Program-made: the position numbers and the translations under genes | Virus record (IMG/VR): IMGVR_UViG_3300005588_000038 | Coordinates: 1 to 63,128 of that record | Length of the DNA: 63,128 nt | Source of the DNA: a virus | Direction: 5' to 3' (one strand) | Notes under the pieces: model-generated | What the model saw: only the letters and a program-made list of their open reading frames with translations | Databases searched by the model: none | What the model was told of the DNA's origin: nothing | In this document: piece by piece, positions 1-63,128 of the stretch | Layout: each line of letters starts with the position of its first letter | Numbering within the stretch: position 1 is the stretch's first letter

Positions 1-495
1 CCGCCGATGCCGCCCCGCCGATGCCGCCGCCGAATCCGCCGCCGACCATTCGTCGTCAGTGGCAGGTTCGCTTCGCAACGCTCGAAGATGCAAATCACGC
101 ACACCAGCGACGGCTCGATCTGTCAGTTTGTGGGACGCCAAGATGCCGGTCGCAGGATCCAGCAGCCAGGCAGCGAACTCGTGATGTGCGAGCGACAGAT
201 CAGCACCGATGGGGATGGCATCTGTTGAATCGATCACCCACGACGCGCACTGATCTGCTGGCAACCCCTCGAAAATCGCTTCGAGCCAGTAGGCGATTCG
301 TAAAGGGAAGCCGAATTTGTCTGCAATAGCCTGGTGTGGAGCTGAATCCAGGTGTGTCAGGCAGCCGAGATGGCAGCCTTTGTGACCATCGAAATACGTG
401 CCTTGGATGATCTCATCGGCATCGCGATGCGCTCGCAGTTGAGTCATTGTGTCGGCTTTGAGCTGTGGGTCATTGTGCCATGCGAGTGTTTTCAT
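1..495 (-). CDS. Partial hypothetical protein with Ala/Ser-rich C-terminal part
   Basis: Leftward gene running off the window edge with no stop; 165 codons are visible. The ATG at 495 has AAGGAG nine bases upstream. The protein opens MKTLAWHNDPQLK, has a GCHLGCLTH block at residues 40-48 and a GADLSLAHHEF segment near the middle, and ends in Ala/Ser-rich WSAADSAAASAG. This build resembles hypothetical phage proteins with long Ala-rich W..AA tails, but no function is known to me. The last visible residues (GRHRR) break the Ala/Ser pattern after a run of four C on the + strand (13-16). That could be a real end of the repeat or a frame slip at a contig edge. It is the most downstream gene seen in the leftward block. 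Confidence 0.75.
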   Translation of the reverse strand, partial: MKTLAWHNDPQLKADTMTQLRAHRDADEIIQGTYFDGHKGCHLGCLTHLDSAPHQAIADKFGFPLRIAYWLEAIFEGLPADQCASWVIDSTDAIPIGADLSLAHHEFAAWLLDPATGILASHKLTDRAVAGVRDLHLRALRSEPATDDEWSAADSAAASAGRHRR

Positions 496-582
496 CGACC
501 AGGTCTCCTTGAGGAGTGGAAGAAAGTGCCCGACCCGCCGCCGCTGGCCAACGCCAGGGCGGAACGATTACGCCGCGACGTG

Positions 583-627
583 CCGCGTGGCTGTGATCCG
601 GCTCGGGGCAGACCGGCAGCCACGCGG
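583..627 (-). other. Strong intergenic hairpin, 11-bp perfect stem
   Basis: CCGCGTGGCTG at 583-593 pairs perfectly with CAGCCACGCGG at 617-627 around a 23-base loop. It lies in the 150-base gap between two leftward genes. There is no T-run, so it is not a standard intrinsic terminator. It could be an RNA-processing, attenuation or stability element. Confidence 0.45.
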
Positions 628-645
628 GCGGCGACGGGTGCTGTG

Positions 646-873
646 TCAGCGGACTGGCGATCCTGAAATCACCCCGTGTCTGCAGTCGACTGACCACTGG
701 TGGTGGCCAGTCGTCGTGTGAATGCAGACTCTCCACGACGGGCAGTCGTAGCGGATGAGATGAATACTTGTTGCCCAGTTGAACTGGGCAAAGTGACTCT
801 GGATGGCGCTAAACTCGCGGCGTCGAACCGCACGCAGGTAGACGAGGTATACGCTATTCACAATGTTTCTCAT
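646..873 (-). CDS. Small hypothetical protein (75 aa)
   Basis: Start ATG at 873 is preceded by a strong Shine-Dalgarno sequence (GGAGGCAGAA then ATG), which is the main reason to accept this short gene. The protein is basic and aromatic, beginning MRNIVNSVYLVYLRAVRR, with a central FNWATSIHLIRYDC and a THHQWS-like stretch (TTGHHQWS). No family is recognised. It is the first gene after the repeat promoter at about 950-977. Confidence 0.6.
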   Translation of the reverse strand: MRNIVNSVYLVYLRAVRRREFSAIQSHFAQFNWATSIHLIRYDCPSWRVCIHTTTGHHQWSVDCRHGVISGSPVR

Positions 874-949
874 TTCTGCCTCCGTTGCACCCGGGCCACC
901 GGGCTGAGGTTGTTGCTGTGTGCAGCGTGTTTGCTGCTGTGCGGCGTGC

Positions 950-977
950 AGTGTAGCAGCGTTGCAAACGCTTGCAA
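950..977 (-). promoter_or_regulatory. Leftward sigma70-like promoter, repeat copy 1
   Basis: On the minus strand TTGCAA (972-977) is followed by a 16-base spacer and TACACT (950-955). The -35 lies inside an 18-bp palindrome AAACGCTTGCAAGCGTTT. The same block of roughly 90 bases recurs upstream of the genes starting at 2597 and 4203, which supports a functional element rather than chance. Confidence 0.6.
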
Positions 978-996
978 GCGTTTTTGTGCTGCTACT

Positions 997-1335
997 TTAT
1001 CGTTTTTTCTGCTGCACTGCCTGTGTGTAGGGATTGGTTTTGATTCTGATTTTTTCGACACCATCAGCCGTCTTGACGAATCGAAACACTTCGCAGTCGG
1101 TGGATAGTACACCTGATAGAAAATCGATACTGCCGGTGTGGTATCCGATTCTCTCGTAGCTCTGAATTGACGCACCGTTCTTACCTTCACCTGACCACAC
1201 ATCGTGCAGTGAGATGGTGATGCAGACGCATTCGTTTCCAGTGCGAATGCCGCGCTGGTAGTGTTCGTTGTTGGAGTCAAGGCCGCATATGCGGTTGATC
1301 TCGGCTTGGCGGATTTGGGCAGTTGATTGCGGCAT
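997..1335 (-). CDS. Hypothetical protein (112 aa)
   Basis: Start at 1335 has AAGGAAC nine bases upstream. The protein begins MPQSTAQIRQAEINRICG and has a run of alternating hydrophobic and polar residues consistent with a small alpha/beta fold (CVCITISLHDVW, SGVLSTDCEVFRFVK, VEKIRIK). No known family was recognised. Its stop lies just before repeat promoter copy 1, so the next leftward gene probably has its own transcript. Confidence 0.55.
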   Translation of the reverse strand: MPQSTAQIRQAEINRICGLDSNNEHYQRGIRTGNECVCITISLHDVWSGEGKNGASIQSYERIGYHTGSIDFLSGVLSTDCEVFRFVKTADGVEKIRIKTNPYTQAVQQKKR

Positions 1336-1407
1336 GATTTCTGTTCCTTGTCTCTACGAAATCGGTGCAGAATAGGCTGGTCCGGACCTGGCAGAATAGG
1401 CCGCGGC

Positions 1408-1686
1408 CTACAGAGAAGAGAGAGCCTTTTGGACTCGATCTGTGTAGATGCTTCGAGCTTGTTTGGGATTTTTGGCAACAAATCCCTTCTCGATGAGTCT
1501 GGTCAGGTAGTAACGAACAGAGAACGTTGATTTGAGACCCGTGTATCTGCACAGTTCGTGCAGACTCGGTGCTGAGAGGTTCTCTCTCCAGTGGCTGTTG
1601 ATGGCCGTGTACAAATCGAGTTCACGTTCGCTGAGAACGGCAGCCGGTTTGCCTTGGGGTTCGAGTGCCGGTGTCGTTTCGGTCAT
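1408..1686 (-). CDS. LexA-like winged-helix DNA-binding protein (regulator)
   Basis: 92 residues. After a Pro-rich start, residues about 17-70 (LSERELDLYTAINSHW, then APSLHELCRYTGLKS and VRYYLTRLIEKGFVAK) match the N-terminal DNA-binding domain layout of LexA: helix, P-S-x-x-E turn-helix with G-L-x-S, long recognition helix, then a small wing. There is no room for the LexA S24 peptidase domain, so autocleavage is not expected. AAGGAACC precedes the ATG at 1686. It is likely a repressor or activator of the early leftward genes or of the divergent region at 4.2-5.8 kb. The target is unknown. Confidence 0.7.
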   Translation of the reverse strand: MTETTPALEPQGKPAAVLSERELDLYTAINSHWRENLSAPSLHELCRYTGLKSTFSVRYYLTRLIEKGFVAKNPKQARSIYTDRVQKALSSL

Positions 1687-1789
1687 CGGTGTTGGTTCCT
1701 TTTCGGAGACTAGAGACTAGAGTGCATTGTGATTGCGGTAAGAAATGCGGATGTGTGCTGCAGCGTGTTTGCTGCTGTGGACTGCGGAC

Positions 1790-2350
1790 TTATTCACTAC
1801 GCAGAAGGGCAGCCAGGACAGCGACGGCATGGCCGGCTCGGGCCATCGTTGCCGATGATGATATTGCTGCCCATGCGGATTGGGTCGCCGGCACCATTGA
1901 TTCTGAGTGCCACGCTGCCGACCATGCCGAAAACGCCGCCGAAGAGGACAGGCTCCACTCTGCTGCTGCATCTTCTGCATTCCAAGCAGTTTTCGCCGCC
2001 TCTGACTTCTGCTTCAACTCTTCTTCAGTAATCTCACCAGCAGCAAAAGCTCTCGCAGCAGAGACTGCCGCCCAGCTTCGCTGGTCGGGTTCTCTGCCTG
2101 CTGCTCTCTCTTGGAGCATCGCACGTTCTGCGCAGGCGGCGGCGAAGAGGCGGAGTACTCCATCAGGGAGTACTTCTGAGTGGACAACCATGCACAGTCT
2201 GTCGCCTGCAGGAATTCGTCGCCATCCACCGTCTTTTCGAGTCAAAATCTCGAGAGGAGTGAGTGGTCGGTCGAAGAGTTTTTCGAGTTTTTCTGGATAA
2301 TAGTTGGTCAGTTGCTTGGCTTGCGCCTCTTTGAATGAGATCGTGCTCAT
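1790..2350 (-). CDS. Hypothetical protein with Ala-rich C-terminal repeat
   Basis: 186 residues. The N-terminal 65 residues look globular (MSTISFKEAQAKQLTNYYPEK, then DRLCMVVHSEVLPDG). From about residue 66 the chain becomes Ala-rich with spaced Trp and Ser (SWAAVSAARAFAAGE, AAFSAWSAAW), a helical pattern like that of the partial gene at 1-495. The ATG at 2350 follows AGGAGCACAGCACA, and the identical leader precedes the ATG at 4203. The role is unknown. Confidence 0.7.
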   Translation of the reverse strand: MSTISFKEAQAKQLTNYYPEKLEKLFDRPLTPLEILTRKDGGWRRIPAGDRLCMVVHSEVLPDGVLRLFAAACAERAMLQERAAGREPDQRSWAAVSAARAFAAGEITEEELKQKSEAAKTAWNAEDAAAEWSLSSSAAFSAWSAAWHSESMVPATQSAWAAISSSATMARAGHAVAVLAALLRSE

Positions 2351-2381
2351 TGTGCTGTGCTCCTGTTGAACAGACTGCTGC

Positions 2382-2597
2382 TTAGAGCAATTCTTTAAGA
2401 ATTGCGATTATTTCATCGTTGTTTTCGTCGAGGCTCTCTAGCCAAGCCAAGAGATCTGTGGCTTCATCGTTGTTTTCGTTTTCAAGTTCGGCATCATTCC
2501 AATTCTTGAGTTCTTCGAGAACTTTCTTGTAATTGACGATGGCTGAGTTTAGCTGGCGAATTCGGTGCTCGACAGGTTTAATCAGTCTGTTGCTCAT
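2382..2597 (-). CDS. Small acidic hypothetical protein (71 aa)
   Basis: Short helical protein: basic first third (MSNRLIKPVEHRIRQLNSA), then a very acidic half rich in Asn, Asp and Glu (ELENENNDEATDLL) and an ENNDEIIAILKELL end. The start at 2597 sits directly downstream of repeat promoter copy 2. Its leader (ACAGAAGCACAGAAAACA) is a variant of the one before 2350 and 4203. Likely an early phage protein; a DNA-mimic or inhibitor role is possible from the charge alone but not shown. Confidence 0.6.
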   Translation of the reverse strand: MSNRLIKPVEHRIRQLNSAIVNYKKVLEELKNWNDAELENENNDEATDLLAWLESLDENNDEIIAILKELL

Positions 2598-2662
2598 TGT
2601 TTTCTGTGCTTCTGTTTAGGTTGTGTTGCTGTTTGCAGCGTGTTTGCTGCTGCGTTGCGTGC

Positions 2663-2690
2663 AGTGTAGCAGCGTTGCAAGCAATTGCAA
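2663..2690 (-). promoter_or_regulatory. Leftward sigma70-like promoter, repeat copy 2
   Basis: Minus strand: TTGCAA (2685-2690), 16-base spacer, TACACT (2663-2668). Spacing and -10 are identical to copy 1 (950-977). It ends about 65 bases before the ATG at 2597. A run of 11 A on the minus strand (around 2714-2725) lies just upstream of the -35, like an UP element. Confidence 0.65.
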
Positions 2691-2736
2691 GCGTTTTTGT
2701 GCTGCTACTTTATCGTTTTTTTTTTTGCGATGCAGC

Positions 2737-3276
2737 TTACAGCCAATCCTCAGCATCCGCTCCAATTGCACACGGTACCGTTTCTGGTACCAAAATCTGA
2801 TCCGTGCAGTGTATAGCAGACTCAGTTTTGGTACCGCAAACACCAGATTCTGTGGCGGCTATCTGGTGCGAGTAGTCACTTAGCACTTCAACGAACAGCA
2901 ACGCTGCTTCCTCGCTGAAGTTATCGTGGATTGTTGCTGTGAGACAGGACGCAGGTTGCACAGGATCTCCTAAGCAACCCAGGACGAGATCGAGCATCTC
3001 AGTATACCAATCTTCGTACCATTCTGCAGCGTCGGCGGCTTCGTTGTAAGCAGCTTCGTCGTCGTCTCTGAGTTGTTTTGAGATTACAGGAACGCCATCC
3101 TCGCAGGCAATTTGCATCATCCAAATCCCGTCTTCTTCGGTGACGGTGACGGTATTTCCGGATGCGATGGCGTTGGCATTGCCGAAACTCCAGCCGTGTG
3201 CGCTGTAGATTGATGCTTCGGTGAAGGCTTCATTCAATTCGTTGGCGAGTGCTTGGGCGGTTGTTGATTGGGTCAT
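2737..3276 (-). CDS. Hypothetical protein (179 aa)
   Basis: The start is placed at 3276 because AAAGGA lies eight bases upstream. A longer frame to 3399 has no such signal and would cover the terminator at 3337-3391. The protein begins MTQSTTAQALANELNEAF and is acidic, with paired Trp-Tyr motifs (AAEWYEDWYTEMLDLVLG). No known family is recognised. Three GGTACC sites occur within 62 bases near its 3' end (2774-2835). Confidence 0.65.
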   Translation of the reverse strand: MTQSTTAQALANELNEAFTEASIYSAHGWSFGNANAIASGNTVTVTEEDGIWMMQIACEDGVPVISKQLRDDDEAAYNEAADAAEWYEDWYTEMLDLVLGCLGDPVQPASCLTATIHDNFSEEAALLFVEVLSDYSHQIAATESGVCGTKTESAIHCTDQILVPETVPCAIGADAEDWL

Positions 3277-3336
3277 CGTGTTTATTCCTTTGCGAAGACG
3301 TGTGCGTTGCTGTGTGCTGCTGTTGACGCGATGCGT

Positions 3337-3391
3337 AAAAGGACGGGGAGCTGCACGCTGCACAGCACGAACAGACGTGCAGCTCCCGTCC
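3337..3391 (-). terminator. Leftward rho-independent terminator
   Basis: Read on the minus strand, GGACGGGAGCTGCACG (3391-3376) pairs with CGTGCAGCTCCCCGTCC (3357-3341) with one bulged C, followed by TTTT (3340-3337). It lies between the gene ending at 3406 and the one starting at 3276, so it should end the transcript begun at the 4.3-kb promoter. Confidence 0.8.
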
Positions 3392-3405
3392 CAGCACAAT
3401 GAGCC

Positions 3406-4203
3406 TTACCAATGTGCCCAGCAGTTTCGGAGAGCTGCCCACAACCCAGAATCCAGATCATCAACGTCGAATTCACTGCTGCTTGTGCTGGAGCAGTTGT
3501 TCTCTGTTACCATGTGGTATGAGCACCGGTATTGGTATTCGCTACCATCATCGCTGCGTAGGCCGTATGAAGTGCATTTTTCTCGGCGTACGTGTACCAA
3601 TACTCGTCGCCATGCACCGCTGCGGGAGTGGGATTCGATTCTCTGTTCAGTCAAAGCCGGCGGCAGCTCTACGAGAGCAAACAAGGACTCATCGGTTTGT
3701 TCTTTGCACAGAATACGAAGTTCACCGCCATCCGCAGCGATGGCGGCTTTGAGTTCAGCCAGTTCTTCGGCTTCTCTTTTTGCGATTTTGGCGAGATGTT
3801 CTTCGTGTTTTTTTCGTTTACGCGCTCTCCTCGATGCCTTCCGGATTGATTGGACTGTCAGATAGGCTTTGTTTCGAGTACAGTATTCGCCGCTGAGCCA
3901 TCGCGATTTTTCATTCCATCTGCGAGTGCAAGAGCACTTAGAACCCCTAAGGGTCGGGCCGTACCAAGTAGAGCTGAGTTCGAAGATGAGTACAGTGTCT
4001 TTCGTGTGTTCGTTGTCGTCTGCGTATCGGCATTTGAACTGCCGCTTGGTGACTTTGATGACTACCAGCTCTCGGCTGTTTTTGCTGTAGTACATCTTGT
4101 CGCCTACGCGGACGTTGTAGTCTTTGAGATTAACCTCAAGCTGCTGTTTGCAGGCTTGTTTGTGGGCGACGGTTTCTTCGGTGATTGTGCTGCGTGTGCT
4201 CAT
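3406..4203 (-). CDS. Hypothetical basic protein (265 aa)
   Basis: Starts MSTRSTITEETVAHKQ with the leader AGGAGCACAGCACA before the ATG. Residues about 25-70 hold beta-rich segments (VRVGDKMYYSKNS, ELVVIKVTKRQFKCRYA) that look like a small barrel or SH3-like fold. A strongly basic helix follows (about 125-150, RKASRRARKRKKHEEHL), then a Glu/Ala helix. The C-terminal region contains several Cys and Ser. No family is recognised; nucleic-acid binding is plausible from the charge. It is the first gene of the leftward block, next to the strand-switch region. Confidence 0.7.
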   Translation of the reverse strand: MSTRSTITEETVAHKQACKQQLEVNLKDYNVRVGDKMYYSKNSRELVVIKVTKRQFKCRYADDNEHTKDTVLIFELSSTWYGPTLRGSKCSCTRRWNEKSRWLSGEYCTRNKAYLTVQSIRKASRRARKRKKHEEHLAKIAKREAEELAELKAAIAADGGELRILCKEQTDESLFALVELPPALTEQRIESHSRSGAWRRVLVHVRREKCTSYGLRSDDGSEYQYRCSYHMVTENNCSSTSSSEFDVDDLDSGLWAALRNCWAHW

Positions 4204-4282
4204 TGTGCTGTGCTCCTGTTTAGGAAGGTTGCTGTGTTACGCTGTACAGTGCTGCGTACTGTGCTGCGTGCTTGCTGCGTGT

Positions 4283-4311
4283 ATTGTACGCAGTGCTACA
4301 AGCAATTGCAA
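4283..4311 (-). promoter_or_regulatory. Leftward sigma70-like promoter, repeat copy 3
   Basis: Minus strand: TTGCAA (4306-4311), 17-base spacer, TACAAT (4283-4288). This is the best -10 of the three related copies. It lies about 80 bases upstream of the ATG at 4203 in the same context of A/T run, TTGCAATTGCTTG and CAGCA-rich leader as copies 1 and 2. Confidence 0.65.
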
Positions 4312-4360
4312 GCTTTTTTGTGCTGCTTTTTTGCAATTTGCTGTAAGTTACTGCTACACA

Positions 4361-4480
4361 AGCAGTTGCAGCAACATGCAAAGCATGTTTTTGCTGTGGT
4401 ACACTTAGTTGGTGCACGCAAGTACATGTTTTGCGTAGCAGCACGCACTACAGCAGCATAAGCAGTTGCAGCAACGTGCA
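4361..4480. repeat. 20-bp direct repeat spaced exactly 100 bp
   Basis: AGCAGTTGCAGCAACATGCA at 4361-4380 recurs at 4461-4480 with a single change (A to G at position 16). Both lie in the non-coding strand-switch region beyond the leftward promoter. Possible protein-binding sites. Confidence 0.6.
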
Positions 4481-4599
4481 TAGTATGCGTTGCAATTGCG
4501 TGTATTATAGCGTGCTGCTGTGCTTATAGCTGCGCAGTGCTGCACTGCGTTTGTGCTTGCTGTGCGTAGTGCTGTGTGTGCTTAGTGCTTAACGTTAAT

Positions 4600-4740
4600 G
4601 GCTAGCGCTAATGAGTGTATGAGAGTTGCTGATGAGCAAGCGCAGCGCAGCAACACAACACGCACACAGTGGCTAGCGCTAGCCGTTAGCGCAAAGTTAG
4701 CGCTAGCCACTGCACACAATCCAAGCCGTTAGCGCTAGCC
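4600..4740. promoter_or_regulatory. Cluster of GGCTAGCGCTA palindromes (operator or origin candidate)
   Basis: GGCTAGCGCTA-type sites occur at 4600-4611 and 4671-4682, with GTTAGCGCTAGCC at 4697-4709 and 4728-4740. CAGTGGCTAGCGCTA (4667-4681) and TAGCGCTAGCCACTG (4698-4712) form a perfect 15-bp inverted repeat with a 16-base loop. The cluster is in the gene-free divergence point between leftward and rightward genes, where a phage operator, partition site or replication origin would be expected. Confidence 0.6.
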
Positions 4741-5038
4741 GCACGCATAAGCACCACAGTGCACCACGTGCTGCTCGCGCAGCACTTTACAGCACAAAGC
4801 ACGTACTGCACTGCAAACGCACCACACAACGCAAACTGTGCGTAGCGTTTTGCTGTAGCGTCCTGCTGCATGTTGCATTTCGCAGCGTTGCATTTTGCGG
4901 CAGTGCACAGATGCGTGTTTGATTTTGCAACGGTGCATGGTTGTGCAGTAGTGTAGGTGTGCTTGGTTCTAGAAAAAGCGGTGGTGCGGTTTGGCGCCGC
5001 TTTTGATACCACTTCTCATCAAATCGCTTCAAATCGCT

Positions 5039-5101
5039 AATCGCCGCCAAAACCATTACTGAATCCGCTTAATCGCCACCAAAACCATTACCGAATCGCT
5101 T
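5039..5101. repeat. Imperfect 32/31-bp tandem repeat
   Basis: Two adjacent copies (5039-5070 and 5071-5101) share AATCGCC[G/A]CCAAAACCATTA followed by [C/T]GAAT and CGCTT, differing by a few substitutions and one base of length. On the minus strand each copy contains ATGGTTTTGG, so they could be duplicated gene-start remnants or binding sites. Confidence 0.6.
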
Positions 5102-5455
5102 TCGTTACCGTACTCGCCTGTCCCAGAACCAACACCAGTACCAGAATCCCGCGAACCGGATTCAGATTTGATTTTGAGTTTCAGGGAAACAGCCAGTACC
5201 GTACAAACCACCAGGTCACCAGTAACCGTATCCAAATTCTAACCTACTAGAGTCCCTGCCTAAGGTAGAGAAAACTCAAACCAATAGCAGTGTACCAGGG
5301 CAGCTAACGGTACCGGAAACGGTAAGCCTGGTAGTAGAATAATCAACACCGTAATCGTAACCAGAACCGCAACCACATGCCTAGGACTCTCCAGTAGAAG
5401 AAGAGATAACCGCAACCGGCACCGGAAGCACCGCCGAATCCCACCGTATTCTGTA
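5060..5455 (-). pseudogene. Possible decayed Gly-rich gene
   Basis: On the minus strand several short open stretches in different frames encode Gly-rich peptides, such as SGTGVGSGTGEYGN (about 5085-5140), GCGSGYDYGVD (about 5330-5375) and GFGGASGAGCGY (about 5410-5450). Stops and frame changes interrupt them, and there is no start with a ribosome site. Spaced Gly/Tyr/Ser of this kind is seen in some phage low-complexity proteins. The alternative is a non-coding repeat-rich spacer; I lean only weakly to a pseudogene. Confidence 0.25.
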
Positions 5456-5769
5456 AAAGAGGAATCCCAGGCTTCTAATGGAATAGATGCAGATTAAAAA
5501 TAAACAGGTGGATCTGGTGCGGATCATTTATTCTTTCTGGGAATTCTTACCAAAATGGTACCAAATGTACCGGGTCGGCCGCAGGGCGCAGGTGCTAAAA
5601 TGGTACCGAAAACAAGAGAGTTCAGTAAATCCAGGTGTTTGGATTTGTTTGGGACAGTGAAAAATTAGGTGCTGAAAGTTGGGATTCCGACTAAATTCAG
5701 TGGATTAGAACTGATGTAGACGTAGAAGTGTTGGTCAAGTGGATTTTGGATGCCTGGAGAATTCAAATA

Positions 5770-6387
5770 ATGAGTGACGAGATGAAAATCAGTAAATGGG
5801 ATATCCAGAAATGGATCGAACGAGCTGCTCTAGAAAAAGAGGAGTTCCTGGTTCCTGAATGGGCTGGTGATACTTTTGCTCCGAATCTGGAGCAGATAGA
5901 AGACCTGGTAGACAGACTCCAACCGGTTGTGGATGAGTGGTTGGATCGGCATGAGTTGAGAGTAGAGTACCGAAACCCGAAAGCAGAACAAACTCCGAGG
6001 AGAAACGAGATGAAGCAGCAAAAGACGATCGATGAAATGATTGCAGTCATGGAAGCTGCACGTGATGGGAAAACCATCGAGCGGCTTAGGATTGGAAATG
6101 ACAGGGACGAGAATAACTGGTTGACGTGCATCGTCGAACCCTTTGACTGGAACTGGGCGGAGTATGATTATCGAGTCAAGTTTGAACCGAAATTCTACCA
6201 ATTGGTAGAAATCAAGCGAGTAGACGTACCATTTCCATTTCCTCTTCGTAAGGCAGAGAGCTTTAGTGATCCAGTCATTTTGGCTCTACCTGCAGGAGAC
6301 GATCCAGCAGAAGCACCGATACTGAAGAATGCAGAATGGACTCTTCTTGGAGTGTTTCAAGAAGTGGAATCAGCAAAGGAAGAGTAG
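5770..6387 (+). CDS. Phage hypothetical protein with DGK...DWxxxxYR module
   Basis: 205 residues. ATG 5770 has GGAGA nine bases upstream; an upstream GTG/ATG frame start at 5728 has no such site. A central segment (TIDEMIAVMEAARDGKTIE, then WLTCIVEPFDWNWAEYDYRVK) matches a short module widespread in phage proteins: a helix ending in DGK, a strand, then P.WDW..YDYRIK. The biochemical role of that module is not known to me. It is the first gene of the long rightward series. Confidence 0.75.
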   Translation: MSDEMKISKWDIQKWIERAALEKEEFLVPEWAGDTFAPNLEQIEDLVDRLQPVVDEWLDRHELRVEYRNPKAEQTPRRNEMKQQKTIDEMIAVMEAARDGKTIERLRIGNDRDENNWLTCIVEPFDWNWAEYDYRVKFEPKFYQLVEIKRVDVPFPFPLRKAESFSDPVILALPAGDDPAEAPILKNAEWTLLGVFQEVESAKEE

Positions 6388-6449
6388 AAATTGAGAGTAG
6401 CGGGCAGCCGCTCTCAAGAACAGTCAACAATCAAACAAGGAGAGAATCG

Positions 6450-6806
6450 ATGAACCGGAAAGAAAGGCTTTGTGTTGCTGGATTTTTGTTGGTCGCGGCG
6501 AGCTTCGTGGTATTGAGTGCGTGGTTCGCATACGGAACTGCCGAGACAGTTACTGCGACAGTCACCAAGACGGAGAGAATCACAACAGGTAGCGGTGAAG
6601 ACATTCGCAGCAAGTATCTGGTGTTCACTACAGAAGAAACTTTCGAGAATACCGATTGCCTGTGGTACGGAAAGTACAACTCATCAGATATCCAAGGACG
6701 GTTGGTACCGGGGACGTACTCGATGAAAGTCTACGGATGGAGAATTCCATTCCTCTCAAGCTACCGAAACATTGTGGAAATCCAGGAAGTAAAATCCAAA
6801 GAGTGA
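6450..6806 (+). CDS. Small membrane-anchored protein, DUF1523-like
   Basis: 118 residues. ATG 6450 follows AAGGAGAG. One N-terminal membrane helix (residues about 9-28, AGFLLVAASFVVLSAWFAYG) is followed by a beta-rich domain: KYLVFTTEETFENTDCLWYG, then KYNSSDIQGRLVPGTY and GWRIPFLSSYRNIV. The D...K.NSSD.QG and G.R.P.LS.Y.NIV pattern is typical of DUF1523-type proteins found in phages and bacteria. Function unknown; the domain is probably periplasmic. Confidence 0.75.
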   Translation: MNRKERLCVAGFLLVAASFVVLSAWFAYGTAETVTATVTKTERITTGSGEDIRSKYLVFTTEETFENTDCLWYGKYNSSDIQGRLVPGTYSMKVYGWRIPFLSSYRNIVEIQEVKSKE

Positions 6807-6819
6807 GGATGGAGTAGCC

Positions 6820-7167
6820 GTGTTTGAGATTGAGAACAAACCAGGCGGAGATTGTCCTTCAGAAACTCCAGCTGATAAGTTGAGGTTGCCGCCGGAAGGA
6901 ACGAGTGTTGGTTACAGACGAGATGACGGGACGATGTGGTTTGCCTGTACTGTGGCAGACGATGATGCCAGCAACGAAGAAAAGCCAGGAATTGCAGTCT
7001 GCGAGTACGCAGGAAATTACTTGAACCCGCCTCTCTATAGAACAATTGCAGTCTTCGAACCAAAGAAGATCGTGATTTTGTCTTGGAGCTGCACCGTCAG
7101 TGTGTTGTGCTTGTGCGGTAGCAGATCTGGGATTACGGCCAGAAAATCCATCAGAGGAGTAGCATAG
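6820..7167 (+). CDS. Hypothetical protein (115 aa)
   Basis: GTG start at 6820 with GAGGATGGAG upstream. The stop TAG shares its last base with the next gene's GTG. The body looks beta-rich (GTSVGYRRDDGTMWFACTV, then PPLYRTIAVFEPKKIVILS) and the C-terminal 25 residues are Cys- and Ser-rich. No family is recognised. Confidence 0.6.
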   Translation: MFEIENKPGGDCPSETPADKLRLPPEGTSVGYRRDDGTMWFACTVADDDASNEEKPGIAVCEYAGNYLNPPLYRTIAVFEPKKIVILSWSCTVSVLCLCGSRSGITARKSIRGVA

Positions 7168-7622
7168 TGAAAGACGGATCAATCCGATGGCCCTTTAAGC
7201 CTGAATCTCTCGATCAATTAAGAAAACGACTTCCAGCAGCCATCGAGACCCCTCAGGTTTGCACCGGACCAGAAGAGAGCTGGCCGGTACCGAGTCAGAT
7301 GCGGGAACACATCTTTGATTTCTACAGTGGTTTGCGGTTGATTGTTTCTCGTGATCATTTTGAGGACGAAGAACCTCCACTAAGAGGAATTCATTTTTCA
7401 GCATCACTGGTTATCCAATCTGGGCCGTTATTCACTCGACTCATGTCAACGGCTTTACGAAGTGGTCGGGATGCTTCTGACAAGAGATTTCAGCAAGAAG
7501 CATTGGTAGCTTGGCAGGCACTGACAGAAGGTGTATTCAAGAAACCGATATTGGTACATGTCTCCGAAGAGAAGTGTGTTCCTCATTGGATGATTTTCGA
7601 CGAATCGGAGGTAACGGAATGA
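7167..7622 (+). CDS. Hypothetical protein (151 aa)
   Basis: GTG start overlapping the previous stop; a GGAGTAGC sequence lies just upstream. Begins MKDGSIRWPFKPESLDQL and contains a long FSASLVIQSGPLF strand-like segment and a RLMSTALRSGRDASDKRFQ helix. No known family. It ends with a 4-base ATGA overlap with the next gene, so the two are probably translationally coupled. Confidence 0.6.
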   Translation: MKDGSIRWPFKPESLDQLRKRLPAAIETPQVCTGPEESWPVPSQMREHIFDFYSGLRLIVSRDHFEDEEPPLRGIHFSASLVIQSGPLFTRLMSTALRSGRDASDKRFQQEALVAWQALTEGVFKKPILVHVSEEKCVPHWMIFDESEVTE

Positions 7623-7996
7623 CTGACGAGCTTCAAAGAGCGGCGGAACGCCTGCGAGCGTGTAACTATGAGTCTGACTGGGATCTTGACGGCGCGTCGT
7701 TCCAGCAGATATCCGACTGGCAAGCACTTGCGAAAGCCTACCTTGCCGAGCATCCGGCGGACGATGGCGAAGCCGTGACGGTAGAGTGGTTAGAGTCAAT
7801 CGGATGGCTAGAGGACCAAACGGGATGGCCAGCGATCTGCCTGCGTGAGACATCGGAGTGGGGAATCTCGTGGCGAGGGCATGGTATCTGGTTGACACCA
7901 ATGTCTGTGCCGCTGTACAGGGCTCCAACACGCGGCGATGTACGGCGCCTGTGCCGGGCTCTGGGGATCGCACTGAAAGAAACAACCAATGGCTGA
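7619..7996 (+). CDS. Hypothetical acidic protein (125 aa)
   Basis: ATG 7619 overlaps the previous stop (ATGA) and has GGAGGTAACGGA before it. The sequence (MTDELQRAAERLRACNYESD, then EAVTVEWLESIGWLEDQTG) resembles small phage proteins with a V.WL..IGW pattern. No function assigned. GC content looks a little higher here than in the neighbours (GCGGCGGAACGCCTGCGAGC). Confidence 0.65.
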   Translation: MTDELQRAAERLRACNYESDWDLDGASFQQISDWQALAKAYLAEHPADDGEAVTVEWLESIGWLEDQTGWPAICLRETSEWGISWRGHGIWLTPMSVPLYRAPTRGDVRRLCRALGIALKETTNG

Positions 7997-8007
7997 GAGG
8001 AAGCAAG

Positions 8008-8268
8008 ATGAGTGACGAGAACCTTAATCACTGGAAAACAGTCAGCCGGGAACACTCAACTATCGTCGATTTCTTAGAGTGGTTAGAAGCCCGCGGCGTT
8101 CGCTTGGATTTTGATTCTAATGATGCACGAGAGCACTTTAAGACATTCGACAGCCAGAAATTCCAGAATCTGGCTGATGAGTTCTTTGAGGTTGATCGGC
8201 AAGGCCTAGAAAAGGAAAGACGGCAGCTACTGCGGAATATCCAAAAGGATGCAGCCGATGAATCGTAA
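8008..8268 (+). CDS. Small helical hypothetical protein (86 aa)
   Basis: ATG 8008 follows GAGAGGAAGCA. The protein is helical: a HSTIVDFLEWLEARGV segment, then DSQKFQNLADEFFEVDRQGLEKERRQLL. The FEVD...LE.ERR.LL ending is common in small phage proteins of unknown function. It overlaps the next gene by 11 bases. Confidence 0.7.
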   Translation: MSDENLNHWKTVSREHSTIVDFLEWLEARGVRLDFDSNDAREHFKTFDSQKFQNLADEFFEVDRQGLEKERRQLLRNIQKDAADES

Positions 8269-8443
8269 GAAAACCAGATTGATCTGCTCTTGCCTGGCTG
8301 GATGTGTCTGTGGGAATCTAGTGGGTCTTGGTTTTTCTGTTGTGTACGCTCCAGATAAAGTCGATCCAGGTTTTCTGCAGACGGACGTAGTATTGAACAG
8401 TGCCTTGCTTCTCGTTATCCTCTGGGTTTGGTTGAGGAATTGA
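8258..8443 (+). CDS. Small membrane protein (61 aa)
   Basis: Start 8258 is chosen over 8249 because AAAAGG lies nine bases upstream of 8258 but abuts 8249. Two hydrophobic segments are visible: ICSCLAGCVCGNLVGLGFSV (about residues 9-28, Cys-rich) and NSALLLVILWVWL near the C-terminus. It could be an inner-membrane accessory or holin-like protein, but nothing specific supports lysis. Confidence 0.6.
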   Translation: MNRKKTRLICSCLAGCVCGNLVGLGFSVVYAPDKVDPGFLQTDVVLNSALLLVILWVWLRN

Positions 8444-8446
8444 GAT

Positions 8447-8677
8447 ATGAAAAGAAGAAACTCCGGCAATTCCATCGAGGATCGATTCAATGTATCTCGC
8501 CAAGAGCTCCGTTGGTGGGTTCGTCCGTTTTCGAAATCTACTATCATCTTCTTGGTAGTAGTTTGTTTTCCTCTCTATTTAATTTACGGACTACTTCGCG
8601 GTGCGGTTGATGGATTGGCTACCGGATTGGTCTCATGGAAAGAAGAACTCCACAAACTCATTTTCCTGGAAAGGTAG
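8447..8677 (+). CDS. Small membrane protein (76 aa)
   Basis: ATG 8447 has GAGGAATTGAGAT upstream. Basic N-terminus (MKRRNSGNSIEDRFNVSRQE), one clear membrane helix (about residues 32-52, STIIFLVVVCFPLYLIYGLL) and a short polar tail. It directly follows another small membrane protein, so the two may act together. Function unknown. Confidence 0.65.
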   Translation: MKRRNSGNSIEDRFNVSRQELRWWVRPFSKSTIIFLVVVCFPLYLIYGLLRGAVDGLATGLVSWKEELHKLIFLER

Positions 8678-8683
8678 TGTCCC

Positions 8684-9217
8684 GTGTCAGTTGATAAGTT
8701 GATTCAGATGATCGAATCTGCAATTAAGAGGTGGAAAGATTCTCGAGACAAGATATGCAAGGATGCTGATGAGATTCGAGAACGCCTCGGAGAGGATTTG
8801 ATCCGGGTGCATTGGGAATTCGCCGCCACTGCTCGTCGGTTGTCGTGCTTGAAGCAGGTCTGCACCTGGGGCAACGGAGATGAAGGATTTGTTCCCGCAC
8901 CTGTTGAAAATGCAGCAGATTCGACCAGCACACCGGGTCAGATGGTGCTCGAAGGGTTTGTCGTTGAGTTGGATTTGGATCGGTGTACAGGTAGAATTTC
9001 GATTGATTTTCCTAAGGAGTACGCAGGAGAACAACAGGAATTCGATTTCAATGGTGATGTGGATTTAGTCACGGGTGAGGCTATCAATAATTGGGTTGAG
9101 GAGTTCAAGAAGTCAATCTGCGAAAATCGACGAATTCGATTGATTGGATTTCCTCACCCCGAAGCAAAGAAGAAGTATTTACTACAGGTCTCGTTTGTTC
9201 TGTGTCTATCAGAATAG
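8684..9217 (+). CDS. Hypothetical protein (177 aa)
   Basis: GTG start at 8684 after GGAAAGGTAGTG. The N-terminal half is a long amphipathic helix with coiled-coil character (IESAIKRWKDSRDKICKDAD, then LGEDLIRVHWEFAATARRL). The C-terminal half is beta-rich (GFVVELDLDRCTGRISIDFP, YLLQVSFVLCLSE). No family recognised. Confidence 0.6.
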   Translation: MSVDKLIQMIESAIKRWKDSRDKICKDADEIRERLGEDLIRVHWEFAATARRLSCLKQVCTWGNGDEGFVPAPVENAADSTSTPGQMVLEGFVVELDLDRCTGRISIDFPKEYAGEQQEFDFNGDVDLVTGEAINNWVEEFKKSICENRRIRLIGFPHPEAKKKYLLQVSFVLCLSE

Positions 9218-9241
9218 GCTGTGGGTACCGAAAGGCAGGAA

Positions 9242-10096
9242 ATGAATTCAGACGTGAAAGTCTTATTAGGTGATTGCCGAGAAATAGTCCCTATGATCGG
9301 GAAGTTCGATTTCGTATTTGCTGATCCACCGTTCAATATCGGGCACGGATATGATGGATACGATGACAATCGGAATGATTACGAAGAATTCACGGCTGAG
9401 TGGATTGAGGTGTGCTGGGATGCATGTGACGGTGTATTGGCATTGCACGGTCCGGATGATGTTGCGGAGCTGTATCTCATCGCAGCTCGAGCACTAGGAA
9501 TGCGACGTATTGCATGGGTGAACTGGCATTATCGTTTTGGGCAGTGCGGGAGATCGAACTGGATCGATGCTCGTTGTCATTGTTTGATTTACGCGAAGCA
9601 CAGTGAGCACAAGTGGAATCCTGAGGAGGTTTTGGTCACGTCGGACAGAGCCTCAACTTACAGAGACAAGAGGATCCACGAAACAGCAAATGGCGGAAAA
9701 CGAGTACCAGGGACTGTTTGGGGTGTGCCGAGTGATGGTCCGTACTGGGGGAGAGTTCAGGGTACCAGCAAAGAAAGAAGAACGCATCATCCAAATCAGC
9801 TGCCTGAGGTGTATCTGGAGAGGTTGATTCGAGCCTATACAGATGAAGGAGATCGAGTGCTTGATCCGTTCGCGGGATCAGGGACAACGGCAACGGTTGC
9901 CAAGGCGTTGAATCGTCGGTGTGTGACGATTGATGTCTCAGAGTCGAACGTGGAGTCAGTGAAAAGGCGAGTCCAAGAAGGAGCAGTTCGGATTCAATCT
10001 TCGGTTGAGGTTTGTGCGCATCCAAGAACAACAGGATTGTTTTTAGGTGGATGCGAGCAAGTAGTAGTGTGCGATGATTGCGGCATGGTAGTTTGA
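9242..10096 (+). CDS. DNA adenine/cytosine-N4 methyltransferase
   Basis: 284 residues. Start 9242 has AGGCAGGA upstream; an in-frame GTG at 9221 is less likely. Catalytic motif IV is DPPF (residues 28-31, after FDFVFA) and the SAM-binding motif I is DPFAGSGTT (about 208-216). Motif IV before motif I is the beta-class order of amino-methyltransferases. A C-terminal extension with paired Cys (CAHPRTTGLFLGGCE, CDDCG) looks like a small zinc ribbon. It probably protects phage DNA from host restriction. The target sequence is unknown and no partner nuclease is seen. Confidence 0.9.
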   Translation: MNSDVKVLLGDCREIVPMIGKFDFVFADPPFNIGHGYDGYDDNRNDYEEFTAEWIEVCWDACDGVLALHGPDDVAELYLIAARALGMRRIAWVNWHYRFGQCGRSNWIDARCHCLIYAKHSEHKWNPEEVLVTSDRASTYRDKRIHETANGGKRVPGTVWGVPSDGPYWGRVQGTSKERRTHHPNQLPEVYLERLIRAYTDEGDRVLDPFAGSGTTATVAKALNRRCVTIDVSESNVESVKRRVQEGAVRIQSSVEVCAHPRTTGLFLGGCEQVVVCDDCGMVV

Positions 10097-10107
10097 TTGC
10101 CGTAGCT

Positions 10108-10332
10108 ATGCCTGAAGTCAGTTGCTACACAATGGATTTATACTGTGATCATCTCAATGATGATCACAGTCACGGCGAGTTTCCAGCGACGTACACAGGA
10201 CGAACCAATACATCGTGCAAGAAGCAGGCTAAGCGAGATGGGTGGAGATGGCATGCGAATGGAATGGTTGCGTGTCCGAAATGCAAGAATAAAAAGCAGC
10301 CAGAGAGTTCTGGTTGGGGGTGTTTTGAGTGA
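10108..10332 (+). CDS. Small zinc-ribbon-like protein (74 aa)
   Basis: Start uncertain: 10108 is the first plausible ATG after the methyltransferase, but no good ribosome site is seen. The protein has a CDHLNDDHSH cluster near the N-terminus and a C-P-K-C pair (ACPKCKNKK) near the end, consistent with zinc binding. A perfect 12-bp inverted repeat (10142-10170) lies in its first codons. Confidence 0.5.
   Translation: MPEVSCYTMDLYCDHLNDDHSHGEFPATYTGRTNTSCKKQAKRDGWRWHANGMVACPKCKNKKQPESSGWGCFE
10142..10170 (+). other. Perfect 12-bp inverted repeat inside a gene start
   Basis: ACTGTGATCATC (10142-10153) and GATGATCACAGT (10159-10170) are exact reverse complements around a 5-base loop. It contains TGATCA twice. 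It could be an mRNA hairpin controlling translation of the host gene or a binding site for a dimeric regulator. Confidence 0.5.
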
Positions 10333-10377
10333 TGGCTGACCATAGGACGGCCCGGTTAGACGAAAGGTGAGAAAGAC

Positions 10378-10626
10378 ATGAGTGGTAAGACTGCTGTAAT
10401 CTGGCACTACGAGGAATCTGTTCGTTTTCTTGTGGTTGAAGACGACTGGAGACGCTTCGACGGACTCTACATCAATACCGATGGTCCTCCTGATCTTGAA
10501 GAGGAGCTTCTTGCTTTGATGTGGGATACCGAACGGAATCAGTTGATCCCTTTCGTAGAGAAAGAGGAGTTCGCTGAAGCCGTTCGGAATGGAGCCTGGC
10601 TGATTGTTGGTGGCTTCTCTCTTTGA
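10378..10626 (+). CDS. Hypothetical protein (82 aa)
   Basis: ATG 10378 after AAAGGTGAGAAAG. A compact acidic protein: MSGKTAVIWHYEESVRFLVV, then a PDLEEELLALMWD helix and a NGAWLIVGGFSL end. No family recognised. It is the last small gene before the packaging module. Confidence 0.6.
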   Translation: MSGKTAVIWHYEESVRFLVVEDDWRRFDGLYINTDGPPDLEEELLALMWDTERNQLIPFVEKEEFAEAVRNGAWLIVGGFSL

Positions 10627-10681
10627 TGAATTGAAGAATGGACTTGAACATCTTAGGCGGTGCCTGTAGTCTGCCGAAACT

Positions 10682-11569
10682 ATGAGTCCAGAAAATCAAC
10701 TACCTCCGGATCGTAGCGACGATGAGTATAGCCGAAAATCCATCGAAGTCGCTGGTGTCAAAATCCCTTACATTGAATTCTTGAATCGCCTCGAAGCGAA
10801 ATTACTTCGAGGTGTGACTAATCAGAATCAATTGTCAGCGGCATTTCAAGTAAAACAGCCTCATATCAGCACGGCTATCAAAGACATTCGCGCCCGGTGG
10901 CGAGAGAGGACTGAAGAATCTCTCGAAGATATGAGGATGAATCGAATCCACCAGATCGAAAATATCGCTCTGTTGGCTTTGAATTCGTACGAAGCATCTA
11001 GAGATATCAAGACGGAGCACACTGTTGTTGAGAAGGTTTGCTCTGTGTGTGATGGATTGGGAACGGATGAAGATAAGCCCGGTGAAGTCGAGAAGTGCCG
11101 GCGGTGCGACGGATCTGGAGTAGAAGTCCAGTCTACAATGAAGAAAACTGGACAGGCTGGAGATGCTTCGCACCTCCGTCTGGCAAAAGAATGTTTTGTT
11201 GAAGCTGCTAAGATCGAAGGTTCGATTCCTCTGAGTAGTGGAGCTGGAAAGCTGACGATGCTCCGTACGGGTGTCGGGGTCGAAGATAACGGAGAGCTCA
11301 AAAGGTCAGTAGAAGGCTACCATCTTGAAGCTCCAGTGGATCAGTTGATGGCTGCGATGAGCGTCCTCGATGATTTGAAGAATGGAGTGAAGGTGGGTAG
11401 TCAGCAGTATTTGGCAGCTCACACCGAACGACAGAGACAAGGCAAGAAGAAAGCGAAGGAAGTCGATAGTAAGGCGGAGAAGCCGAAGAAATCAAAAAAG
11501 CCGAAAAACAGTGTAGATGAAGCATCTCCGGGTGAATGGGATTTTGGCGAAGAAGAAAGCAGCGAATGA
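10682..11569 (+). CDS. Probable small terminase subunit with HTH and DnaJ-like zinc motif
   Basis: 295 residues. Role inferred from position before the large terminase and from the N-terminal helix-turn-helix (about residues 37-75: LEAKLLRGVTNQNQLSAAF, then QPHISTAIKDIRARW). The middle holds two C-x-x-C-x-G-x-G units (CSVCDGLGTD and CRRCDGSG), as in the DnaJ zinc finger; this is unusual for a small terminase. The C-terminus is Lys-rich and acidic. No good ribosome site precedes ATG 10682; a 15-codon upstream frame (10638-10685) overlaps it and could couple translation. Confidence 0.6.
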   Translation: MSPENQLPPDRSDDEYSRKSIEVAGVKIPYIEFLNRLEAKLLRGVTNQNQLSAAFQVKQPHISTAIKDIRARWRERTEESLEDMRMNRIHQIENIALLALNSYEASRDIKTEHTVVEKVCSVCDGLGTDEDKPGEVEKCRRCDGSGVEVQSTMKKTGQAGDASHLRLAKECFVEAAKIEGSIPLSSGAGKLTMLRTGVGVEDNGELKRSVEGYHLEAPVDQLMAAMSVLDDLKNGVKVGSQQYLAAHTERQRQGKKKAKEVDSKAEKPKKSKKPKNSVDEASPGEWDFGEEESSE

Positions 11570-12504
11570 GAGTTTTGGTGACAGGGGCGGCGGGATTTAT
11601 CGGGAGTCACTTAGTTGACTCCTTGCTTCGTGATGGACATACTGTGATTGGATGGGACGATTTCAGTAGCGGAAGTATCAAGAAGGTTTCGCACATCCAA
11701 GGGGTCCATCCAAATTTCCATTTGGTAGATCTTGACGTTACACAGAAGAAGAGAATCCAAGAATTCACTGAACACGTTCTATCGGGTTCGATTGATTGGA
11801 TCTACCATTTAGCAGCAGTGAGCAGGATCCAGCCGTCCATCAAAGATCCAGACAGAACCTGGGAAGTGAATGTAGATGGAACCAAGAATGTATTGGATTT
11901 TGCTGCTGCTGTGCGATCTAAGGTAGTCTTTGCATCAACCAGTGCATTGCAAGCTGATTGGCAGCTCAACCCCTATGCAGGTACCAAGTACCTGGCAGAG
12001 CACTTGTGCCGTTGGTACCACCAGCGAGGACGGGTTTGGACTGCTGTGTTTCGATTGTTTAACGTGTACGGACCACGACAAATTGAGGACGGTCCATATT
12101 CTACGGTGATGGGGTGCTGGGAGAAAACTTTACGAGATGGGTGCTCAGGTATCTTGGTGACCGGCGACGGCAGTCAGGTCCGAGATTTCGTTCATGTTGA
12201 CGATGTTGTCAGAATTATGCGGAAGGCTGAGAGCACGAATTTTCAAGTGTATCACAGTGATTCGGAATTAACTGAAGATTGGTATGATGTAGGGACGGAA
12301 ATCGGTTGGTCGATTTCTGCTCTAGCTGAGATGTACCAAGCACAGACTATTGGAACAGGCATACGGCCTGGAGAAGCTCGCAAGACGGTCGCGTGTGTGG
12401 ATTGGTTAGAGAAGATGGGTATCAGTGATCGGTGCGGACGGCGTGTAGAGGATCACATTTCAGAATTCCTGAAGCAGCAATCGATTCAAGGGTGCAAAGA
12501 ATGA
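11566..12504 (+). CDS. NAD-dependent sugar-nucleotide epimerase (extended SDR)
   Basis: 312 residues; ATG overlaps the previous stop (ATGA). The Rossmann motif GAAGFIG is at residues 7-13, and the catalytic Y-x-x-x-K is Y137/K141 (PYAGTK), with a Ser-rich segment just before. FRLFNVYGPRQ and VRDFVHVDDV are typical of GalE-type UDP-sugar 4-epimerases and related dehydratases. It probably makes an activated sugar in the cytoplasm. It sits between the two terminase genes, far from the glycan cassette at 44-54 kb with which it most likely works. Confidence 0.88.
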   Translation: MRVLVTGAAGFIGSHLVDSLLRDGHTVIGWDDFSSGSIKKVSHIQGVHPNFHLVDLDVTQKKRIQEFTEHVLSGSIDWIYHLAAVSRIQPSIKDPDRTWEVNVDGTKNVLDFAAAVRSKVVFASTSALQADWQLNPYAGTKYLAEHLCRWYHQRGRVWTAVFRLFNVYGPRQIEDGPYSTVMGCWEKTLRDGCSGILVTGDGSQVRDFVHVDDVVRIMRKAESTNFQVYHSDSELTEDWYDVGTEIGWSISALAEMYQAQTIGTGIRPGEARKTVACVDWLEKMGISDRCGRRVEDHISEFLKQQSIQGCKE

Positions 12505-14177
12505 CTGATCGTGAAGATGTGCTGGGAGTCGATCTTCCGAATCCAGGATTAGGTGATATTCGAGGCACAGGGAAACGGATGCAGTACAACAGAGATCTCG
12601 TGGCAAAAGAGCGCGCAATCCAATTGGCGTATCAGAAGCGGAGTGCTGACGATTTCTTGTGCTTTGTCCGGGGCTTGACTATTGATTCTCAAGGCGGACC
12701 TCGAATCTTTGACAGGTGCATGGCGGATTACCAGAGGAGTTTTTTCGAAGAATTGGCCCCGAGTGTTGAGGCTCTGAGGAAAGGCGATAAACCGGAATGG
12801 AGAAGATTCTGGGTCGAAAGGACCAAGAAAGCCGGAAAAGACTCTGACTTGGCTGTCGTTGTGCTTTGGTTGTTGGCATTTCCTATCAGGCCCTTTTATA
12901 TTCAGATTGGAGCGGCTAACAAAGAACAAGCAGCCATTGTCAAAGCGCGTATCAACCATCTTTTGCACCACAACAAATGGCTCAACGAAAGAGTTACGGT
13001 TGTGCAGTGGTCGGCTCGAAGTGCGGAAGAAATGGCTGATGGATCTCCGATGGCAAACCTGCACATCATGTCATCCGACATTGCCGGTGCTCACGGAGGT
13101 ACTCCTGACCTTCTGGTGATCAACGAATTGAGCCACGTGAATCGCTGGGAGTTTGCTGAAAACCTGATGGACAATGCCGACGGTGTGGCCCAGGGTGTGG
13201 TCATCATCGCAACCAATGCAGGTTACACAGGCTCTAAGGCTGAGGTTTGGCGAAAGAATGCCATGGAGTCTGACGTCTGGCGAGTGTTTGTCTGGGCTCG
13301 CCCTGCTCCATGGCACGATAAATCTACAATCGAGGATGCGAAGAAGAGAAACCCAAGAAGTAGGTATCTTCGGCTCTGGTGGGGTGTGTGGGTATCTGGG
13401 AAAGGCGATGCAGTGGCCCAAGAGGTCATCGAATCGTGTTTTTCTCTAGAAGGCCCGGCTTTGCCGGATTCTGAGATGACTTATATTGCAGGACTCGACT
13501 TAGGAGTCAGCCATGACCATGCTGGATTCGCAGTGCTCGGGGTGCACTATGCCAAGCAGCAGATCATCACCGCCTATTGGAAGAGATGGAAACCAAAGGC
13601 TAAGACCGGGGAAGTGGATCTGATTGATGTCGAGAGAGAGTGCCGAGACATCCACAAAACTTATCGATTGATGGGTCTATTTTTCGATCCGCACCAGGCA
13701 GCGTTGATGGCTCAGCGGCTTCGTCGAAAAGGCGTACCGATGCGAAAAATGTCCTTCGCATCTCCAGCCAATCTGATCAAGATGGCAACGGCGTTTGTGC
13801 AGGTCATCAGTGACGGCAGATTCCACTGCTATGATGATGAAGAAGAAACTCTCAAGAATGATTTTGGGAAGTTTGATATTGAAGAAAAAACCAGTGGACA
13901 GAAGCTGGTCGCCACCAGTGACCAAACCGGGCATGCTGATGTCGGAACAGCAGTCGCTATCGCCTTGCCAGCGGCTCTCGAATTGCTCGAAGGTTACCAA
14001 TCTCAGTTATCACCAGATGACGATATCATTGTAGACGACGGCACTGCAGACGATTTGACGGAAGAAGAAATGGATGCAATGCCTGACGAACTTCGAGAAA
14101 TTTGCGATTCAGATGAAAGTGAGGAAGCTTCGTCGTTGAGTGACCTCGGTGACAGTTGGAGTACGGCATTTGATTAG
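12501..14177 (+). CDS. Large terminase subunit
   Basis: 558 residues; ATG overlaps the epimerase stop. The ATPase part has a degenerate Walker A (TKKAGKDSD, about 106-114) and a Walker B DLLVINE (about 203-209). The RNase H-like nuclease has its acidic triad candidates in GLDLGVSHDHAG (about 331), FFDPHQ (about 394) and HADVGTAVAIA (about 477). It pumps and cuts DNA at the portal. The size is normal for siphovirus large terminases. The C-terminal 60 residues are very acidic. Confidence 0.9.
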   Translation: MTDREDVLGVDLPNPGLGDIRGTGKRMQYNRDLVAKERAIQLAYQKRSADDFLCFVRGLTIDSQGGPRIFDRCMADYQRSFFEELAPSVEALRKGDKPEWRRFWVERTKKAGKDSDLAVVVLWLLAFPIRPFYIQIGAANKEQAAIVKARINHLLHHNKWLNERVTVVQWSARSAEEMADGSPMANLHIMSSDIAGAHGGTPDLLVINELSHVNRWEFAENLMDNADGVAQGVVIIATNAGYTGSKAEVWRKNAMESDVWRVFVWARPAPWHDKSTIEDAKKRNPRSRYLRLWWGVWVSGKGDAVAQEVIESCFSLEGPALPDSEMTYIAGLDLGVSHDHAGFAVLGVHYAKQQIITAYWKRWKPKAKTGEVDLIDVERECRDIHKTYRLMGLFFDPHQAALMAQRLRRKGVPMRKMSFASPANLIKMATAFVQVISDGRFHCYDDEEETLKNDFGKFDIEEKTSGQKLVATSDQTGHADVGTAVAIALPAALELLEGYQSQLSPDDDIIVDDGTADDLTEEEMDAMPDELREICDSDESEEASSLSDLGDSWSTAFD

Positions 14178-14291
14178 AATCTAAAGAATTCAGCGACCAT
14201 CTGTCTTGTTATTCTTTGTGAGCAGGTTAAGATGGTGCGCATGCTTCGTGGCTGGTCAGGTTTTGTGTTTCTCATTCCGAGGAGTAAGTCG

Positions 14292-15032
14292 ATGCGGTTT
14301 CGAGCGTTTGAAAATTGCAAGATTTTCGTTTGGGCGGCGGTGCTGGGGATACTTTTGAATGCCCCGATGCATGCGGCAGGTGACGTGACTCTTGTCATCA
14401 ACAGGCATGGTGGTTTTCTTGTTGATACGGCGACAAATCCGCCGACTGTTACACCGGTGCCGGCAGACAGATTGGTTATTGACTCTGAAGTCGGTGTGCC
14501 TAATCCGCCGCCGAAAGATCCGGATGATCCGAATCCAAAGCCGCCGACTGATGCGGTCACTCAGAAGATTGTCGACGCATCCAAGCTCCATCTGAAATCC
14601 GAAAAAGAAGCTCGATCACTGATGGCAACGATTGATCTACTTCGTGATTTGATGGAGAAAGGCAGCCTGAAGGCAGAGCAGGTAGACGCTGCTCTTAAAG
14701 TCAGTCTTCCCGTGATTGCTGCACAACTCAACGCAGGCAGTCGTATCAACGATTGGTATGCAGCAGTCAAAGAAGCAGTGGGCGGTGCTCTCAATACTGC
14801 GGCGATGAAAAAAGTGACTTCAGCTCTTGCATTTGCCTGGAAAATTGATGCTGCTCGTGCTCAACTTCAGATCAAGGCCGCAATTTCAAAAATTGCAGGC
14901 GGCGAAACTGTCGGTGATGCAGCTGAAGCTGTGACAGGAACTGCAGAAGAAGCCTTTGACATCGGTACAATTCTGATGATCATCCAAGCGATTCTGGAAC
15001 TTCTCAAATCCATCGGAATCATCGGAGGTTGA
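14292..15032 (+). CDS. Secreted hypothetical protein (signal peptide)
   Basis: 246 residues. Start 14292 is chosen because GAGGAG lies seven bases upstream and it gives a clean signal peptide (MRFRAFENCKIFVWAAVLGI, then a likely MHA-AG cleavage near residue 31). The mature part has a Pro/Asp-rich linker (NPPPKDPDDPNPKPP) and an all-helical domain, ending in a hydrophobic helix (TILMIIQAILELLKSIGIIGG region). First of four genes whose products probably act in the envelope; a lysis or envelope role is possible. Confidence 0.65.
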   Translation: MRFRAFENCKIFVWAAVLGILLNAPMHAAGDVTLVINRHGGFLVDTATNPPTVTPVPADRLVIDSEVGVPNPPPKDPDDPNPKPPTDAVTQKIVDASKLHLKSEKEARSLMATIDLLRDLMEKGSLKAEQVDAALKVSLPVIAAQLNAGSRINDWYAAVKEAVGGALNTAAMKKVTSALAFAWKIDAARAQLQIKAAISKIAGGETVGDAAEAVTGTAEEAFDIGTILMIIQAILELLKSIGIIGG

Positions 15033-15033
15033 G

Positions 15034-16092
15034 ATGACACCAGTTGAGCAAAAAGTAATCCAAAGAGCATGGGATACCGGTCATTTTTGGTCCCAAGAAG
15101 CCCTCAAGGAAGGGGGTGTGCTGTCACTTTCTGATTTGAAGAAAGTCAAAGTGACAGATCCGGTTGTAGTAGCTGCTCTGCGGTCTCTGTCGCAGTCTGA
15201 ATCAGTGGTGTACTCGTCTGCTTGCGAGCATATCTACGGCAGGCAGCCGGTGTTTGATGGTGCTGTGGGACCAGCAATGGCTGCAATGGTGCAGGTCCCT
15301 AGGTGCTATGTACCAGACGTGCCGCCGCCGCCAAATGCTGCTGTTGATTATTCTGATCCAGATATCAACACTGTTGCTCGGATGATGCAGGACGATTCAA
15401 TCCGGCAAGCAACCGGCAGCGGAAATTGGGCTCATTGCCACGGAGTAGGAGATTACCACTCGGCTGTTGTTCGGGTAAAAACCAGCGGAACACCGTCTTT
15501 TCTCAAACCGGTATTCTCTGATGTACTCAAAAGAGTGCAAAAGGGATACGCAGGGATTGGATTGCTGTTTCATTTCATTGATGAGAATAAAACTGATCTG
15601 TTGACAGGCGAAGAATGGAGCGGAGCCGTCAACATCGAGTTCAGTTTCGTGAGTTCGTCTTCTGGTTGGATTGGTCTTGCGATTGTCGGGAATGGGCAAG
15701 GGTGCACATCTAACATCTGGTGTCGGTATTTGTCTACCTACAGAGGCGGCAGTTCGGCTGATTCGATTGCTCGGCAGTGGACGTCACTGATTGCGCACGA
15801 GCTAGGCCACAATTGCGGTCTGGATCATTCTCGCGGCGGTGTGATGAATTCGTCGATTGTCAACAATCTGCCGGATCCGTGGGTAGATAGTGATCCATCG
15901 ACTCGAATTCTGAAGTCGTGGTACGGCGGTGAGCCAGTACCGATGGATAAACCAGAACCGCCAGCTCCTCCAAAGCCTGATCGAATTGATGAATTGGAAA
16001 AAAGAGTCGATCAGGTTGAAGCCAAGCTGCTTGCTCAGCTTGGGGTCAATCAGTATCTCTTGAGTCGAATCTCAGATTTGGAGAATTCATAG
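15034..16092 (+). CDS. Metzincin-like zinc metalloprotease
   Basis: 352 residues, ATG right after the previous stop with GGAGGT upstream. The extended zinc motif HELGHNCGLDH is at about residues 255-265 and a candidate Met-turn (GVMNSS) about six residues later, as in metzincins. The N-terminal 90 residues include QPVFDGAVGPAMAAM, reminiscent of peptidoglycan-binding repeats. A Pro-rich linker and a C-terminal coiled coil (DELEKRVDQVEAKLLAQLG) follow. No signal peptide is seen. Its substrate could be the host envelope or a phage structural protein. Such enzymes are rare in phages. Confidence 0.8.
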   Translation: MTPVEQKVIQRAWDTGHFWSQEALKEGGVLSLSDLKKVKVTDPVVVAALRSLSQSESVVYSSACEHIYGRQPVFDGAVGPAMAAMVQVPRCYVPDVPPPPNAAVDYSDPDINTVARMMQDDSIRQATGSGNWAHCHGVGDYHSAVVRVKTSGTPSFLKPVFSDVLKRVQKGYAGIGLLFHFIDENKTDLLTGEEWSGAVNIEFSFVSSSSGWIGLAIVGNGQGCTSNIWCRYLSTYRGGSSADSIARQWTSLIAHELGHNCGLDHSRGGVMNSSIVNNLPDPWVDSDPSTRILKSWYGGEPVPMDKPEPPAPPKPDRIDELEKRVDQVEAKLLAQLGVNQYLLSRISDLENS

Positions 16093-17015
16093 TGACTCGT
16101 CTGCTCTTTGGGTTCGTTTTTCTCTTGACGCAACCTTGTACTGCTCAGCTTTTGAATCTGAGTGGTAAGGGAGTTGCTTTTGATTTGAAGTCGCCTGCGG
16201 CAGAAAAACCCGACATCAAGGTCGAAGATGAAGAAACTGACTCGAGCAAATCACCGAAGCGTACTGAAACGGAATCGAAGAAATCTAAGGCGGCTAGTTC
16301 GGAAGAAAGTAGCAAAACTTCTATCTGCCAGTGCCGAGGCTCGAATCGAGGCGTCTGCTTCTGCTTGAAGGCAGGAGTCAAGTGCGGCTGCAATGCGACC
16401 AAGGGGAGTGAATGGTCACTTGACCCTTTAAAGAAAACGGGCAGGTACTTTAACCCAAACGAAGCACTTAAATCATTCCGAAAGAAAACTGAGACGGAGC
16501 CGGTGAGCTACCCGGTTACAGTCGACGCCTATGATCGACTTGCTTGGCAAGTCGGCGAGGCTGTCTGGACACTTGATGCCGGCTACCGGATGGCGAATGG
16601 CCAGAAGGACGGTACAGGTCGTTGGTTGTACAAAGACGGACGAATGTTTGATCTGTCAGCAAAGAGAGTTTCTCAGGTTACGAGAACGCTGTCAGCGGTA
16701 AAGGGTCCGCCGGAACTGCCTTCGACTCGCCGAGCTATCTACTTTGGTGCAACGTGGTGCCCTGGATGTGTCTGGATGTACCGAAATACGCTTCCTGACC
16801 TTCAGGAGTACGGCTGGCGATTTGGTGAAGGAGACAACCTTCATATCCAAATTGTCGACGCTGATGACGACACATTCGGTTTGATGCAGAAACATGGAAT
16901 CACCGGGCTGCCGACGACCCTAATCTTGGAAGGCAGTCGTGTGATCGATCGCACTGTCGGACCAATCAGCGCCGACCAGTTCCGTAAAGCTTTCTACCAG
17001 GAGACCGTGCCGTGA
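16092..17015 (+). CDS. Secreted thioredoxin-like protein with Cys-rich segment
   Basis: 307 residues; GTG overlaps the previous TAG by one base. An N-terminal signal peptide (MTRLLFGFVFLLTQPCTAQ) precedes a Lys/Glu/Ser-rich linker and a dense Cys segment (CQCRG, VCFCLK, KCGCN, about 77-100). The C-terminal thioredoxin fold has FGATWCPGC with active site W-C-P-G-C at about 222-226 and a cis-Pro loop GLPTT at about 272-276. It could make or rearrange disulfides in Cys-rich phage proteins such as that at 41123-43216. This is inferred. Confidence 0.8.
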   Translation: MTRLLFGFVFLLTQPCTAQLLNLSGKGVAFDLKSPAAEKPDIKVEDEETDSSKSPKRTETESKKSKAASSEESSKTSICQCRGSNRGVCFCLKAGVKCGCNATKGSEWSLDPLKKTGRYFNPNEALKSFRKKTETEPVSYPVTVDAYDRLAWQVGEAVWTLDAGYRMANGQKDGTGRWLYKDGRMFDLSAKRVSQVTRTLSAVKGPPELPSTRRAIYFGATWCPGCVWMYRNTLPDLQEYGWRFGEGDNLHIQIVDADDDTFGLMQKHGITGLPTTLILEGSRVIDRTVGPISADQFRKAFYQETVP

Positions 17016-17305
17016 AACTTATTCGTTTGATTTTGGTGATTCAGATTTTGATGTGCTGTGCTGAGGTGTTTTCGCAGGACTACATTCGGATTGACCCGAT
17101 TCCTTCGAGTCGACCGCTGTACTCATGGGAGCTGCCGTACCAATCCCCGCAGAGTTCTGTCTGGCGGCGATATCAGAAGCCGACTTACGAGAGTCGTTGG
17201 TCTTACGGCTGGACACCGTACGGACGAGGATGGACACAAACGTCCATCTATGACTTGCCTACGACATATCGGCGATGCAGTTGTTGGCAATGTCGGCGCC
17301 GCTAA
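17012..17305 (+). CDS. Small secreted hypothetical protein (97 aa)
   Basis: GTG start overlapping the previous stop by four bases (GTGA), preceded by AGGAGACC. Signal peptide MKLIRLILVIQILMCCAEVF with likely cleavage before QDY. The mature part is Tyr/Trp/Ser/Arg-rich (SRWSYGWTPYGRGWTQ) and ends in CSCWQCRRR. Coupled to the thioredoxin-like gene, so perhaps a partner or substrate. Confidence 0.65.
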   Translation: MKLIRLILVIQILMCCAEVFSQDYIRIDPIPSSRPLYSWELPYQSPQSSVWRRYQKPTYESRWSYGWTPYGRGWTQTSIYDLPTTYRRCSCWQCRRR

Positions 17306-17402
17306 TTGGCGGGCGGCTGCTGTTGGTGTCGCAGCAGCCGTCGTTAGAATCAAATGTCCGTGCATTGATGGCAAGGTTTGACGGCCAGCAAACCATCTTG
17401 TA

Positions 17403-18050
17403 TTGAGTAAAGGCTACCTGGCGGAATCAAATGAAAATAGCCCACTCTTTGGATTTCGATCAATGCCGAGTCCCCCGGAATCGACAAACGGTTGGTTGGA
17501 CTTGGTCCTCAAGTCTCTGGCTGTTTTCGGCGCTATTGGCGGGTGTATCGCTGCATTCTGGACTCGATTGGCGAGTGCGGTGCTGGCTGCTCGTGCCGCT
17601 CATAGTCTTGCTGGGGTATTCGGTGAAGAGGCAGGCCCAGAAATACAGAGGTTGTTTGCGATCATCGCCCGGTCTGACGGAGAGCAGCAACTCCGACAAC
17701 GAGTCGTCGAATCACATCTCAAAATCGGAGTGTACGAGTGTGATTTATCAGGGAAATGCATCTGGTGCAATCCCTACCTCGCCGAATTGTTCGGGCTCGA
17801 CTCGGAACGAATGCGAGGATACGGGTGGTTGTCAGCTATCGTCCCAGATGAACGAATTGATGTCCAAAAAAGGTGGAGGATCAGCGTTGATCAGGGAATC
17901 CCGTATGACGACACGTATACGATTGAAAACCAGAGAACGATGAAGAGAGTTCGGTGCAGGTCTCGAGCTGATTTAGTCAAGGCCGATTCAGAACCTCTCT
18001 GTTATGTCGGATGGGTGAAGGTTGTACCGATTCCTGAAAATAAAGAATAA
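17403..18050 (+). CDS. Membrane-anchored PAS-domain protein
   Basis: Start uncertain: TTG at 17403 or ATG at 17463, neither with a strong ribosome site. One membrane helix (LDLVLKSLAVFGAIGGCIAA, about residues 33-52) is followed by a helical linker and a PAS fold at about 105-210: GVYECDLSGKCIWCNPYLAE, FGLDSERMRGYGWLSAIVPDE and a terminal CYVGWVKVV strand. There is no kinase or output domain. Comparable short membrane-PAS proteins occur in other phages next to lysis or packaging genes. It could be a holin-like sensor; this is speculative. Confidence 0.7.
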   Translation: MSKGYLAESNENSPLFGFRSMPSPPESTNGWLDLVLKSLAVFGAIGGCIAAFWTRLASAVLAARAAHSLAGVFGEEAGPEIQRLFAIIARSDGEQQLRQRVVESHLKIGVYECDLSGKCIWCNPYLAELFGLDSERMRGYGWLSAIVPDERIDVQKRWRISVDQGIPYDDTYTIENQRTMKRVRCRSRADLVKADSEPLCYVGWVKVVPIPENKE

Positions 18051-18072
18051 CGAATGCAACGGAGAAGAAGTG

Positions 18073-18579
18073 ATGGCAACAGCTACTAAGACTGAGGTGA
18101 TCGCCGCCTTGAGCGTAGAGCTGGCAAAGCCGGACTATGTGACCCTTCCCGTGACAGGTAAGGGCTCGAAAACTTCCTTACTGCTGACGAAACCAGAGAT
18201 CTCAAATCCTGATCCTGCACCGCAAGTTCAGGCTCCTGCCGATCCAGCAGCTCTATTCAACCCGGTGCCCGCCGACGAACTGGCGGCGATCGATGATGGG
18301 CTGCTCGGCAGAGTCATGGATGCTGTTGAAGATGGCAACCTGCAGAGAGTCAGTCTGCAGATCCAAGTGGCAGTCGCTCGCGGTTACATCAGCTCGGGTA
18401 CAGCGACGGCACTGGCCACTGCCCTGCAGGCGACCGTCGATGATCCGGATCATCCAGCAACTGTGTTCGGTCCGTCTCCGTGGGAAACGATTCTTGCGGA
18501 TAACAACTGGACTACTATCGAGGGCCTGCCATCAACAGGCGGCCTGCCAACGTCGTGGATCGAGGAGGCAGCACAGTAA
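18073..18579 (+). CDS. Hypothetical structural-region protein (168 aa)
   Basis: ATG 18073 after GGAGAAGAAGTG. Begins MATATKTEVIAALSVELAKP with a Pro/Ala-rich middle and ends LPTSWIEEAAQ. Its composition and position, at the start of a run of overlapping genes with lectin-like and decoration proteins, suggest a virion-associated or chaperone role. No family recognised. Confidence 0.55.
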   Translation: MATATKTEVIAALSVELAKPDYVTLPVTGKGSKTSLLLTKPEISNPDPAPQVQAPADPAALFNPVPADELAAIDDGLLGRVMDAVEDGNLQRVSLQIQVAVARGYISSGTATALATALQATVDDPDHPATVFGPSPWETILADNNWTTIEGLPSTGGLPTSWIEEAAQ

Positions 18580-18995
18580 TGGGACTGTCAACATCACAGA
18601 ATCAGGTTACGTGGTCTGCGAGCAATTCCCAGTCGGTTTCGGCAGGCGGCAATGCCACGTCTGACGCCGAAACGATTGATGGTGCCATGACCGCAGGCAG
18701 TGTCACCGTCAAGGCTGACAACGGCGGAACTCCAGCAGATGGAGACATCGTCGAGGTCCGTATCCTGTACACAAACGGCGACACAGATGCTGAGGGAGAT
18801 TCGGCTGACGAATACGACGACCGTGACAGCATCCCTCCGGTACTACTCGACACGTACGAAACTGATCCGGCGATTGTGACGCTACCACTGATGGTCGCAA
18901 AGGCATACAAAGTCGACACTGTATCTCAGGCGGCCAGCAACTCAATCACCGTGTCCGCACAGGACTCACAACAGGTATGGGCTGATCCCTCGTGA
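18579..18995 (+). CDS. Probable virion decoration protein (138 aa)
   Basis: ATG overlaps the previous stop (TAATG), with GGAGGCAG upstream. The sequence is Ser/Thr/Asp-rich and beta-like (MGLSTSQNQVTWSASNSQSV, then GGTPADGDIVEVRILYTNGD and SNSITVSAQDS). This is typical of small phage head or fibre decoration proteins, but no specific family can be named. It is coupled to the LamG-like gene by a GTGA overlap. Confidence 0.55.
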   Translation: MGLSTSQNQVTWSASNSQSVSAGGNATSDAETIDGAMTAGSVTVKADNGGTPADGDIVEVRILYTNGDTDAEGDSADEYDDRDSIPPVLLDTYETDPAIVTLPLMVAKAYKVDTVSQAASNSITVSAQDSQQVWADPS

Positions 18996-19807
18996 TTTAT
19001 CGAACAGTCACCAACGCCGATTACCGCCGCGTCGATCGCGGCCACTGGATGCTTGACGGTTGCCATCTGTGGCTGCCAATGCAGGATGCCGCTGGTGGTA
19101 TGTGCTACGACTGGTCTGGCAAGGGTCATCATGGCACGCTGACCGGCATGGACCCTGCGACCGACTGGACGACCGGAAAACTGGGCAGGGCACTGGATTT
19201 CGACGGATCGAACGACAGTGTAAATGTCGGAAACATTGTCGAGCCGGCAGGTGGCACGGGATACACGTTTACAGCATGGGTACGGAGGGCGGGCAGTAGC
19301 ACCTATGCACTGTTTGGCCAGTCGGACAATAATGTTCGCAGGCACCTTGTGTATCTTCGGTCTGCGGGGCACGTTCGTGTGATTCTTGGTGACGGGGGTG
19401 GATCGTTCATCACACCAGACAACGGCACGGCTACAACGCTCGATAAATGGCATCACGTCGCAGTCACGTTTGAATTCGCAGGCGAAGTCAAAATATACGT
19501 TGATGGTGTGCTCGCTCGTGCTCCAAGCGTTGCTGGGAGCATTTCGCACATCGACACAGATGGAAACAGTGATGCAGTAGGAGCCAGGCAGCGAACATCA
19601 TCGACGTCAGACCTAAGCCTCAACGGCCAGATGGCGGATGTCCGGTACTGGAACCGGGCACTGTCGCAGTCAGAAATCCGAGCTGTCTATTCCGACCCGT
19701 GGCAGGCGATTGGCTACAGACGGCGGGTCTTCCACAGCATTCCGCCTGAAGCGCCTCCAGGGAATAATTACAACAGTTTCATTCATGCGCAAATAGGGTC
19801 GTGCTAG
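18992..19807 (+). CDS. LamG/concanavalin-like lectin-fold protein
   Basis: 271 residues, GTG start overlapping the previous stop. It has a laminin-G-3 type jelly roll: CYDWSGKGHHGTLTGMDPA, GRALDFDGSNDSVNVGNI, YTFTAWVRR, DKWHHVAVTFEFAGEVKIYV and DVRYWNRALSQSEI. These blocks follow the usual order of LamG-like domains that bind glycans. It probably forms part of a fibre or capsid spike that contacts the host surface. The last 30 residues lie outside the domain and may link to the particle. Confidence 0.85.
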   Translation: MIYRTVTNADYRRVDRGHWMLDGCHLWLPMQDAAGGMCYDWSGKGHHGTLTGMDPATDWTTGKLGRALDFDGSNDSVNVGNIVEPAGGTGYTFTAWVRRAGSSTYALFGQSDNNVRRHLVYLRSAGHVRVILGDGGGSFITPDNGTATTLDKWHHVAVTFEFAGEVKIYVDGVLARAPSVAGSISHIDTDGNSDAVGARQRTSSTSDLSLNGQMADVRYWNRALSQSEIRAVYSDPWQAIGYRRRVFHSIPPEAPPGNNYNSFIHAQIGSC

Positions 19808-19809
19808 CC

Positions 19810-20883
19810 ATGCCGATGATTCCTGTAGATACAGCGGTTGTCATAACAGTCGGACCGCTATTTGACGATACAGATTTCAAAACATTGGAGACTGGAGTTG
19901 CTTACAATGCTCCCGGCATGTCTGTCGATCTCATTAAGTCTCCTTTGACTGGAGCAGGCTCAAAAACGGATCTGACTCTGACCTCTGGTGGATCTCAGGA
20001 CTGGACAGAACTTGGCAATGGGATGTACGAGATTGAGATCACGGCCGCTCAAAACAATACCGAAGGTGAGCTCCAGATAGTCGGTGTCGCTGACGGTATT
20101 TTGCCTTTCATCAGTGCCAAATACCAAGTTGTACCTGAGCAGGTTTGGAATTCTTTGGTTGGGAACCTTGATTATCTTGATGTCAACATGGCCCAACTCC
20201 ATGGGAACGGCTCCGCGGCTTCGAATTTGATGAATTCATTCTTCGGATCGACGTTTCCTAACGTCGAGCAGTTCTTTGAGAATTCTGGAATGCTGGTTCT
20301 TGGGACTACACTTCTTTCTGTTACGAGTCAGACTCAGATTGTTCTAGCAGATGGTTCGACTAAGGATGACGCCTACAACGGATTGTCAGTTCTGTTGATG
20401 GATGCAGGAGTGAAGACTGATCGATGTGTCAGAACAGTAGAAGACTATGACGGTGCCACCAAGACACTGACTCTCGACTCGGCTCCTGATTTTACGATTG
20501 CTGCGTCGGACGGTGTGTTTATCCATCCGACCCAATCGAATCTGACGAGAATCGGAGGATCGGTCACTGCCGCTGCTTCCTTGAAGCAGCAGTGCCTGTC
20601 TGTTCCTGTCGCTGCTGTCGCAACAGCAGCAGGTGATGCGAATACAGCGACTGCGTTTGATACGGATCTACCGACTGAAAATGATGATTACTACGGTAGC
20701 GCTGACGGCGGGTCGGTGGTCGCTTTCGTCGATGCTGAGACAAATCAGTATCAATTCAAGCGGATTGTGGCTTCAACTACGGTAAGTGGAAACACCCGAA
20801 TTACACTTGAAGAAGCATTAGACGCAATTCCAAGTGACGGTGATGTTTTTGTGCTGTTTGGTAGAATCACAGAACTCACCTAA
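19810..20883 (+). CDS. Probable phage structural protein (357 aa)
   Basis: ATG 19810, with an in-frame GTG at 19801 that overlaps the preceding stop. The sequence resembles appendage or fibre-associated proteins: a GVAYNAPGMSVDLIKSPLTG opening, then a GMYEIEITAAQNNTEGELQI segment like Ig-like domains in phage proteins, and two similar halves with TQIVLADGSTKDD and TLEEALDAIPSDGDVFVL. The exact role is unknown. It lies just upstream of the serine-rich protein. Confidence 0.6.
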   Translation: MPMIPVDTAVVITVGPLFDDTDFKTLETGVAYNAPGMSVDLIKSPLTGAGSKTDLTLTSGGSQDWTELGNGMYEIEITAAQNNTEGELQIVGVADGILPFISAKYQVVPEQVWNSLVGNLDYLDVNMAQLHGNGSAASNLMNSFFGSTFPNVEQFFENSGMLVLGTTLLSVTSQTQIVLADGSTKDDAYNGLSVLLMDAGVKTDRCVRTVEDYDGATKTLTLDSAPDFTIAASDGVFIHPTQSNLTRIGGSVTAAASLKQQCLSVPVAAVATAAGDANTATAFDTDLPTENDDYYGSADGGSVVAFVDAETNQYQFKRIVASTTVSGNTRITLEEALDAIPSDGDVFVLFGRITELT

Positions 20884-20903
20884 ACCGCAGAAAGGCCTTA
20901 GAC

Positions 20904-22232
20904 ATGCTGGTCTTTCTGCAAGGAGGGTTGCAGCTACTTTCAGCAGCAACCAGCTCTTCTTCGAGTTCTCTGTCAAGCAGCAGCTCCGAATCATCGAGTA
21001 GTCGATCATCATCGAGTTCGATTTCGAGTAGCTCAAGTCAGTCATCGAGTAGTCAATCTTCGTCAAGCTCTGTTTCTAGTTCGTCGCAGAGTAGCTCAAG
21101 TTCTCTGTCAAGCAGCTCTGCATCGAGCAGTTCCAGCAGTTCGAGTTTATCATCGAGTAGTCAGTCGAGCAGCAGCTCGGTATCAAGTTCGTCTCAAAGT
21201 AGTTCGAGTAGTCAGTCGTCGAGCAGCCAATCAAGCAGCAGCTCAGAATCGTCGAGCAGCCAATCAAGCAGCAGCTCTTCTTCGAGTTCATCGCAAAGCA
21301 GCAGCTCTCAGTCGAGCAGTTCGAGTCAGAGCAGCTCAAGCCAATCGAGCAGCAGCTCTGAATCATCGAGCAGCCAATCTTCGTCAAGCTCATTGAGCTC
21401 AAGCAGTCAATCATCAAGCAGTAGTCAATCAGGCTCGAGCCAATCAAGCAGCAGCTCCGAATCATCGAGTAGCCGATCTTCGTCGAGTTCACTGAGTTCG
21501 AGTAGTTCGTCGTCAGTCAGCAGTTCGAGCCAATCAAGCAGCAGCTCTGAATCATCGAGTTCACTGAGCTCTTCGAGCTCTTCGAGCTCAAGCAGTCAAT
21601 CATCTAGCAGCAGTCAGTCATCATCTAGTCAAAGCAGTTCAAGTCAGTCGAGCAGCAGCTCCGAATCATCGAGCAGTCAGTCGAGCAGCAGCTCCGAATC
21701 ATCGAGCAGTCAGTCATCATCTAGTTCAAATTCTTCGAGCAGCCGGTCATCAAGCAGCAGTCAATCCGGCTCGAGCCAATCAAGTAGCAGCTCGATTTCT
21801 TCGAGCAGCCAGTCATCAAGTAGCCAATCGAGCAGCAGCTCTGAATCATCGAGCAGCCAATCTTCGTCAAGCTCATTGAGCTCGAGCAATAGCAGTCCAT
21901 CTTCAAGTTCTCATTCATCTAGCTCAATTTCAAGTAGTTCGAGTCAATCAAGTAGTTCGAGTCAATCAAGCAGTCAGTCATCATCCAGCTCTCAGTCGAG
22001 CAGCAGCAGCTCCTCTTCTAGTTATTCGAGCAGCAGCCAATCGAGCGAAAGTTCATCAAATTCATTCTCTGAATCGTCTTCATCATCAGCAAGATTGGTC
22101 CATCCAGCCGGAAAAACAATCAATGCTGTTGGGGTATCTGCATCTTCATTCACGTCAAGTGGATTCACGTCAAGTGGATTCACGTCAAGTGGATTCACGT
22201 CAAGTGGATTCACAATACCAGTAACTGAGTAA
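20904..22232 (+). CDS. Serine-rich (S/Q/E) low-complexity protein
   Basis: 442 residues. After MLVFLQGGLQLLSAAT, residues about 17-400 are almost pure Ser broken by single Gln, Glu, Leu, Arg, Ile, Val, Asn or Gly. A short tail (RLVHPAGKTINAVGVSASSF), then four exact FTSSG repeats and FTIPVTE close the protein. Serine codons from both the TCN and AGY families alternate. A 62-bp block is duplicated (21339-21400, 21822-21883). The domain is mucin-like and a good O-glycosylation target. An extended stalk or surface coat is likely; two nearby phage proteins carry shorter versions as C-terminal tails. Confidence 0.75.
   Translation: MLVFLQGGLQLLSAATSSSSSSLSSSSSESSSSRSSSSSISSSSSQSSSSQSSSSSVSSSSQSSSSSLSSSSASSSSSSSSLSSSSQSSSSSVSSSSQSSSSSQSSSSQSSSSSESSSSQSSSSSSSSSSQSSSSQSSSSSQSSSSQSSSSSESSSSQSSSSSLSSSSQSSSSSQSGSSQSSSSSESSSSRSSSSSLSSSSSSSVSSSSQSSSSSESSSSLSSSSSSSSSSQSSSSSQSSSSQSSSSQSSSSSESSSSQSSSSSESSSSQSSSSSNSSSSRSSSSSQSGSSQSSSSSISSSSQSSSSQSSSSSESSSSQSSSSSLSSSNSSPSSSSHSSSSISSSSSQSSSSSQSSSQSSSSSQSSSSSSSSSYSSSSQSSESSSNSFSESSSSSARLVHPAGKTINAVGVSASSFTSSGFTSSGFTSSGFTSSGFTIPVTE
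21339..21883 (+). repeat. 62-bp exact duplication within the serine-rich gene
   Basis: Positions 21339-21400 and 21822-21883 are identical by eye, both beginning AGCCAATCGAGCAGCAGCTC and ending TCATTGAGCTC. The gene as a whole is a mosaic of related short serine units, suggesting growth by recombination between units. Confidence 0.75.
22149..22208 (+). repeat. Four exact 15-bp tandem repeats (FTSSG)
   Basis: TTCACGTCAAGTGGA is repeated four times without change, then TTCACAATACC. It encodes FTSSG four times at the end of the serine-rich protein. The unit is likely to vary in copy number by slippage. Confidence 0.9.
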
Positions 22233-22238
22233 TCCATC

Positions 22239-22595
22239 ATGTCGTTAATCCATGCGTATCAAAATCGAGGAAAAACCTGGGAATTCCAGATCAATGGATC
22301 TGACGGTTCTGCCGTTACTCCTGGTGATTCTGATAAAGTTCGGATTATCATTGGTCGAGAAGGACAGCTCGGAGTTGATTTATCGAATGCTGAATTGGTG
22401 GTCACATCTGAATCAAGCACAGATGCCGGATCGTCAATTACTACAGGTTCGACCAATACACTTCGTCTGGACGCAACTGATCTGGCATCGATTGAACCTG
22501 GGATTTACACTCTGTTCGTAGATTACTACGACAGTTCTGATGGCGATGAGTGGAAGAACGTCGACAGACAGGTGTTCAGTTTGGAGTCTACTTAA
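22239..22595 (+). CDS. Hypothetical beta-rich virion protein (118 aa)
   Basis: ATG 22239 shortly after the serine-rich gene. The beta-sandwich-like sequence (TWEFQINGSDGSAV, KVRIIIGREGQLGV, GIYTLFVDYYDSSDGDEWKN) resembles phage baseplate or neck adhesion modules and small decoration domains. No specific family identified. It abuts the head-tail connector gene. Confidence 0.6.
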   Translation: MSLIHAYQNRGKTWEFQINGSDGSAVTPGDSDKVRIIIGREGQLGVDLSNAELVVTSESSTDAGSSITTGSTNTLRLDATDLASIEPGIYTLFVDYYDSSDGDEWKNVDRQVFSLEST

Positions 22596-23417
22596 ATGGG
22601 ATCGATTGTCGACATCAGTGAAGTTCTCCTAGAAGCAGGATTAGCCGCATCTGCGACGGAGACAGAACGTGCAATCTTCGCTCAAGTCATTTCTCGAGTC
22701 GAAGGACTGGTGATTCAGCATCTTAGGTACGATCCTGTGCAGCGTACTCGAACTGAATTCTATCCTCTCCAAGAATTAAATCTGTCTGGGTCAGATGGTG
22801 TCTGGCAGGTGAATGCGAGTGCAGCTTATTTCGAAAGAGCTAACCAAGTCGCAGGCAATGAGCTTCAAGTTCGTCATGTCCCGATTCGGCAAAGAGATTC
22901 ATCAGGAGATGGTGCAATCGATCTTCGCCTGGATTATGGGGCTCGATCAGGCACCAACGTCGGTTCGTTTTCAGAGTCCACCCAGAAGACAGAAGGTGTG
23001 GATTTCTGGCCTAATTATGATCAGCAGGATTCTTCGGGTTACGGTGTTTGCCGTGACGGAATTCTTCGGTCTCACGGAAGATGGCCTGTTGAGCCTGGTT
23101 CTGTCAAGATCACTTATCTGGCAGGGTATACTTCTGCTGAATTGCACGGGCAGGATTCAGCGGTAAACGCTCGACCCATTCTTGATGCGGTATTGACAGA
23201 ATCAATCCGCCAAGTAGGCAAGGTTTATTCGAGAATGAAGAAGGCTCGCGGCGGGTTTGGTGTCGGTCCTCTATCAGGAGAAGACCTTGGGGATTACGCC
23301 TACACGACTAACGGTGATCTGATGTCGTCCATCTTCGGGACGGGTGAGAGTCTCTTATCCGAAACTCGTCAGAGTTTGTCAGAGTTTGTCAATTATGGAT
23401 GGGCGATTGGAGGATAG
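22596..23417 (+). CDS. Head-tail connector protein (gp6-like)
   Basis: 273 residues. The helical N-terminus (DISEVLLEAGLAASATETER, FAQVISRVEGLVIQHLRYDP) followed by a beta insertion (VRHVPIRQRDSSGDG), then a SVKITYLAGYTSAEL segment and a DAVLTESIRQVGKVYSRMKK helix, is the usual layout of gp6-like adaptors that bind under the portal. The position ahead of neck genes and the portal fits. ATG 22596 immediately follows the stop of the gene before. Confidence 0.75.
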   Translation: MGSIVDISEVLLEAGLAASATETERAIFAQVISRVEGLVIQHLRYDPVQRTRTEFYPLQELNLSGSDGVWQVNASAAYFERANQVAGNELQVRHVPIRQRDSSGDGAIDLRLDYGARSGTNVGSFSESTQKTEGVDFWPNYDQQDSSGYGVCRDGILRSHGRWPVEPGSVKITYLAGYTSAELHGQDSAVNARPILDAVLTESIRQVGKVYSRMKKARGGFGVGPLSGEDLGDYAYTTNGDLMSSIFGTGESLLSETRQSLSEFVNYGWAIGG

Positions 23418-23419
23418 CT

Positions 23420-23803
23420 GTGAGTCTCTTGGATTCTTTTCCGCACCTTTGCACTATCTCGAAGAGAACTCGATCTAAAGGGAACTCGACTACAGGTGGT
23501 TCGGTTGACGCAACTCCTGCGGTGCAGACAGGAGTCGAGTGCTGGGAGCAGCAGTTATCGTCGAAAGAGATCTTGGAGTTCCAGAAGAGAGAGCTAGTGG
23601 TTTCAAGAAAAGTGTACTTCTTGGCTGACCCGGGAATCGGAACGAAGAATCTAATCACCATCACATCGAGAGATGGACTGGCCATCCCAGAGGCCAGTCA
23701 AATTCCGATGGATGTAGTAGGCAACGCACAGCCTGACGCTAGTGCAGGCCTCGGCGTTGTGTATCGCGTGTATGTTGCCGAAACTACCGGAGACGGTATC
23801 TGA
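23420..23803 (+). CDS. Probable head-closure (head-tail joining) protein
   Basis: 127 residues. GTG 23420 has GGAGGATAG upstream, better than an in-frame ATG at 23399 inside the previous gene. Begins MSLLDSFPHLCTISKRTRSK and continues with a beta-rich body (GVECWEQQLSSKEILEFQKR, KVYFLADPGIGTKNL) ending in RVYVAETTGDGI. The size, D..PH...I start and order are those of phage head-closure proteins that plug the neck. The family link is inferred from pattern. Confidence 0.65.
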   Translation: MSLLDSFPHLCTISKRTRSKGNSTTGGSVDATPAVQTGVECWEQQLSSKEILEFQKRELVVSRKVYFLADPGIGTKNLITITSRDGLAIPEASQIPMDVVGNAQPDASAGLGVVYRVYVAETTGDGI

Positions 23804-24138
23804 TGCGTGTTTCTTGCGAAAATTTAGATGACTACACCGTCAATCTGGATGCAGTAGATGACGATCAGATTTTTGATGGTGTAGTTCGTGTCTCAAAGAT
23901 TGTGCAACCTGAGAACGAAGTCAAGGATCAGGTTGCAATGTATTCTTCTTGTGTCATTGACGTAGACGACAGAAGCCAGTTCATTCTTGAGCTTGTGCTG
24001 CCTTGTGGTTACGATTACAAAGATGGAGGCAAGGACGCAAGCGGTGGTTCTAGAATGTACGCTGATGTTCGTGCAGAGCTAGAGGGCTATCTAGCAAAAC
24101 GAAAAGTGAAAATTCTGCCTGGTGTGATCGATTTCTGA
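23803..24138 (+). CDS. Hypothetical neck-region protein (111 aa)
   Basis: ATG overlaps the previous stop (TGATG). Acidic beta-rich protein: MRVSCENLDDYTVNLDAVDD, a FILELVLPCGYDYKDGG strand pair and a C-terminal YADVRAELEGYLAKRKVKI helix and strand. No family recognised. Its position among head-tail joining genes suggests a structural role. Confidence 0.6.
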   Translation: MRVSCENLDDYTVNLDAVDDDQIFDGVVRVSKIVQPENEVKDQVAMYSSCVIDVDDRSQFILELVLPCGYDYKDGGKDASGGSRMYADVRAELEGYLAKRKVKILPGVIDF

Positions 24139-24152
24139 GGAGAACTTCAAAA

Positions 24153-24464
24153 ATGACGAAAGTTGTCAACCATGAGACGAAAGAAGCGTGCACTGAGGCC
24201 TTGAAAGAGCAAGTTCAGGCAGTGACCAGCTCAGGTCGTCCGTGGATGGGTGTTCTGTTTCATGTTGACAGCAAAGGGTACATGCGTCTTGATCGAACGT
24301 CATGTGAGTTTCCGACTCACAGATTTGGAGAATGTGCTGATTTGCTGGTTGAATGTCTGCGAGAAGGTGCGGCTCAGGCGGCAGGCTTGAGTGCGCTGCC
24401 GAAGGGCGATCTGAACGAATTATTTCTACAGTCCGAGGAGGGTTGCAGTGGAGTGGATCCGTGA
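24153..24464 (+). CDS. Hypothetical protein (103 aa)
   Basis: ATG 24153 with GAGGAGAACTTC upstream. A compact helix-strand protein (KEACTEALKEQVQAVTSSGR, then GVLFHVDSKGYMRLDRTSCE and CADLLVECLREGAAQ). No known family. Its 3' end overlaps the start of the next gene by 17 bases. Confidence 0.6.
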   Translation: MTKVVNHETKEACTEALKEQVQAVTSSGRPWMGVLFHVDSKGYMRLDRTSCEFPTHRFGECADLLVECLREGAAQAAGLSALPKGDLNELFLQSEEGCSGVDP

Positions 24465-24828
24465 GTTGTGGGTAGGTTGGTGTGTTGGGCGGTATTTGAA
24501 AAAACTCCACCGTAGAGCACAAAATCTTGAGAGACAGTCAAAAGAAACTGAAAACCGCGTTCAGTGGAGATTGAGTAGGCTAGAAGAATCGGCCGCCGCT
24601 TTTGAATCTCGATTGAGCAAAGCACAGCAAGAAGTAGCCCACCTCGAGGCTATCAATAAGAAATATGAAACTGAGCTGGAGATCATTCGCGATGAATTGA
24701 CGATCGCACAAGACGTCACCATACCTGGACTGATGTCCCAGTGCGACCGATTGATCCAGAAATGGAAAGCAGAATCCAGGATCGAAGTGATGCGGGCGAC
24801 GGCGGCTCAAAAACAGACTGAAGAGTGA
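24448..24828 (+). CDS. Coiled-coil protein (126 aa)
   Basis: GTG 24448 follows GGAGGGTTGCA. A short hydrophobic start (MEWIRELWVGWCVGRYLKKL) leads into a long helix with heptad pattern (LERQSKETENRVQWRLSRL, AQQEVAHLEAINKKYETELE, ELTIAQD). It could be a scaffold or spacer near the portal; nothing more specific is visible. Confidence 0.65.
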   Translation: MEWIRELWVGWCVGRYLKKLHRRAQNLERQSKETENRVQWRLSRLEESAAAFESRLSKAQQEVAHLEAINKKYETELEIIRDELTIAQDVTIPGLMSQCDRLIQKWKAESRIEVMRATAAQKQTEE

Positions 24829-24833
24829 GTTCG

Positions 24834-26453
24834 ATGAGATATTCTCCAATCAAGAAATCATTGGATGCCCGAGACGTGAATGCGTCGCTGGCTCGATCGG
24901 CAGCCTTAGATAGAATTGCATCTACTGGTGCCAGTGGTCTGCTGCAATCACTTTCGCCTGGTCCAGTTTCTGGATTTCTCAGCGAGTTCAGTTCTTCGGG
25001 GCAGGATGCTGAGAGATATCGGAATTATCGGCATTGGGTCTATTCTGCTGTCAATGCACTGGCTCTTCAGGGCTCAGGGCAAGCAGCTAATGTCGTGCGT
25101 CTTCTAGGCACTGGAGACCAGAAGCAGAAACCAAAGGTAGGTGAGAAACAGTACGCGACAGCAGAGTATCGGAAAAGAATGCCTTCGCATCTACAAGCGA
25201 AGGCTTCGAATCAGCAGATCGAGGTTCTCAACAATCATCCGATTTTGACTGCACTAGAAAAACCAAATCCAGTGCAGTACCGATTCCAATTCATCTACTC
25301 GTTCATTGCCAATCTTGCCTTGACTGGATGGAGTTATCTTGTCGGCGGAGAAACCGAGGACGGCAGCCTTGAATTGTATTCAGTACCGACTACCTGGATC
25401 AAACCAGTCCACCGAAATGAACTGTTTTCTGAATTCAGATTGGTGAATCCGAATAATCCAACAGCGGAAGGAGTCTTGCTTAGCAAAGAGAACGTGGCAT
25501 TTGCTCAGCTGCCGGATCCAAGTGATTTATCAAAAGGATTGGCTCCAGCGGATGCTCAAGAAAATGCCATCTCAATCGATACCAAAATCCAAACCAGTCA
25601 AAGAAGTTTCTTTGACAACGGAATCTTCCCTTCTGTCATTGTGACAGTAGGAAGAGACCCGCATCCAGATGTTCCAGGAGGTATTCGCCCAAGACTGACA
25701 GCACCTCAAAGAAGGCAGGTTATCGGTGCGATTCGAAAGGTCGCTGGTGGGATTTCGAATTACGGTAATCCAGCGATTGTTGACGGCTTGATTGAGAAGA
25801 TCGAACGGCTATCAGCTACTCAGACAGAAATGGGCTGGGAAAAAAGTGAAGGTCATGTCCGTACCCGAATCTTGTCAGCGTATGGGGTTCATCCATTCAT
25901 CCTCGGCGAAACAATGGCCGGATCATACGCTCAAGCCTATGTGGTGAAGGATCAATTTTGCAGTAGAGTGAACACCTTTCTTGATCTGCTGGGTGTTGTG
26001 TCTACTGATTTTCTCGTTCCGATGGCTTCTCGGAATGATTCGCTTCGGATATGGTATGACCCGTGTGAGGCAAAAGATCCGGCACTTGACCAGAAGCTTT
26101 GGACAGATGCTCGAAGAAATCAAGATGTCACTCAGAACGAGTTCCGGGCTTTTATGGGCCTGCCGCCTGACGTTGATCGAAATGAATCAGTGATCAGTCA
26201 TCAAGCACTCCAAGGAGTTCTGAATATTGCCGCTCAGTCGTACCAAGGCAAAGTCAGCCCAGAACAGGCATCCGCTATTCTAGAGGCAGCAGGAATTCCA
26301 ACAGATTTAGCTGAAAGAATCAGTGGATCGGGCCTATCGGTTTCTCAAGGAATTGGAGCACTGGAAGAGGCAATGCGTGCTCTTGGTGGTATGTTGACGG
26401 ATAAATCAGTCGATGCGGCTGAGATAGCTCAGAGGGTTGCATGCCGAGTCTGA
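24834..26453 (+). CDS. Portal protein (HK97-like)
   Basis: 539 residues. Start 24834 ATG is preferred; GTG 24825 is possible and overlaps the previous stop. Portal features include a YRHWVYSAVNALALQGS N-terminal segment, HPILTALEKPNPVQYRFQF, an ALTGWSYLVGG strand, SVPTTWIKPV, and a C-terminal helical part (RTRILSAYGVHPFILGETM, EFRAFMGLPPDVD). It forms the dodecameric ring through which DNA enters and on which terminase docks. The next gene (minor head protein) overlaps by 13 bases. Confidence 0.85.
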   Translation: MRYSPIKKSLDARDVNASLARSAALDRIASTGASGLLQSLSPGPVSGFLSEFSSSGQDAERYRNYRHWVYSAVNALALQGSGQAANVVRLLGTGDQKQKPKVGEKQYATAEYRKRMPSHLQAKASNQQIEVLNNHPILTALEKPNPVQYRFQFIYSFIANLALTGWSYLVGGETEDGSLELYSVPTTWIKPVHRNELFSEFRLVNPNNPTAEGVLLSKENVAFAQLPDPSDLSKGLAPADAQENAISIDTKIQTSQRSFFDNGIFPSVIVTVGRDPHPDVPGGIRPRLTAPQRRQVIGAIRKVAGGISNYGNPAIVDGLIEKIERLSATQTEMGWEKSEGHVRTRILSAYGVHPFILGETMAGSYAQAYVVKDQFCSRVNTFLDLLGVVSTDFLVPMASRNDSLRIWYDPCEAKDPALDQKLWTDARRNQDVTQNEFRAFMGLPPDVDRNESVISHQALQGVLNIAAQSYQGKVSPEQASAILEAAGIPTDLAERISGSGLSVSQGIGALEEAMRALGGMLTDKSVDAAEIAQRVACRV

Positions 26454-27526
26454 GTCACAATGACCCGAAGTTTGCGATATCAGTCGGACTGCATTTCGCA
26501 GCGTCCGAAATTGCGAAATTGGCGAACACTCTGTGGAGGAAATCTACAGCAGATTTCTATTCGAATCAACGAAATGATTCAGAGGAAGCTTTGGCTGATT
26601 CTGTGCGGAAAGTGATAGATGAGCAAATCACTTCGGCAGAAACTGCACTAAAGGCATTGGCAGCCGCCGGCAGCTCGATACCGACAGCCGAATCTATTTT
26701 CAATCCATCGGATTGGACTTCTGCTCTGATCGATGCTTCACTTCCTCCTATGCTTCTGGGCATGGTGCAATCTGCTGGGGCTGAGTACGTTCGTCTTGGT
26801 AATCGTGCTCGAGATTTTGAAAAAGCATCGACAGCAACAGAATGGCTGAATGACCAGACGGACGGTGGGTTCGAAGATCTTGAATTTTTAGTTGTCGGTC
26901 CTGATGGAACACCGTCCACAGTAACAATTCAGATCACCACAGAGTATCCGGAAGCGATTAAGCAGGAGATCGAAAATCAGCTCAAGGAAACATTCGCTCA
27001 AGATTATTGGGTGGATATCGGTAATGAGACACTGAGCGACATTCACCAGTTTCTCCAAGAAGGATTGGTGAACGGAGCTTCGATCGTACAGATGGCCGAG
27101 AGCATTCGATCAGAGTTAGGAGGAACTTCTCGTCAAGCTGATATCAGAGCAAAGCGAATTGCTCGGACGGAAATGACCAATGCTCTTAATGGGGCTCGAT
27201 CGGCAGCGATCGACGAGTTTTTTGCTGAGGTTCCTGATCTACCGATGAAGAAAGTCTGGTTGTCGATTCTTGCAGATACAACCAGACCTGAACATGCTGA
27301 CTTGGATGGGGTCCCAGCTGATGAAGAAAATTTGTGGACGCTGGCGGGGTACCGTGTTCGATGGCCTGGTGATATCATTTTGCCCGCAAAGCATCGATGC
27401 CATTGTCTGTGTACAGTTCATGTAGAATTCGGAATGACTGACGCAGAAGCTCGTCAACTTCGTACTGAGTACGATGAACGTGTTTTGGTAACTCAAAGAG
27501 AAATGGAGTCAAGGGAAGATGGCTAA
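26441..27526 (+). CDS. Minor head protein (Mu F / SPP1 gp7-like)
   Basis: 361 residues overlapping the portal gene. The C-terminal half holds the family signatures ARTEMTNALNGAR, KVWLSILADTTRPEHADLDG and KHRCHCLCTVHVEF (conserved R-C-x-C). Such proteins sit inside the head near the portal and can be ejected with DNA. The N-terminal half is variable and helical. Immediately downstream of the portal, as usual. Confidence 0.85.
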   Translation: MPSLSHNDPKFAISVGLHFAASEIAKLANTLWRKSTADFYSNQRNDSEEALADSVRKVIDEQITSAETALKALAAAGSSIPTAESIFNPSDWTSALIDASLPPMLLGMVQSAGAEYVRLGNRARDFEKASTATEWLNDQTDGGFEDLEFLVVGPDGTPSTVTIQITTEYPEAIKQEIENQLKETFAQDYWVDIGNETLSDIHQFLQEGLVNGASIVQMAESIRSELGGTSRQADIRAKRIARTEMTNALNGARSAAIDEFFAEVPDLPMKKVWLSILADTTRPEHADLDGVPADEENLWTLAGYRVRWPGDIILPAKHRCHCLCTVHVEFGMTDAEARQLRTEYDERVLVTQREMESREDG

Positions 27527-27944
27527 GTGTCCGAGGATTGGAGATCTCAAAGGAATACAACCTGTTTCGGCAGGCAGTAGAATTCTGGTGCGTATTCATC
27601 CTGGGACATCGAAGACCCAAAGAAAAAGGCTAGCGGCCAGTATCAACCGAATGATGGATACCGAGGTGTGTGTGTTGTTCGCAGACCCAGTATCAGTCAC
27701 GATGTTGATAGCTCGGTGGACAGGGACTACACATGCTCAACCGGAGCGGTTGATAGGACCTGAGGACTCGTCTGTGCTGAAGCCCGAAGGCGGTACGATT
27801 CAAGTAAACTGCTCAGAGGTGGAGCTGGATAACAGTGATCGAATATTCGTTATCAACCATTCACTCACTGCTGCTGACTTCAAGAAATTTTTGATAGATC
27901 TGAGGCAGTGGTGCGGATCAACTGTAGAGGTGGTAGCCCCTTGA
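27519..27944 (+). CDS. Hypothetical protein (141 aa)
   Basis: ATG 27519 overlaps the minor head gene by eight bases. A small alpha/beta protein with a KTQRKRLAASINRMMDTEVC helix and a GGTIQVNCSEVELDNSDRIF strand region. No family recognised. Overlaps the next gene by four bases when TTG 27941 is used. Confidence 0.6.
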   Translation: MAKCPRIGDLKGIQPVSAGSRILVRIHPGTSKTQRKRLAASINRMMDTEVCVLFADPVSVTMLIARWTGTTHAQPERLIGPEDSSVLKPEGGTIQVNCSEVELDNSDRIFVINHSLTAADFKKFLIDLRQWCGSTVEVVAP

Positions 27945-28201
27945 CTGAATCAAAGCAGCAAGAAAGCAGCCAATCTCCAGGAAGCCGGCTGGTACGAGTA
28001 CTTCAGCAAAGACCGGACGATTCGCTTGAGGTGTTTCTCAATAAAATGAATCAGTTCGATCGTCAATTTTGCGATATGATGGCCAACGGCTCAGAGTTCA
28101 CCATTCGACTTGAAATACGAGGACAAGGAGGACGAGTTCTGCAAACTCGAGTCTATCTCGATGATGTAGGGCGTCCTCAAGCTCGAAAGGATTCCGATTG
28201 A
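27941..28201 (+). CDS. Small hypothetical protein (86 aa)
   Basis: TTG start at 27941 is preferred: GAGGTGG lies about nine bases upstream and TTGA overlaps the previous stop. A GTG at 27908 would be longer but has poor spacing. The protein has SLEVFLNKMNQFDRQFCDMM and a EFTIRLEIRGQGGRVLQTR strand. Function unknown. It ends the first head operon, before a terminator. Confidence 0.5.
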   Translation: MTESKQQESSQSPGSRLVRVLQQRPDDSLEVFLNKMNQFDRQFCDMMANGSEFTIRLEIRGQGGRVLQTRVYLDDVGRPQARKDSD

Positions 28202-28289
28202 ATTTCAAGAATTGTAAAACTCTGCTCTTGTCGAACTGATAGACAGCCTTTAGCGTTTCGGTTCAAGCAGTCTGCCGCAGCCATAAACC

Positions 28290-28334
28290 GCCTAGGAGAC
28301 TTTTCATTCGATAAGTCCTCTAGGCTTTTGTTTT
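28290..28334 (+). terminator. Rho-independent terminator
   Basis: GCCTAGGAGACTT (28290-28302) pairs with AAGTCCTCTAGGC (28313-28325), with a two-base internal mismatch, followed by TTTTGTTTT. It lies in the gap before the gene at 28353. Confidence 0.8.
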
Positions 28335-28352
28335 GGTTGGAGAAAACTTCCA

Positions 28353-28799
28353 ATGAAGAACGTGACTTTTTATCTCGGTCCTGCTCCGTCGAATTTGAGT
28401 ACCCGGACGCTGACCATCACACGAATCCCGGATGCTGGTAATGACAGCTACTCTGCAGTTCACAACGCTGATGCCGGAGTAGTTGATAATGTCACTGTTG
28501 CTTTGGCGAGCAACATCATGTGGCAGGCAAAGCTCGTCGATGTGCTTGATTCAGGAGAAACATCGAATCCAGCAATCCTCAACTTCCACACAGGGTCACT
28601 TCAGTTCCCTGGGCCTGCGTCAGGTGATCGACTGAGTATTCTGTCGATGGAAGATCTGTCCAGCTCGAGTAGTAGTTCATCGGATTCATCATCTTCAAGT
28701 GAATCCAGTTCATCTCAGAGCAGCTCAAGTCAATCCAGTTCATCGTCTTCGAGTGAGTCGAGTTCATCGCAGAGCAGCTCATCGAGTCAATCGTCGTAA
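28353..28799 (+). CDS. Virion protein with serine-rich C-terminal tail
   Basis: 148 residues. The first 100 are a beta-rich domain (MKNVTFYLGPAPSNLSTRTL, VDNVTVALASNIMWQAKLVD) like an Ig or fibronectin fold. Residues about 101-148 are Ser with spaced Gln, Glu and Asp, as in the long protein at 20904. It lies between two transcription units of head genes, so it may decorate the head. The tail is a candidate glycosylation site. No family named. Confidence 0.65.
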   Translation: MKNVTFYLGPAPSNLSTRTLTITRIPDAGNDSYSAVHNADAGVVDNVTVALASNIMWQAKLVDVLDSGETSNPAILNFHTGSLQFPGPASGDRLSILSMEDLSSSSSSSSDSSSSSESSSSQSSSSQSSSSSSSESSSSQSSSSSQSS

Positions 28800-28875
28800 A
28801 GTAAATTCGATGATCACCCGGTCGTGTGCTGCTTGAAAGACTTTTATCAAGAATCAAACTTCGCTAGAGGCAGAA

Positions 28876-29238
28876 ATGGCTGCTCGACAAAAACCTCAAA
28901 CCAGTCCGGTGCTCGACAATACTGATGTTGATGCTGATGGATCAGATCGGGACAGAATTGTCAAGAGCCTGAGCACTGATGATGTGTTGTCGATTGTGCG
29001 GTTTATTCAGGTCAGTCCGCTCGAAGCTGTTCTACAGTTACGGCAGAAAACACACAGCACACTCAAAAGACTTGGAGTGTCTCGAGATCCGTCAGCGGCA
29101 ATACCCTTTCGCCGAGCAGATGGATCTATCACTCCAGGAAGTATCTACACATGGCTTGATAGTGTTGATTCTGGAGACAAAGTGAGCTGTGAGCAGGTGG
29201 TGGCTATCGATGCCACGTGTTTGGTTCGGGGGATCTAA
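28876..29238 (+). CDS. Hypothetical protein (120 aa)
   Basis: ATG 28876, with GAGGCAGAA upstream. Acidic N-terminus, then a helical body (DDVLSIVRFIQVSPLEAVLQ) and a C-terminal strand (CEQVVAIDATCLVRGI). No family recognised. Its stop overlaps the start of the next gene (TAATG). Confidence 0.55.
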   Translation: MAARQKPQTSPVLDNTDVDADGSDRDRIVKSLSTDDVLSIVRFIQVSPLEAVLQLRQKTHSTLKRLGVSRDPSAAIPFRRADGSITPGSIYTWLDSVDSGDKVSCEQVVAIDATCLVRGI

Positions 29239-29528
29239 TGCATCTGTCCTATGAGCAAATCACTGCCACAGGTGCAGTAAAGACAGCGGATAATCTTACG
29301 ATTCCGCCTAAGGCAACTCATGCAGAAATTCAGGCTGATCCAGGCAGCAGCAGTATCAAATACACTATGGACGATTCAACTGATCCGACAACATCATCGG
29401 GCATGTCTCTAGTGGCTGGTCTTGCTCCGATGCTAGTCCTGATTGAAGATCTTCGTCGGATTCGATTCATCAACGACGGGTCTGCTGCAAATCTCGACAT
29501 CCATTATTTAGGCGGCAGGGACATCTAG
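29238..29528 (+). CDS. Small beta-rich virion protein (96 aa)
   Basis: ATG 29238 overlapping the preceding stop. Sequence MHLSYEQITATGAVKTADNL, KATHAEIQADPGSSSIKYTM and a terminal IRFINDGSAANLDIHYLGG resembles small phage decoration or cement domains that recur in virion proteins. Located just before the protease and capsid genes, consistent with a capsid role. Not proven. Confidence 0.6.
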   Translation: MHLSYEQITATGAVKTADNLTIPPKATHAEIQADPGSSSIKYTMDDSTDPTTSSGMSLVAGLAPMLVLIEDLRRIRFINDGSAANLDIHYLGGRDI

Positions 29529-29549
29529 TTCTGCTAGAAGAAGTGACAT

Positions 29550-31067
29550 ATGCCCCATCCGAATACCGAACTGCTGAAGAAGATCAAAGCTCGGAAGTCT
29601 ACGGCTACTGAGTTCAAGTACGGGATCCGGACAGCAGAAGAGTACGTCAAAAATCTGCAGGTCTGCGTCGGTGATGAGTTTTGCTGGAAAAACCTCACCG
29701 CCAGAGGAGTGTCATTTCAAGATGTGCTATCAAAGTCAGCCCGAACACTGACCTACAACAATCCTGAAATGACGGTTGAGGAGAAATCTCATACTGAATC
29801 TGTCGGCGGTGATTACGAATTGCCAAAGAACACGCTGATGGTTTTCAAGAACACCTTGACTACGTCCAGGATGGATCGTGACGGTGACATTCTGAGGACA
29901 GCAGGAGCTGAACCAGATCCTGAGATGCTCTTGCTTTGGCAGCATGTGCACACTCTACCGATTGGTAAAATGCTCGCCATCGTCGATCATACTGAGAGTA
30001 AACTTTCGGTGGTGACTGCTATTGTCGATATCAACGACCTGGCTCATGATTCGGCAGTGATGGTTGATAACAAAATGGGTCGGTTTTCTCATGGATTTCG
30101 GGCTCTTCAATTCAGTGAATTGAAGGCTGAGCCCGGAGAGACATCCAGTGGTGGATTTGACATCAAACGATTTGAGATTCTCGAAGAATCTCTAGTCAGT
30201 GTCCCGTCTAATGCTGACGCTGAGACTGAGGAAGTGATTCTGGATTTGGTCGAAGGCAAGCAGCTTACCAGCGGTGTCATGAAAGCGGTAGGAGCTAATA
30301 TCCGAGAAAAGCAAACCACCACAACAGTTGCAGGTGGTTTGCCGGACGAATTGAAGGAGAAGAAGGGCGATGAATCAGACCAAACCAAACGAAGCTGCTC
30401 CTGCGGAGGTGCGAAGACAGGAAGTTCCGAAGGAGGAAGTAGCTCATCAACCGAAACCAAAAAGGATGAAACCAGAGAAGCGGCAGACACCAAAGACTCG
30501 AAAGGGTTGACCGAGAAGTGGTATCCGGTTTACGCAGGAATGCTCGATGATAGTTGGGAGAAGACTATTGAAGAGCTCGGAGCCCAGGCTCATCGGTTTC
30601 TCAAAGACAAGGGATTGGTACCCGAAAAGACTCCGGATAACTACGTCTATTCGTATGCCTATGTACTAGGAACCTGGGCAGGCGAAGCTGTCATTTGCTG
30701 CTACATTGACCAAAGCAGTGACGATGATGTCGAATATCGATATTACCAGGCATCTTGGAGTCAGAATCAAAATGAGGTAGCTGAGTTCTTCGGAGATCCT
30801 GTGCAGGTTGAGGTTTCGACTACTGTTGAGATCGAAAGGAAGACCGAAAAGGCAGTTCAATTGGACAAGAAGTCCGTTGACGAAGATTTGAACGCTGATG
30901 CAGACACCGACACAGGCAACGAAGTCCAAAAAGCGATGTCGGTGCTTATGGTGTCCGCAGATGAAGCTGAGCAGAGACGACTGGTGAATGTCTTGTCTAA
31001 GCTGCTTGAGCAGAAGAAAAACCATCGAGAATTCCAATCCATTAAAGGATTGGTAGGCTCTAAGTGA
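29550..31067 (+). CDS. Prohead protease with long C-terminal extension
   Basis: 505 residues. The S78/U35 fold is at about residues 95-235: LMVFKNTLTTSRMDRDGD, LLLWQHVHTLPIG (candidate catalytic His near 130), FSHGFRALQF (candidate Ser near 179), and FEILEESLVSVPSNADAE. It matures the HK97 capsid. Residues about 250-505 are an acidic linker (KKDETREAADTKDSKG), a possible separate alpha/beta domain with KWYPVYAGMLDDSWE, and a helical end. That extension is long for the family and could be scaffold or another activity. Confidence 0.85.
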   Translation: MPHPNTELLKKIKARKSTATEFKYGIRTAEEYVKNLQVCVGDEFCWKNLTARGVSFQDVLSKSARTLTYNNPEMTVEEKSHTESVGGDYELPKNTLMVFKNTLTTSRMDRDGDILRTAGAEPDPEMLLLWQHVHTLPIGKMLAIVDHTESKLSVVTAIVDINDLAHDSAVMVDNKMGRFSHGFRALQFSELKAEPGETSSGGFDIKRFEILEESLVSVPSNADAETEEVILDLVEGKQLTSGVMKAVGANIREKQTTTTVAGGLPDELKEKKGDESDQTKRSCSCGGAKTGSSEGGSSSSTETKKDETREAADTKDSKGLTEKWYPVYAGMLDDSWEKTIEELGAQAHRFLKDKGLVPEKTPDNYVYSYAYVLGTWAGEAVICCYIDQSSDDDVEYRYYQASWSQNQNEVAEFFGDPVQVEVSTTVEIERKTEKAVQLDKKSVDEDLNADADTDTGNEVQKAMSVLMVSADEAEQRRLVNVLSKLLEQKKNHREFQSIKGLVGSK

Positions 31068-31128
31068 TGCACGGAATCCCGGCGGTCGGGAAGAGTGTTT
31101 TGTTGACTGTGAGATGAAAGGTCATACG

Positions 31129-32802
31129 ATGAAACTCACAGCCCGTCTTCGGAAGTGGTTGATTGACGAAGTCAACGTCAAAGCCAATGCCACGGACGAA
31201 GAATTTCTGAAGGCCGCCGGTGCGGCACTTGCAGACGGTTCGTTGTCGGTCGAAAAGTACTCGGAACTCACAACGGACGAAGAAGAAAAAGCCGTCTCGG
31301 AACTGCAATCGACACTCAAGTCAATTGCGGATGGGATGGCTGCCATCAAAGAGTCGCTTGCTCAGCCGAAGTCTACTGAATCTGCTCCTGCTGAAGAAGA
31401 GAAACAGAAAGGTGGAGCAGACGAAGGCGGCACGAAAAACTCAGAACCAGACGGCACTAAGGCTGTCGGTTCGGACGGAGCAGCGACCGGAGACACGACG
31501 GCCATGTCGATTGAGCAGATCCGGCAGGCACTCGGCCACAATGCCGGCGGTGATGATCTTCTGGATGGTTCCAAGTCAGTTTCTGCGGCACCTCGTGTCA
31601 AGAAGGCTGTTGAATCGTACGGGACGACCAAATCGGCTCTGGTGTACCCTGATCGTACCCAGAAAGGTGGCGTGCACACCTTTTCCGGTGAGCGTGTCAC
31701 GGACATGGGGCGTGGGCTGGATTCGGCATCTGAGCGGGGCAAGGCGCTGGCAGGGGCTTGGGCTAAGTTCCAGCTCGCTTCAGCAATCCCAAGAATCGCC
31801 GGGTCTGCTCAGCGTGCCTGGGAAATGCTCAGCGACCACGAGAAATGCCTGCTGCACCATCTATGTGCAGAAGAGCAGTGGGACTCCAGTGTCGATGAGA
31901 AATCCCGAATCCAAAAAGGCTATGCCCCCGGCGGGATCAAGGCGCTTATCGACGACTCAACGTCAGGCGGCCTGGAAGCTGCTCCAATCGTGTTCGATGA
32001 CATGGTTATCGAAACTCCTCTTCTTTACGGTGAGCTTTTTCCTCTGGTAAACACCGTACCGCTGGCACGAGGTCGTCGGATCGAAGGGGTGGAAATTGGG
32101 ACGGTGACGGGAAGCTGGGGCGGGGTTGACGACTCCGCTATCAACCTGTTCAATACCGCGTCGTACGTGTCAGCGTTCGATACGACCATCTTTCGGTGGG
32201 AAGGTGCTATTCGGATTGGACTGGACTTCATGTCCGACACGCCTCTTGATTTTGGAGCGGCTATCACTCGCCAGTACGGTGAACGGTTGCTCGAGGATCT
32301 CGATGACGTGATTGCTGTCGGGAACGGCACGACTCAGCCGGAAGGCGTGATGAACAAGTCCGGGGCGACGTCTGTTGCATTCGGCGGCACCACTTCCCTT
32401 GGCAACTATGAATCTCTTCGGTTCGGTGTTTCCAAGGCAGAGCATCGATCGACTATTGCCCGTACCGCTGTTTTCTGCGGAACAGAAACCAGCTATCAGC
32501 GGGCTCGAGCAATTCCGGTCGGTGCATCGGATGCACGTCGTCTGGGTGGTATGAACTATGATTCGTACACTTGGATGGAACGCCCGTACAAGATCAATGA
32601 GTCTCTTTCGAACTCGCAGATCTTCTACGCCATCCTTGCTCGGTACCGGATGTACCGCCGACGTGGATTCTCAGTTCGACAGTCCACTGAAGGTGATACG
32701 TTGATCCGAAACAATGAAATGCTGATGGTGGCCATGGCTCGCTATGGCGGTCAGGCTGAGCGTGGTGCAGTTGTTGCTTCGACGACGACTGCTCCTGCGT
32801 AA
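31129..32802 (+). CDS. Major capsid protein (HK97 fold) with N-terminal scaffold domain
   Basis: 557 residues. Start 31129 has AAAGG upstream; ATG 31114 lacks one. The first 270 residues are helical and Glu/Lys/Ala-rich (delta or scaffold region, partly cut by the protease). The HK97 core begins near residue 277: SGGLEAAPIVFDDMVIETP, TGSWGGVDDSAINLF, RLLEDLDDVIAVGNGTTQPE and a C-terminal MVAMARYGGQAERGAV. Very likely the most abundant virion protein; the gene is followed by a strong terminator. Confidence 0.9.
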   Translation: MKLTARLRKWLIDEVNVKANATDEEFLKAAGAALADGSLSVEKYSELTTDEEEKAVSELQSTLKSIADGMAAIKESLAQPKSTESAPAEEEKQKGGADEGGTKNSEPDGTKAVGSDGAATGDTTAMSIEQIRQALGHNAGGDDLLDGSKSVSAAPRVKKAVESYGTTKSALVYPDRTQKGGVHTFSGERVTDMGRGLDSASERGKALAGAWAKFQLASAIPRIAGSAQRAWEMLSDHEKCLLHHLCAEEQWDSSVDEKSRIQKGYAPGGIKALIDDSTSGGLEAAPIVFDDMVIETPLLYGELFPLVNTVPLARGRRIEGVEIGTVTGSWGGVDDSAINLFNTASYVSAFDTTIFRWEGAIRIGLDFMSDTPLDFGAAITRQYGERLLEDLDDVIAVGNGTTQPEGVMNKSGATSVAFGGTTSLGNYESLRFGVSKAEHRSTIARTAVFCGTETSYQRARAIPVGASDARRLGGMNYDSYTWMERPYKINESLSNSQIFYAILARYRMYRRRGFSVRQSTEGDTLIRNNEMLMVAMARYGGQAERGAVVASTTTAPA

Positions 32803-32838
32803 TCTCGCTGAGTTGGCTGTGTAGCTGACTCTCGCCCT

Positions 32839-32877
32839 GCCTGGGGGACGACTTCCTCGGACGTCCCCCAGGCTTTT
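32839..32877 (+). terminator. Strong rho-independent terminator after the capsid gene
   Basis: GCCTGGGGGACG (32839-32850) is exactly complementary to CGTCCCCCAGGC (32862-32873), followed by TTTTA. Typical placement after a highly expressed capsid gene. Confidence 0.92.
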
Positions 32878-32918
32878 ACTGCATTCCGAGGAAACCAAGG
32901 GCGAGAAGAGGAACATAG

Positions 32919-33533
32919 ATGGCTACTCAAGAAGCTATCGCTGAAATGGCGACACTGACAAAGTTTTCAGTTGAGGCTGATCATCCGCAAAATTCAGATC
33001 TTCTCATTCAGACGATTCCTGGATGTCGGTTGCGGAGTTCAATTTCAGGCTCGAAGCCGGTTCGAGATGCAACAACAGGCAAGATCATCGGTGTACCAAA
33101 AGACCGGGTACTTGCTTTGGGCTCTCTGCCTCGTATTCCGGGAATGGTGATCACGGTCTTTCCTCTGAAAAAGACTTACGAGATCACTGATGGTCTCGAA
33201 GGCGAAGATGAAATCCTTGCCGAGATCAAGCGGTGGTTGAAGGAAAATCGACAAGGAGGAACGGACTCCGAGCTTCGACCTGTTCCAAAGAGTGAAGGGA
33301 AACTGGACGCAAACTCAATGAAAACTCTTTGCCGAGAGCTGTACCATATCGTCGAAGCGGACGAAGGTAAGCTCGTCGAAGGGCCGTCGAGTTTGAGTCT
33401 GGAAGACATCGACGATCTCCCAGGAGATTACCTCCTCAATCCAGGCAGTCGAGTTTTCAATACGCAACCCAAACTTGAAAAAGATTTTGATTCTTGGGTT
33501 GCACGAATGTCATCTTCGTCAAGTGAGAACTGA
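32919..33533 (+). CDS. Hypothetical head-neck protein (204 aa)
   Basis: ATG 32919 with GAGAAGAGGAAC upstream. Contains DHPQNSDLLIQTIPGCRLRS, then RVLALGSLPRIPGMVITVFP, and a DSWVARMSSSSSEN end. It may be a neck or decoration protein. It overlaps the next gene by one base (TGATG). No family recognised. Confidence 0.55.
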   Translation: MATQEAIAEMATLTKFSVEADHPQNSDLLIQTIPGCRLRSSISGSKPVRDATTGKIIGVPKDRVLALGSLPRIPGMVITVFPLKKTYEITDGLEGEDEILAEIKRWLKENRQGGTDSELRPVPKSEGKLDANSMKTLCRELYHIVEADEGKLVEGPSSLSLEDIDDLPGDYLLNPGSRVFNTQPKLEKDFDSWVARMSSSSSEN

Positions 33534-34006
33534 TGCCGGTCAAGTCGATACAACGTGCTCAGGCAGTAGAAAGAGCTCGCGTCCGTCGAGTGTCTGCTGC
33601 CCAAGCACGTCTTCGGCGAGATGAGTGGTTCATCAAAGAAAGACTGAACGAGATCCAACTCACCTTGTGGCAACGAATCCGCATCGCGGTGATGTTCGTT
33701 AAGACTAAGGTGGTGCTGAATATCAGCAAACCAGTTACCCGAGGCATCAGTGCTCGGACCGGTCGAGTTGTTGTCATCGAACGAAGTAAGCCAGGAGAGT
33801 ACCCAAGAGCCGATACAACTCTTCTGATGAAGTCTATCTTCACTGACACCGTCAAGACATCACCGGGTGTGGTGGACGGGTTCATTGGGTCACCTGTGTG
33901 GTACGGATTGGTACTCGAAACAAAATTGGATCGTCGATTTCTGACCAGAACCCTCTTTGAGCAGCAGGATAGAATTCGACAAATCCTTTCAGGTCCGATT
34001 AAATGA
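33533..34006 (+). CDS. HK97 gp10-like neck/tail-completion protein
   Basis: 157 residues. The family pattern is visible in the second half: GEYPRADTTLLMKSIFTDTV, then GFIGSPVWYGLVLE followed by DRRFLTRTLFEQ (the usual Y-A-x-x-x-E and R-P-F-L motif). The N-terminal helix is Arg-rich. Such proteins join the tail to the head. Located between the capsid and tail genes as expected. Confidence 0.75.
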   Translation: MPVKSIQRAQAVERARVRRVSAAQARLRRDEWFIKERLNEIQLTLWQRIRIAVMFVKTKVVLNISKPVTRGISARTGRVVVIERSKPGEYPRADTTLLMKSIFTDTVKTSPGVVDGFIGSPVWYGLVLETKLDRRFLTRTLFEQQDRIRQILSGPIK

Positions 34007-34491
34007 TTGGGTCTCGAGATGTTCATGAGGCTGTGGCGACTGCTTGGGATTCAGCAGATCTCGACGATCTATTCACTGCTTACTGGGGTGGTGATGATTC
34101 AGATGATTTTCTTGTTCTCAATGATCAAGAAGCCGCTCCTGAGCAGCCGTTTCCGTACTGCATTTTCAATCAAGAAGAGCCGATTGTTGTCAACAGGATG
34201 TCTGGCACTCTGTCAGCTCGCCGAGAAGTTCGAGACATCATCTGGGAATTTCGAGTCTATGCCAAAACGGTGGACTCAACGGCGGCTAAGGATGTTGCTG
34301 GTGCTTTAGCTGAAGAAATCATGAAAGTGTTCGGAGGCCATCCTACCGAAACGCCTTCAGCTCTTTCGTTAGATACTGGTCAACATCTGATCACTCAATA
34401 CCTAACAGATTACGGAATGCGGCTTGGGGATAGTGAGCACTATTGGTTGGTGCGATATCTGTTTCGGGTCGATGTACCGGTAGCTCAGTAA
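34003..34491 (+). CDS. Probable tail terminator protein
   Basis: 162 residues, ATGA overlap with the gp10-like gene. The layout of a DHxxAxxA-like N-terminal helix (VHEAVATAWDSADLDDLF), a PYCIFNQEE strand, EVRDIIWEFRVYAKTVDS and a C-terminal HYWLVRYLFRVDV strand is typical of tail terminators, which cap the tail tube at the neck. Assignment mainly by pattern and gene order. Confidence 0.65.
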   Translation: MIGSRDVHEAVATAWDSADLDDLFTAYWGGDDSDDFLVLNDQEAAPEQPFPYCIFNQEEPIVVNRMSGTLSARREVRDIIWEFRVYAKTVDSTAAKDVAGALAEEIMKVFGGHPTETPSALSLDTGQHLITQYLTDYGMRLGDSEHYWLVRYLFRVDVPVAQ

Positions 34492-34501
34492 GGACTGACC
34501 G

Positions 34502-35176
34502 ATGGGAACGCGATCACTGACAACGCCGACAGCCTTGGCGCAGATTACCGCGACAGTGGTAAATGCGTCGGACGTAAATTCCAGTGTTTCGGTTTCGGGC
34601 CAGGTAAAGGCTACCAAGAAATCTTCGATGACGAATGGAATCGGTTCTAACCAATCGAATCGCGCGTGGCAGTTTTCTGGGACGATTCCGTCGGGAGCGT
34701 CCATTGTCATCGATCTGTACGATTTTTCCGGATACGATTTTGGAATGGGTGATGGTAATGATATTACCGGACAGGCACTGACTGTCGAAGAAATCACAGC
34801 AATTCAGATCCAGAACGATAATGCGGTGACGGCGGATGGTCAGCTTGAAATTGAACCTGACTCGACTAATGGGTGGACGCCGATTGGTACCCACACAGCC
34901 GCAACAGGCGGTGCTCTGCGGGGCGGCGGTGTGCTGCACAAGGCCCAACCTGCGGCGGCGGCTTTTGATGTCGTTGACGCATCCAGCCACCGATTAAAGC
35001 TGACTGCAAACGGCGGCGCGGTGGTGTACACAATTGCGTTGATCGGTCGACACGATGATGACGAAAGCAGTAGCTCTTCGAGCAGTTCTTCGTCATCGAG
35101 CAGCTCATCCCAGTCAAGCAGTTCTTCGTCATTGAGTAGTTCATCGTCGTCAAGCAGTTCATCGCAGTCTTCTTAA
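34502..35176 (+). CDS. Neck/tail decoration protein with serine-rich C-terminal tail
   Basis: 224 residues. Residues 1-185 form a beta-rich domain (LAQITATVVNASDVNSSVSV, GASIVIDLYDFSGYDFGM, AITAIQI-like strands); it lacks a clear family. Residues about 190-224 are mostly Ser with a few Gln and Leu. It lies directly between the tail terminator and the tail tube gene. It is the third phage protein with the Ser-rich module, consistent with surface display at the neck or tail. Confidence 0.65.
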   Translation: MGTRSLTTPTALAQITATVVNASDVNSSVSVSGQVKATKKSSMTNGIGSNQSNRAWQFSGTIPSGASIVIDLYDFSGYDFGMGDGNDITGQALTVEEITAIQIQNDNAVTADGQLEIEPDSTNGWTPIGTHTAATGGALRGGGVLHKAQPAAAAFDVVDASSHRLKLTANGGAVVYTIALIGRHDDDESSSSSSSSSSSSSSSQSSSSSSLSSSSSSSSSSQSS

Positions 35177-35220
35177 TCAAAGAATCTGATCCACTCACTT
35201 CCGTTTAACGGAGAAATGAC

Positions 35221-35697
35221 ATGTCCAGCCTCGATACTCTTACCGGACGAACCGGTAAGGTTTCTCTTGAAAATCTCGAAGACAGCACAGAAAGTCTGGT
35301 TGCTCGAATCACTCAATGGGCGGTGAATCCGACCTTGGCTACCAGTAGTGAGTGGGGTGATTCAGATTCAGCAGGATACACCAATCGTGCGTCGGGTCGA
35401 AGAGATGCGACGTTCGATACGGAAGGAAAATACGATACGACCGACGAGGTGTACCAACTTTTCAATCCAGGTGATACGCTTCGCGTGACCCTTTGGTTGA
35501 AAGAAGATCTTGAGGTCACCCCGAACGTCAGTTTGTACTGGGATTTCCCTCGGGCACTGTGCAATGATTTCCAGTTGACAGTGAATGTCGACACAGAAGA
35601 AGTCATTGGGTGGACTGCTGCTTGGGGTGCTGATGGAATCTTCTATCGACCAGGACAGACAGATCAACCAAGCCGAACGCTGCCGGATCCATCGTAA
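35221..35697 (+). CDS. Probable major tail (tube) protein
   Basis: 158 residues, ATG 35221 after GGAGAAATGAC. Begins MSSLDTLTGRTGKVSLENLE, has a GRRDATFDTEGKYDTTDEVY middle and a VTLWLKEDLEVTPNVSLYWD pair, ending in EVIGWTAAWGADGIFYRP. The compact beta-barrel pattern, its position directly before the chaperones and its own downstream terminator fit a tube protein. Family not certain. Confidence 0.7.
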   Translation: MSSLDTLTGRTGKVSLENLEDSTESLVARITQWAVNPTLATSSEWGDSDSAGYTNRASGRRDATFDTEGKYDTTDEVYQLFNPGDTLRVTLWLKEDLEVTPNVSLYWDFPRALCNDFQLTVNVDTEEVIGWTAAWGADGIFYRPGQTDQPSRTLPDPS

Positions 35698-35750
35698 ATT
35701 CGGTGGATTTGAATCCGCCTGTCTGTGTTACGGTGGAACGGCAAGAGCCA

Positions 35751-35778
35751 GGCGGGATACAACCTATCCCGCCTTTTT
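35751..35778 (+). terminator. Rho-independent terminator after the tail tube gene
   Basis: GGCGGGATA (35751-35759) and TATCCCGCC (35765-35773) form a perfect 9-bp stem with a 5-base loop, followed by TTTTTC. Confidence 0.9.
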
Positions 35779-35808
35779 CTTTACTTGAGTTTTCCGAGGA
35801 GATGAAAG

Positions 35809-36453
35809 ATGGCTGAGGACGTTGCGAGGGCACTAGGTGCTGGTTCAGGGAAAACGGTTACGATTGCGGGTAAATCATGTAAGGTGCGTCCACTGAATCT
35901 CGGGGAGTTGGCAGAGCTTCAGAGAATCTGCGCCATTCGGTGGAAGAAGCAGAAGCTGAACGAGTTTGCCGAGATGATTCTTCCGGGAGAAGATCGAGAT
36001 GCACTGATCAGGGATAAGAGGCAGCAGCTCAGTGAACTTGACGCTGAAGATCTGCCGATGAGGGAGGTCTACAGTTGTGCAGGCACTCCGGCTACAACAC
36101 AACTGGTTCAGTTTCTTCAGAATATGTTTCCTGATTTGGCGCCGGATGTCTTGGAGCCGGGTCCGAAATTGGATCGGATTGCTGAGGCGTGCCTTGATCA
36201 GAATCGAATGTCTCCTGAGCAGTATAAAAAACTCACCAACGGACGGGATGCTTCTGTTGTGGCATCTCCCTACGCTGCATGGTGGGTTGGCGGTACGATG
36301 GAAGGTATGCTTGAATCGTGTTGGCTGTGCTTTCAGCATTCAGGTGTGACACGGGATGAGCTGTTCGAAGAACTTTCAAGCACTCCTGGCCGACTGAGTG
36401 AGATTTCGAAAGAAATCGAGCACATGTCTGCTCCTGAGTCGGGAAATGGATAG
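35809..36453 (+). CDS. Tail assembly chaperone, short form (G-like)
   Basis: 214 residues, ATG 35809 after GAGGAGATGAAAG. Begins MAEDVARALGAGSGKTVTIA, then LNLGELAELQRICAIRWKKQ. Helical and acidic. It ends with the slippery heptamer GGGAAAT one codon before the TAG. In siphoviruses this protein coats the tape measure before the tube forms, and a small share of ribosomes makes a longer form by -1 frameshifting. Confidence 0.85.
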   Translation: MAEDVARALGAGSGKTVTIAGKSCKVRPLNLGELAELQRICAIRWKKQKLNEFAEMILPGEDRDALIRDKRQQLSELDAEDLPMREVYSCAGTPATTQLVQFLQNMFPDLAPDVLEPGPKLDRIAEACLDQNRMSPEQYKKLTNGRDASVVASPYAAWWVGGTMEGMLESCWLCFQHSGVTRDELFEELSSTPGRLSEISKEIEHMSAPESGNG

Positions 36454-36884
36454 GGCCTGTTGATAAGCAGCCGAGCAGCAGGCCCGATGCCCGGCCGATG
36501 GATCTCTTGTGCGGATTGACACCTCGCCACATCAGAAGATTATGCGATCCTCCAACCTGGGACTCTGCTGGTGGATTTGGTTACCGTCCAAAAGATGTTT
36601 CGGAGTTGACCCTTGATCAAGTGTTCATGCTCCTTGCTGATCCGAAGTACCTCAGAGCAGGGCCTGTCCGAGGAGTATCCATGGACGGTTCAGCTGTCGC
36701 TAATCTACTCAAACCTGATGGAACTGTAGACGCTGTGAGTTCTACTGGTGAGAAGATCAAGCTCAAAGGCACCGGTAAAACCAAGGTAGAGCAGATGAGA
36801 GAGAAGCAGGCCAAGAGGGCGGCTGAGAGATCAGCTGCTTCAGAAAGAAAAGGCAGAAAGAAACGGAACCGAAATGGGTATTGA
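35809..36884 (+). CDS. Tail assembly chaperone, frameshifted form (GT-like)
   Basis: Predicted 358-residue product of a -1 slip at 36441-36447 (G GGA AAT in frame). After Asn the ribosome reads WIGPVDKQPSSRPDARP and continues in the -1 frame to TGA at 36882-36884 with no stop between. The -1 frame opens only at 36438, and the ATG at 36498 within it has no ribosome site, so the distal part should be made only by frameshifting, as with lambda gpGT. It overlaps the tape measure gene by 11 bases. Confidence 0.85.
36441..36485 (+). promoter_or_regulatory. Programmed -1 frameshift signal
   Basis: Slippery heptamer GGGAAAT at 36441-36447, read G GGA AAT in frame 0. Five bases later a GC-rich stem starts: GGGCCTG (36453-36459) pairs with CAGGCCC (36479-36485). 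A 4-bp pseudoknot between loop bases GCCG (36470-36473) and CGGC (36492-36495) is also possible. Lambda uses GGGAAAG at the same point. Confidence 0.88.
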
Positions 36885-39300
36885 GCTTGCTCGTTTGTTT
36901 GTTCGTGTCCGAGGAGATTCTTCGGGTCTGCCTGGAGATATGAACAGACTTCGAGGGTTCATGCGAGATCAGGCTCGCAGCATCTCCCAAGCTGGAACTA
37001 TTCGGCCGAGGATCGATCAGGCTCGATTTCGACAAGACGTCCAAGCAATGGTTCGGATGTATGTCGAGAGTTTTCGAGGAGCCAGTATCGTCGCTGGGGG
37101 ACTACTGGCTACGGCGGCTCGCAAGGCGACAGGACTGGTGACAGAGTCCGTAGCAGAAGCTGGTCGATTTGAGCAGACTCAAGTCGCTTTTGAGGTTATG
37201 CTTGGCAGTGCAAGAAAAGCTCAGAAGACATTGCAGCAGCTCACTGATTTTGCTGTTCGCACTCCCTTCACTTTGCCTGGTGTAGAAAAATCTGCGCAGC
37301 AGCTTTTGGCTGTTGGATTTGGAGCATCCGATCTACTTCCCATTCTAAAATCTGTAGGCGACGTTGCGGCTGGTATTGGTCGAGGTGAAGTCGGGCTGGA
37401 GCGGCTTATCCTGAACTTGGGTCAGGTTAAGACCCAGGGTCGATTGACTGGCCGAGAACTGCGGGACTTCGCAGTCCTTGGTATTCCGCTTCTCGACGAA
37501 CTCGCCACGATGCTAGGCAAGACGACGTCGGAAATCCAGCAGATGGTTTCTCAAGGAGGAGTTTCTAGCCGCATCGTCGTTCAGGCTTTCAATCGGATGT
37601 CCAGTGCTGGTGGGCGGTTCGCAAATCTGATGACCCGCCAAGCAGAAACTCTTTTGGGGATGTGGAGTAACTTTGTCGACTCTGTTATTGTCCTCAAGAG
37701 AGAGATTGGACAGAGCCTAGCTCCAGTTGCTCTTGAATTTGTCCGCATACTCCGTGATATGCTGACTGGTTTCCAGGCAGTGATTCAGGCATCCCAGGGG
37801 TACATCCCAATGATGCTGGCAGGTGCCGCAGCTACTGCTACGTTTGGCGCCGCTGTCGCGGCTGCTGTGGTGGCTATGAATATTTTCGGCATAACAGCCC
37901 GTGGGATGCTTTTGGGTACCGGAATCGGTGCAGCAGTAATTGCTCTAGGGGCAGCTATCGGCGCCTTCGTCAACTGGCTTCGGACTTCGCAAGAAGGGAT
38001 GGCACTCTGGGCCGATATTTCAAAAGAGTTAGTGGCTCTGTGGGGCCATTTGAGGCTTATTTTGGAATCGTTTGTGGAAGGATTAGGAGTTTTCACTCCG
38101 AGCATCACAGGAATGTTTCGAGCGATCGCTTCGGGTTTACTCGATATTCTTCGGCTTCTGAATTTCCTTACTGCTGACTGGGCGGCTACTTGGGATTTCT
38201 TCGAAGCGTACGCCATGCAGCAGTTTAATTTGATACGGGCGGAATTTGAAGATTTTGCTAGATACGTGGCGGCGAGTTTTGTCGGGGTAGGTGCTGCTGC
38301 GTCCGGGTTGTTTGAGATGTTGGGAGCAGGCTTTGCTTCAGTAGGCGCTTTCATAGTAGGCAGCGTACTCGGTGCTGTTTCATCTATTGGTAGAGGAGTG
38401 TCGTCTGTTTATGGGTTTGTGACTGGGCTGTTTTCTGGGTTGATCAGCTTTACCGAATCTTCAATGGCTGCGTGGGCTGATGTGTTTGCTTGGTCATTCG
38501 ACGCTGCTCGATTCGCTCTTCAGAGTTGGTTTCAGATGTTTCGCGGAATCTTTACTGTAGACATCCCATCGATTTTGTTTGGGTTTGCCAAGGGATTTGC
38601 TGGCACCTTAGAAACAATGGTTGCTTTCTTTGTTGATTGGGGGCGGTTGCTGTGGGGTGCAGCACAGACCATCGTCAATGAGATTGTTCATGTTTGGTTC
38701 AACGGATTTAGCGGCATTTCAGAATTCACTGTCGGTGTATTTGACTCTGCTTTTGGGTTTATTCGGGATGGATTCTTAGCTCTGTGGGAATGGATCAAAC
38801 AAGGTTTCTACTCCGGCGACATTTTTTCCGGGTTGGTGGATGGATTCACAGCAGCTCTAGAAGCAGCGAAAGCGCTGGCGTTAGGCGCCGCTGATGACCT
38901 TATGAGGCAGTTCACCGAAGGCTTTTCTCAAGCATATGACGAATCAAAAAATCCATTTCGAAAGGCTGCCGAAGACGCGTCCCGTAAAATGGATGAGGCT
39001 ATGGAGAGGATGGAGTCGGCTTTCAGTCGTCGATTTGGATCAGGAGGAGGACCTGATGCTGCTCTTGGAGAAGATGGAAAAGGCGGCAAAGGTGCCGGAA
39101 TGAACCCGTCTGCTTCTTCGTTTCTTGACGCAGGTCGGTACTCCTTCACTGGAATTGCTGACAAGATCCAGGATGCTTTGTTGTCTGAGCAAGAGAATGC
39201 CCTAGATCTCAAACGGAATTCTCTTTTAGGGCAAATCAACAACACACAGACTCAATTGCTTGCAGCAGCAAATCGCCCAAAGAAATTCGGGCTGGAGTAG
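36874..39300 (+). CDS. Tape measure protein
   Basis: 808 residues, start overlapping the chaperone GT frame. The conserved N-terminal region has FEVMLGSARKAQKTLQQLTD, RTPFTLPGVEKSAQQLLAVG and GRLTGRELRDFAVLGIPLLD; long hydrophobic helices in the middle (PMMLAGAAATATFGAAVAAA, about 305-360; GFVNW and similar) are typical. The C-terminus is helical. In this family length sets the tail length: 808 residues would correspond to roughly 120 nm at 0.15 nm per residue. Confidence 0.92.
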   Translation: MGIELARLFVRVRGDSSGLPGDMNRLRGFMRDQARSISQAGTIRPRIDQARFRQDVQAMVRMYVESFRGASIVAGGLLATAARKATGLVTESVAEAGRFEQTQVAFEVMLGSARKAQKTLQQLTDFAVRTPFTLPGVEKSAQQLLAVGFGASDLLPILKSVGDVAAGIGRGEVGLERLILNLGQVKTQGRLTGRELRDFAVLGIPLLDELATMLGKTTSEIQQMVSQGGVSSRIVVQAFNRMSSAGGRFANLMTRQAETLLGMWSNFVDSVIVLKREIGQSLAPVALEFVRILRDMLTGFQAVIQASQGYIPMMLAGAAATATFGAAVAAAVVAMNIFGITARGMLLGTGIGAAVIALGAAIGAFVNWLRTSQEGMALWADISKELVALWGHLRLILESFVEGLGVFTPSITGMFRAIASGLLDILRLLNFLTADWAATWDFFEAYAMQQFNLIRAEFEDFARYVAASFVGVGAAASGLFEMLGAGFASVGAFIVGSVLGAVSSIGRGVSSVYGFVTGLFSGLISFTESSMAAWADVFAWSFDAARFALQSWFQMFRGIFTVDIPSILFGFAKGFAGTLETMVAFFVDWGRLLWGAAQTIVNEIVHVWFNGFSGISEFTVGVFDSAFGFIRDGFLALWEWIKQGFYSGDIFSGLVDGFTAALEAAKALALGAADDLMRQFTEGFSQAYDESKNPFRKAAEDASRKMDEAMERMESAFSRRFGSGGGPDAALGEDGKGGKGAGMNPSASSFLDAGRYSFTGIADKIQDALLSEQENALDLKRNSLLGQINNTQTQLLAAANRPKKFGLE

Positions 39301-39303
39301 ACG

Positions 39304-40320
39304 ATGTCAAGTAATTTGAATGATCCTACGAAATGGAGACTCAAGACCACTGGAGGAATTCCATACAAACTCCTTCAACAAGAAGGCGATTTTGGACTTG
39401 AACAGGCTGACGTTACAGTTGATGTCTTGGTGCAGGCTAGTGATCTTTTGAATTTCTTTTTGGAGATGATGCCGCCGCCCATTCAAGTCGGAAATGTTTC
39501 TGTTCCTCAGTCATCGACTCTCCCTGGTTTTCCTCAGATATCAGTCAAGCGAATCAAATTCAAATCACATGATGCAGCGTTTCCTATTGATCCGTTCGGA
39601 ATTGATTCATCACCTCCTGACAACACCTATTATCCGGTTGTGCTGTGCCAGTTGTTCTACAGCTCGGAGATGAAAAATCGAGATACAGACGAAGATGATC
39701 CTCAGACTTTTCTGGAAATCACTAGTCGAGCGGGCGGCGAATTTATCAATAGCACGGGCCCAGGTGCTCGATGGAAACCTGAGCAGAATAGTCTTCTTGA
39801 AGATGGCGATGACCAAGAGCCGGGGACTTGGATTGATCCCGATACTGGAAAAGTTCTTGGAGCGAACGAAGAGAATCCGCGATCACCGAATGAGCAGGTC
39901 AATCGTGATCCTGGGCTGCCGATTTTGATCAGAGTCCCGACAACACAATGGACTCTTCGGTGGAATCAGATTCCGTTTGAGTTGTATGAAGATGTGATCG
40001 TGTACCGGTGTCGCCAGTTGATTGGCCGTGTCAATTCCGGAACATTCGACGTGCCTTTGTTCAATACTCTAGAACCTGAGACACTTCTCTTTGATTCTTA
40101 TGGGCACACTCAACGCCATACGTGGCGGGATGGTCTAGTCACCACTCCTCCGGTTGATTTAGAGATCAACTTGATCGAAAAGAGAGTTGTGTGGAATGGC
40201 GTTGTGTGTGGACACAACCACTTCTGGAGACCAGGTTTCGGTTGGCAACGTCTCTACATTGACGATCAGCAGACTCCAGTGTATAAAGGCTGGGACTTCA
40301 ATTTGTTGACTCAGGTGTAG
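39304..40320 (+). CDS. Probable distal tail structural protein (338 aa)
   Basis: ATG 39304, just after the tape measure stop. Beta-rich with Pro-loops (LLNFFLEMMPPPIQVGNV, PGFPQISVKRIKFKSHDAAF, TQWTLRWNQIPFELYEDVIV) and a C-terminal QRLYIDDQQTPVYKGWDF. The region after the tape measure usually encodes distal tail and baseplate parts. No specific family could be named. Confidence 0.6.
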   Translation: MSSNLNDPTKWRLKTTGGIPYKLLQQEGDFGLEQADVTVDVLVQASDLLNFFLEMMPPPIQVGNVSVPQSSTLPGFPQISVKRIKFKSHDAAFPIDPFGIDSSPPDNTYYPVVLCQLFYSSEMKNRDTDEDDPQTFLEITSRAGGEFINSTGPGARWKPEQNSLLEDGDDQEPGTWIDPDTGKVLGANEENPRSPNEQVNRDPGLPILIRVPTTQWTLRWNQIPFELYEDVIVYRCRQLIGRVNSGTFDVPLFNTLEPETLLFDSYGHTQRHTWRDGLVTTPPVDLEINLIEKRVVWNGVVCGHNHFWRPGFGWQRLYIDDQQTPVYKGWDFNLLTQV

Positions 40321-40321
40321 A

Positions 40322-41086
40322 ATGCATCCCGATCTACCAAAGAAAAGCTCAGGCGACGCACTCAGCGCGAATCATGTGAATAAACTGAGTGAAGCCGCCG
40401 AATCGGCATTGCGATTCGTGCCTGGAGGAGGGCTACACGGTGCGCCTGAGCAGGTGGTAGCTCCTGCTCCCTTTGTTCAGAGAGTCATGGAGGTGGTTTC
40501 GGGGACTTGTGACTGGGAGGGAGATCCCGCATTCGCCGACCAATACAGCAACGATCAAATCTACCAAATCCGTCCTAAATTCTATGAATCGACACTAGGG
40601 CGATGGGTCATCAATGAAGAAGAAGGCCCGTACTGTCTGGACGCCTCTGCAGTCAATCAAATCTATGCGGTAGGTAGTACCTTAGTCGCGTACTATGATC
40701 CCCAGAGAGGAGCATTTATTCCCGTTGTATCCGGTTCAAGCGGAAGTGAGACTATTCACTTCGAGATCATTGACATCGGAAAAGACTTAGGAAAGAATGC
40801 CACTGGGTGTGATTTTGTTGAGGCTGTAGTCACTCAGATTACGTGCGGCGGCGGTACTGTTGCTGTCGGTGACGAGGTGAGGATCTGGGATCCGGAATAC
40901 TGCCACTTCAACATTCCTCGAGATTTGTTAATTGGGCTGCACGGTGTTGCCAATAAGATGGACAACCCCATCTCTGCTTATGATCTTGACCAGTTGGTGG
41001 ATTGCCAGTATCAAGTCTTAGCAGAAGGTGATTGTCGTTGGCTGGTTGAGCATCTAAGTTGTGCTGAGCAGTACAACATTCTCTAG
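40322..41086 (+). CDS. Probable tail structural protein (254 aa)
   Basis: ATG 40322 shares no base with the upstream stop but follows it directly. Starts MHPDLPKKSSGDALSANHVN and continues with DRV-like beta strands (HFEIIDIGKDLGKNATGCDF, VVTQITCGGGTVAVGDEVRI). Cys residues are spaced through the second half (GDCRWLVEHLSCAEQYN). Virion proteins with a similar start (L...H.N.L) occur in other phages. Function not assigned. Confidence 0.55.
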   Translation: MHPDLPKKSSGDALSANHVNKLSEAAESALRFVPGGGLHGAPEQVVAPAPFVQRVMEVVSGTCDWEGDPAFADQYSNDQIYQIRPKFYESTLGRWVINEEEGPYCLDASAVNQIYAVGSTLVAYYDPQRGAFIPVVSGSSGSETIHFEIIDIGKDLGKNATGCDFVEAVVTQITCGGGTVAVGDEVRIWDPEYCHFNIPRDLLIGLHGVANKMDNPISAYDLDQLVDCQYQVLAEGDCRWLVEHLSCAEQYNIL

Positions 41087-41122
41087 TGCGGCGGCGTAGT
41101 GTTTGGCGGATAGATTAAGAAC

Positions 41123-43216
41123 ATGCCACAGCCGAATTATTTGATAAACGCCCCAGATGAATCTGATACACCTGACAGATTCAATCGCTCGCCTAGATGC
41201 CAAGATCATCGAGACGGAGTGCGTACCGGATACTCTGATTCTTGCTGTTGCTGTAATCCGTGTCTCTATTATCAGGTGCTCGACTCGGTCATTGGTCCTG
41301 AACACTGCTGCCAGTGCAATCCTCGAATGATTGTAGCGCGGTTTGATCCTGATGATCCTGCCGATCAGTGCTGTCGATACGAGATTATCCCTATGTTCTT
41401 GGGAGTGTTGGTTGGATCGGATGACCCAGGGCTAAACCTAAACGATTATGTGGTACTGTACACTGGCACCGTGGCAGGCATCACTATTGAGGTCACGCTC
41501 ACTACCTATCCACTGAATAGTGAAAGTCAGTACGATAGATCGTGTTACTGGACCATCAAGATTGATCAGTTAGGTATCAATGAGAGGATCGAAATTGATC
41601 ACCAGGTTGTCACGTGTCTTGGTGTTCCTGCAATTGAAGTTGAGAACGTGACGGCTTATGAAAGCTGTACCGGTACTCTGTCTCTTTCGAATTTCGAAGC
41701 AGAGTTGGTGCCATTTCAGTATCGACAATTTCCTTCTTCGTTCGATCGAGGAGATCCAGAGTCTCTTTTGGTTGATGTACCTGAAATGGAGTGCATTGAC
41801 TGTGATTGGGATGCTGAAACTTCAGTTGGTCAAGTACCTCGGTTTCTGTGTCTTTTCGGAGTCAAAGAGCCGTACTCGGCAGGTGGATTTGAATCAGCTC
41901 GAATCAAACAAGAATTCGAGTGGGATTTTGATTATCTCCAGACTTTGGTTGATAATCCTCTTCAGGGTGAATTTTACGCAGGGGATGTCAATCCTCCTCG
42001 GTATCTAGTGACTAAGGTTTTGGGTCGATGGAGATCACCCCTCTACAACACTACCACAGGAAAAGTCACTCGGATAGATTACATCTATCTTTGCCAGGAC
42101 TACACTGAGTACGATTCAGTGTACGGTGATACTATTGTTCGTTGTGATCTTCGTACAGACTTCAAAACTCCTCCTGGATTCAGAGTTTACGATACGATTG
42201 CAGATGACGGAACAATAGACGAGCACGGGGAGATCTTTCCGATCATACCGCTATCATCTAGTGGATCTTGTGGTTGCGGCTTAGAGCTGACGGTGTTCTC
42301 TGATAAGAATTTTGATCCATTCCGCTCACCGCACTTTAAGCTTACTTCAGGCCGATGTCAGTGCTATCAGCATTTTTGCGGAGATTCTTGCCGGTGCCTC
42401 CCGAAATATCTTTGCGGAATGTTCTACGATGAGAATGGTGATTTCTGGTACAACATACTCTTCACCTGGAATCCTACTCGCAAATCGTACCAGTCAACAG
42501 GCGGTGCCCAGAATAATGGTGATGAGTTATCGACGTCTCTTGAGATTCGGTTGCAGAATATCTACGGTGAGTGCTGGTTGACATGGGAATACTCCGGTGA
42601 GTATGCAGCCTTTGATATTGAGCCTCAGCAGATTCAGTGCACTTTGCAACCGCTGCTGTCAGCAACTTTTTACGGATATTCGGATGATCGTGCAGTGTAT
42701 CTGCATGTTCATCCAGCATTCGAGGGTAACTGCGAAGAACTGATCGTTTGCAATGAGGCTACTCCATGCGCCACCAACTGCGGTTCGCACCCCAAGGTTC
42801 TAATTGCTTCTCTTTGGGCTGGTAATCCGCCAGGTGTAGGCGAGCCGGGGTTTTACTCCAGTTGTGCAATCGATGTCACCTTGGTCTACTATGAAGAAGT
42901 ATTCATTCTCGGAGACGCTGAAATTGAGATCGGCTGCGGTTATCGTGGATTTCATGTGCTTGAGTGTATAAACTTTCTAGGAGACCCTGAATACCTTCTA
43001 CTTTCTTTTGAATACAAGAACGGTGTGTTGACTATTGATCAATCAGGAGTGTCTCCTCGGCCTGGTACTGGTGGTAGTGAAATGTGGGAGATGGCCTACG
43101 AGACGTGTGATCCTTATTACAGCCACTTCTATGCCGAGTACCCAGGTCCGTCTGAAGTGCTCTGGTGTTGTGGAGAAACTATTCAGGCCGTCCAGATTGT
43201 CATACTTGAGGCTTGA
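41123..43216 (+). CDS. Large Cys-rich tail-region protein (697 aa)
   Basis: About 39 cysteines, many in pairs or clusters: SCCCCNPC near residue 40, HCCQCNP near 62, SGSCGCGLE near 375, and RCQCYQHFCGDSCRC near 410. The rest is beta-rich, Asp/Glu/Tyr-rich and lacks helices. It looks like a secreted or disulfide- or metal-stapled fibre or tip protein. Its place at the end of the tail module and just before the glycan cassette suggests an exposed particle component. The phage thioredoxin-like protein (16092-17015) may help fold it. Confidence 0.65.
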   Translation: MPQPNYLINAPDESDTPDRFNRSPRCQDHRDGVRTGYSDSCCCCNPCLYYQVLDSVIGPEHCCQCNPRMIVARFDPDDPADQCCRYEIIPMFLGVLVGSDDPGLNLNDYVVLYTGTVAGITIEVTLTTYPLNSESQYDRSCYWTIKIDQLGINERIEIDHQVVTCLGVPAIEVENVTAYESCTGTLSLSNFEAELVPFQYRQFPSSFDRGDPESLLVDVPEMECIDCDWDAETSVGQVPRFLCLFGVKEPYSAGGFESARIKQEFEWDFDYLQTLVDNPLQGEFYAGDVNPPRYLVTKVLGRWRSPLYNTTTGKVTRIDYIYLCQDYTEYDSVYGDTIVRCDLRTDFKTPPGFRVYDTIADDGTIDEHGEIFPIIPLSSSGSCGCGLELTVFSDKNFDPFRSPHFKLTSGRCQCYQHFCGDSCRCLPKYLCGMFYDENGDFWYNILFTWNPTRKSYQSTGGAQNNGDELSTSLEIRLQNIYGECWLTWEYSGEYAAFDIEPQQIQCTLQPLLSATFYGYSDDRAVYLHVHPAFEGNCEELIVCNEATPCATNCGSHPKVLIASLWAGNPPGVGEPGFYSSCAIDVTLVYYEEVFILGDAEIEIGCGYRGFHVLECINFLGDPEYLLLSFEYKNGVLTIDQSGVSPRPGTGGSEMWEMAYETCDPYYSHFYAEYPGPSEVLWCCGETIQAVQIVILEA

Positions 43217-43223
43217 TTGACTG

Positions 43224-44768
43224 ATGGCATCCTGCAGTGACATATTCCAAAAAGACACATATCCATGGAAAGTCTGCATGGGTCAGACAAAAATGGATCG
43301 AAAGAAAGTAGCGGCTTATCGTTCTCGACTAGGTGTCGACGAATTTGATCTGAAAGAGAGTGGTGGATCGGTAATTTCAGGCACGCCGGAGCAGCAACCA
43401 AAGCCAAGATTAGTTTTTCATGGCTACTCTAAAGATACAGCAGTTTCCGAATTTGAAGATTTGGCAGCTCAATTTCAATTTGGTCCTGGTACTGAATTGA
43501 AGAAGATCTTACAGAAATTCGGTGTGCCTCCGTGCGCTGACTGTGATAGTCTGGCGTTGGTGATGAATCAGTGGGGGCCTGGTGTCTGTCGGCAGAGAGT
43601 TGAAGATCTTGTCGATGATATGCTGCCTCGGGCTGTTACGTGGATGTCTCAAGAGCATCCGTGGGCCCATCGATTGCTCAAAGGGGTTGTGGAAAAATCA
43701 GCCATTAAAATCACTCTCCGCAAGTACATCCATCAAGCCATTGATGCGTATGTTAAGAGTGTTGAGAATGGAACTCAAAACGAAAAGAATCACCGCGAAG
43801 CTCGGCTAAAGCAGATTCGACTTCAAGCCTCTCAGCCTCGTCGAAAGAAAGGCGGCTGCTCTGGATGCGGAGGTGGTAAGCGGGCCCGAAGAGTATCTGG
43901 TTCGAGTAAACCTACATTAGGCAGAGGAGTTAGACCTGACATCTCAAATCTTACGTTCTCGACTGCCTTCGGGAGATATGCTGATACCGGTCATAAAGAT
44001 GTGAAGGATGTTAAGTCTACTCCATTTGATGGAGAAACTATCAGGAATCTGATCTACCACATCTACCCAACTGGTCCTCATTGGAAATGGAATCTTGATC
44101 AGTTGATACGGCACATTGATCAATTCAATGGACGGAGAATTGTAGGTATTGCTGTAGACAATGAGTCTGCTTCTGCAGATGAAGTCCGTAGGTATCTTGG
44201 AGGACATGTCTACGAGTATATGGTGTTCAAGAATTCTAAGAATTTCGGTGAGATGACTTCTTTCATGCCGTTGATTCAGCAGCTAGAGACACGGGATCCG
44301 AATCACATCACATTTCGAGGACACGCAAAAGGCGTTTCGCAGGTCACCAAAGTAGTACCGCACATCATGGGTTGGGTGGAAATGTTGTACACCACCAACC
44401 TCGGTGACCCTGGGTTGGTAGAAAGGCAATTGCGATCGAATGCTGTTACGGGTGCTTGCCGAAAATGGGATTTATTTTATAAGAGCAGAAAGACACTCTC
44501 GTATTCAGGTTCAATGTATTGGTTTCGGAACCACTGGTTGTATTCTCGATCTTGGCAGTCTGTTGTGCTTGCTCGATGGGGGTGCGAAGAATACCCAGGT
44601 AGATTGTTTCGGCCAGAAGAATCAGCTGTCACCTGCTTAGACAACACAGGATCGATGTATTCAGCGGCCTACTACCGGGATAAGGTGCTTCCGACGTATG
44701 AAAAATGGCTAGAGGCGCGCGGCATGAGCCTCTCTGATCGAAAGCTACCTAAAGGAGTGAAGGCGTGA
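43224..44768 (+). CDS. Large hypothetical protein, possible glycan enzyme
   Basis: 514 residues. An N-terminal half with a Cys motif (PPCADCDSLALVMNQWGPGV), basic helix and GGCSGCGGGKR near residue 210, and a C-terminal half that looks like an alpha/beta enzyme: NLIYHIYPTGPHWKWNLDQL, RRIVGIAVDNESASADEV, HITFRGHAKGVSQ and SGSMYWFRNHWLY. The second half resembles hypothetical proteins from polysaccharide clusters. The reaction is unknown. It is coupled by a GTGA overlap to the sulfotransferase-like gene. Confidence 0.6.
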   Translation: MASCSDIFQKDTYPWKVCMGQTKMDRKKVAAYRSRLGVDEFDLKESGGSVISGTPEQQPKPRLVFHGYSKDTAVSEFEDLAAQFQFGPGTELKKILQKFGVPPCADCDSLALVMNQWGPGVCRQRVEDLVDDMLPRAVTWMSQEHPWAHRLLKGVVEKSAIKITLRKYIHQAIDAYVKSVENGTQNEKNHREARLKQIRLQASQPRRKKGGCSGCGGGKRARRVSGSSKPTLGRGVRPDISNLTFSTAFGRYADTGHKDVKDVKSTPFDGETIRNLIYHIYPTGPHWKWNLDQLIRHIDQFNGRRIVGIAVDNESASADEVRRYLGGHVYEYMVFKNSKNFGEMTSFMPLIQQLETRDPNHITFRGHAKGVSQVTKVVPHIMGWVEMLYTTNLGDPGLVERQLRSNAVTGACRKWDLFYKSRKTLSYSGSMYWFRNHWLYSRSWQSVVLARWGCEEYPGRLFRPEESAVTCLDNTGSMYSAAYYRDKVLPTYEKWLEARGMSLSDRKLPKGVKA

Positions 44769-45343
44769 TTATCGGTCCTGATTTTGTGATTGGCCATATC
44801 GGTAAAACTGGAGGAGATGCTGCGAAGCAGTATACAGAAGCTCTTCGACCGAAAGGAGTGCACTGGTACGCAATCACCAACCCAGACAAACACCTGCCGC
44901 CGCACCAAGTGGTAGATCTGGAGGCCCATGATCTGGTTCTCACTTTTCGTCGGCTGCCGTCAATGGTGTTATCTTGGTTTCATCATTTCGGATGGCAAAG
45001 GACTCGATTTGATTCTAAGAGTGAAATGGTTGCTGCTATGGTCGAGTTTACTCGACCAGATGAAGTATTGAAAGAATTTGTGTCTGAATCAAAGCGCATT
45101 CCCTACTTCATTCGGTGCGAAAATCTTTTTGATGATTTGATAGAATTCTATCAGGCAAAAGGCGTTCTGGTTCAAACCCTGCAGGCTGCTCGGTTGTTTG
45201 AAGGAATCGAGACAAAACCAAAGCGTCAGTATCAACATCGAATTTCAAGCTGGTTCTCGTCTGGCCAATTGAAACAACTATATCAGAATAATCCACTTTG
45301 GTCAGAGTACGAAAATCGGGTGTACGGTTATCTGGTGCGGTAG
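44765..45343 (+). CDS. Sulfotransferase-like protein
   Basis: 192 residues, GTG start overlapping the previous stop. The N-terminal GHIGKTGGDA (residues 10-19) matches the PAPS 5'-phosphosulfate-binding H-I-x-K-T-G-G motif of the sulfotransferase-2 group. A FRRLPSMVLSWFHHFG block follows, where these enzymes carry the 3'-phosphate-binding R-x-P. Short for the family but plausible. It would move sulfate from PAPS to a sugar hydroxyl. A second, distinct one lies at 51784. Confidence 0.75.
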   Translation: MIIGPDFVIGHIGKTGGDAAKQYTEALRPKGVHWYAITNPDKHLPPHQVVDLEAHDLVLTFRRLPSMVLSWFHHFGWQRTRFDSKSEMVAAMVEFTRPDEVLKEFVSESKRIPYFIRCENLFDDLIEFYQAKGVLVQTLQAARLFEGIETKPKRQYQHRISSWFSSGQLKQLYQNNPLWSEYENRVYGYLVR

Positions 45344-45363
45344 TTCTTCAGAATGGCTCGAAT

Positions 45364-45957
45364 ATGAATTCCAAACAAAAACAAAATCGAACTGAGCTGC
45401 TGCAGAATTACTGCCAAAGCCATCCAGATATCGATGAGCGGACTCGATCTTCTTTGAACTCAATGCTTCTGAGGTACACACGATATCCACAAGCAAAGAG
45501 TGCCTTTGGCAGGCTCCCTGTACACTCGATGGCTGTAATGGATTTTGGGTGCGGAGTCGGGGACTATGGGTACATCGCTCTCAAGTACGGCCACAAAGTC
45601 ACGTTCTTCGACAACAACCCAGAGATGATTCGATTTGTCCGTTGGAGGATGGAAGGTATGGGCCGGAAAGCCGAATACAGCACAACTCAACCTCATTTCA
45701 GAGAATTTGATGCAGTGGTATTCGGTGAAGTTCTTGAACATCTAGAATCGCCTTTGGCGGTGATCACTGATGCTCTTCAGCATGTGGAATTCTTAGTCAC
45801 CTCAAGCTACCCGTTGCCTCATTCAGACGAGTACTGGCAGCATCCAGGACATACAAAATCAGCCAGAAAGGAATCGTCAGAATGTCTGAAGCTGCTTCGA
45901 TCAAAGTGCTATGAAATTAAAGGGCTTCAGCAGCTTCGAGTTTGGGCTGTGAGGTGA
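45364..45957 (+). CDS. Class I SAM methyltransferase
   Basis: 197 residues from ATG 45364; no strong ribosome site. SAM-binding motif I VMDFGCGVGDYG at about residues 56-67, acidic residue after strand 2 in TFFDNNPEM, and post-I FGEVLEHLESP (like UbiE or Coq3 types). Acceptor unknown. In this cassette a sugar hydroxyl is the likely target. Confidence 0.82.
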   Translation: MNSKQKQNRTELLQNYCQSHPDIDERTRSSLNSMLLRYTRYPQAKSAFGRLPVHSMAVMDFGCGVGDYGYIALKYGHKVTFFDNNPEMIRFVRWRMEGMGRKAEYSTTQPHFREFDAVVFGEVLEHLESPLAVITDALQHVEFLVTSSYPLPHSDEYWQHPGHTKSARKESSECLKLLRSKCYEIKGLQQLRVWAVR

Positions 45958-45961
45958 TTCA

Positions 45962-47335
45962 GTGTTGACTTTGATTACACCGACGGGAGATCGACCGGAA
46001 GCGTTTGCGCTTTGCGAGTATCTGATGTCTCGGCAGACCTGCAAGGAAGATCGCCAGTGGATTGTGGTGGATGATGGGAAAACCCCCACAGTACCCGTCT
46101 TAGGTCAAGATTACATTCGACGCACTCCGCATCGGAGTGATCCTTCGCACACCTTAGCCACCAATCTGGCGGTTGCTTTACCAAGAATCAAAGGAGACCG
46201 GATCGTCATTATCGAGGATGACGATTACTACTGCCGAACATACCTCGAAACTATGCTCCAGAATCTCCAGAAAGCTGATTTGTGCGGAGAACGAGGAGCC
46301 AAATACTACCACATTCAGAGCCGGAGGTGGTACTTTTGGTCGGACCACCAGCACGCCAGTCTATGTCGAACTGGATTTACCCGAAAAGCTCTCAAGGCTT
46401 TTGAAGGCACTTTGAGTAGTCTTCCTCGAGGCGACTGGAAAGTTGACATGGCTTTTTGGAAGCGATTTCGTGGAGCACGGAATCTCCGGGACTCAACTAC
46501 CAGAGGCAGAGCTTCTTGTGTAGGTGTGAAGGAACTTCCTGGTCGAGCCGGAATCACACATAAGCCGAATCGTCGTTCTCGGGATGATTCTAATCTATCA
46601 AAATTCAAAGAATGGCTCGGAGAAGATTGGTCTTTGTATCATCGGTTTGTCGATGATTCGCCTGTCAGCAACATCGTAATCTATACCTGCTCTTTTGGTG
46701 GCTATGATAAAATCAACACAGCGGTGCCAGGAGTGAGGTGCGTGGTGGTCACCGACAATCCTAATCTGAAAGTCCCTAGAGGCTGGGAACTTCGAGTAGT
46801 CCCTGTATCAGAGCAGGCGTCCACACCGAAACAAGCGAGTCGGTACTGGAAAATGATGTCCCATGAATTGTTTCCCAATCGCCCTACTCTGTACGTTGAC
46901 GGAAATGTTCGTCTGAAAAAGAATCCAGTCGATCTCCTTCGGCAGATATTGTATCAATCGCAAGGCTCACCTGAAATCATACTACTGAAGCACAATCGAA
47001 GCAGGACTGTGAGAGATGAGCTAGAAACTGTGGTTCGTATCGGTTTCGCTGATTCGTCTGTAGGAAATCTTTCAGTAGTCCAAGAGAGCTTGGACAATCC
47101 TGTTGCGTGGGGAGGATTCATTTATCGGAGACCTTCGAGTGGGACAGAGGCATTCAATCGTATCTGGTGGGATTTATTTTCGAAAGGAGTGCAGAGAGAT
47201 CAGCTAGTTCTGGTAACTGCACTTGATAGATCTGGAGTAGTCTACACAATATCAGGACAGCCAATTCCATTCTATGGAGAAACGTCGCCGTGGATGGATG
47301 TGGTTTCCCATCGGCTTCAGAGGTCAAAGGTGTAG
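45962..47335 (+). CDS. Two-domain glycosyltransferase: GT2-like fused to DUF616 (TOD1/MUCI70-like)
   Basis: 457 residues, GTG start. The N-terminal domain (1-230) has the GT2-A layout (MLTLITPTGDRPEAFAL, DRQWIVVDDGKTP, VIIEDDDYY near residue 85). From about 239 a DUF616 domain begins: VIYTCSFGGYDKI, CVVVTDNPN, SRYWKMMSHELFP and LYVDGNVRLK near 310. DUF616 proteins are glycosyltransferase-related. Fusion of two transferase-like domains suggests that one protein adds two sugars. Substrate unknown. Confidence 0.8.
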   Translation: MLTLITPTGDRPEAFALCEYLMSRQTCKEDRQWIVVDDGKTPTVPVLGQDYIRRTPHRSDPSHTLATNLAVALPRIKGDRIVIIEDDDYYCRTYLETMLQNLQKADLCGERGAKYYHIQSRRWYFWSDHQHASLCRTGFTRKALKAFEGTLSSLPRGDWKVDMAFWKRFRGARNLRDSTTRGRASCVGVKELPGRAGITHKPNRRSRDDSNLSKFKEWLGEDWSLYHRFVDDSPVSNIVIYTCSFGGYDKINTAVPGVRCVVVTDNPNLKVPRGWELRVVPVSEQASTPKQASRYWKMMSHELFPNRPTLYVDGNVRLKKNPVDLLRQILYQSQGSPEIILLKHNRSRTVRDELETVVRIGFADSSVGNLSVVQESLDNPVAWGGFIYRRPSSGTEAFNRIWWDLFSKGVQRDQLVLVTALDRSGVVYTISGQPIPFYGETSPWMDVVSHRLQRSKV

Positions 47336-47338
47336 ATT

Positions 47339-48235
47339 GTGTCCGAGGATCCGCTAATCATCGTAGACCGCCAGAAGAACCCGACACACGCTCTGCGTAA
47401 TCTCTTATCAGGCGGATGTGCGTTTTTGGTTTGCGGAGGCCCGTCTAGTAATCAGCTACCCCTCGAGAAGTTGAATTCTCGAGGGGTATTTTCAATGGCA
47501 GTGAACAACATGGCTGGGCATCGTTCACATCGACCATCTGCGTTTGTGTGCGCAGACCCTCCTCGCAAGTTTCATTCTGGGATTTGGCTGGATCCTGGTA
47601 TTTTGAAATTTCTTCCGATCGTGAAGATGACGAAATCTCGAGGTAGGTTGAGACAGAAAAAAGATGGATCTTTTTCTGATTTAACGGATGAAGCTGCGGC
47701 ACTCCAATTCATCACAGACATGCCTAACGTCTGGGGCTTTGAGCGTAGAAACTGGATGCGTCCAGACGACACGTTTTTTTCAGATGAAGGAGCTGCGTGG
47801 GGCAATCTTAATGCAGGCGTGATGAGAACAGGCGAACCAAAAACTGTGTGTACTATGCTCTTGGCACTTCGATTGCTCTACTATCTAGGCGCTCGGACTA
47901 TTTTCTTGATTGGTGTAGATTTCCACATGGACTCGGCTTTGCCTGAGATTGGAAACTATGCGTTTGAGGAAAAAAGAGATGCAGCAGCGATTTCATCGAA
48001 TAACTCGCAGTACCGAATTGTCAACTCTTGGTTGAGTTCCATGCAGGGCGACGGTGTGTTTTCTCGGGCCGGATTGAGAGTGTTCAATTGTTATGAATAT
48101 TCTGGATTGAGAGCCTTTCCATTTATTCCGTTTCAAGATGCCTTGACGTACGCACTCAGAATGATGCCGCCGCTGCCGTTTGATTTGACCGGGTGGTATA
48201 ATTCTACAGACAAGAAAGACTCCAGCGATGACTGA
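47339..48235 (+). CDS. Maf/DUF115-like glycan-associated protein
   Basis: 298 residues, GTG start with AAAGG eight bases upstream. The N-terminal VCGGPSSNQLPLEK (from residue 31), then GVFSMAVNNMAGHR and FVCADPPRKF follow the pattern of DUF115/motility-accessory-factor proteins that use nucleotide-activated sugars. ARTIFLIGVDFHMD is in the C-terminal half. A perfect 13-bp hairpin (47457-47488) is in the coding sequence. Confidence 0.7.
   Translation: MSEDPLIIVDRQKNPTHALRNLLSGGCAFLVCGGPSSNQLPLEKLNSRGVFSMAVNNMAGHRSHRPSAFVCADPPRKFHSGIWLDPGILKFLPIVKMTKSRGRLRQKKDGSFSDLTDEAAALQFITDMPNVWGFERRNWMRPDDTFFSDEGAAWGNLNAGVMRTGEPKTVCTMLLALRLLYYLGARTIFLIGVDFHMDSALPEIGNYAFEEKRDAAAISSNNSQYRIVNSWLSSMQGDGVFSRAGLRVFNCYEYSGLRAFPFIPFQDALTYALRMMPPLPFDLTGWYNSTDKKDSSDD
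47457..47493 (+). other. Perfect 13-bp hairpin with T-run inside a gene
   Basis: TACCCCTCGAGAA (47457-47469) and TTCTCGAGGGGTA (47476-47488) form a 13-bp stem with a 6-base loop, followed by TTTTC. It encodes part of the Maf-like protein. In shape it is terminator-like, so some transcripts may end here. Confidence 0.6.
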
Positions 48236-48713
48236 CATTACTCGAGCCTACGACTGGGAAGAAAAAATCTGGGGAAGAACGTGCCGGCAGCCTGTTTCTG
48301 CTCTTAAGGATTCCGAAGAGAGAGCAGGAATCAAGTATTCCTTAGTCATTCAAGAAGGTGGATGTTGCTCGTTCCATTATCATGCAAACCGAAGTAATCG
48401 ATTCGAAGTCACTTCTGGTGTGCTTCGGGTTGTGTGGGCTATCGGTTGGGAATTGTTCCATCGAGACCTCCGAAAAGGCGACTCACTGCTAATTCGAGCA
48501 AACATCCCTCATCAATTTCAGTGCTTACGAGGAGAATCCTACGCAAAAGAAATCTATCTACCAGATGGAGGAGGCGTAGATGTGACTGATATTGTGAGGA
48601 TGACTACAGGCGTGAAGCTGGATTCGAAATCAGAAAGATTTCGGACTCTCGTAGAGCGGCCTTGTGTTGTTTTGGCTGATGGTTCTTTCAGGACACCAAT
48701 CAAAGATGATTGA
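48228..48713 (+). CDS. Cupin-domain protein
   Basis: 161 residues, overlapping the previous gene by eight bases. Cupin motif 1 is GGCCSFHYHANRSNRFEVTSG (H-x-H ... E/R) around 45-65 and motif 2 DLRKGDSLLIRANIPHQF near 81-98. Metal-binding His pair and the final His (PHQF) are in the expected places. Mannose-6-phosphate isomerase-type or sugar-epimerase cupins are the likeliest relatives. It probably acts on a nucleotide sugar here. Confidence 0.75.
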   Translation: MTDITRAYDWEEKIWGRTCRQPVSALKDSEERAGIKYSLVIQEGGCCSFHYHANRSNRFEVTSGVLRVVWAIGWELFHRDLRKGDSLLIRANIPHQFQCLRGESYAKEIYLPDGGGVDVTDIVRMTTGVKLDSKSERFRTLVERPCVVLADGSFRTPIKDD

Positions 48714-49500
48714 GTACACAACTGTTCTTGGTGTCGATAGAAAGCATCTATGCCAACTCAAGCTGGCTTGGCCTAATTGGTGTGAGCAAAAACCGTCGAT
48801 TTTGAAAAATCGATTGGTGATTTTCTACGACGCTGGAGAACCTGTTGATTTGGCTCTTCGTCGAGATATCCTGAAGATCGTCGAAGAACACCCTTTCTTC
48901 ACCTTGATACCGTGGGGCCATGGAACTCAGTACCAAGGGGAAGTCGGATCCCGATGGCATGATCCTCAGCGGCACAAGATGCTCGCTGGATTTGTTCATG
49001 TGCCTGCGGCTTATGTATCGACTCCATATTGGTTGAAGCTCGATCTTGATACGATTGCAGATGGGATGGATGACTGGGTTGATCCAAAATGGTTCGAGAA
49101 CAGTCCTGCGATAATCGCCCATCCATGGGGATACACAAAGCCAGCGAACCAGATGCTTCTACTTGATGAGTGGTCGGTCAGGCATCATCAAGTTCTGTCT
49201 GATGATTTTGTAGAGCCGAGACTCAACTTGGTTCCAAAATCAGAATCATCTGGAATGGTGAAGCACCGCCGTATCATTTCTTGGTGCGGCTTTTTCGATA
49301 CAAATTTCACTCGGCGTGCTGCTTCTTCGGCTGACATTACCGAAGGGTATCGTCAAATCCCAGTACCTTCTCAGGACGGATATCTGTGGTACTATGCAAC
49401 ACGATGTGGACTGCCTGTTCTTCGAGTCAATATGAAGTCTCGTGGCTGGCACCATAAGTCGAATCTGTCTGGAATGAAGCGGGCAATCGAAGAGATTTAA
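48706..49500 (+). CDS. Glycosyltransferase-like protein (GT-A, DLD motif)
   Basis: 264 residues, start 48706 overlapping the cupin gene by eight bases. Rossmann-like strands and the D-x-D metal motif are in YWLKLDLDTIADGM (near residue 105), with a RLVIFYDAGEPVDLALRR segment upstream and a C-terminal DGYLWYYATRCGLPV. It probably transfers a sugar from a nucleotide donor. Family number not assigned. Confidence 0.65.
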   Translation: MIEYTTVLGVDRKHLCQLKLAWPNWCEQKPSILKNRLVIFYDAGEPVDLALRRDILKIVEEHPFFTLIPWGHGTQYQGEVGSRWHDPQRHKMLAGFVHVPAAYVSTPYWLKLDLDTIADGMDDWVDPKWFENSPAIIAHPWGYTKPANQMLLLDEWSVRHHQVLSDDFVEPRLNLVPKSESSGMVKHRRIISWCGFFDTNFTRRAASSADITEGYRQIPVPSQDGYLWYYATRCGLPVLRVNMKSRGWHHKSNLSGMKRAIEEI

Positions 49501-49522
49501 GTTATTAGCAGTAGTGGACGCA

Positions 49523-50191
49523 ATGGGTAAAAATCGATCTGGAAATGCTGTTATTCAGTTCTGCGAAAAGATTGAATGGCAACCGAAAACAGTAATCATC
49601 GCAGGTGTCGGTGTCCGCGGAACAGAAGTAGAGCTGATGCGGCAGGCATGGGATGATTGTGAGATTTACGGTTTTGAGCCGAATCCTCTAACGTACCAAT
49701 CATGGGTGAGACGGGAATCAACTTTTCCTGGGATGTTGATAAACTCAGCTCTTGGAGCCTTCGAGGGTTTAGCGACTCTGCGGTTTCGGCCTCAGCACAA
49801 AGACGGTGGTAGCTTGGCTGGTCTTGCAGAAGGGCCGTCGGCTTCAGCTACAGTCGACGTAGCCACTCTGAATTCTTTCTTTCGAAGATTCGAAAAAGCA
49901 CAGGGCTTAGAAGAATGTCTTCTTTGGCTTGATTGCGAGGGGTCTGAGCATAGAATTCTACAAGGACTCATCGGGGAAGGATTTGAGAAAAAGATACCGG
50001 TTATCAATGTTGAGATGACTGGGATCCCACCAGCAGACGGCTGGGCCGAACCAGTCCAGATCCATACCTGGATGCGGGATTTTGGGTACCACAGGCGGTG
50101 GGTACACACCACCAGAATTAACCGTGCTCAATACGATGCGATCTATGTGAGGAATGATAGGAACTTCAATCCAAGGATTCGAATGTGGTGA
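49523..50191 (+). CDS. FkbM-family methyltransferase
   Basis: 222 residues from ATG 49523; GTG 49514 is an equally weak alternative. Motifs: VIIAGVGVRGTEVEL, CEIYGFEPNPLTYQSW (acidic E of motif I region near residue 50), VDVATLNSFFRRF and LLWLDCEGSEHRIL near 130. FkbM enzymes methylate hydroxyls on sugars and polyketides. Coupled to the next gene. Confidence 0.85.
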   Translation: MGKNRSGNAVIQFCEKIEWQPKTVIIAGVGVRGTEVELMRQAWDDCEIYGFEPNPLTYQSWVRRESTFPGMLINSALGAFEGLATLRFRPQHKDGGSLAGLAEGPSASATVDVATLNSFFRRFEKAQGLEECLLWLDCEGSEHRILQGLIGEGFEKKIPVINVEMTGIPPADGWAEPVQIHTWMRDFGYHRRWVHTTRINRAQYDAIYVRNDRNFNPRIRMW

Positions 50192-51090
50192 TGGTAGAAG
50201 ACAAACCGACAGTCTCGGTCAATTATCTCATGAGCGGGCCTGCTCATCTGCCGTATTTGGTTGTGAGTTTGTTCACTCTTCGGAGATGGTGGGATGGTCC
50301 GATTCGGCTTCATGCTTGGGATGAGTCTATCGACATCGTTGATAAGATTGCCGAAGACAAACGATTGAGCATAACCAAAGTACATCGTCGAGAACCTGAG
50401 CTACGACGAAAAGATGGAATGGGCGGCAACTCGCAGTTCGCTGATAAAATCCGAATGATGCAGGGAGTTCCAGATACTGCTGCGATCTACCTTGATGCAG
50501 ACACCATGGTCACAGGTAGCTTGTCTGATTTGGTTATTCCGTTAATCGAAGATGGTATCGAAGAATTCGCAGGGACACAGTTCAACAATTGGCGCACCAA
50601 TTCAGGAGTCGTGAAAAAGCGTATCCAGAGACTTGAAGGTCGGCAATCGGTTAACCAAAAAGCAGTAGAATTGCTGCTGAATAACCCAATGCCTTCTGTC
50701 AATGGTGGTGTGTTTTCGTGTTATCCTCGGACCGAGCTTCTTGCTAAGTGGTATGAGTGGACGTGTGATTGCCGGGATCTCTTTATTGCCGACGAGACGG
50801 TACTCCACGCTGTCATGGCTGAGAGTTTCCAGACAAAATTCGGCATCGTAGCAGAAGGCACACACAACTCATCCCCGAGACACTCTCAGCTTCATCCGAA
50901 TCAAGTCCATGTCTGGCATTTCCACGGCGATTCGAATGTTCGGCCGAACAAGAGTCCAAGAGGAGTAGATCTGTGGTGGCCGGTTTATCAGCAATGCCTG
51001 AAATGGAACATCGGCTACATCAATAACTGGAAAGATTCTTGCCGAAACAAGTGGATTCCAAAATTAGAAGAGGCGATGACCAATGGGTGA
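50185..51090 (+). CDS. GT8-like glycosyltransferase
   Basis: 301 residues. GTG 50185 has AAGGA seven bases upstream; ATG 50191 (overlapping the previous stop as TGATG) is an alternative. The metal-binding D-x-D is in AIYLDADTMV (near residue 102) with SVNGGVFSCYPR downstream and WHFHGDS near the end. The layout is like GT8/stealth-like transferases. It probably elongates a glycan. Confidence 0.75.
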   Translation: MVMVEDKPTVSVNYLMSGPAHLPYLVVSLFTLRRWWDGPIRLHAWDESIDIVDKIAEDKRLSITKVHRREPELRRKDGMGGNSQFADKIRMMQGVPDTAAIYLDADTMVTGSLSDLVIPLIEDGIEEFAGTQFNNWRTNSGVVKKRIQRLEGRQSVNQKAVELLLNNPMPSVNGGVFSCYPRTELLAKWYEWTCDCRDLFIADETVLHAVMAESFQTKFGIVAEGTHNSSPRHSQLHPNQVHVWHFHGDSNVRPNKSPRGVDLWWPVYQQCLKWNIGYINNWKDSCRNKWIPKLEEAMTNG

Positions 51091-51787
51091 GCGTGCCACA
51101 AAGAATCCTGCATTTGATGCACTTCCGCACGAAAAGAACATTCCTGTCAATAAGACAGGTTGCAAGTTTACTCGGAGATGGTTCGAGCACCGCAACCAGA
51201 AGACTTGGTCGACTTTCTTGCTGGACAAGTTCAGCAGCAAAGAACCAGTCAACATGATTCAGATTGGGGTGTTCGAAGGCATGGATCTGCTGTGGTGTCT
51301 TCAGAATTTCTTAGGGCATGCCAGAAGTCGTGTGCTGGCTGTTGATCCGTGGGCGGCTACAAGAAAACTTGACGATGAAAAGATGGCTGCTGTCGAAGAA
51401 AGGGCTCGAGCCAATCTGGCTTCCTACGGAAAGAAAGTTGAGCTCGTTAAAGGTTACAGTGCTGAAGTTTTGAAGCAGTCTCTCGAGCAGACGGAAAGAG
51501 TCAAAGGGAAGTTGATTGAACCTGGGCAGTGGGATTTGGTTATTGTTGATGGTGATCACACAGACTTAGCTGTCTTGGCTGATGCACGACTAGCTCTACA
51601 GTTGGTGCGGTCAGGCGGTTGGATTGTCTTTGACGATGTCCGAAATGCACACCCAAAGAAAAATCACGTCTACGACGGACTTGAGATTTTCTTGTCACAA
51701 AGAGGACATGAAGTCAAAGAAGTTTGGCGGCATCGATACTGCAACTGCTACGAAAAACTTACCACCGAGGAGATCGAGTCAGAATGA
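51083..51787 (+). CDS. SAM methyltransferase (Methyltransf_24-like)
   Basis: 234 residues, ATG overlapping the preceding gene by eight bases. Motif I QIGVFEGMDLLWCL near residue 59, VLAVDPWAATRKL, then LVIVDGDHTDLAVLADARLA and GGWIVFDDVRNAHP. This order is typical of Methyltransf_24 O-methyltransferases. A sibling lies at 53101. Confidence 0.82.
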   Translation: MGERATKNPAFDALPHEKNIPVNKTGCKFTRRWFEHRNQKTWSTFLLDKFSSKEPVNMIQIGVFEGMDLLWCLQNFLGHARSRVLAVDPWAATRKLDDEKMAAVEERARANLASYGKKVELVKGYSAEVLKQSLEQTERVKGKLIEPGQWDLVIVDGDHTDLAVLADARLALQLVRSGGWIVFDDVRNAHPKKNHVYDGLEIFLSQRGHEVKEVWRHRYCNCYEKLTTEEIESE

Positions 51788-52338
51788 TCAATTACGAAAA
51801 ATTCCAGTTCGCATCTCCTCCTCGAACCGGAACATCTTGGTTCATCAATCTTTGTGCCCAGGCTCAGATTGGAGCCGGTAATCCCGCCAAACATCTACCT
51901 CCACCGCCGACTTGGAAGAACGGCTGGGTGCTGTCTATCGTGCGGCATCCAGTTGATTGGGCGGTATCTATGTATTTTGCACTTCGTGGGGGAATGATTG
52001 CAGTTCCGGAAGTCGATGCTGTCAGTGCTGTGGCTCGGGAGTCCAGTGACATTCAGATTTTCTTGGAGAAGCTCTCAAAATCACCAGGCATTATTGAGAC
52101 GGCTTTTGCTGCGTACCGAGCTGATTCAGTGATTCGGCTCGAAGATGTGCCTTGGGCGGCGATCGAGTTTTTGGTGTCGATGGGGTATTCAGAAAAAACC
52201 CTCAAAGCAATACCAAATCTCAATGAACCGAAAAATCGACTCAATCCAAAGGTACGTGCAGACGTACCAAAAGAACTCCGGAAGGCTGTAATTCAATCAG
52301 AATTAGCCTTTTGTGAAAGGTACGAGTATTTCTACTAG
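51784..52338 (+). CDS. PAPS-dependent sulfotransferase
   Basis: 184 residues, ATGA overlap with the methyltransferase. PAPS motif SPPRTGTSWF at residues 11-20 (P-x-R-T-G-T-S) and SIVRHPVDWAVSMYF near 52-66 (R-H-P 3'-phosphate site) are both present. Acceptor unknown; a capsule, LPS or virion glycan is likely. Clearer than the first one at 44765. Confidence 0.85.
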   Translation: MINYEKFQFASPPRTGTSWFINLCAQAQIGAGNPAKHLPPPPTWKNGWVLSIVRHPVDWAVSMYFALRGGMIAVPEVDAVSAVARESSDIQIFLEKLSKSPGIIETAFAAYRADSVIRLEDVPWAAIEFLVSMGYSEKTLKAIPNLNEPKNRLNPKVRADVPKELRKAVIQSELAFCERYEYFY

Positions 52339-52347
52339 AGGCCGAAA

Positions 52348-53085
52348 ATGCCAGCAGCCAGACGCATCTACATTCCAGCAAGGATGGACTCTAAACGATT
52401 TCCCGGTAAGCCGTTGGTCGATATTGCTGGCAAGCCTCTTCTTCGAAGGACCTACGACACGGCTCTGCTCTGTGGAGCAGACTCCATTCATGTGGTAACT
52501 CCTGATAAGGAGATCGAAGAGTACTGCCGAAGAAATGGCATACCAGTATTCTTTGATGATACTCAGCAGCACGCAAATGGCACGTCTCGAGTGATGGCAG
52601 CCGCTGCTAAGTTACATGCCGGTCCATCCGGAGTAGCTCCTGACGTTGTCATCAATTGGCAAGTCGATGAACCGTTGATCAATGCGTTTGATGTGCAAAG
52701 AATGATGGAGTCGAATTCTCATGTGATTTCGACTTTGGTGGCAGATAGACCATCTATATTCAATCCTGCATCATTGGTCACGGTTAGGGTTTCTAGAGGC
52801 TATTGCCGATGGTTTTCTAGGGTACCACCAGCTAATGATGCTCCGCAGCCTCTTGCTCACATCGGAATATATCGATTTTCTCGATGCATACCTAATCTCG
52901 GGGAAATAGACGACTGCCCTTGGGCCCAGCATGAGGACCTTGAGCAGCTTGCCTGGATTGAAAAAGGCTGGACGATTGAAGCTATTCAGTCCAAAGACGA
53001 ATTTCCACCGCCATCAGTAAACACGCCAGAAGATGCTTCTGTGGTTTCTAGAATCTACGAAGAAGAAAATGATACTTGGCGTTGA
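52348..53085 (+). CDS. kdsB: CMP-Kdo synthetase-like (KdsB family)
   Basis: 245 residues, near the usual KdsB length. The nucleotide-binding signature IPARMDSKRFPGKPL is at residues 9-23, with QVDEPLI for the metal-binding Asp and VNTPEDASVV at the end. Known family members make CMP-Kdo from CTP and Kdo. Related phage-borne copies might activate another keto-sugar. Symbol is by family only. No Kdo-making enzymes are in the window, so the substrate would come from the host. Confidence 0.82.
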   Translation: MPAARRIYIPARMDSKRFPGKPLVDIAGKPLLRRTYDTALLCGADSIHVVTPDKEIEEYCRRNGIPVFFDDTQQHANGTSRVMAAAAKLHAGPSGVAPDVVINWQVDEPLINAFDVQRMMESNSHVISTLVADRPSIFNPASLVTVRVSRGYCRWFSRVPPANDAPQPLAHIGIYRFSRCIPNLGEIDDCPWAQHEDLEQLAWIEKGWTIEAIQSKDEFPPPSVNTPEDASVVSRIYEEENDTWR

Positions 53086-53100
53086 GTCGAAAGACCGGTA

Positions 53101-53676
53101 ATGGCTGTACCGCAGACCCTTGAAAAGTTGATTCGTAATCTGATAGGTGAACCAAGTACAGGCGCTGAGATTGGTGTCTGGAAAGGAGAGACTTCTGCCT
53201 ATCTCCTTGAATCTTTTTCTGAGCTACAGATGGCTTTGATTGATCCATGGAAGGAATGGGACGAATCGTCATCGTATGCCAAGAGGCACCAACGAACTGG
53301 TAGATTAGTGGATTCGGAGTGGTCCAGTGTATACGACGAGTGTCTAAGTAGACTTGGGACCTATCTGCCTCGTCTGCGAGTCTATCAGATGGAATCAGAA
53401 CAGGCAGCGAAGCTGCAATGGCGGCCGTTCGACTTTGTCTTCATCGATGCAAACCACACCTATGAATCTGTCAAGCAGGACATCAGTTTATGGATGCCGC
53501 TGACGACAAAATTGATCTGCGGACATGACTACGGTGGAACCTATCGTGGGGTGAAGAAGGCAGTTCTTGAGTTCTTTGATGAAAAAGACGTCATCGCCCC
53601 AGGGGATAGAATTTGGGCCGTTTTACTCCAATCTGAGCCTGGTTTGTTTCGGTCTTCTTCTGAGATTTCTGATTAG
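53101..53676 (+). CDS. SAM methyltransferase (Methyltransf_24-like)
   Basis: 191 residues, ATG after AAGACCGGTA. Motif I GAEIGVWKGETSAYLLES, IDPWKEWDES, FVFIDANHTYESVKQDI and ICGHDYGGTYRGVKKAV match the same family as the gene at 51083. Probably another O-methyltransferase; its target differs or it acts on a different sugar. Followed by a terminator. Confidence 0.82.
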   Translation: MAVPQTLEKLIRNLIGEPSTGAEIGVWKGETSAYLLESFSELQMALIDPWKEWDESSSYAKRHQRTGRLVDSEWSSVYDECLSRLGTYLPRLRVYQMESEQAAKLQWRPFDFVFIDANHTYESVKQDISLWMPLTTKLICGHDYGGTYRGVKKAVLEFFDEKDVIAPGDRIWAVLLQSEPGLFRSSSEISD

Positions 53677-53727
53677 CAGAATTTGTCACTCAGTAATTCT
53701 GCGTCACCACAAATCAGAAATCTAATT

Positions 53728-53769
53728 AGATGGCAGTGTGCTGTCCTGCGGTACTCTGCCATCTTTTTC
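53728..53769 (+). terminator. Rho-independent terminator
   Basis: AGATGGCAG (53728-53736) pairs with CTGCCATCT (53756-53764), followed by TTTTC. Ends the main cassette transcript. Confidence 0.85.
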
Positions 53770-53802
53770 TTTGGTGTACACAGCAACGGAGGAGCAGTTT
53801 AG

Positions 53803-54573
53803 ATGAGTACCTATCGACCTTCTTTGGAGATCGTTACACACTGCTGGAGCGGAGAAGAGGTTTCCGTCTATCATAATCTACTCGCCATGCAACTGACTAG
53901 TCTGTATCTTGAAGCCGACACATCCAAGATACAAGCGTCGATCACCGTGTGTGCGTCGTCTGCAGACCACCGCACTATCGAGGTCATTGAGTTCTTTTCT
54001 GATTTGTTTTATCTAGGGAAGCCTGATTTCGAAGTCCGTTTGTGCGCACTCCTTCCAGAAAAGTTGTTCCGGAGGGCTATCGGCAGAAATCAAATCACAA
54101 AAACCACCGCAGCTGATGTTGTTTGGTTTACCGACTGTGACTATCTATTCTACGGTGACAGTTTGCGGCGTGCGGTGGTTGCGTGCATGAATGCAGCAGT
54201 GCCTATGGTGTACCCGCAGCAGGTGCGCACGCACCGGACACATGCCTTAGGCGACCAATCGATCGAAGAGGCATCTAAGACAAGACTCTACCTTCCTCGG
54301 CAAGAAGATTTCTATCTACGAAAAATGAGTCGACCGATTGGAGGTATTCAGATTGTAAAAGGTTCGTGGTGTCGGGAGAAAGGGTATCTCGATAGTTCTG
54401 GATGGACTGAACCAGTGCAGTCAGATCATTTTCTGCAGTGTCGGTGTGATGTTGCTTTTCGTCGGCAAGCAGGAATGGACTCGGCTTCCAGAGATATTCC
54501 TGATGTGTATCGAGTGCGGCATTCTCGATGCGGCAGGGACTGCGGAAAAATCAATCATGGAGATAAAGAATGA
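53803..54573 (+). CDS. Glycosyltransferase-like protein (GT2-type)
   Basis: 256 residues, ATG after GGAGGAGCA, the first gene after the terminator. GT-A features: LEIVTHCWSGEEVSVYHNLL, RNQITKTTAADVVWFTDCDYLF (D-x-D near residue 107) and PIGGIQIVKG. Three Cys near the end. A separate transcript from the rest of the cassette. Confidence 0.75.
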   Translation: MSTYRPSLEIVTHCWSGEEVSVYHNLLAMQLTSLYLEADTSKIQASITVCASSADHRTIEVIEFFSDLFYLGKPDFEVRLCALLPEKLFRRAIGRNQITKTTAADVVWFTDCDYLFYGDSLRRAVVACMNAAVPMVYPQQVRTHRTHALGDQSIEEASKTRLYLPRQEDFYLRKMSRPIGGIQIVKGSWCREKGYLDSSGWTEPVQSDHFLQCRCDVAFRRQAGMDSASRDIPDVYRVRHSRCGRDCGKINHGDKE

Positions 54574-54869
54574 AGTGGATTAAGACTCTGTGGGTTCGGT
54601 GTCTTTTGTGGGCGGTGGAGCAGGCAGAGGAAGCCAAAAAAGAATGCGAGCCGGATGACTTGCTCGAAGTCCGGTGTGTCGGAGATTTAAGTAAAAGAGA
54701 AAAAGTGCAACCGATTTTGGTAGGTGGTATTGGATTGCTGAGGTGCCGAAGAGAGGATGGAACTGAGCGATTAATTCGCCGGTCGCAGGCCATTGACTCT
54801 GCTGCGTTTGATCAGTGGGTTCATCATTTAGGTGGAGTGCCTGAGTGCCGCTGGGAAGGTACTCAATAA
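54570..54869 (+). CDS. Small hypothetical protein (99 aa)
   Basis: ATGA overlap with the glycosyltransferase. A hydrophobic N-terminus (MKWIKTLWVRCLLWAVEQ) then a charged body (EEAKKECEPDDLLEVRCVGD) and QPILVGGIGLLRCRRED. No family recognised. It ends the cassette. Confidence 0.55.
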   Translation: MKWIKTLWVRCLLWAVEQAEEAKKECEPDDLLEVRCVGDLSKREKVQPILVGGIGLLRCRREDGTERLIRRSQAIDSAAFDQWVHHLGGVPECRWEGTQ

Positions 54870-54974
54870 AAATTTGAATTTTACGGTTTTGGGTTGTACC
54901 TGCGGTAGGCTGCTGCTACCTTGCGTGATGTTACGGATGTTACATCGATAGCCTTTAGCTCAGTGGGGTGCAGC

Positions 54975-55484
54975 ATGGCCGATGAATCAACAGCGGAAGC
55001 GTACGAGAGGCACGAAGGTTTCCTCAAAGCAGTATGTCGGCAGTTTGTCACACAACGTGGTGGAGACTTTGATGAGGCACTCGGCGAAGCTCGTTTGAAG
55101 TTCTTGGAGGTTTGGAGGACTTTCGACCCAGATTTAGGTATTCCTTTTGAGGGATATCTAAAGGTGTGTGTTACTCGGCGGCTTCGGGATTTGAGAAATG
55201 CAGAGCTTCGCCGAAAAAGGGTGTGGGGTACCAGTTGCACACAACCAGCCACTGAAACAGGCTTGACTATCGCGGATATGGCTGAGGACTACCGCTCGTC
55301 AGAGTTTTTCGATGCGGTCGCTTTTTGTGCTGGGTTTGAGAGCAGGTTGACCCAGACCAGCAAATCAGCAACGATGCTGAAACGCCGATTGCTTGAGGTG
55401 CTGGTTCAGTCTAAGGTGCCTCTCGATTCTGCTGGCTGCCTGCTTGCAGCCGTTCAACCTTTACTGGCTGCTCGAGGTCTTTGA
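54975..55484 (+). CDS. Sigma-70 region-2-like regulator
   Basis: 169 residues from ATG 54975; the ribosome site is weak. Residues about 30-85 (EALGEARLKFLEVWRTFDPD, GIPFEGYLKVCVTRRLRDLR) match the sigma-70 region 2 pattern (D-x-x-Q/E-E-G...F-D-P-x-x-G-x-x-F). No clear region 4 is seen. It may be a phage sigma-like factor or a regulator of late transcription. Its neighbours are replication genes. Confidence 0.65.
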   Translation: MADESTAEAYERHEGFLKAVCRQFVTQRGGDFDEALGEARLKFLEVWRTFDPDLGIPFEGYLKVCVTRRLRDLRNAELRRKRVWGTSCTQPATETGLTIADMAEDYRSSEFFDAVAFCAGFESRLTQTSKSATMLKRRLLEVLVQSKVPLDSAGCLLAAVQPLLAARGL

Positions 55485-56866
55485 TGCACGTATGTTCTTC
55501 GGTGGAATTGCTGGACTACCAATCCGAGGGAGTCGAGCTGATCAGTGAGTACGGCGGACGAGTGCTTCTTGCTGATGAGATGGGGCTCGGTAAGACCGTC
55601 CAGGCTCTGGTGGCGGTTGCGCGTAATCCTGATTGGCAGCCAGTTCTCGTAGTGTGTCCCGCGTCCGTGAAATACCACTGGGCTCGAGAAACGCTAAAAT
55701 TCACAGGAGTGCGTCCTCGGATCTGCGAAGGACAGAAACCACCAGATGTGCAAGATTTTCTTTGGCATTTGCCGGCTGTTGTTGTCATCAATTATGACAT
55801 CTTGGATTACTGGGTTCCGCTCCTCAAAAAGGTGAAATTCCAGACAGTAGTGTTTGATGAGTGCCAATCACTGCAGAATCCAAAGGCAAAGCGAACCAAA
55901 GCCGCCCGAAAATTATGCCGCTCAGTCAGTCAAATTCTAGGACTAAGCGGAACTCCACTGAACAATCGCCCAAGAGAGCTCTGGTCCATTTTGAATCTTT
56001 TATGGCCATCGGAGTTCCCGAATCTTTCATCGTACCAGATGTCCTATTGCGGTCCTAGGCTTCGTCCTTGGGGCTGGGACTACAATGGATCATCAAATCT
56101 AAAAGAGTTGAATCAGCGTTTGGTTTCTCTTGGGATGGTACGGCGGCGAAAAGCAGACGTACTTAAATCTCTGCCGCCTAAAACCAGGAGAATGCTTCCT
56201 CTTGATCTGACTGATAGAGAAGAGTACAAGCAAGCTTCGACAGATTTTCTGGGTTGGATGAAGAAAACTCACCCAGAAAAAGAGAAGAAAGCCAAAAAAG
56301 CGGAGCAGGTTGTCAAAGTCGGGTACTTGATTCGTCTAGCTGCTCGGTTGAAGATGAAAGCAGCCGTCGAGTGGATTAATCAGTTTCTTATTGAAACTGA
56401 TGAAAAGATCATCCTCTTTGGAGTGCACAAAAAAGCCCTGGACGTGCTTCAAAGAAGAGTCAAAGGCAAATCAGTTCGGGTCGACGGCGGCGTAACAGGT
56501 AAGCATCGCCAGGCTGCAGTTGATCAATTTCAGATGGATGAAAAAACTCGGGTGTTCATCGGTAACATCAAAGCAGCTGGTGTCGGTTTGAATCTAACTG
56601 CTGCGTCAACTGTTGGGTTTGTCGAACTAGGATGGAGACCGGCGGACTTACTTCAGGCTGAAAACCGGCCGCACCGAGTTGGTCAGATTAATCCAGTGAC
56701 AGTGTGGTATTTGGTTGCAGGTGGTACGATTGAAGAGAAGCTGTGCAAACTACACCAAAAGAAGCAAACGACTATCGATTCAATTTTAGACGGAGAGGCG
56801 GTAGTCGATAGCTTTGATCTGTACGATGAGCTCATTGCTGAGCTGGAAAAGAAAGTGCAATCGTGA
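55484..56866 (+). CDS. SNF2-family DNA helicase/translocase
   Basis: 460 residues; ATG 55484 overlaps the previous stop and follows CGAGGTC. Motif I DEMGLGKT (31-38), motif II DECQ (125-128; usually DEAH/DEAQ-type), motif III SGTP (155-158) and motif VI RPHRVGQ near 394. It is a small SMARCAL1-like core without extra domains. Probably remodels or anneals DNA in phage replication or recombination. Confidence 0.9.
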   Translation: MHVCSSVELLDYQSEGVELISEYGGRVLLADEMGLGKTVQALVAVARNPDWQPVLVVCPASVKYHWARETLKFTGVRPRICEGQKPPDVQDFLWHLPAVVVINYDILDYWVPLLKKVKFQTVVFDECQSLQNPKAKRTKAARKLCRSVSQILGLSGTPLNNRPRELWSILNLLWPSEFPNLSSYQMSYCGPRLRPWGWDYNGSSNLKELNQRLVSLGMVRRRKADVLKSLPPKTRRMLPLDLTDREEYKQASTDFLGWMKKTHPEKEKKAKKAEQVVKVGYLIRLAARLKMKAAVEWINQFLIETDEKIILFGVHKKALDVLQRRVKGKSVRVDGGVTGKHRQAAVDQFQMDEKTRVFIGNIKAAGVGLNLTAASTVGFVELGWRPADLLQAENRPHRVGQINPVTVWYLVAGGTIEEKLCKLHQKKQTTIDSILDGEAVVDSFDLYDELIAELEKKVQS

Positions 56867-57045
56867 CTACATCGAGTAGCAGCAAGTTGAATTCCAGCGA
56901 TAAAGTCCAGATGAACTTTCGATCAGTTCCTAGAAAACTGAGAGACGAGTTCAAGGCTCTGTGTGCGATAAACGGCACCACAATGCAATCGGCCGTTATC
57001 CGCATGATGCAAAAGGCTGTCGACGATCAGCGAGAATCCAAATGA
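56863..57045 (+). CDS. Ribbon-helix-helix-like small protein
   Basis: 60 residues, GTG start overlapping the helicase stop. After a Ser-rich N-terminus, VQMNFRSVPRKLRDEFKALC and NGTTMQSAVIRMMQKAV fit the Arc/MetJ ribbon-helix-helix pattern (strand, helix, G-x-T turn, helix). A probable dimeric DNA-binding protein. Confidence 0.7.
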   Translation: MTTSSSSKLNSSDKVQMNFRSVPRKLRDEFKALCAINGTTMQSAVIRMMQKAVDDQRESK

Positions 57046-57941
57046 TCCAGTCATTGACTGATATCCTCGATACGCACCGAGTTGACTACCGAAGGCAGGG
57101 CCAGCACCATCACGCAACACGAGGAAGAGTGTCTGTCGATTGTCCTTGGTGTTCTCCGGGGAGCCGTAGATATCGATTAGGACTCGGATTACACGTTCCT
57201 TCTGCAAATTGCTGGACATGCGGCAAAAAGGACTACATCGAGTCGTTGGTTCGGCTGATTCGGCAAAAGCGTCAGCAAGTCAAAGAGCTTGTGCTTGGTT
57301 TGCCGCAGATCAGGCAATATGCAAAGAGTGAAGTTCACGGAACACTGGAAGTTCCTTCTGGGTTGCTTGGAATTCGAGACATTCCAGCCTATTGGAATTA
57401 TCTGAAGTCGAGGAGGTTTGATCCCGCTGAAATTGAAACCTACTGGGGAGTCAAAGGGACCTGTCCAGGAAAAGATCTTCAGTGGAGATTGTGGATACCG
57501 ATCACTGATAAATTCGGTCGGACGGTGTCTTGGACGACACGATCGGTTGGATCAGAGGAAACTGCCGCCCAGAAATATATTTCAGCGAGTCCTGAACAAG
57601 AAGGGATGCCGCATAAACATCTGCTATATGCAGAACAGTACGCAGTCAACACTATCATCATCGCAGAAGGGCCGATTGACGTGTGGGCAATCGGCCCAGG
57701 TGCAGTAGCTACATTTGGCAGCACCTTTACTGCTCAGCAGATAGCCAAGGCCGCGGCCTACCCAATTCGGGTGGTGTGCTACGACAATGAACCAGAAGCT
57801 CAAAAGCAAGCTCGTTCATTGTGCCGAGATCTTTCAGCTCTGCCTGGGATTACTGAAAATGTGATTCTAGAATCTGGAGACGATCCCGGATCTGCCGATG
57901 AAGAAGAAATCCTGGAACTCAGAAAAAGGTTCGGGCTATGA
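57042..57941 (+). CDS. DNA primase (zinc + TOPRIM)
   Basis: 299 residues, ATGA overlap. CxxC pairs at C34/C37 and C57/C60 (CPWC, CWTC) form a zinc-binding domain. A TOPRIM core follows: IIIAEGPIDVWAIG (Glu near residue 209) and VVCYDNEPEA (D near 249). It makes primers for the phage fork together with the helicase at 61211. Smaller than DnaG, as is common in phages. Confidence 0.88.
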   Translation: MIQSLTDILDTHRVDYRRQGQHHHATRGRVSVDCPWCSPGSRRYRLGLGLHVPSANCWTCGKKDYIESLVRLIRQKRQQVKELVLGLPQIRQYAKSEVHGTLEVPSGLLGIRDIPAYWNYLKSRRFDPAEIETYWGVKGTCPGKDLQWRLWIPITDKFGRTVSWTTRSVGSEETAAQKYISASPEQEGMPHKHLLYAEQYAVNTIIIAEGPIDVWAIGPGAVATFGSTFTAQQIAKAAAYPIRVVCYDNEPEAQKQARSLCRDLSALPGITENVILESGDDPGSADEEEILELRKRFGL

Positions 57942-58261
57942 AACAGATTGAACGCGCAGAGCGGGACCGTGAATTATGCGAGGCGGCATCCAGAGAAGGA
58001 GCGAAAGCTGCGGCGGCGAAGTTTGATCTGAGTTTGAGTCAGGTGTACGCCATTTGCCGTCGCCGAGGAGTGCCGATCGCTCCAAGTCGAAAAACCGAAA
58101 CGGAAGTCGATGCCTATTTAGCTGAGGAATTGTTGATTCTCCGTCGACTCCTTCGCGGAGAATCTGGCCGCACGATAGCAATCGAAATGGGGATCACTCA
58201 CTATCGAGTACAGCGAATTCTGCGAATAGCTCGTGGTGTGGGGTTTTCCTTCGGATCATAG
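57938..58261 (+). CDS. Helix-turn-helix protein (107 aa)
   Basis: ATGA overlap with primase. N-terminal helix (RDRELCEAASREGAKAAAAK) then FDLSLSQVYAICRRRGVP, a HTH, and a second one near the end (ESGRTIAIEMGITHYRVQRI). Two HTH motifs suggest a DNA-binding regulator. The DUF932 gene next has its own promoter, a possible target. Confidence 0.7.
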   Translation: MKQIERAERDRELCEAASREGAKAAAAKFDLSLSQVYAICRRRGVPIAPSRKTETEVDAYLAEELLILRRLLRGESGRTIAIEMGITHYRVQRILRIARGVGFSFGS

Positions 58262-58282
58262 AATAAATTTGTTCTGTTTTGG

Positions 58283-58311
58283 TTGAGATTGCGTGTCTCA
58301 TCCTATATTGT
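58283..58311 (+). promoter_or_regulatory. Candidate sigma70 promoter for the DUF932 gene
   Basis: TTGAGA (58283-58288), 17-base spacer, TATTGT (58306-58311), 66 bases before the ATG at 58378. A 9-bp perfect inverted repeat (AACGAAAAC at 58324-58332, GTTTTCGTT at 58337-58345) lies in the leader, flanked by two copies of GTTGCACAG. Confidence 0.6.
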
Positions 58312-58323
58312 GTTGCACAGACA

Positions 58324-58345
58324 AACGAAAACGAGTGTTTTCGTT
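58324..58345 (+). other. Leader inverted repeat flanked by GTTGCACAG copies
   Basis: AACGAAAAC / GTTTTCGTT, a 9-bp perfect stem with a GAGT loop, directly downstream of the candidate promoter and before the ribosome site (AAAGGATGAGAAG). GTTGCACAG copies lie on each side. Possible operator or mRNA hairpin. Confidence 0.55.
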
Positions 58346-58377
58346 GCACAGCAACGCACCAGAAAGGATGAGAAGCA

Positions 58378-59415
58378 ATGGCTCACGAAATCGAAAAGAC
58401 AGACAATGTTGTACTTCACCGTCAAGCTGCATGGCACGGCCTGGGCGTTGTAGTCGAAAAAGCACCAACTCCGCAGGAAGCCTTGTCGATTGCTGGGCTG
58501 GACTGGAAGGTCACCCAGAAGGCGATGTACACTCGACTGAACGATGGGTCGAAGTACGTTTTTGAATCCCACGTTGCAAATTTTCGAGAAGACACCAATC
58601 ACCAACTTGGAGTAGTCTCGTCGAACTACCGTCCTGTTCAGAATGTCGAAATGGCTGAATTCTGTGAGGCACTCAGTGAAGTGTCTGCAGCAGAAGGCGG
58701 AGAACCAGTTCTGTGTGAAACTGCTGGCAGTGTCCGCAATGGCCAGCGTGTGTGGTTCCTCCTCAAAGGCGAGACATTCCAGGTGGCCAGGGACGACGAG
58801 ATTGTTCCTTACATCCTGGTCAGCAATGGGCATGACGGGAAATCCAGTTTTCGTGTCACACCGACAACAGTGAGAGTGGTGTGCAGCAACACTCTGCACT
58901 CTGTGATACCGAAATACGATACCGGTAAACTGGTAGACGCTGCGATTTCTGTTCGACACACACAGAGTGTCTTGGGGAGGATCGAGGAAGCTCGACTCGC
59001 GCTGAGAGCGTACAACGATCGGATGAAGAAGACCGAAGACTTGATGGGTCGGTTGTTTGAGTATCAAGTCAACACGGAAAAGATGACGCAATTCTTTTCA
59101 GAATGCTATGCTAGGGATTTTGGAGAAGTCTCTACTAATCCTCAGACAAGAAAAGAAAAGAATGCTCGAGATCGAGCAGTGAGTGCCTTCCAGTCATTTA
59201 CTCGTCGATTTGATGATGAACGGGAAATTGCAGGCGCCAGCCTGTGGTGTGCTCTGAATGCCTACAGCGGAATGGTCCAGCATGACAAAAAAGCTCGAGG
59301 CAAAGACGATGAGTCTCGAGTCTGGAAGCGAGTCGACTCCAATCTCTTTGGGTTGAATCAAGCTCGTACCCAGCACGCGCTAGCCAATGCAGTTCAGTGG
59401 TTGGTGCGTGGTTAA
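58378..59415 (+). CDS. DUF932 phage/plasmid protein
   Basis: 345 residues, strong ribosome site (AAAGGATGAGAAGCA). N-terminal AAWHGLGVVVEKAPTPQEAL, then GLDWKVTQKA and GVVSSNYRPVQNVEM are the usual DUF932/TIGR03299 marks. The family is widespread in phages and plasmids and its function is unknown. It sits alone between a promoter (58283) and a terminator (59663), so it is probably expressed independently, perhaps early or late. Confidence 0.9.
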   Translation: MAHEIEKTDNVVLHRQAAWHGLGVVVEKAPTPQEALSIAGLDWKVTQKAMYTRLNDGSKYVFESHVANFREDTNHQLGVVSSNYRPVQNVEMAEFCEALSEVSAAEGGEPVLCETAGSVRNGQRVWFLLKGETFQVARDDEIVPYILVSNGHDGKSSFRVTPTTVRVVCSNTLHSVIPKYDTGKLVDAAISVRHTQSVLGRIEEARLALRAYNDRMKKTEDLMGRLFEYQVNTEKMTQFFSECYARDFGEVSTNPQTRKEKNARDRAVSAFQSFTRRFDDEREIAGASLWCALNAYSGMVQHDKKARGKDDESRVWKRVDSNLFGLNQARTQHALANAVQWLVRG

Positions 59416-59714
59416 TCCGCACCATTTCTACCGAATCTGGGTGGATTTGCTCGATTTACAGTAAACTGCCCAGGTTCGGTGGGTTGGTACCGCAGGCACC
59501 GACGTATACCGTTGGCAGTTCAGGTCGATTCGATTGCTTGGCACCTCTCGAATTGATAAATTTGCCGAATTTCGCATTGCGAGTCCATTCATGGACGTAC
59601 TAAAACAGAACATCCCGCTCGGATACGGCTTGTGCGAAGGCCTGGCACCGACGGATTCCTTGCCCGCTGACATGTGCCAAGATGTCAGCGGGTTTTTCTT
59701 TGGTGAGGCAGATT
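59416..59714. other. Non-coding gap (about 300 bases)
   Basis: I see no gene. It includes a TTGGCA...GATAAA stretch with poor spacing for a promoter, a GGTACC site near 59486, and the terminator at 59663-59697. Nothing else recognised. Confidence 0.5.
59663..59697 (+). terminator. Rho-independent terminator
   Basis: CCCGCTGACAT (59663-59673) and ATGTCAGCGGG (59682-59692) form a perfect 11-bp stem with an 8-base loop, followed by TTTTTC. It lies 18 bases before the ATG of the initiator gene. Confidence 0.92.
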
Positions 59715-60788
59715 ATGATCGATCATGCTAGGCTAGATGAGTCTCAAGCCGAAAGAACACCCGGGTCGGTTTATGACACCGAGACCAATAGTGGAAAAGG
59801 TGTCTGGGTGCGTGAGATGTACTGCAAATTCATGGGTGGGCTCTCAGGTGGAGTGGTACTTAGCCAGCTGATGCATTACTCTTGCCGATTCGGTAAAGGG
59901 CATGATTGGTTCTATCGGTGCACCAAAGATTGGGCGGCGGATACGTTCCTCAGCGAAACTACTATCCGTAAATTTCTCAACAAACTACAAGATCTCGGGT
60001 TTGTGGAGATTCGAACAGAGACCACGAGCACCGGCGGTAAATTAAACTGGTACCGAGTCAACGAGGCCCATGTGCGTGAGTCTGTTGGTGAGTTTCTTGT
60101 AGAGTCTGGATATGCTGATAGGGATTCTGTAGATTTGTCCAGCACCACAAAACTACGGGTTGGTATACAACCTTGCGCTGAAGCAACCCGTAATATTACG
60201 CCACCAACCCGTAATATTACGGGTGGCACAATATACAAAGAAAGTGATAAAAGAAACAAAGGCACAGGGACGCAAAGGGTCAGGTCCTTCGGCCCTTCCC
60301 TTGGTGCGTCGCCTGAGTATCATTCTCCGGGATACGCAGGATTTGAAGTGGTGGAAGAAGAGTCAGAGCAAGCAGCATCACCAGAAGACGAATGGGCGGC
60401 TTCTGCATCAAAGAAACTCTACGATGCGCTTGCTCAGAAAAATCGCATCACCAAAGTACCATCATTGCACCGATGGGCTCAGCATTTTCTTCGATTACTG
60501 AGAGCTCCAAATAATTCGATTGAGCTGATCGATGAAGTTCTTAGTTGGTACATCGATGGACTCGTGTCTAACGAACATGACCAGTTCACTCCTCAGGTGT
60601 TTGCGGCGGTTTCGTTTGTTGAGAAATTTCCAAAGCTGCTAACCTGTTACGAGAGGCAGTCAAGCAAAAATAGAGAAGGTTTTTCGACAGCTGAGCTGGT
60701 GAAGCAGGTTTGCGCTGACCAAGAAGCAAGAGCAGCAGCTCGAAGACGGCGACAAGAAGAAGCTGACAGACTTCAGGAGCAGGAGTGA
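59715..60788 (+). CDS. O-like replication initiator with internal iterons
   Basis: 357 residues; start 59715 has GTGAGGCAG upstream and lies just past the terminator. A winged-helix at about 70-105 (CTKDWAADTFLSETTIRKFL, NKLQDLGFVEIRT) follows a WVREMYCKFMGGLSGGVVLS segment, like phage replication O and plasmid RepA-type proteins. Codons about 157-169 contain CAACCCGTAATATTACG iterons (60184-60221), as in lambda O. The C-terminus is Arg/Glu-rich coiled coil (ARAAARRRRQEEADRL). Confidence 0.78.
   Translation: MIDHARLDESQAERTPGSVYDTETNSGKGVWVREMYCKFMGGLSGGVVLSQLMHYSCRFGKGHDWFYRCTKDWAADTFLSETTIRKFLNKLQDLGFVEIRTETTSTGGKLNWYRVNEAHVRESVGEFLVESGYADRDSVDLSSTTKLRVGIQPCAEATRNITPPTRNITGGTIYKESDKRNKGTGTQRVRSFGPSLGASPEYHSPGYAGFEVVEEESEQAASPEDEWAASASKKLYDALAQKNRITKVPSLHRWAQHFLRLLRAPNNSIELIDEVLSWYIDGLVSNEHDQFTPQVFAAVSFVEKFPKLLTCYERQSSKNREGFSTAELVKQVCADQEARAAARRRRQEEADRLQEQE
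60156..60223 (+). other. Candidate replication origin (iterons in the initiator gene)
   Basis: CAACCCGTAATATTACG at 60184-60200 and 60205-60221 (21-bp repeat distance, two helix turns). CGGGTTG, the inverse half-site, is at 60156-60162. CCCGTAATATTACGGG (60208-60223) is a 16-bp palindrome. An AT-rich tract (ACAATATACAAAGAAAGTGA, from about 60228) follows, like an unwinding element. Lambda ori lies at the same place within its O gene. Confidence 0.7.
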
Positions 60789-60791
60789 GTT

Positions 60792-61214
60792 ATGCAAGAA
60801 GGTTTGCTTGAGAAATCAGAAGAAGTTGCTGCTCGTGTTGAGTTGATGAGATTTTGGTTCCGGATGACCGGAAAGAAAATCGAAGAGACGGGCGATGTGA
60901 TTCGGGTTCTGAGGTTGTTTGAGGACGTACCTACAAACATTCTGTCTCAGGCAGTTGACGTTTACCTGAGAGAGTTTGATTTCTTTTCTATCAAGAAACT
61001 TTTTGATGTGCTCGACGATGGAGTGTTCCAGAAAGAATCAGAAAAAGAACCTCCACTGATGGGCGTAGAGGATCGAGTGCGACGATTTGAAAAGCAGGAT
61101 CGAGAAGAGATGGGGATGAGTGAGCAGGAGTACATTGAGTTCAAGAAATCACAGCCTGAGTATCATTGTGCAGGTTGTACCAAGGACGAAATCGAGCAGT
61201 ACGGGCTCAGATGA
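60792..61214 (+). CDS. Possible helicase loader or replication accessory protein
   Basis: 140 residues, ATG after AGGAGCAGGAGTGAGTT. Helical and acidic: EEVAARVELMRFWFRMTGKK, then VLRLFEDVPTNILSQAVDVY, ending HCAGCTKDEIEQYG with a C-x-x-C. Between an O-like initiator and a DnaB-like helicase, as loaders (lambda P, DnaC) are. No sequence match can be claimed. Confidence 0.55.
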   Translation: MQEGLLEKSEEVAARVELMRFWFRMTGKKIEETGDVIRVLRLFEDVPTNILSQAVDVYLREFDFFSIKKLFDVLDDGVFQKESEKEPPLMGVEDRVRRFEKQDREEMGMSEQEYIEFKKSQPEYHCAGCTKDEIEQYGLR

Positions 61215-62587
61215 AAACGCAAAGATTCTCAGATGGATCTGATGTTCGTCAGATACTGTCAGCGATGGTTCAGGATCCAGTTGTCTGCTCGCGGATAGCA
61301 TCTCACTGGGATGATCGATCTGGGCTGTTTCAGTCTAGGTGGGCGAATTTGATTGGGTGGTGGTGTGTCAAGCATCTCAAGAAATACGGACAGCCGCCTA
61401 ATGAGAATATTCAAGTCATATTCGAGAGGTGGGTAGAAACATCGACTGCAGATGAAGAAACGATTCAGGCTGTTGAGCGGTTTTTGGTTGATTTGTCTGA
61501 GACAGATGTCAAAGGGAACCAAGATTACATCTTGGATTTAGCGGAGAATCATTTCTGCAAGGTGGTCGCAGAAAGGGAGTACGAAGAAGCGGGAGCAGAT
61601 CTCAGTCAAGGTTTGCACCGTGAAGCTATCGATCGGATGAGAAATCTTCCGTCGTTGAGTTTGAAGCCTGATCCGTATTTTGAACCGGTCGATGATCCTG
61701 GAATTTGGGTCGATGCTCTTGAGAATATTCGAACACGGCCTCTGATTGATTATCCCGGAGATTTAGGTGACTTTTTCGGGGACATGTTTTCGAGGCGTCG
61801 CCTAGTATCTTTCATGGCACCAAACAAGACAGGAAAGACAGTTTGGTTGGTAGATGCTGCGTACCGAGCTGTTCGCAAGAGGAATCGAGTCCTGTTTGTC
61901 AATTTAGGTGATGGCACAGAACTGGATGTGATTGAGCGGCTCGCCAAAAGAGCAACGATGGCTGGTGACTTCGAAGGCAAATGCAGAAATCCAGTCAAGA
62001 TAGACGAAGAGTATAGAGTAACCCACGAAGCAGTCAAGATGGGTAAGGTGGATCCTGTTGATGCCTATCGATCGTTCAGGAGAGCTTGCAGAGCAGGAAC
62101 TGATGCGTTCCGGTTGATGGCCTATGCCAATTCCTCAGCTACGGTAGCGGACATAGATGCTCTTCTGGCCAGGTTTAGTCGAGAAAGCTGGAAACCTGAT
62201 GTAGTCATAGTAGATTACGCCGACATTTTAGCCCACCCGGCTGGTGTCCACGACAAGAACGATGTGCACGAGGAGAACTGGAAGCAGCTGACACGGCTGC
62301 ACCATGATTGGAATTGTTTGGTGCTTACAGCAACCCAATCAAACGCAATCAGCTACTCTCGCTCAGATACTCTTTTGGGACGTCAGCACTTTACGGGGCG
62401 GCGAACTAAACTTGATCAAGTGGACGGTATGATAGGCATCAACGTCACTGAGCAAGAGCGGCAGAAGCAGATGTGCAGGCTAAATTGGGTAGTTCGGCGG
62501 CGGGCTCGGGATAGGCATCGCAAAGAGTGTGTTCATGTGGCTGGTTGTTATGAGATTGAAAATCCTGCTGTTTTGAGCAAATGGTAA
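61211..62587 (+). CDS. DnaB-like replicative helicase
   Basis: 458 residues, ATGA overlap. Walker A APNKTGKT at 203-210, Walker B DVVIVDYADIL from 330, and ATQSNAISYSRSD and GMIGINVTEQER downstream fit a RecA-fold hexameric helicase. The N-terminal domain (1-150) is helical. It unwinds the phage fork with the primase at 57042. Confidence 0.87.
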   Translation: MKTQRFSDGSDVRQILSAMVQDPVVCSRIASHWDDRSGLFQSRWANLIGWWCVKHLKKYGQPPNENIQVIFERWVETSTADEETIQAVERFLVDLSETDVKGNQDYILDLAENHFCKVVAEREYEEAGADLSQGLHREAIDRMRNLPSLSLKPDPYFEPVDDPGIWVDALENIRTRPLIDYPGDLGDFFGDMFSRRRLVSFMAPNKTGKTVWLVDAAYRAVRKRNRVLFVNLGDGTELDVIERLAKRATMAGDFEGKCRNPVKIDEEYRVTHEAVKMGKVDPVDAYRSFRRACRAGTDAFRLMAYANSSATVADIDALLARFSRESWKPDVVIVDYADILAHPAGVHDKNDVHEENWKQLTRLHHDWNCLVLTATQSNAISYSRSDTLLGRQHFTGRRTKLDQVDGMIGINVTEQERQKQMCRLNWVVRRRARDRHRKECVHVAGCYEIENPAVLSKW

Positions 62588-62711
62588 AATTGCAGAATAA
62601 ACCGGTTGCGATTAATTCCAGGAACAGCAATACTTGGAGACGTACACAAGAGGGGCGGGAGTTGGTTTCCGCTGTTTCAAAGTTTCTGTTCCTATGTAAG
62701 AGGGAAGATCG

Positions 62712-63128
62712 ATGAGCGGTGAAGTGTTGAAGCTGGATCGTGTTCGGGCACTGGCTGTGGTTTCTTTTCTGGGCTGGAAAACCGCCAGCGGATGGTCGAA
62801 CGAGAAAATTGCTGCGAACCTTGCCAAGTCTCGTGATGTCTACGAGCCCGGTACAAATCCGGAAGACGACCAGACGGCGAAGGACTTGGTGGAAGTTCTC
62901 GCTGCGCTGGAAAGTGGAACGGAAATCCAAGTTACTGGAGATGACGAAGGCGGCGGCGAAGGTGCTCAGAAAGAGAAGCCGAAGAAGGGCCGTCGAGGAA
63001 AGAAAGGTAAGAAGGAAGAAGCGGAGGCTGCCGACGACGGTGATGCCGACGACGGTGATGCCGACGACGGTGATGCCGACGACGGTGATGCCGACGACGG
63101 TGATGCCGACGACGGTGATGCCGACGAC
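62712..63128 (+). CDS. Partial hypothetical protein with ADDGD repeat
   Basis: Runs off the right edge with no stop (139 codons). ATG 62712 has GAGGGAAG upstream. N-terminal MSGEVLKLDRVRALAVVSFL and a SNEKIAANLAKSRDVYEPGT, GTEIQVTGDD segment resemble small phage proteins with a K-rich linker (QKEKPKKGRRGKKGKKEE). The rest is a repeated ADDGD. Function unknown; an ssDNA or charge-mimic role is speculative. Confidence 0.7.
   Translation, partial: MSGEVLKLDRVRALAVVSFLGWKTASGWSNEKIAANLAKSRDVYEPGTNPEDDQTAKDLVEVLAALESGTEIQVTGDDEGGGEGAQKEKPKKGRRGKKGKKEEAEAADDGDADDGDADDGDADDGDADDGDADDGDADD
63030..63128 (+). repeat. 15-bp tandem repeat at the right edge
   Basis: GCCGACGACGGTGAT six times exactly plus nine bases of a seventh copy. 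It encodes ADDGD. Short-read assembly could collapse or break here; the true copy number is unknown. Confidence 0.92.

Follow-up and report, generated by a model that had tools for sequence, protein, structure and literature searches.

In mycobacteriophages, capsid and tail-tube subunits are described as carrying glycans at their C-termini (Freeman 2023, as cited in PMC12619734 and PMC12691614), and Maf enzymes act in the cytoplasm on serine residues of flagellin with CMP-nonulosonates (PMC13317340). Polyserine is discussed in PMC2699552, and a literature search on polyserine or serine-rich phage proteins retrieved nothing relevant. The window analysed here is the entire 63,128-nucleotide IMG/VR record IMGVR_UViG_3300005588_000038, an uncultured tailed virus of the siphophage type, which encodes three proteins with Ser-dominated regions and a cassette of sugar enzymes. 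Since comparative genomics ties such Ser chains to one small set of sugar enzymes, in viruses as well as in bacteria, they are probably sugar-coated.

Matches to PHROGs identify portal, head morphogenesis, protease, MCP and tape measure genes in the window, and Pfam places a LamG fibre gene at 18992, so that the first-pass annotation was correct in locating the genes of the Ser proteins among fibre, head and neck genes. It had further described the product of the gene at 20904 as nearly pure Ser, and this holds: 322 of its residues are Ser, all six codons are used (AGC 95, TCA 68, AGT 60, TCG 56, TCT 35, TCC 8), and the spacers are Q, E, L, R, V and I. In at least five relatives (L063, L070, L078, L097, L102), similar very long Ser proteins lie 5' of the connector genes, and several of these proteins have a common C-terminal motif resembling PASKxxxxVGxSS.

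The Ser tails ascribed to two further proteins, F28 (ORF 28353-28799, 148 aa) and F34 (ORF 34502-35176, 224 aa), were likewise confirmed (Table 1). The F28 gene is flanked by head-morphogenesis and protease genes, and that of F34 by neck genes and a putative tail-tube gene. For F28, the AF2 model (pLDDT 81) retrieved FN3 domains in Foldseek (TM about 0.5-0.6, best E 6e-3); the protein is a candidate for surface decoration. The F34 model reached a pLDDT of 72, with a core above 90; an assignment of its fold to coat proteins, tail-needle knobs or spore appendages was rejected, the Foldseek matches being weak (TM 0.3-0.5). Sequence searches of the PDB with F28, F34 and A4 gave no usable match. 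In both proteins the tail is C-terminal and starts abruptly at a conserved junction (ILSMED|SSS… and GRHDDDE|SSS… among relatives), and this architecture of a folded β-domain, a fixed junction and a Ser tail is shared by over 40 related contigs. All 43 loci with an F28 relative carry the tail, as do almost all 56 F34 relatives; F34 homologues lacking it are found at L058/L059 and L061, and the L058 contig stops short of the cassette position. Among the relatives collected, none was both complete and tail-less, as a negative control would have to be.

Table 1. Ser-rich proteins and sugar-enzyme cassette of the window, with proposed functions where given.
Feature	Position	Strand	Remarks
Very long Ser protein, 442 aa, 73% Ser	20904..22232	+	C-terminal tail ARLVHPAGKTINAVG...(FTSSG)4
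F28 domain, predicted FN3/Ig-like beta-sandwich	28353..28658	+	alignment A2, AF2, Foldseek
F28 Ser tail, 46 aa, 85% Ser	28659..28796	+	fixed junction after ILSMEDL
F34 domain, predicted beta/jelly-roll-like	34502..35062	+	alignment A1, AF2, weak Foldseek matches
F34 Ser tail, 37 aa, 89% Ser	35063..35173	+	fixed junction after GRHDDD
GT2 + TOD1_MUCI70-like glycosyltransferase, variable member	45962..47335	+	
A3, GT42/Maf(PF01973)-like glycosyltransferase, proposed Ser-tail transferase	47339..48235	+	profile comparisons
Cupin protein, conserved core	48228..48713	+	PF00190; between A3 and A4 in relatives too
A4, GT-A-like protein	48664..49500	+	conserved YWLKLDTDVVA (DxD-type) motif
FkbM methyltransferase, variable member	49514..50191	+	PF05050
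Unnamed cassette protein	50185..51090	+	fused with A3/A4/methyltransferase in bacteria
Methyltransf_24 methyltransferase	51083..51787	+	family in 21/33 related contigs
CMP-Kdo-synthetase-like (KdsB/CTP_transf_3), proposed CMP-sugar supplier	52348..53085	+	PF02348
Second Methyltransf_24	53101..53676	+	relatives fused with A4 and 50185 relatives in bacteria
Unnamed cassette protein	53803..54573	+	recurs in bacterial RHS-linked cassettes

The cassette occupies 45-54 kb, immediately 3' of the tail genes, and thus places phage-encoded glycosyltransferases among virion genes. The first-pass annotation had proposed to look for the Ser module together with transferases in related phages, and A3 is indeed present in 22 of 33 related contigs, 6-18 kb 3' of F34, with A4 in the same number. 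The cassette varies from phage to phage within the group, and most tail-end and cassette genes other than A3 and A4 are not conserved. Most of the 11 contigs without a close A3/A4 copy stop soon after the tail genes, and a check of the two longest, G004 and G022, showed that both end before the cassette position; G004 had at first looked like an exception. Of the 38 contigs tested, 25 carry a CMP-sugar synthetase (PF02348), eight of the distant A3 viruses among them; it was not found in the other 13, some of which are incomplete. In one distant virus, at 35% A3 identity, the gene order kdsB-A3-cupin-A4-methyltransferase (MT) is retained.

When an A3 profile was compared with the PDB, the best eight matches were all GT42 sialyltransferases, at E-values of only 0.008-0.06, and in these weak alignments the motifs GPS...N and LGxxxxYLxGxDF...YAF are colinear. 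GT42 enzymes have Tyr and His in the active site and use a catalytic His. In the A3 family the Asn that follows the GPS motif is invariant and the Tyr of YAF is retained; Met replaces the Tyr following GxDF, and no His is invariant. The PHROG of alpha-2,3-sialyltransferases was matched by 17 of 18 A3 members and PF01973 by 13 of 18 (best E 3.2e-5), the latter below the curated cut-off of 34.6 bits (13.5 bits for the A3 of the window, 21-22 bits for two bacterial homologues). In hhalign, alignment A6 (the A3 profile) against four PF01973 proteins of Phycisphaerales-type genomes gave E 3.2e-5 at 72% probability, and profile comparison thus points to a common ancestry of A3 and the PF01973 proteins. 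As judged from sequence, A3 would be a remote relative of both the GT42 sialyltransferases and the Maf flagellin glycosyltransferases.

Outside the phage group, A3 homologues of planctomycetes and verrucomicrobia adjoin unrelated Ser-rich proteins (Hint, RHS), and those of distant viruses likewise adjoin Ser-rich proteins of other kinds. A Ser-rich region begins 0-2 kb 3' of A3 in 47 of 80 bacterial loci, a count in which the independent events number far fewer than 47, because most of these loci are one paralogous Phycisphaerales cassette; each of the remaining 1-kb bins around A3 holds 0-2 loci with a Ser-rich start. Beyond this paralogous type, a Ser-rich ORF lies within 5 kb in 10 of 29 loci, and several of these are RHS proteins. 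On one chromosome all four A3 copies have a Ser-rich region, against two Ser-rich ORFs in the 400 kb sampled of that chromosome, one of which is itself an A3 neighbour; queries with DUF932 and SNF2, intended for background contigs, returned too few loci. Bacterial gene fusions connect the enzymes themselves, namely A3-A4 at several loci and A3-A4-MT-50185. From sequence comparison, the independent support for tying Ser domains to sugar enzymes appears strong.

The bacterial host is probably of the planctomycete type. This was inferred solely through the relatives of A3, because F28 was not found in the 84,980 genomes searched for a host by prophage and neither F28 nor F34 was found at the bacterial A3 loci. 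Among isolated phages (50,697 phage records), no relatives of F34, A3, A4 or MCP were found, with distant matches to the portal only.

The two tails of one phage are more alike than homologous tails from different phages (cosine of non-Ser composition 0.77 versus 0.54 when permuted, p about 5e-5, n=33). Their longest identical DNA has a median of 15 bases, against 12 by chance, and their Ser codon use is correlated. The likeness was initially read as gene conversion, but with shared runs this short, exchange of sequence, a codon bias common to both tails or selection acting on both may each have shaped them in concert. The slight excess of shared DNA and the correlated codon use, together with some tandem repetition at the DNA level, imply that slippage or recombination takes part in the tails. 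That the Ser regions are nothing but a functionless by-product of repeat expansion is, however, scarcely credible, as the Ser codon entropy is close to its maximum (median 2.33 of 2.585 possible bits, 66 tails), the junctions are fixed and the tails persist throughout relatives with a domain identity of about 45-60%; a DNA-repeat artefact was ruled out on codon entropy and conservation. The mixture of all six codons indicates that the protein is under selection and not a DNA repeat, and single-base decay of Ser codons would not yield the non-Ser residues observed, which are rich in Q, E and V and nearly devoid of Cys, Lys, Arg and Tyr. We also consider it unlikely that the Ser regions carry no modification and act as disordered spacers or as an entropic brush, comparable to the polyserine linkers of secreted enzymes, with the cassette serving another purpose. 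Polyserine linkers without an obligatory glycan do occur in bacterial enzymes, and at L021 and L034 the Ser stretches connect two folded domains in a linker-like manner; in the window and in most relatives, however, the tails are terminal with nothing joined to them, and the association of A3 homologues with unrelated Ser-rich proteins, in bacteria and in distant viruses, speaks against a mere spacer.

It is similarly conceivable, if quite improbable, that the cassette alters the host envelope against superinfection by means of LPS-like glycans with Kdo or sialic acid, in which case its co-occurrence with Ser tails would reflect shared genome ancestry. Relatives of KdsB and GT42 typically serve LPS/LOS synthesis, and phages can alter the surface sugars of their hosts. 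However, the same enzymes adjoin Ser-rich RHS/Hint proteins in bacterial chromosomes, partly directly 5' of them and with fusions, and the phage cassette adjoins tail genes, in several phages immediately 3' of a further Ser-bearing protein. Very improbable indeed is a modification of the tails by other chemistry, such as phosphorylation, or solely by host enzymes: poly-Ser regions can serve as kinase substrates, but no phage kinase is found among the annotated genes, and the conserved neighbours are of the transferase and methyltransferase types.

We consider it fairly likely that three structural or surface proteins of this phage carry polyserine acceptors which are decorated, during assembly, by a phage-encoded cytoplasmic glycosylation pathway. 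In such a pathway, the KdsB-like enzyme would activate an acidic sugar (Kdo or one related to it) with CMP, A3 would transfer this sugar to Ser residues of the tails or onto a first sugar, and A4, the GT2/TOD1-like enzyme and the methyltransferases would extend and methylate the glycan. The outcome would be a hydrophilic and probably acidic glycan bottle-brush on the head, neck and fibre region, which might act as a shield, maintain the solubility of the particle or tether it to glycans of the host or matrix. The first-pass annotation had envisaged a mucin-like coat made by phage enzymes; its link between Ser domains and sugar cassette is supported by the conservation of A3 and A4 and the position of A3 beside Ser-rich proteins elsewhere, and "mucin-like" describes a likeness only, for the Ser proteins contain almost no Pro and a eukaryotic GalNAc machinery is missing.

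A wider proposal, on which our judgement is evenly balanced, is that the Maf/GT42-like transferase, CMP-Kdo-type supply, GT-A partner, methyltransferases and two unnamed proteins constitute an undescribed polyserine-targeting protein glycosylation common to Planctomycetota/Verrucomicrobiota bacteria and the viruses that infect them, with virion, RHS and Hint proteins among its acceptors and polyserine as a general glycan scaffold. If true, this would be a second way in which phage particles become glycosylated, by a different chemistry, and would explain why planctomycetes and verrucomicrobia have such puzzling, giant Ser-rich proteins. A poly-Ser tail together with A3/A4 would then be a signature predicting glycosylated virions or surface proteins in metagenomes, and the compact enzymes may be able to glycosylate simple Ser tags.

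As far as the citing papers describe the mycobacteriophage system, the likeness to it lies in phage-encoded glycosyltransferases proposed to modify virion proteins in their C-terminal parts. In that system the acceptors are the subunits of capsid and tail tube, whereas here separate proteins with dedicated poly-Ser tails would fill this role, and the enzymes belong to another family (GT42/Maf-like with a CMP-sugar synthetase). With Maf (PF01973), A3 has in common a remote sequence similarity and the proposed transfer, in the cytoplasm, of sugar from a CMP donor to Ser residues of a structural protein, yet it falls under the Pfam cut-off, lacks the size and context of Maf and neighbours Ser-rich proteins instead of flagellin. 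The colinear motifs may relate A3 to GT42 enzymes of the CstI/CstII type, from which it is set apart by the weak E-values, the Met at the CstII Tyr position, the want of an invariant His and a proposed acceptor that is a protein. Long Ser-rich acceptor regions near dedicated glycosyltransferases are also a feature of the GspB/Fap1 serine-rich repeat glycoproteins of Gram-positive bacteria. The repeat of those proteins, however, is Ser-x and not SSSSx, and their transferases differ, with no GtfA/GtfB or SecA2/SecY2 family among the general Pfam-scan matches of the cassette; F28 and F34, moreover, end within the Ser tail with no wall anchor, and the acceptors here would be phage proteins or RHS/Hint proteins. 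The polyserine linkers of secreted bacterial carbohydrases, finally, are equally near-pure in Ser, of low complexity and disordered, whereas the tails described here are mostly terminal and tied to a transferase cassette.

The window, an IMG/VR virus record, encodes the portal, head-morphogenesis protein, protease, MCP and tape measure of a siphophage as well as a glycan cassette around 45-54 kb, and the three Ser-rich ORFs lie where the first-pass annotation had placed them. Ser makes up 322 residues of the 442-residue protein, and the two further proteins end in tails of 46 (28353; ORFs are named by window start coordinate) and 37 residues (34502) with 85-89% Ser. All six kinds of Ser codon are intermingled in these ORFs, so selection operates at the amino-acid level. 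The window's own giant Ser protein was found in no other contig; L062, which is nearly identical to the window's contig, begins at window position ~22160, within the end of that ORF. In L063, L070, L078, L097 and L102, too, a very long Ser protein lies upstream of the connector genes, and L071 and L100 carry shorter ones. Since repeats lie at both record ends, the contig may have been broken there.

Features of the window and of a related contig
Feature	Coordinates	Description
Left end	1-45	Short tandem repeats, 12-14-bp units
Protein upstream of fibre genes	16092-17015	C-terminal thioredoxin-like domain
Giant Ser protein	20904-22232	
28353 protein (family F28)	28353-28799	Ser-tailed
34502 protein (family F34)	34502-35176	Ser-tailed
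A3	47339-48235	GT42/Maf-like, putative glycosyltransferase
A4	48664-49500	GT-A-like
Sigma-70 region 2 protein	54921-55484	Phage-encoded; adjoins SNF2 helicase gene
Right end	63029-63128	Tandem repeat, 15-bp unit TGCCGACGACGGTGA, 6.7 copies
Ser-rich region, related contig	L007:17266-17877	Distinct; SES/SDSDS repeats, many acidic residues

Ser tails are conserved in two families from the virion region, F28 (n=43 relatives in viral contigs) and F34 (n=56), which keep a constant gene order with ~6 kb between them. The Ser tail immediately follows 'SMED(L/M)' in every F28 relative and 'RHDDDE' or a variant in close F34 relatives; tail-less F34 proteins, stopping at the junction, are remote homologues only (L058, L059, L061 and one of three copies in L056). 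F34 tails have a median Ser content of 75%, and their spacers vary by phage, with Q/E in some and IST or VT/GT/AT in others. Among 33 non-redundant phages, the non-Ser composition of F28 and F34 tails was more alike within the same phage (cosine 0.77) than in permuted pairs (0.54, p about 5e-5) or between homologous tails across phages (0.53-0.54). The DNA runs shared by the two tails are short, but their Ser codon choice is correlated (r 0.82), so that codon bias, common selection and an exchange of sequence from tail to tail are all possible causes. Further structural proteins bear Ser tails in other phages, e.g. relatives of 40322. The predicted folds, an FN3/Ig-like sandwich for F28 (pLDDT 81; TM about 0.5-0.6 against FN3 domains) and a β-rich domain for F34 (pLDDT 72; weak matches to coat-protein/jelly-roll and phage proteins), would fit surface decoration proteins. 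In L036:10687 and L010:10515, F34 is followed by a second F34-like protein whose insertion resembles a carbohydrate-binding module (ELITNGDFATGD...), a hint of decoration proteins that bind glycans.

Six of the window's genes that lie downstream of its tail region (41123, 43224, 45298, 45962, 52348 and 53803) each gave no more than one relative by BLAST in the initial set of loci, unlike A3 and A4, which belong to the cassette's conserved core. These two each occur in 22 of 33 whole contigs, with identities of about 40-58%, and lie by contig coordinates 6-18 kb downstream of F34; most contigs lacking them stop shortly past the tail genes, and the two that reach furthest downstream stop before the cassette. 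Methyltransf_24 was present in 21/33 contigs and a CMP-Kdo/CMP-sugar synthetase (PF02348) in 25 of the 38 tested, and a distant phage (L312) retains the order kdsB-A3-cupin-A4-methyltransferase-50185. A3 is characterised by GGPS close to its N-terminus, by a pair of invariant Asn residues and by LGxxxIFLVGVDFxM...YxF. PHROGs assigns 17 of 18 members to alpha-2,3-sialyltransferases, and 13 of 18 match PF01973 (Maf/MptE-like) under the cut-off. The most likely identity of A3, by homology, is a remote GT42/Maf-like transferase using a CMP-sugar, since the best eight PDB matches of a phage and bacterial profile are eight GT42 sialyltransferase chains (E 0.008-0.056) with two colinear motifs, and since hhalign aligns this profile with true PF01973 proteins (E 3e-5). 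A4 matched no family in sequence searches; its conserved 'YWLKLDTDVVA' is a motif of the DxD type found in GT-A enzymes.

Common descent within a single phage genome cannot account for the independent bacterial and viral contexts in which A3 is associated with Ser-rich proteins. Downstream of A3 in 80 bacterial loci, a Ser-rich region starts within 0-1 kb in 25 and within 1-2 kb in 22, and the remaining 1-kb bins within 10 kb of A3 hold 0-2 loci each; most of these neighbours represent one Phycisphaerales cassette with a Ser/Thr-rich Hint protein. With that cassette excluded, a Ser-rich ORF lies within 5 kb of A3 in 10 of 29 loci and at 5-10 kb in one more. On one chromosome all four A3 copies have a Ser/Thr-rich Hint-type neighbour, and 400 kb sampled across it contained two Ser-rich ORFs, one being an A3 neighbour. 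Several of the Ser-rich ORFs outside that cassette encode RHS/YD-repeat-type proteins whose N-terminus is Ser-rich (L173, L183, L204, L240, L245), and Ser-rich ORFs also lie near A3 in distant viruses (34-40% identity), mostly on other scaffolds. The 53803 protein is likewise linked to bacterial A3 loci, and bacterial fusions join A3, A4, 50185 and methyltransferase domains, up to a single 1,435-aa frame of A3, A4, Methyltransf_24-like and 50185 domains (L177:9500-13804). The opposite strand of L177 encodes a 2,383-aa Ser-rich RHS-like protein.

Bacterial genomes with A3 homologues are mostly Planctomycetota and Verrucomicrobiota MAGs; judged by these A3 relatives only, the host would belong to a planctomycete/verrucomicrobial group. 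L193, L196 and other Phycisphaerales-type loci (~8,000-12,300) hold multi-copy cassettes of a methyltransferase, A3 (4 copies in G034, about 7 in G041) and a Hint-domain protein rich in Ser/Thr; ahead of these lies a protein that looks like phage structural proteins (compare window 40322), and the cassettes are possibly domesticated phage tail modules.

The Ser tails are probably glycosylated by the cassette enzymes, which are expected to act in the cytoplasm, the site of phage protein folding and CMP-sugar synthesis. The KdsB-like enzyme (52348) would activate an acidic sugar, A3 would transfer it to the Ser tails or to an initial sugar, and extension and capping of the glycan would fall to A4, the GT2/TOD1-like enzyme (45962) and the methyltransferases. 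If so, the benefit would in our view foremost be particle shielding and solubility, next adhesion to matrix or host glycans, and lastly protection from proteases, or receptor decoys. Maf enzymes, which act in the cytoplasm and use CMP-nonulosonates as donors to modify flagellin Ser (PMC13317340), offer a model for the A3 step. The glycans described on C-termini of virion proteins in mycobacteriophage particles (Freeman 2023, as cited in PMC12619734) provide a corresponding model for glycans on the Ser tails.
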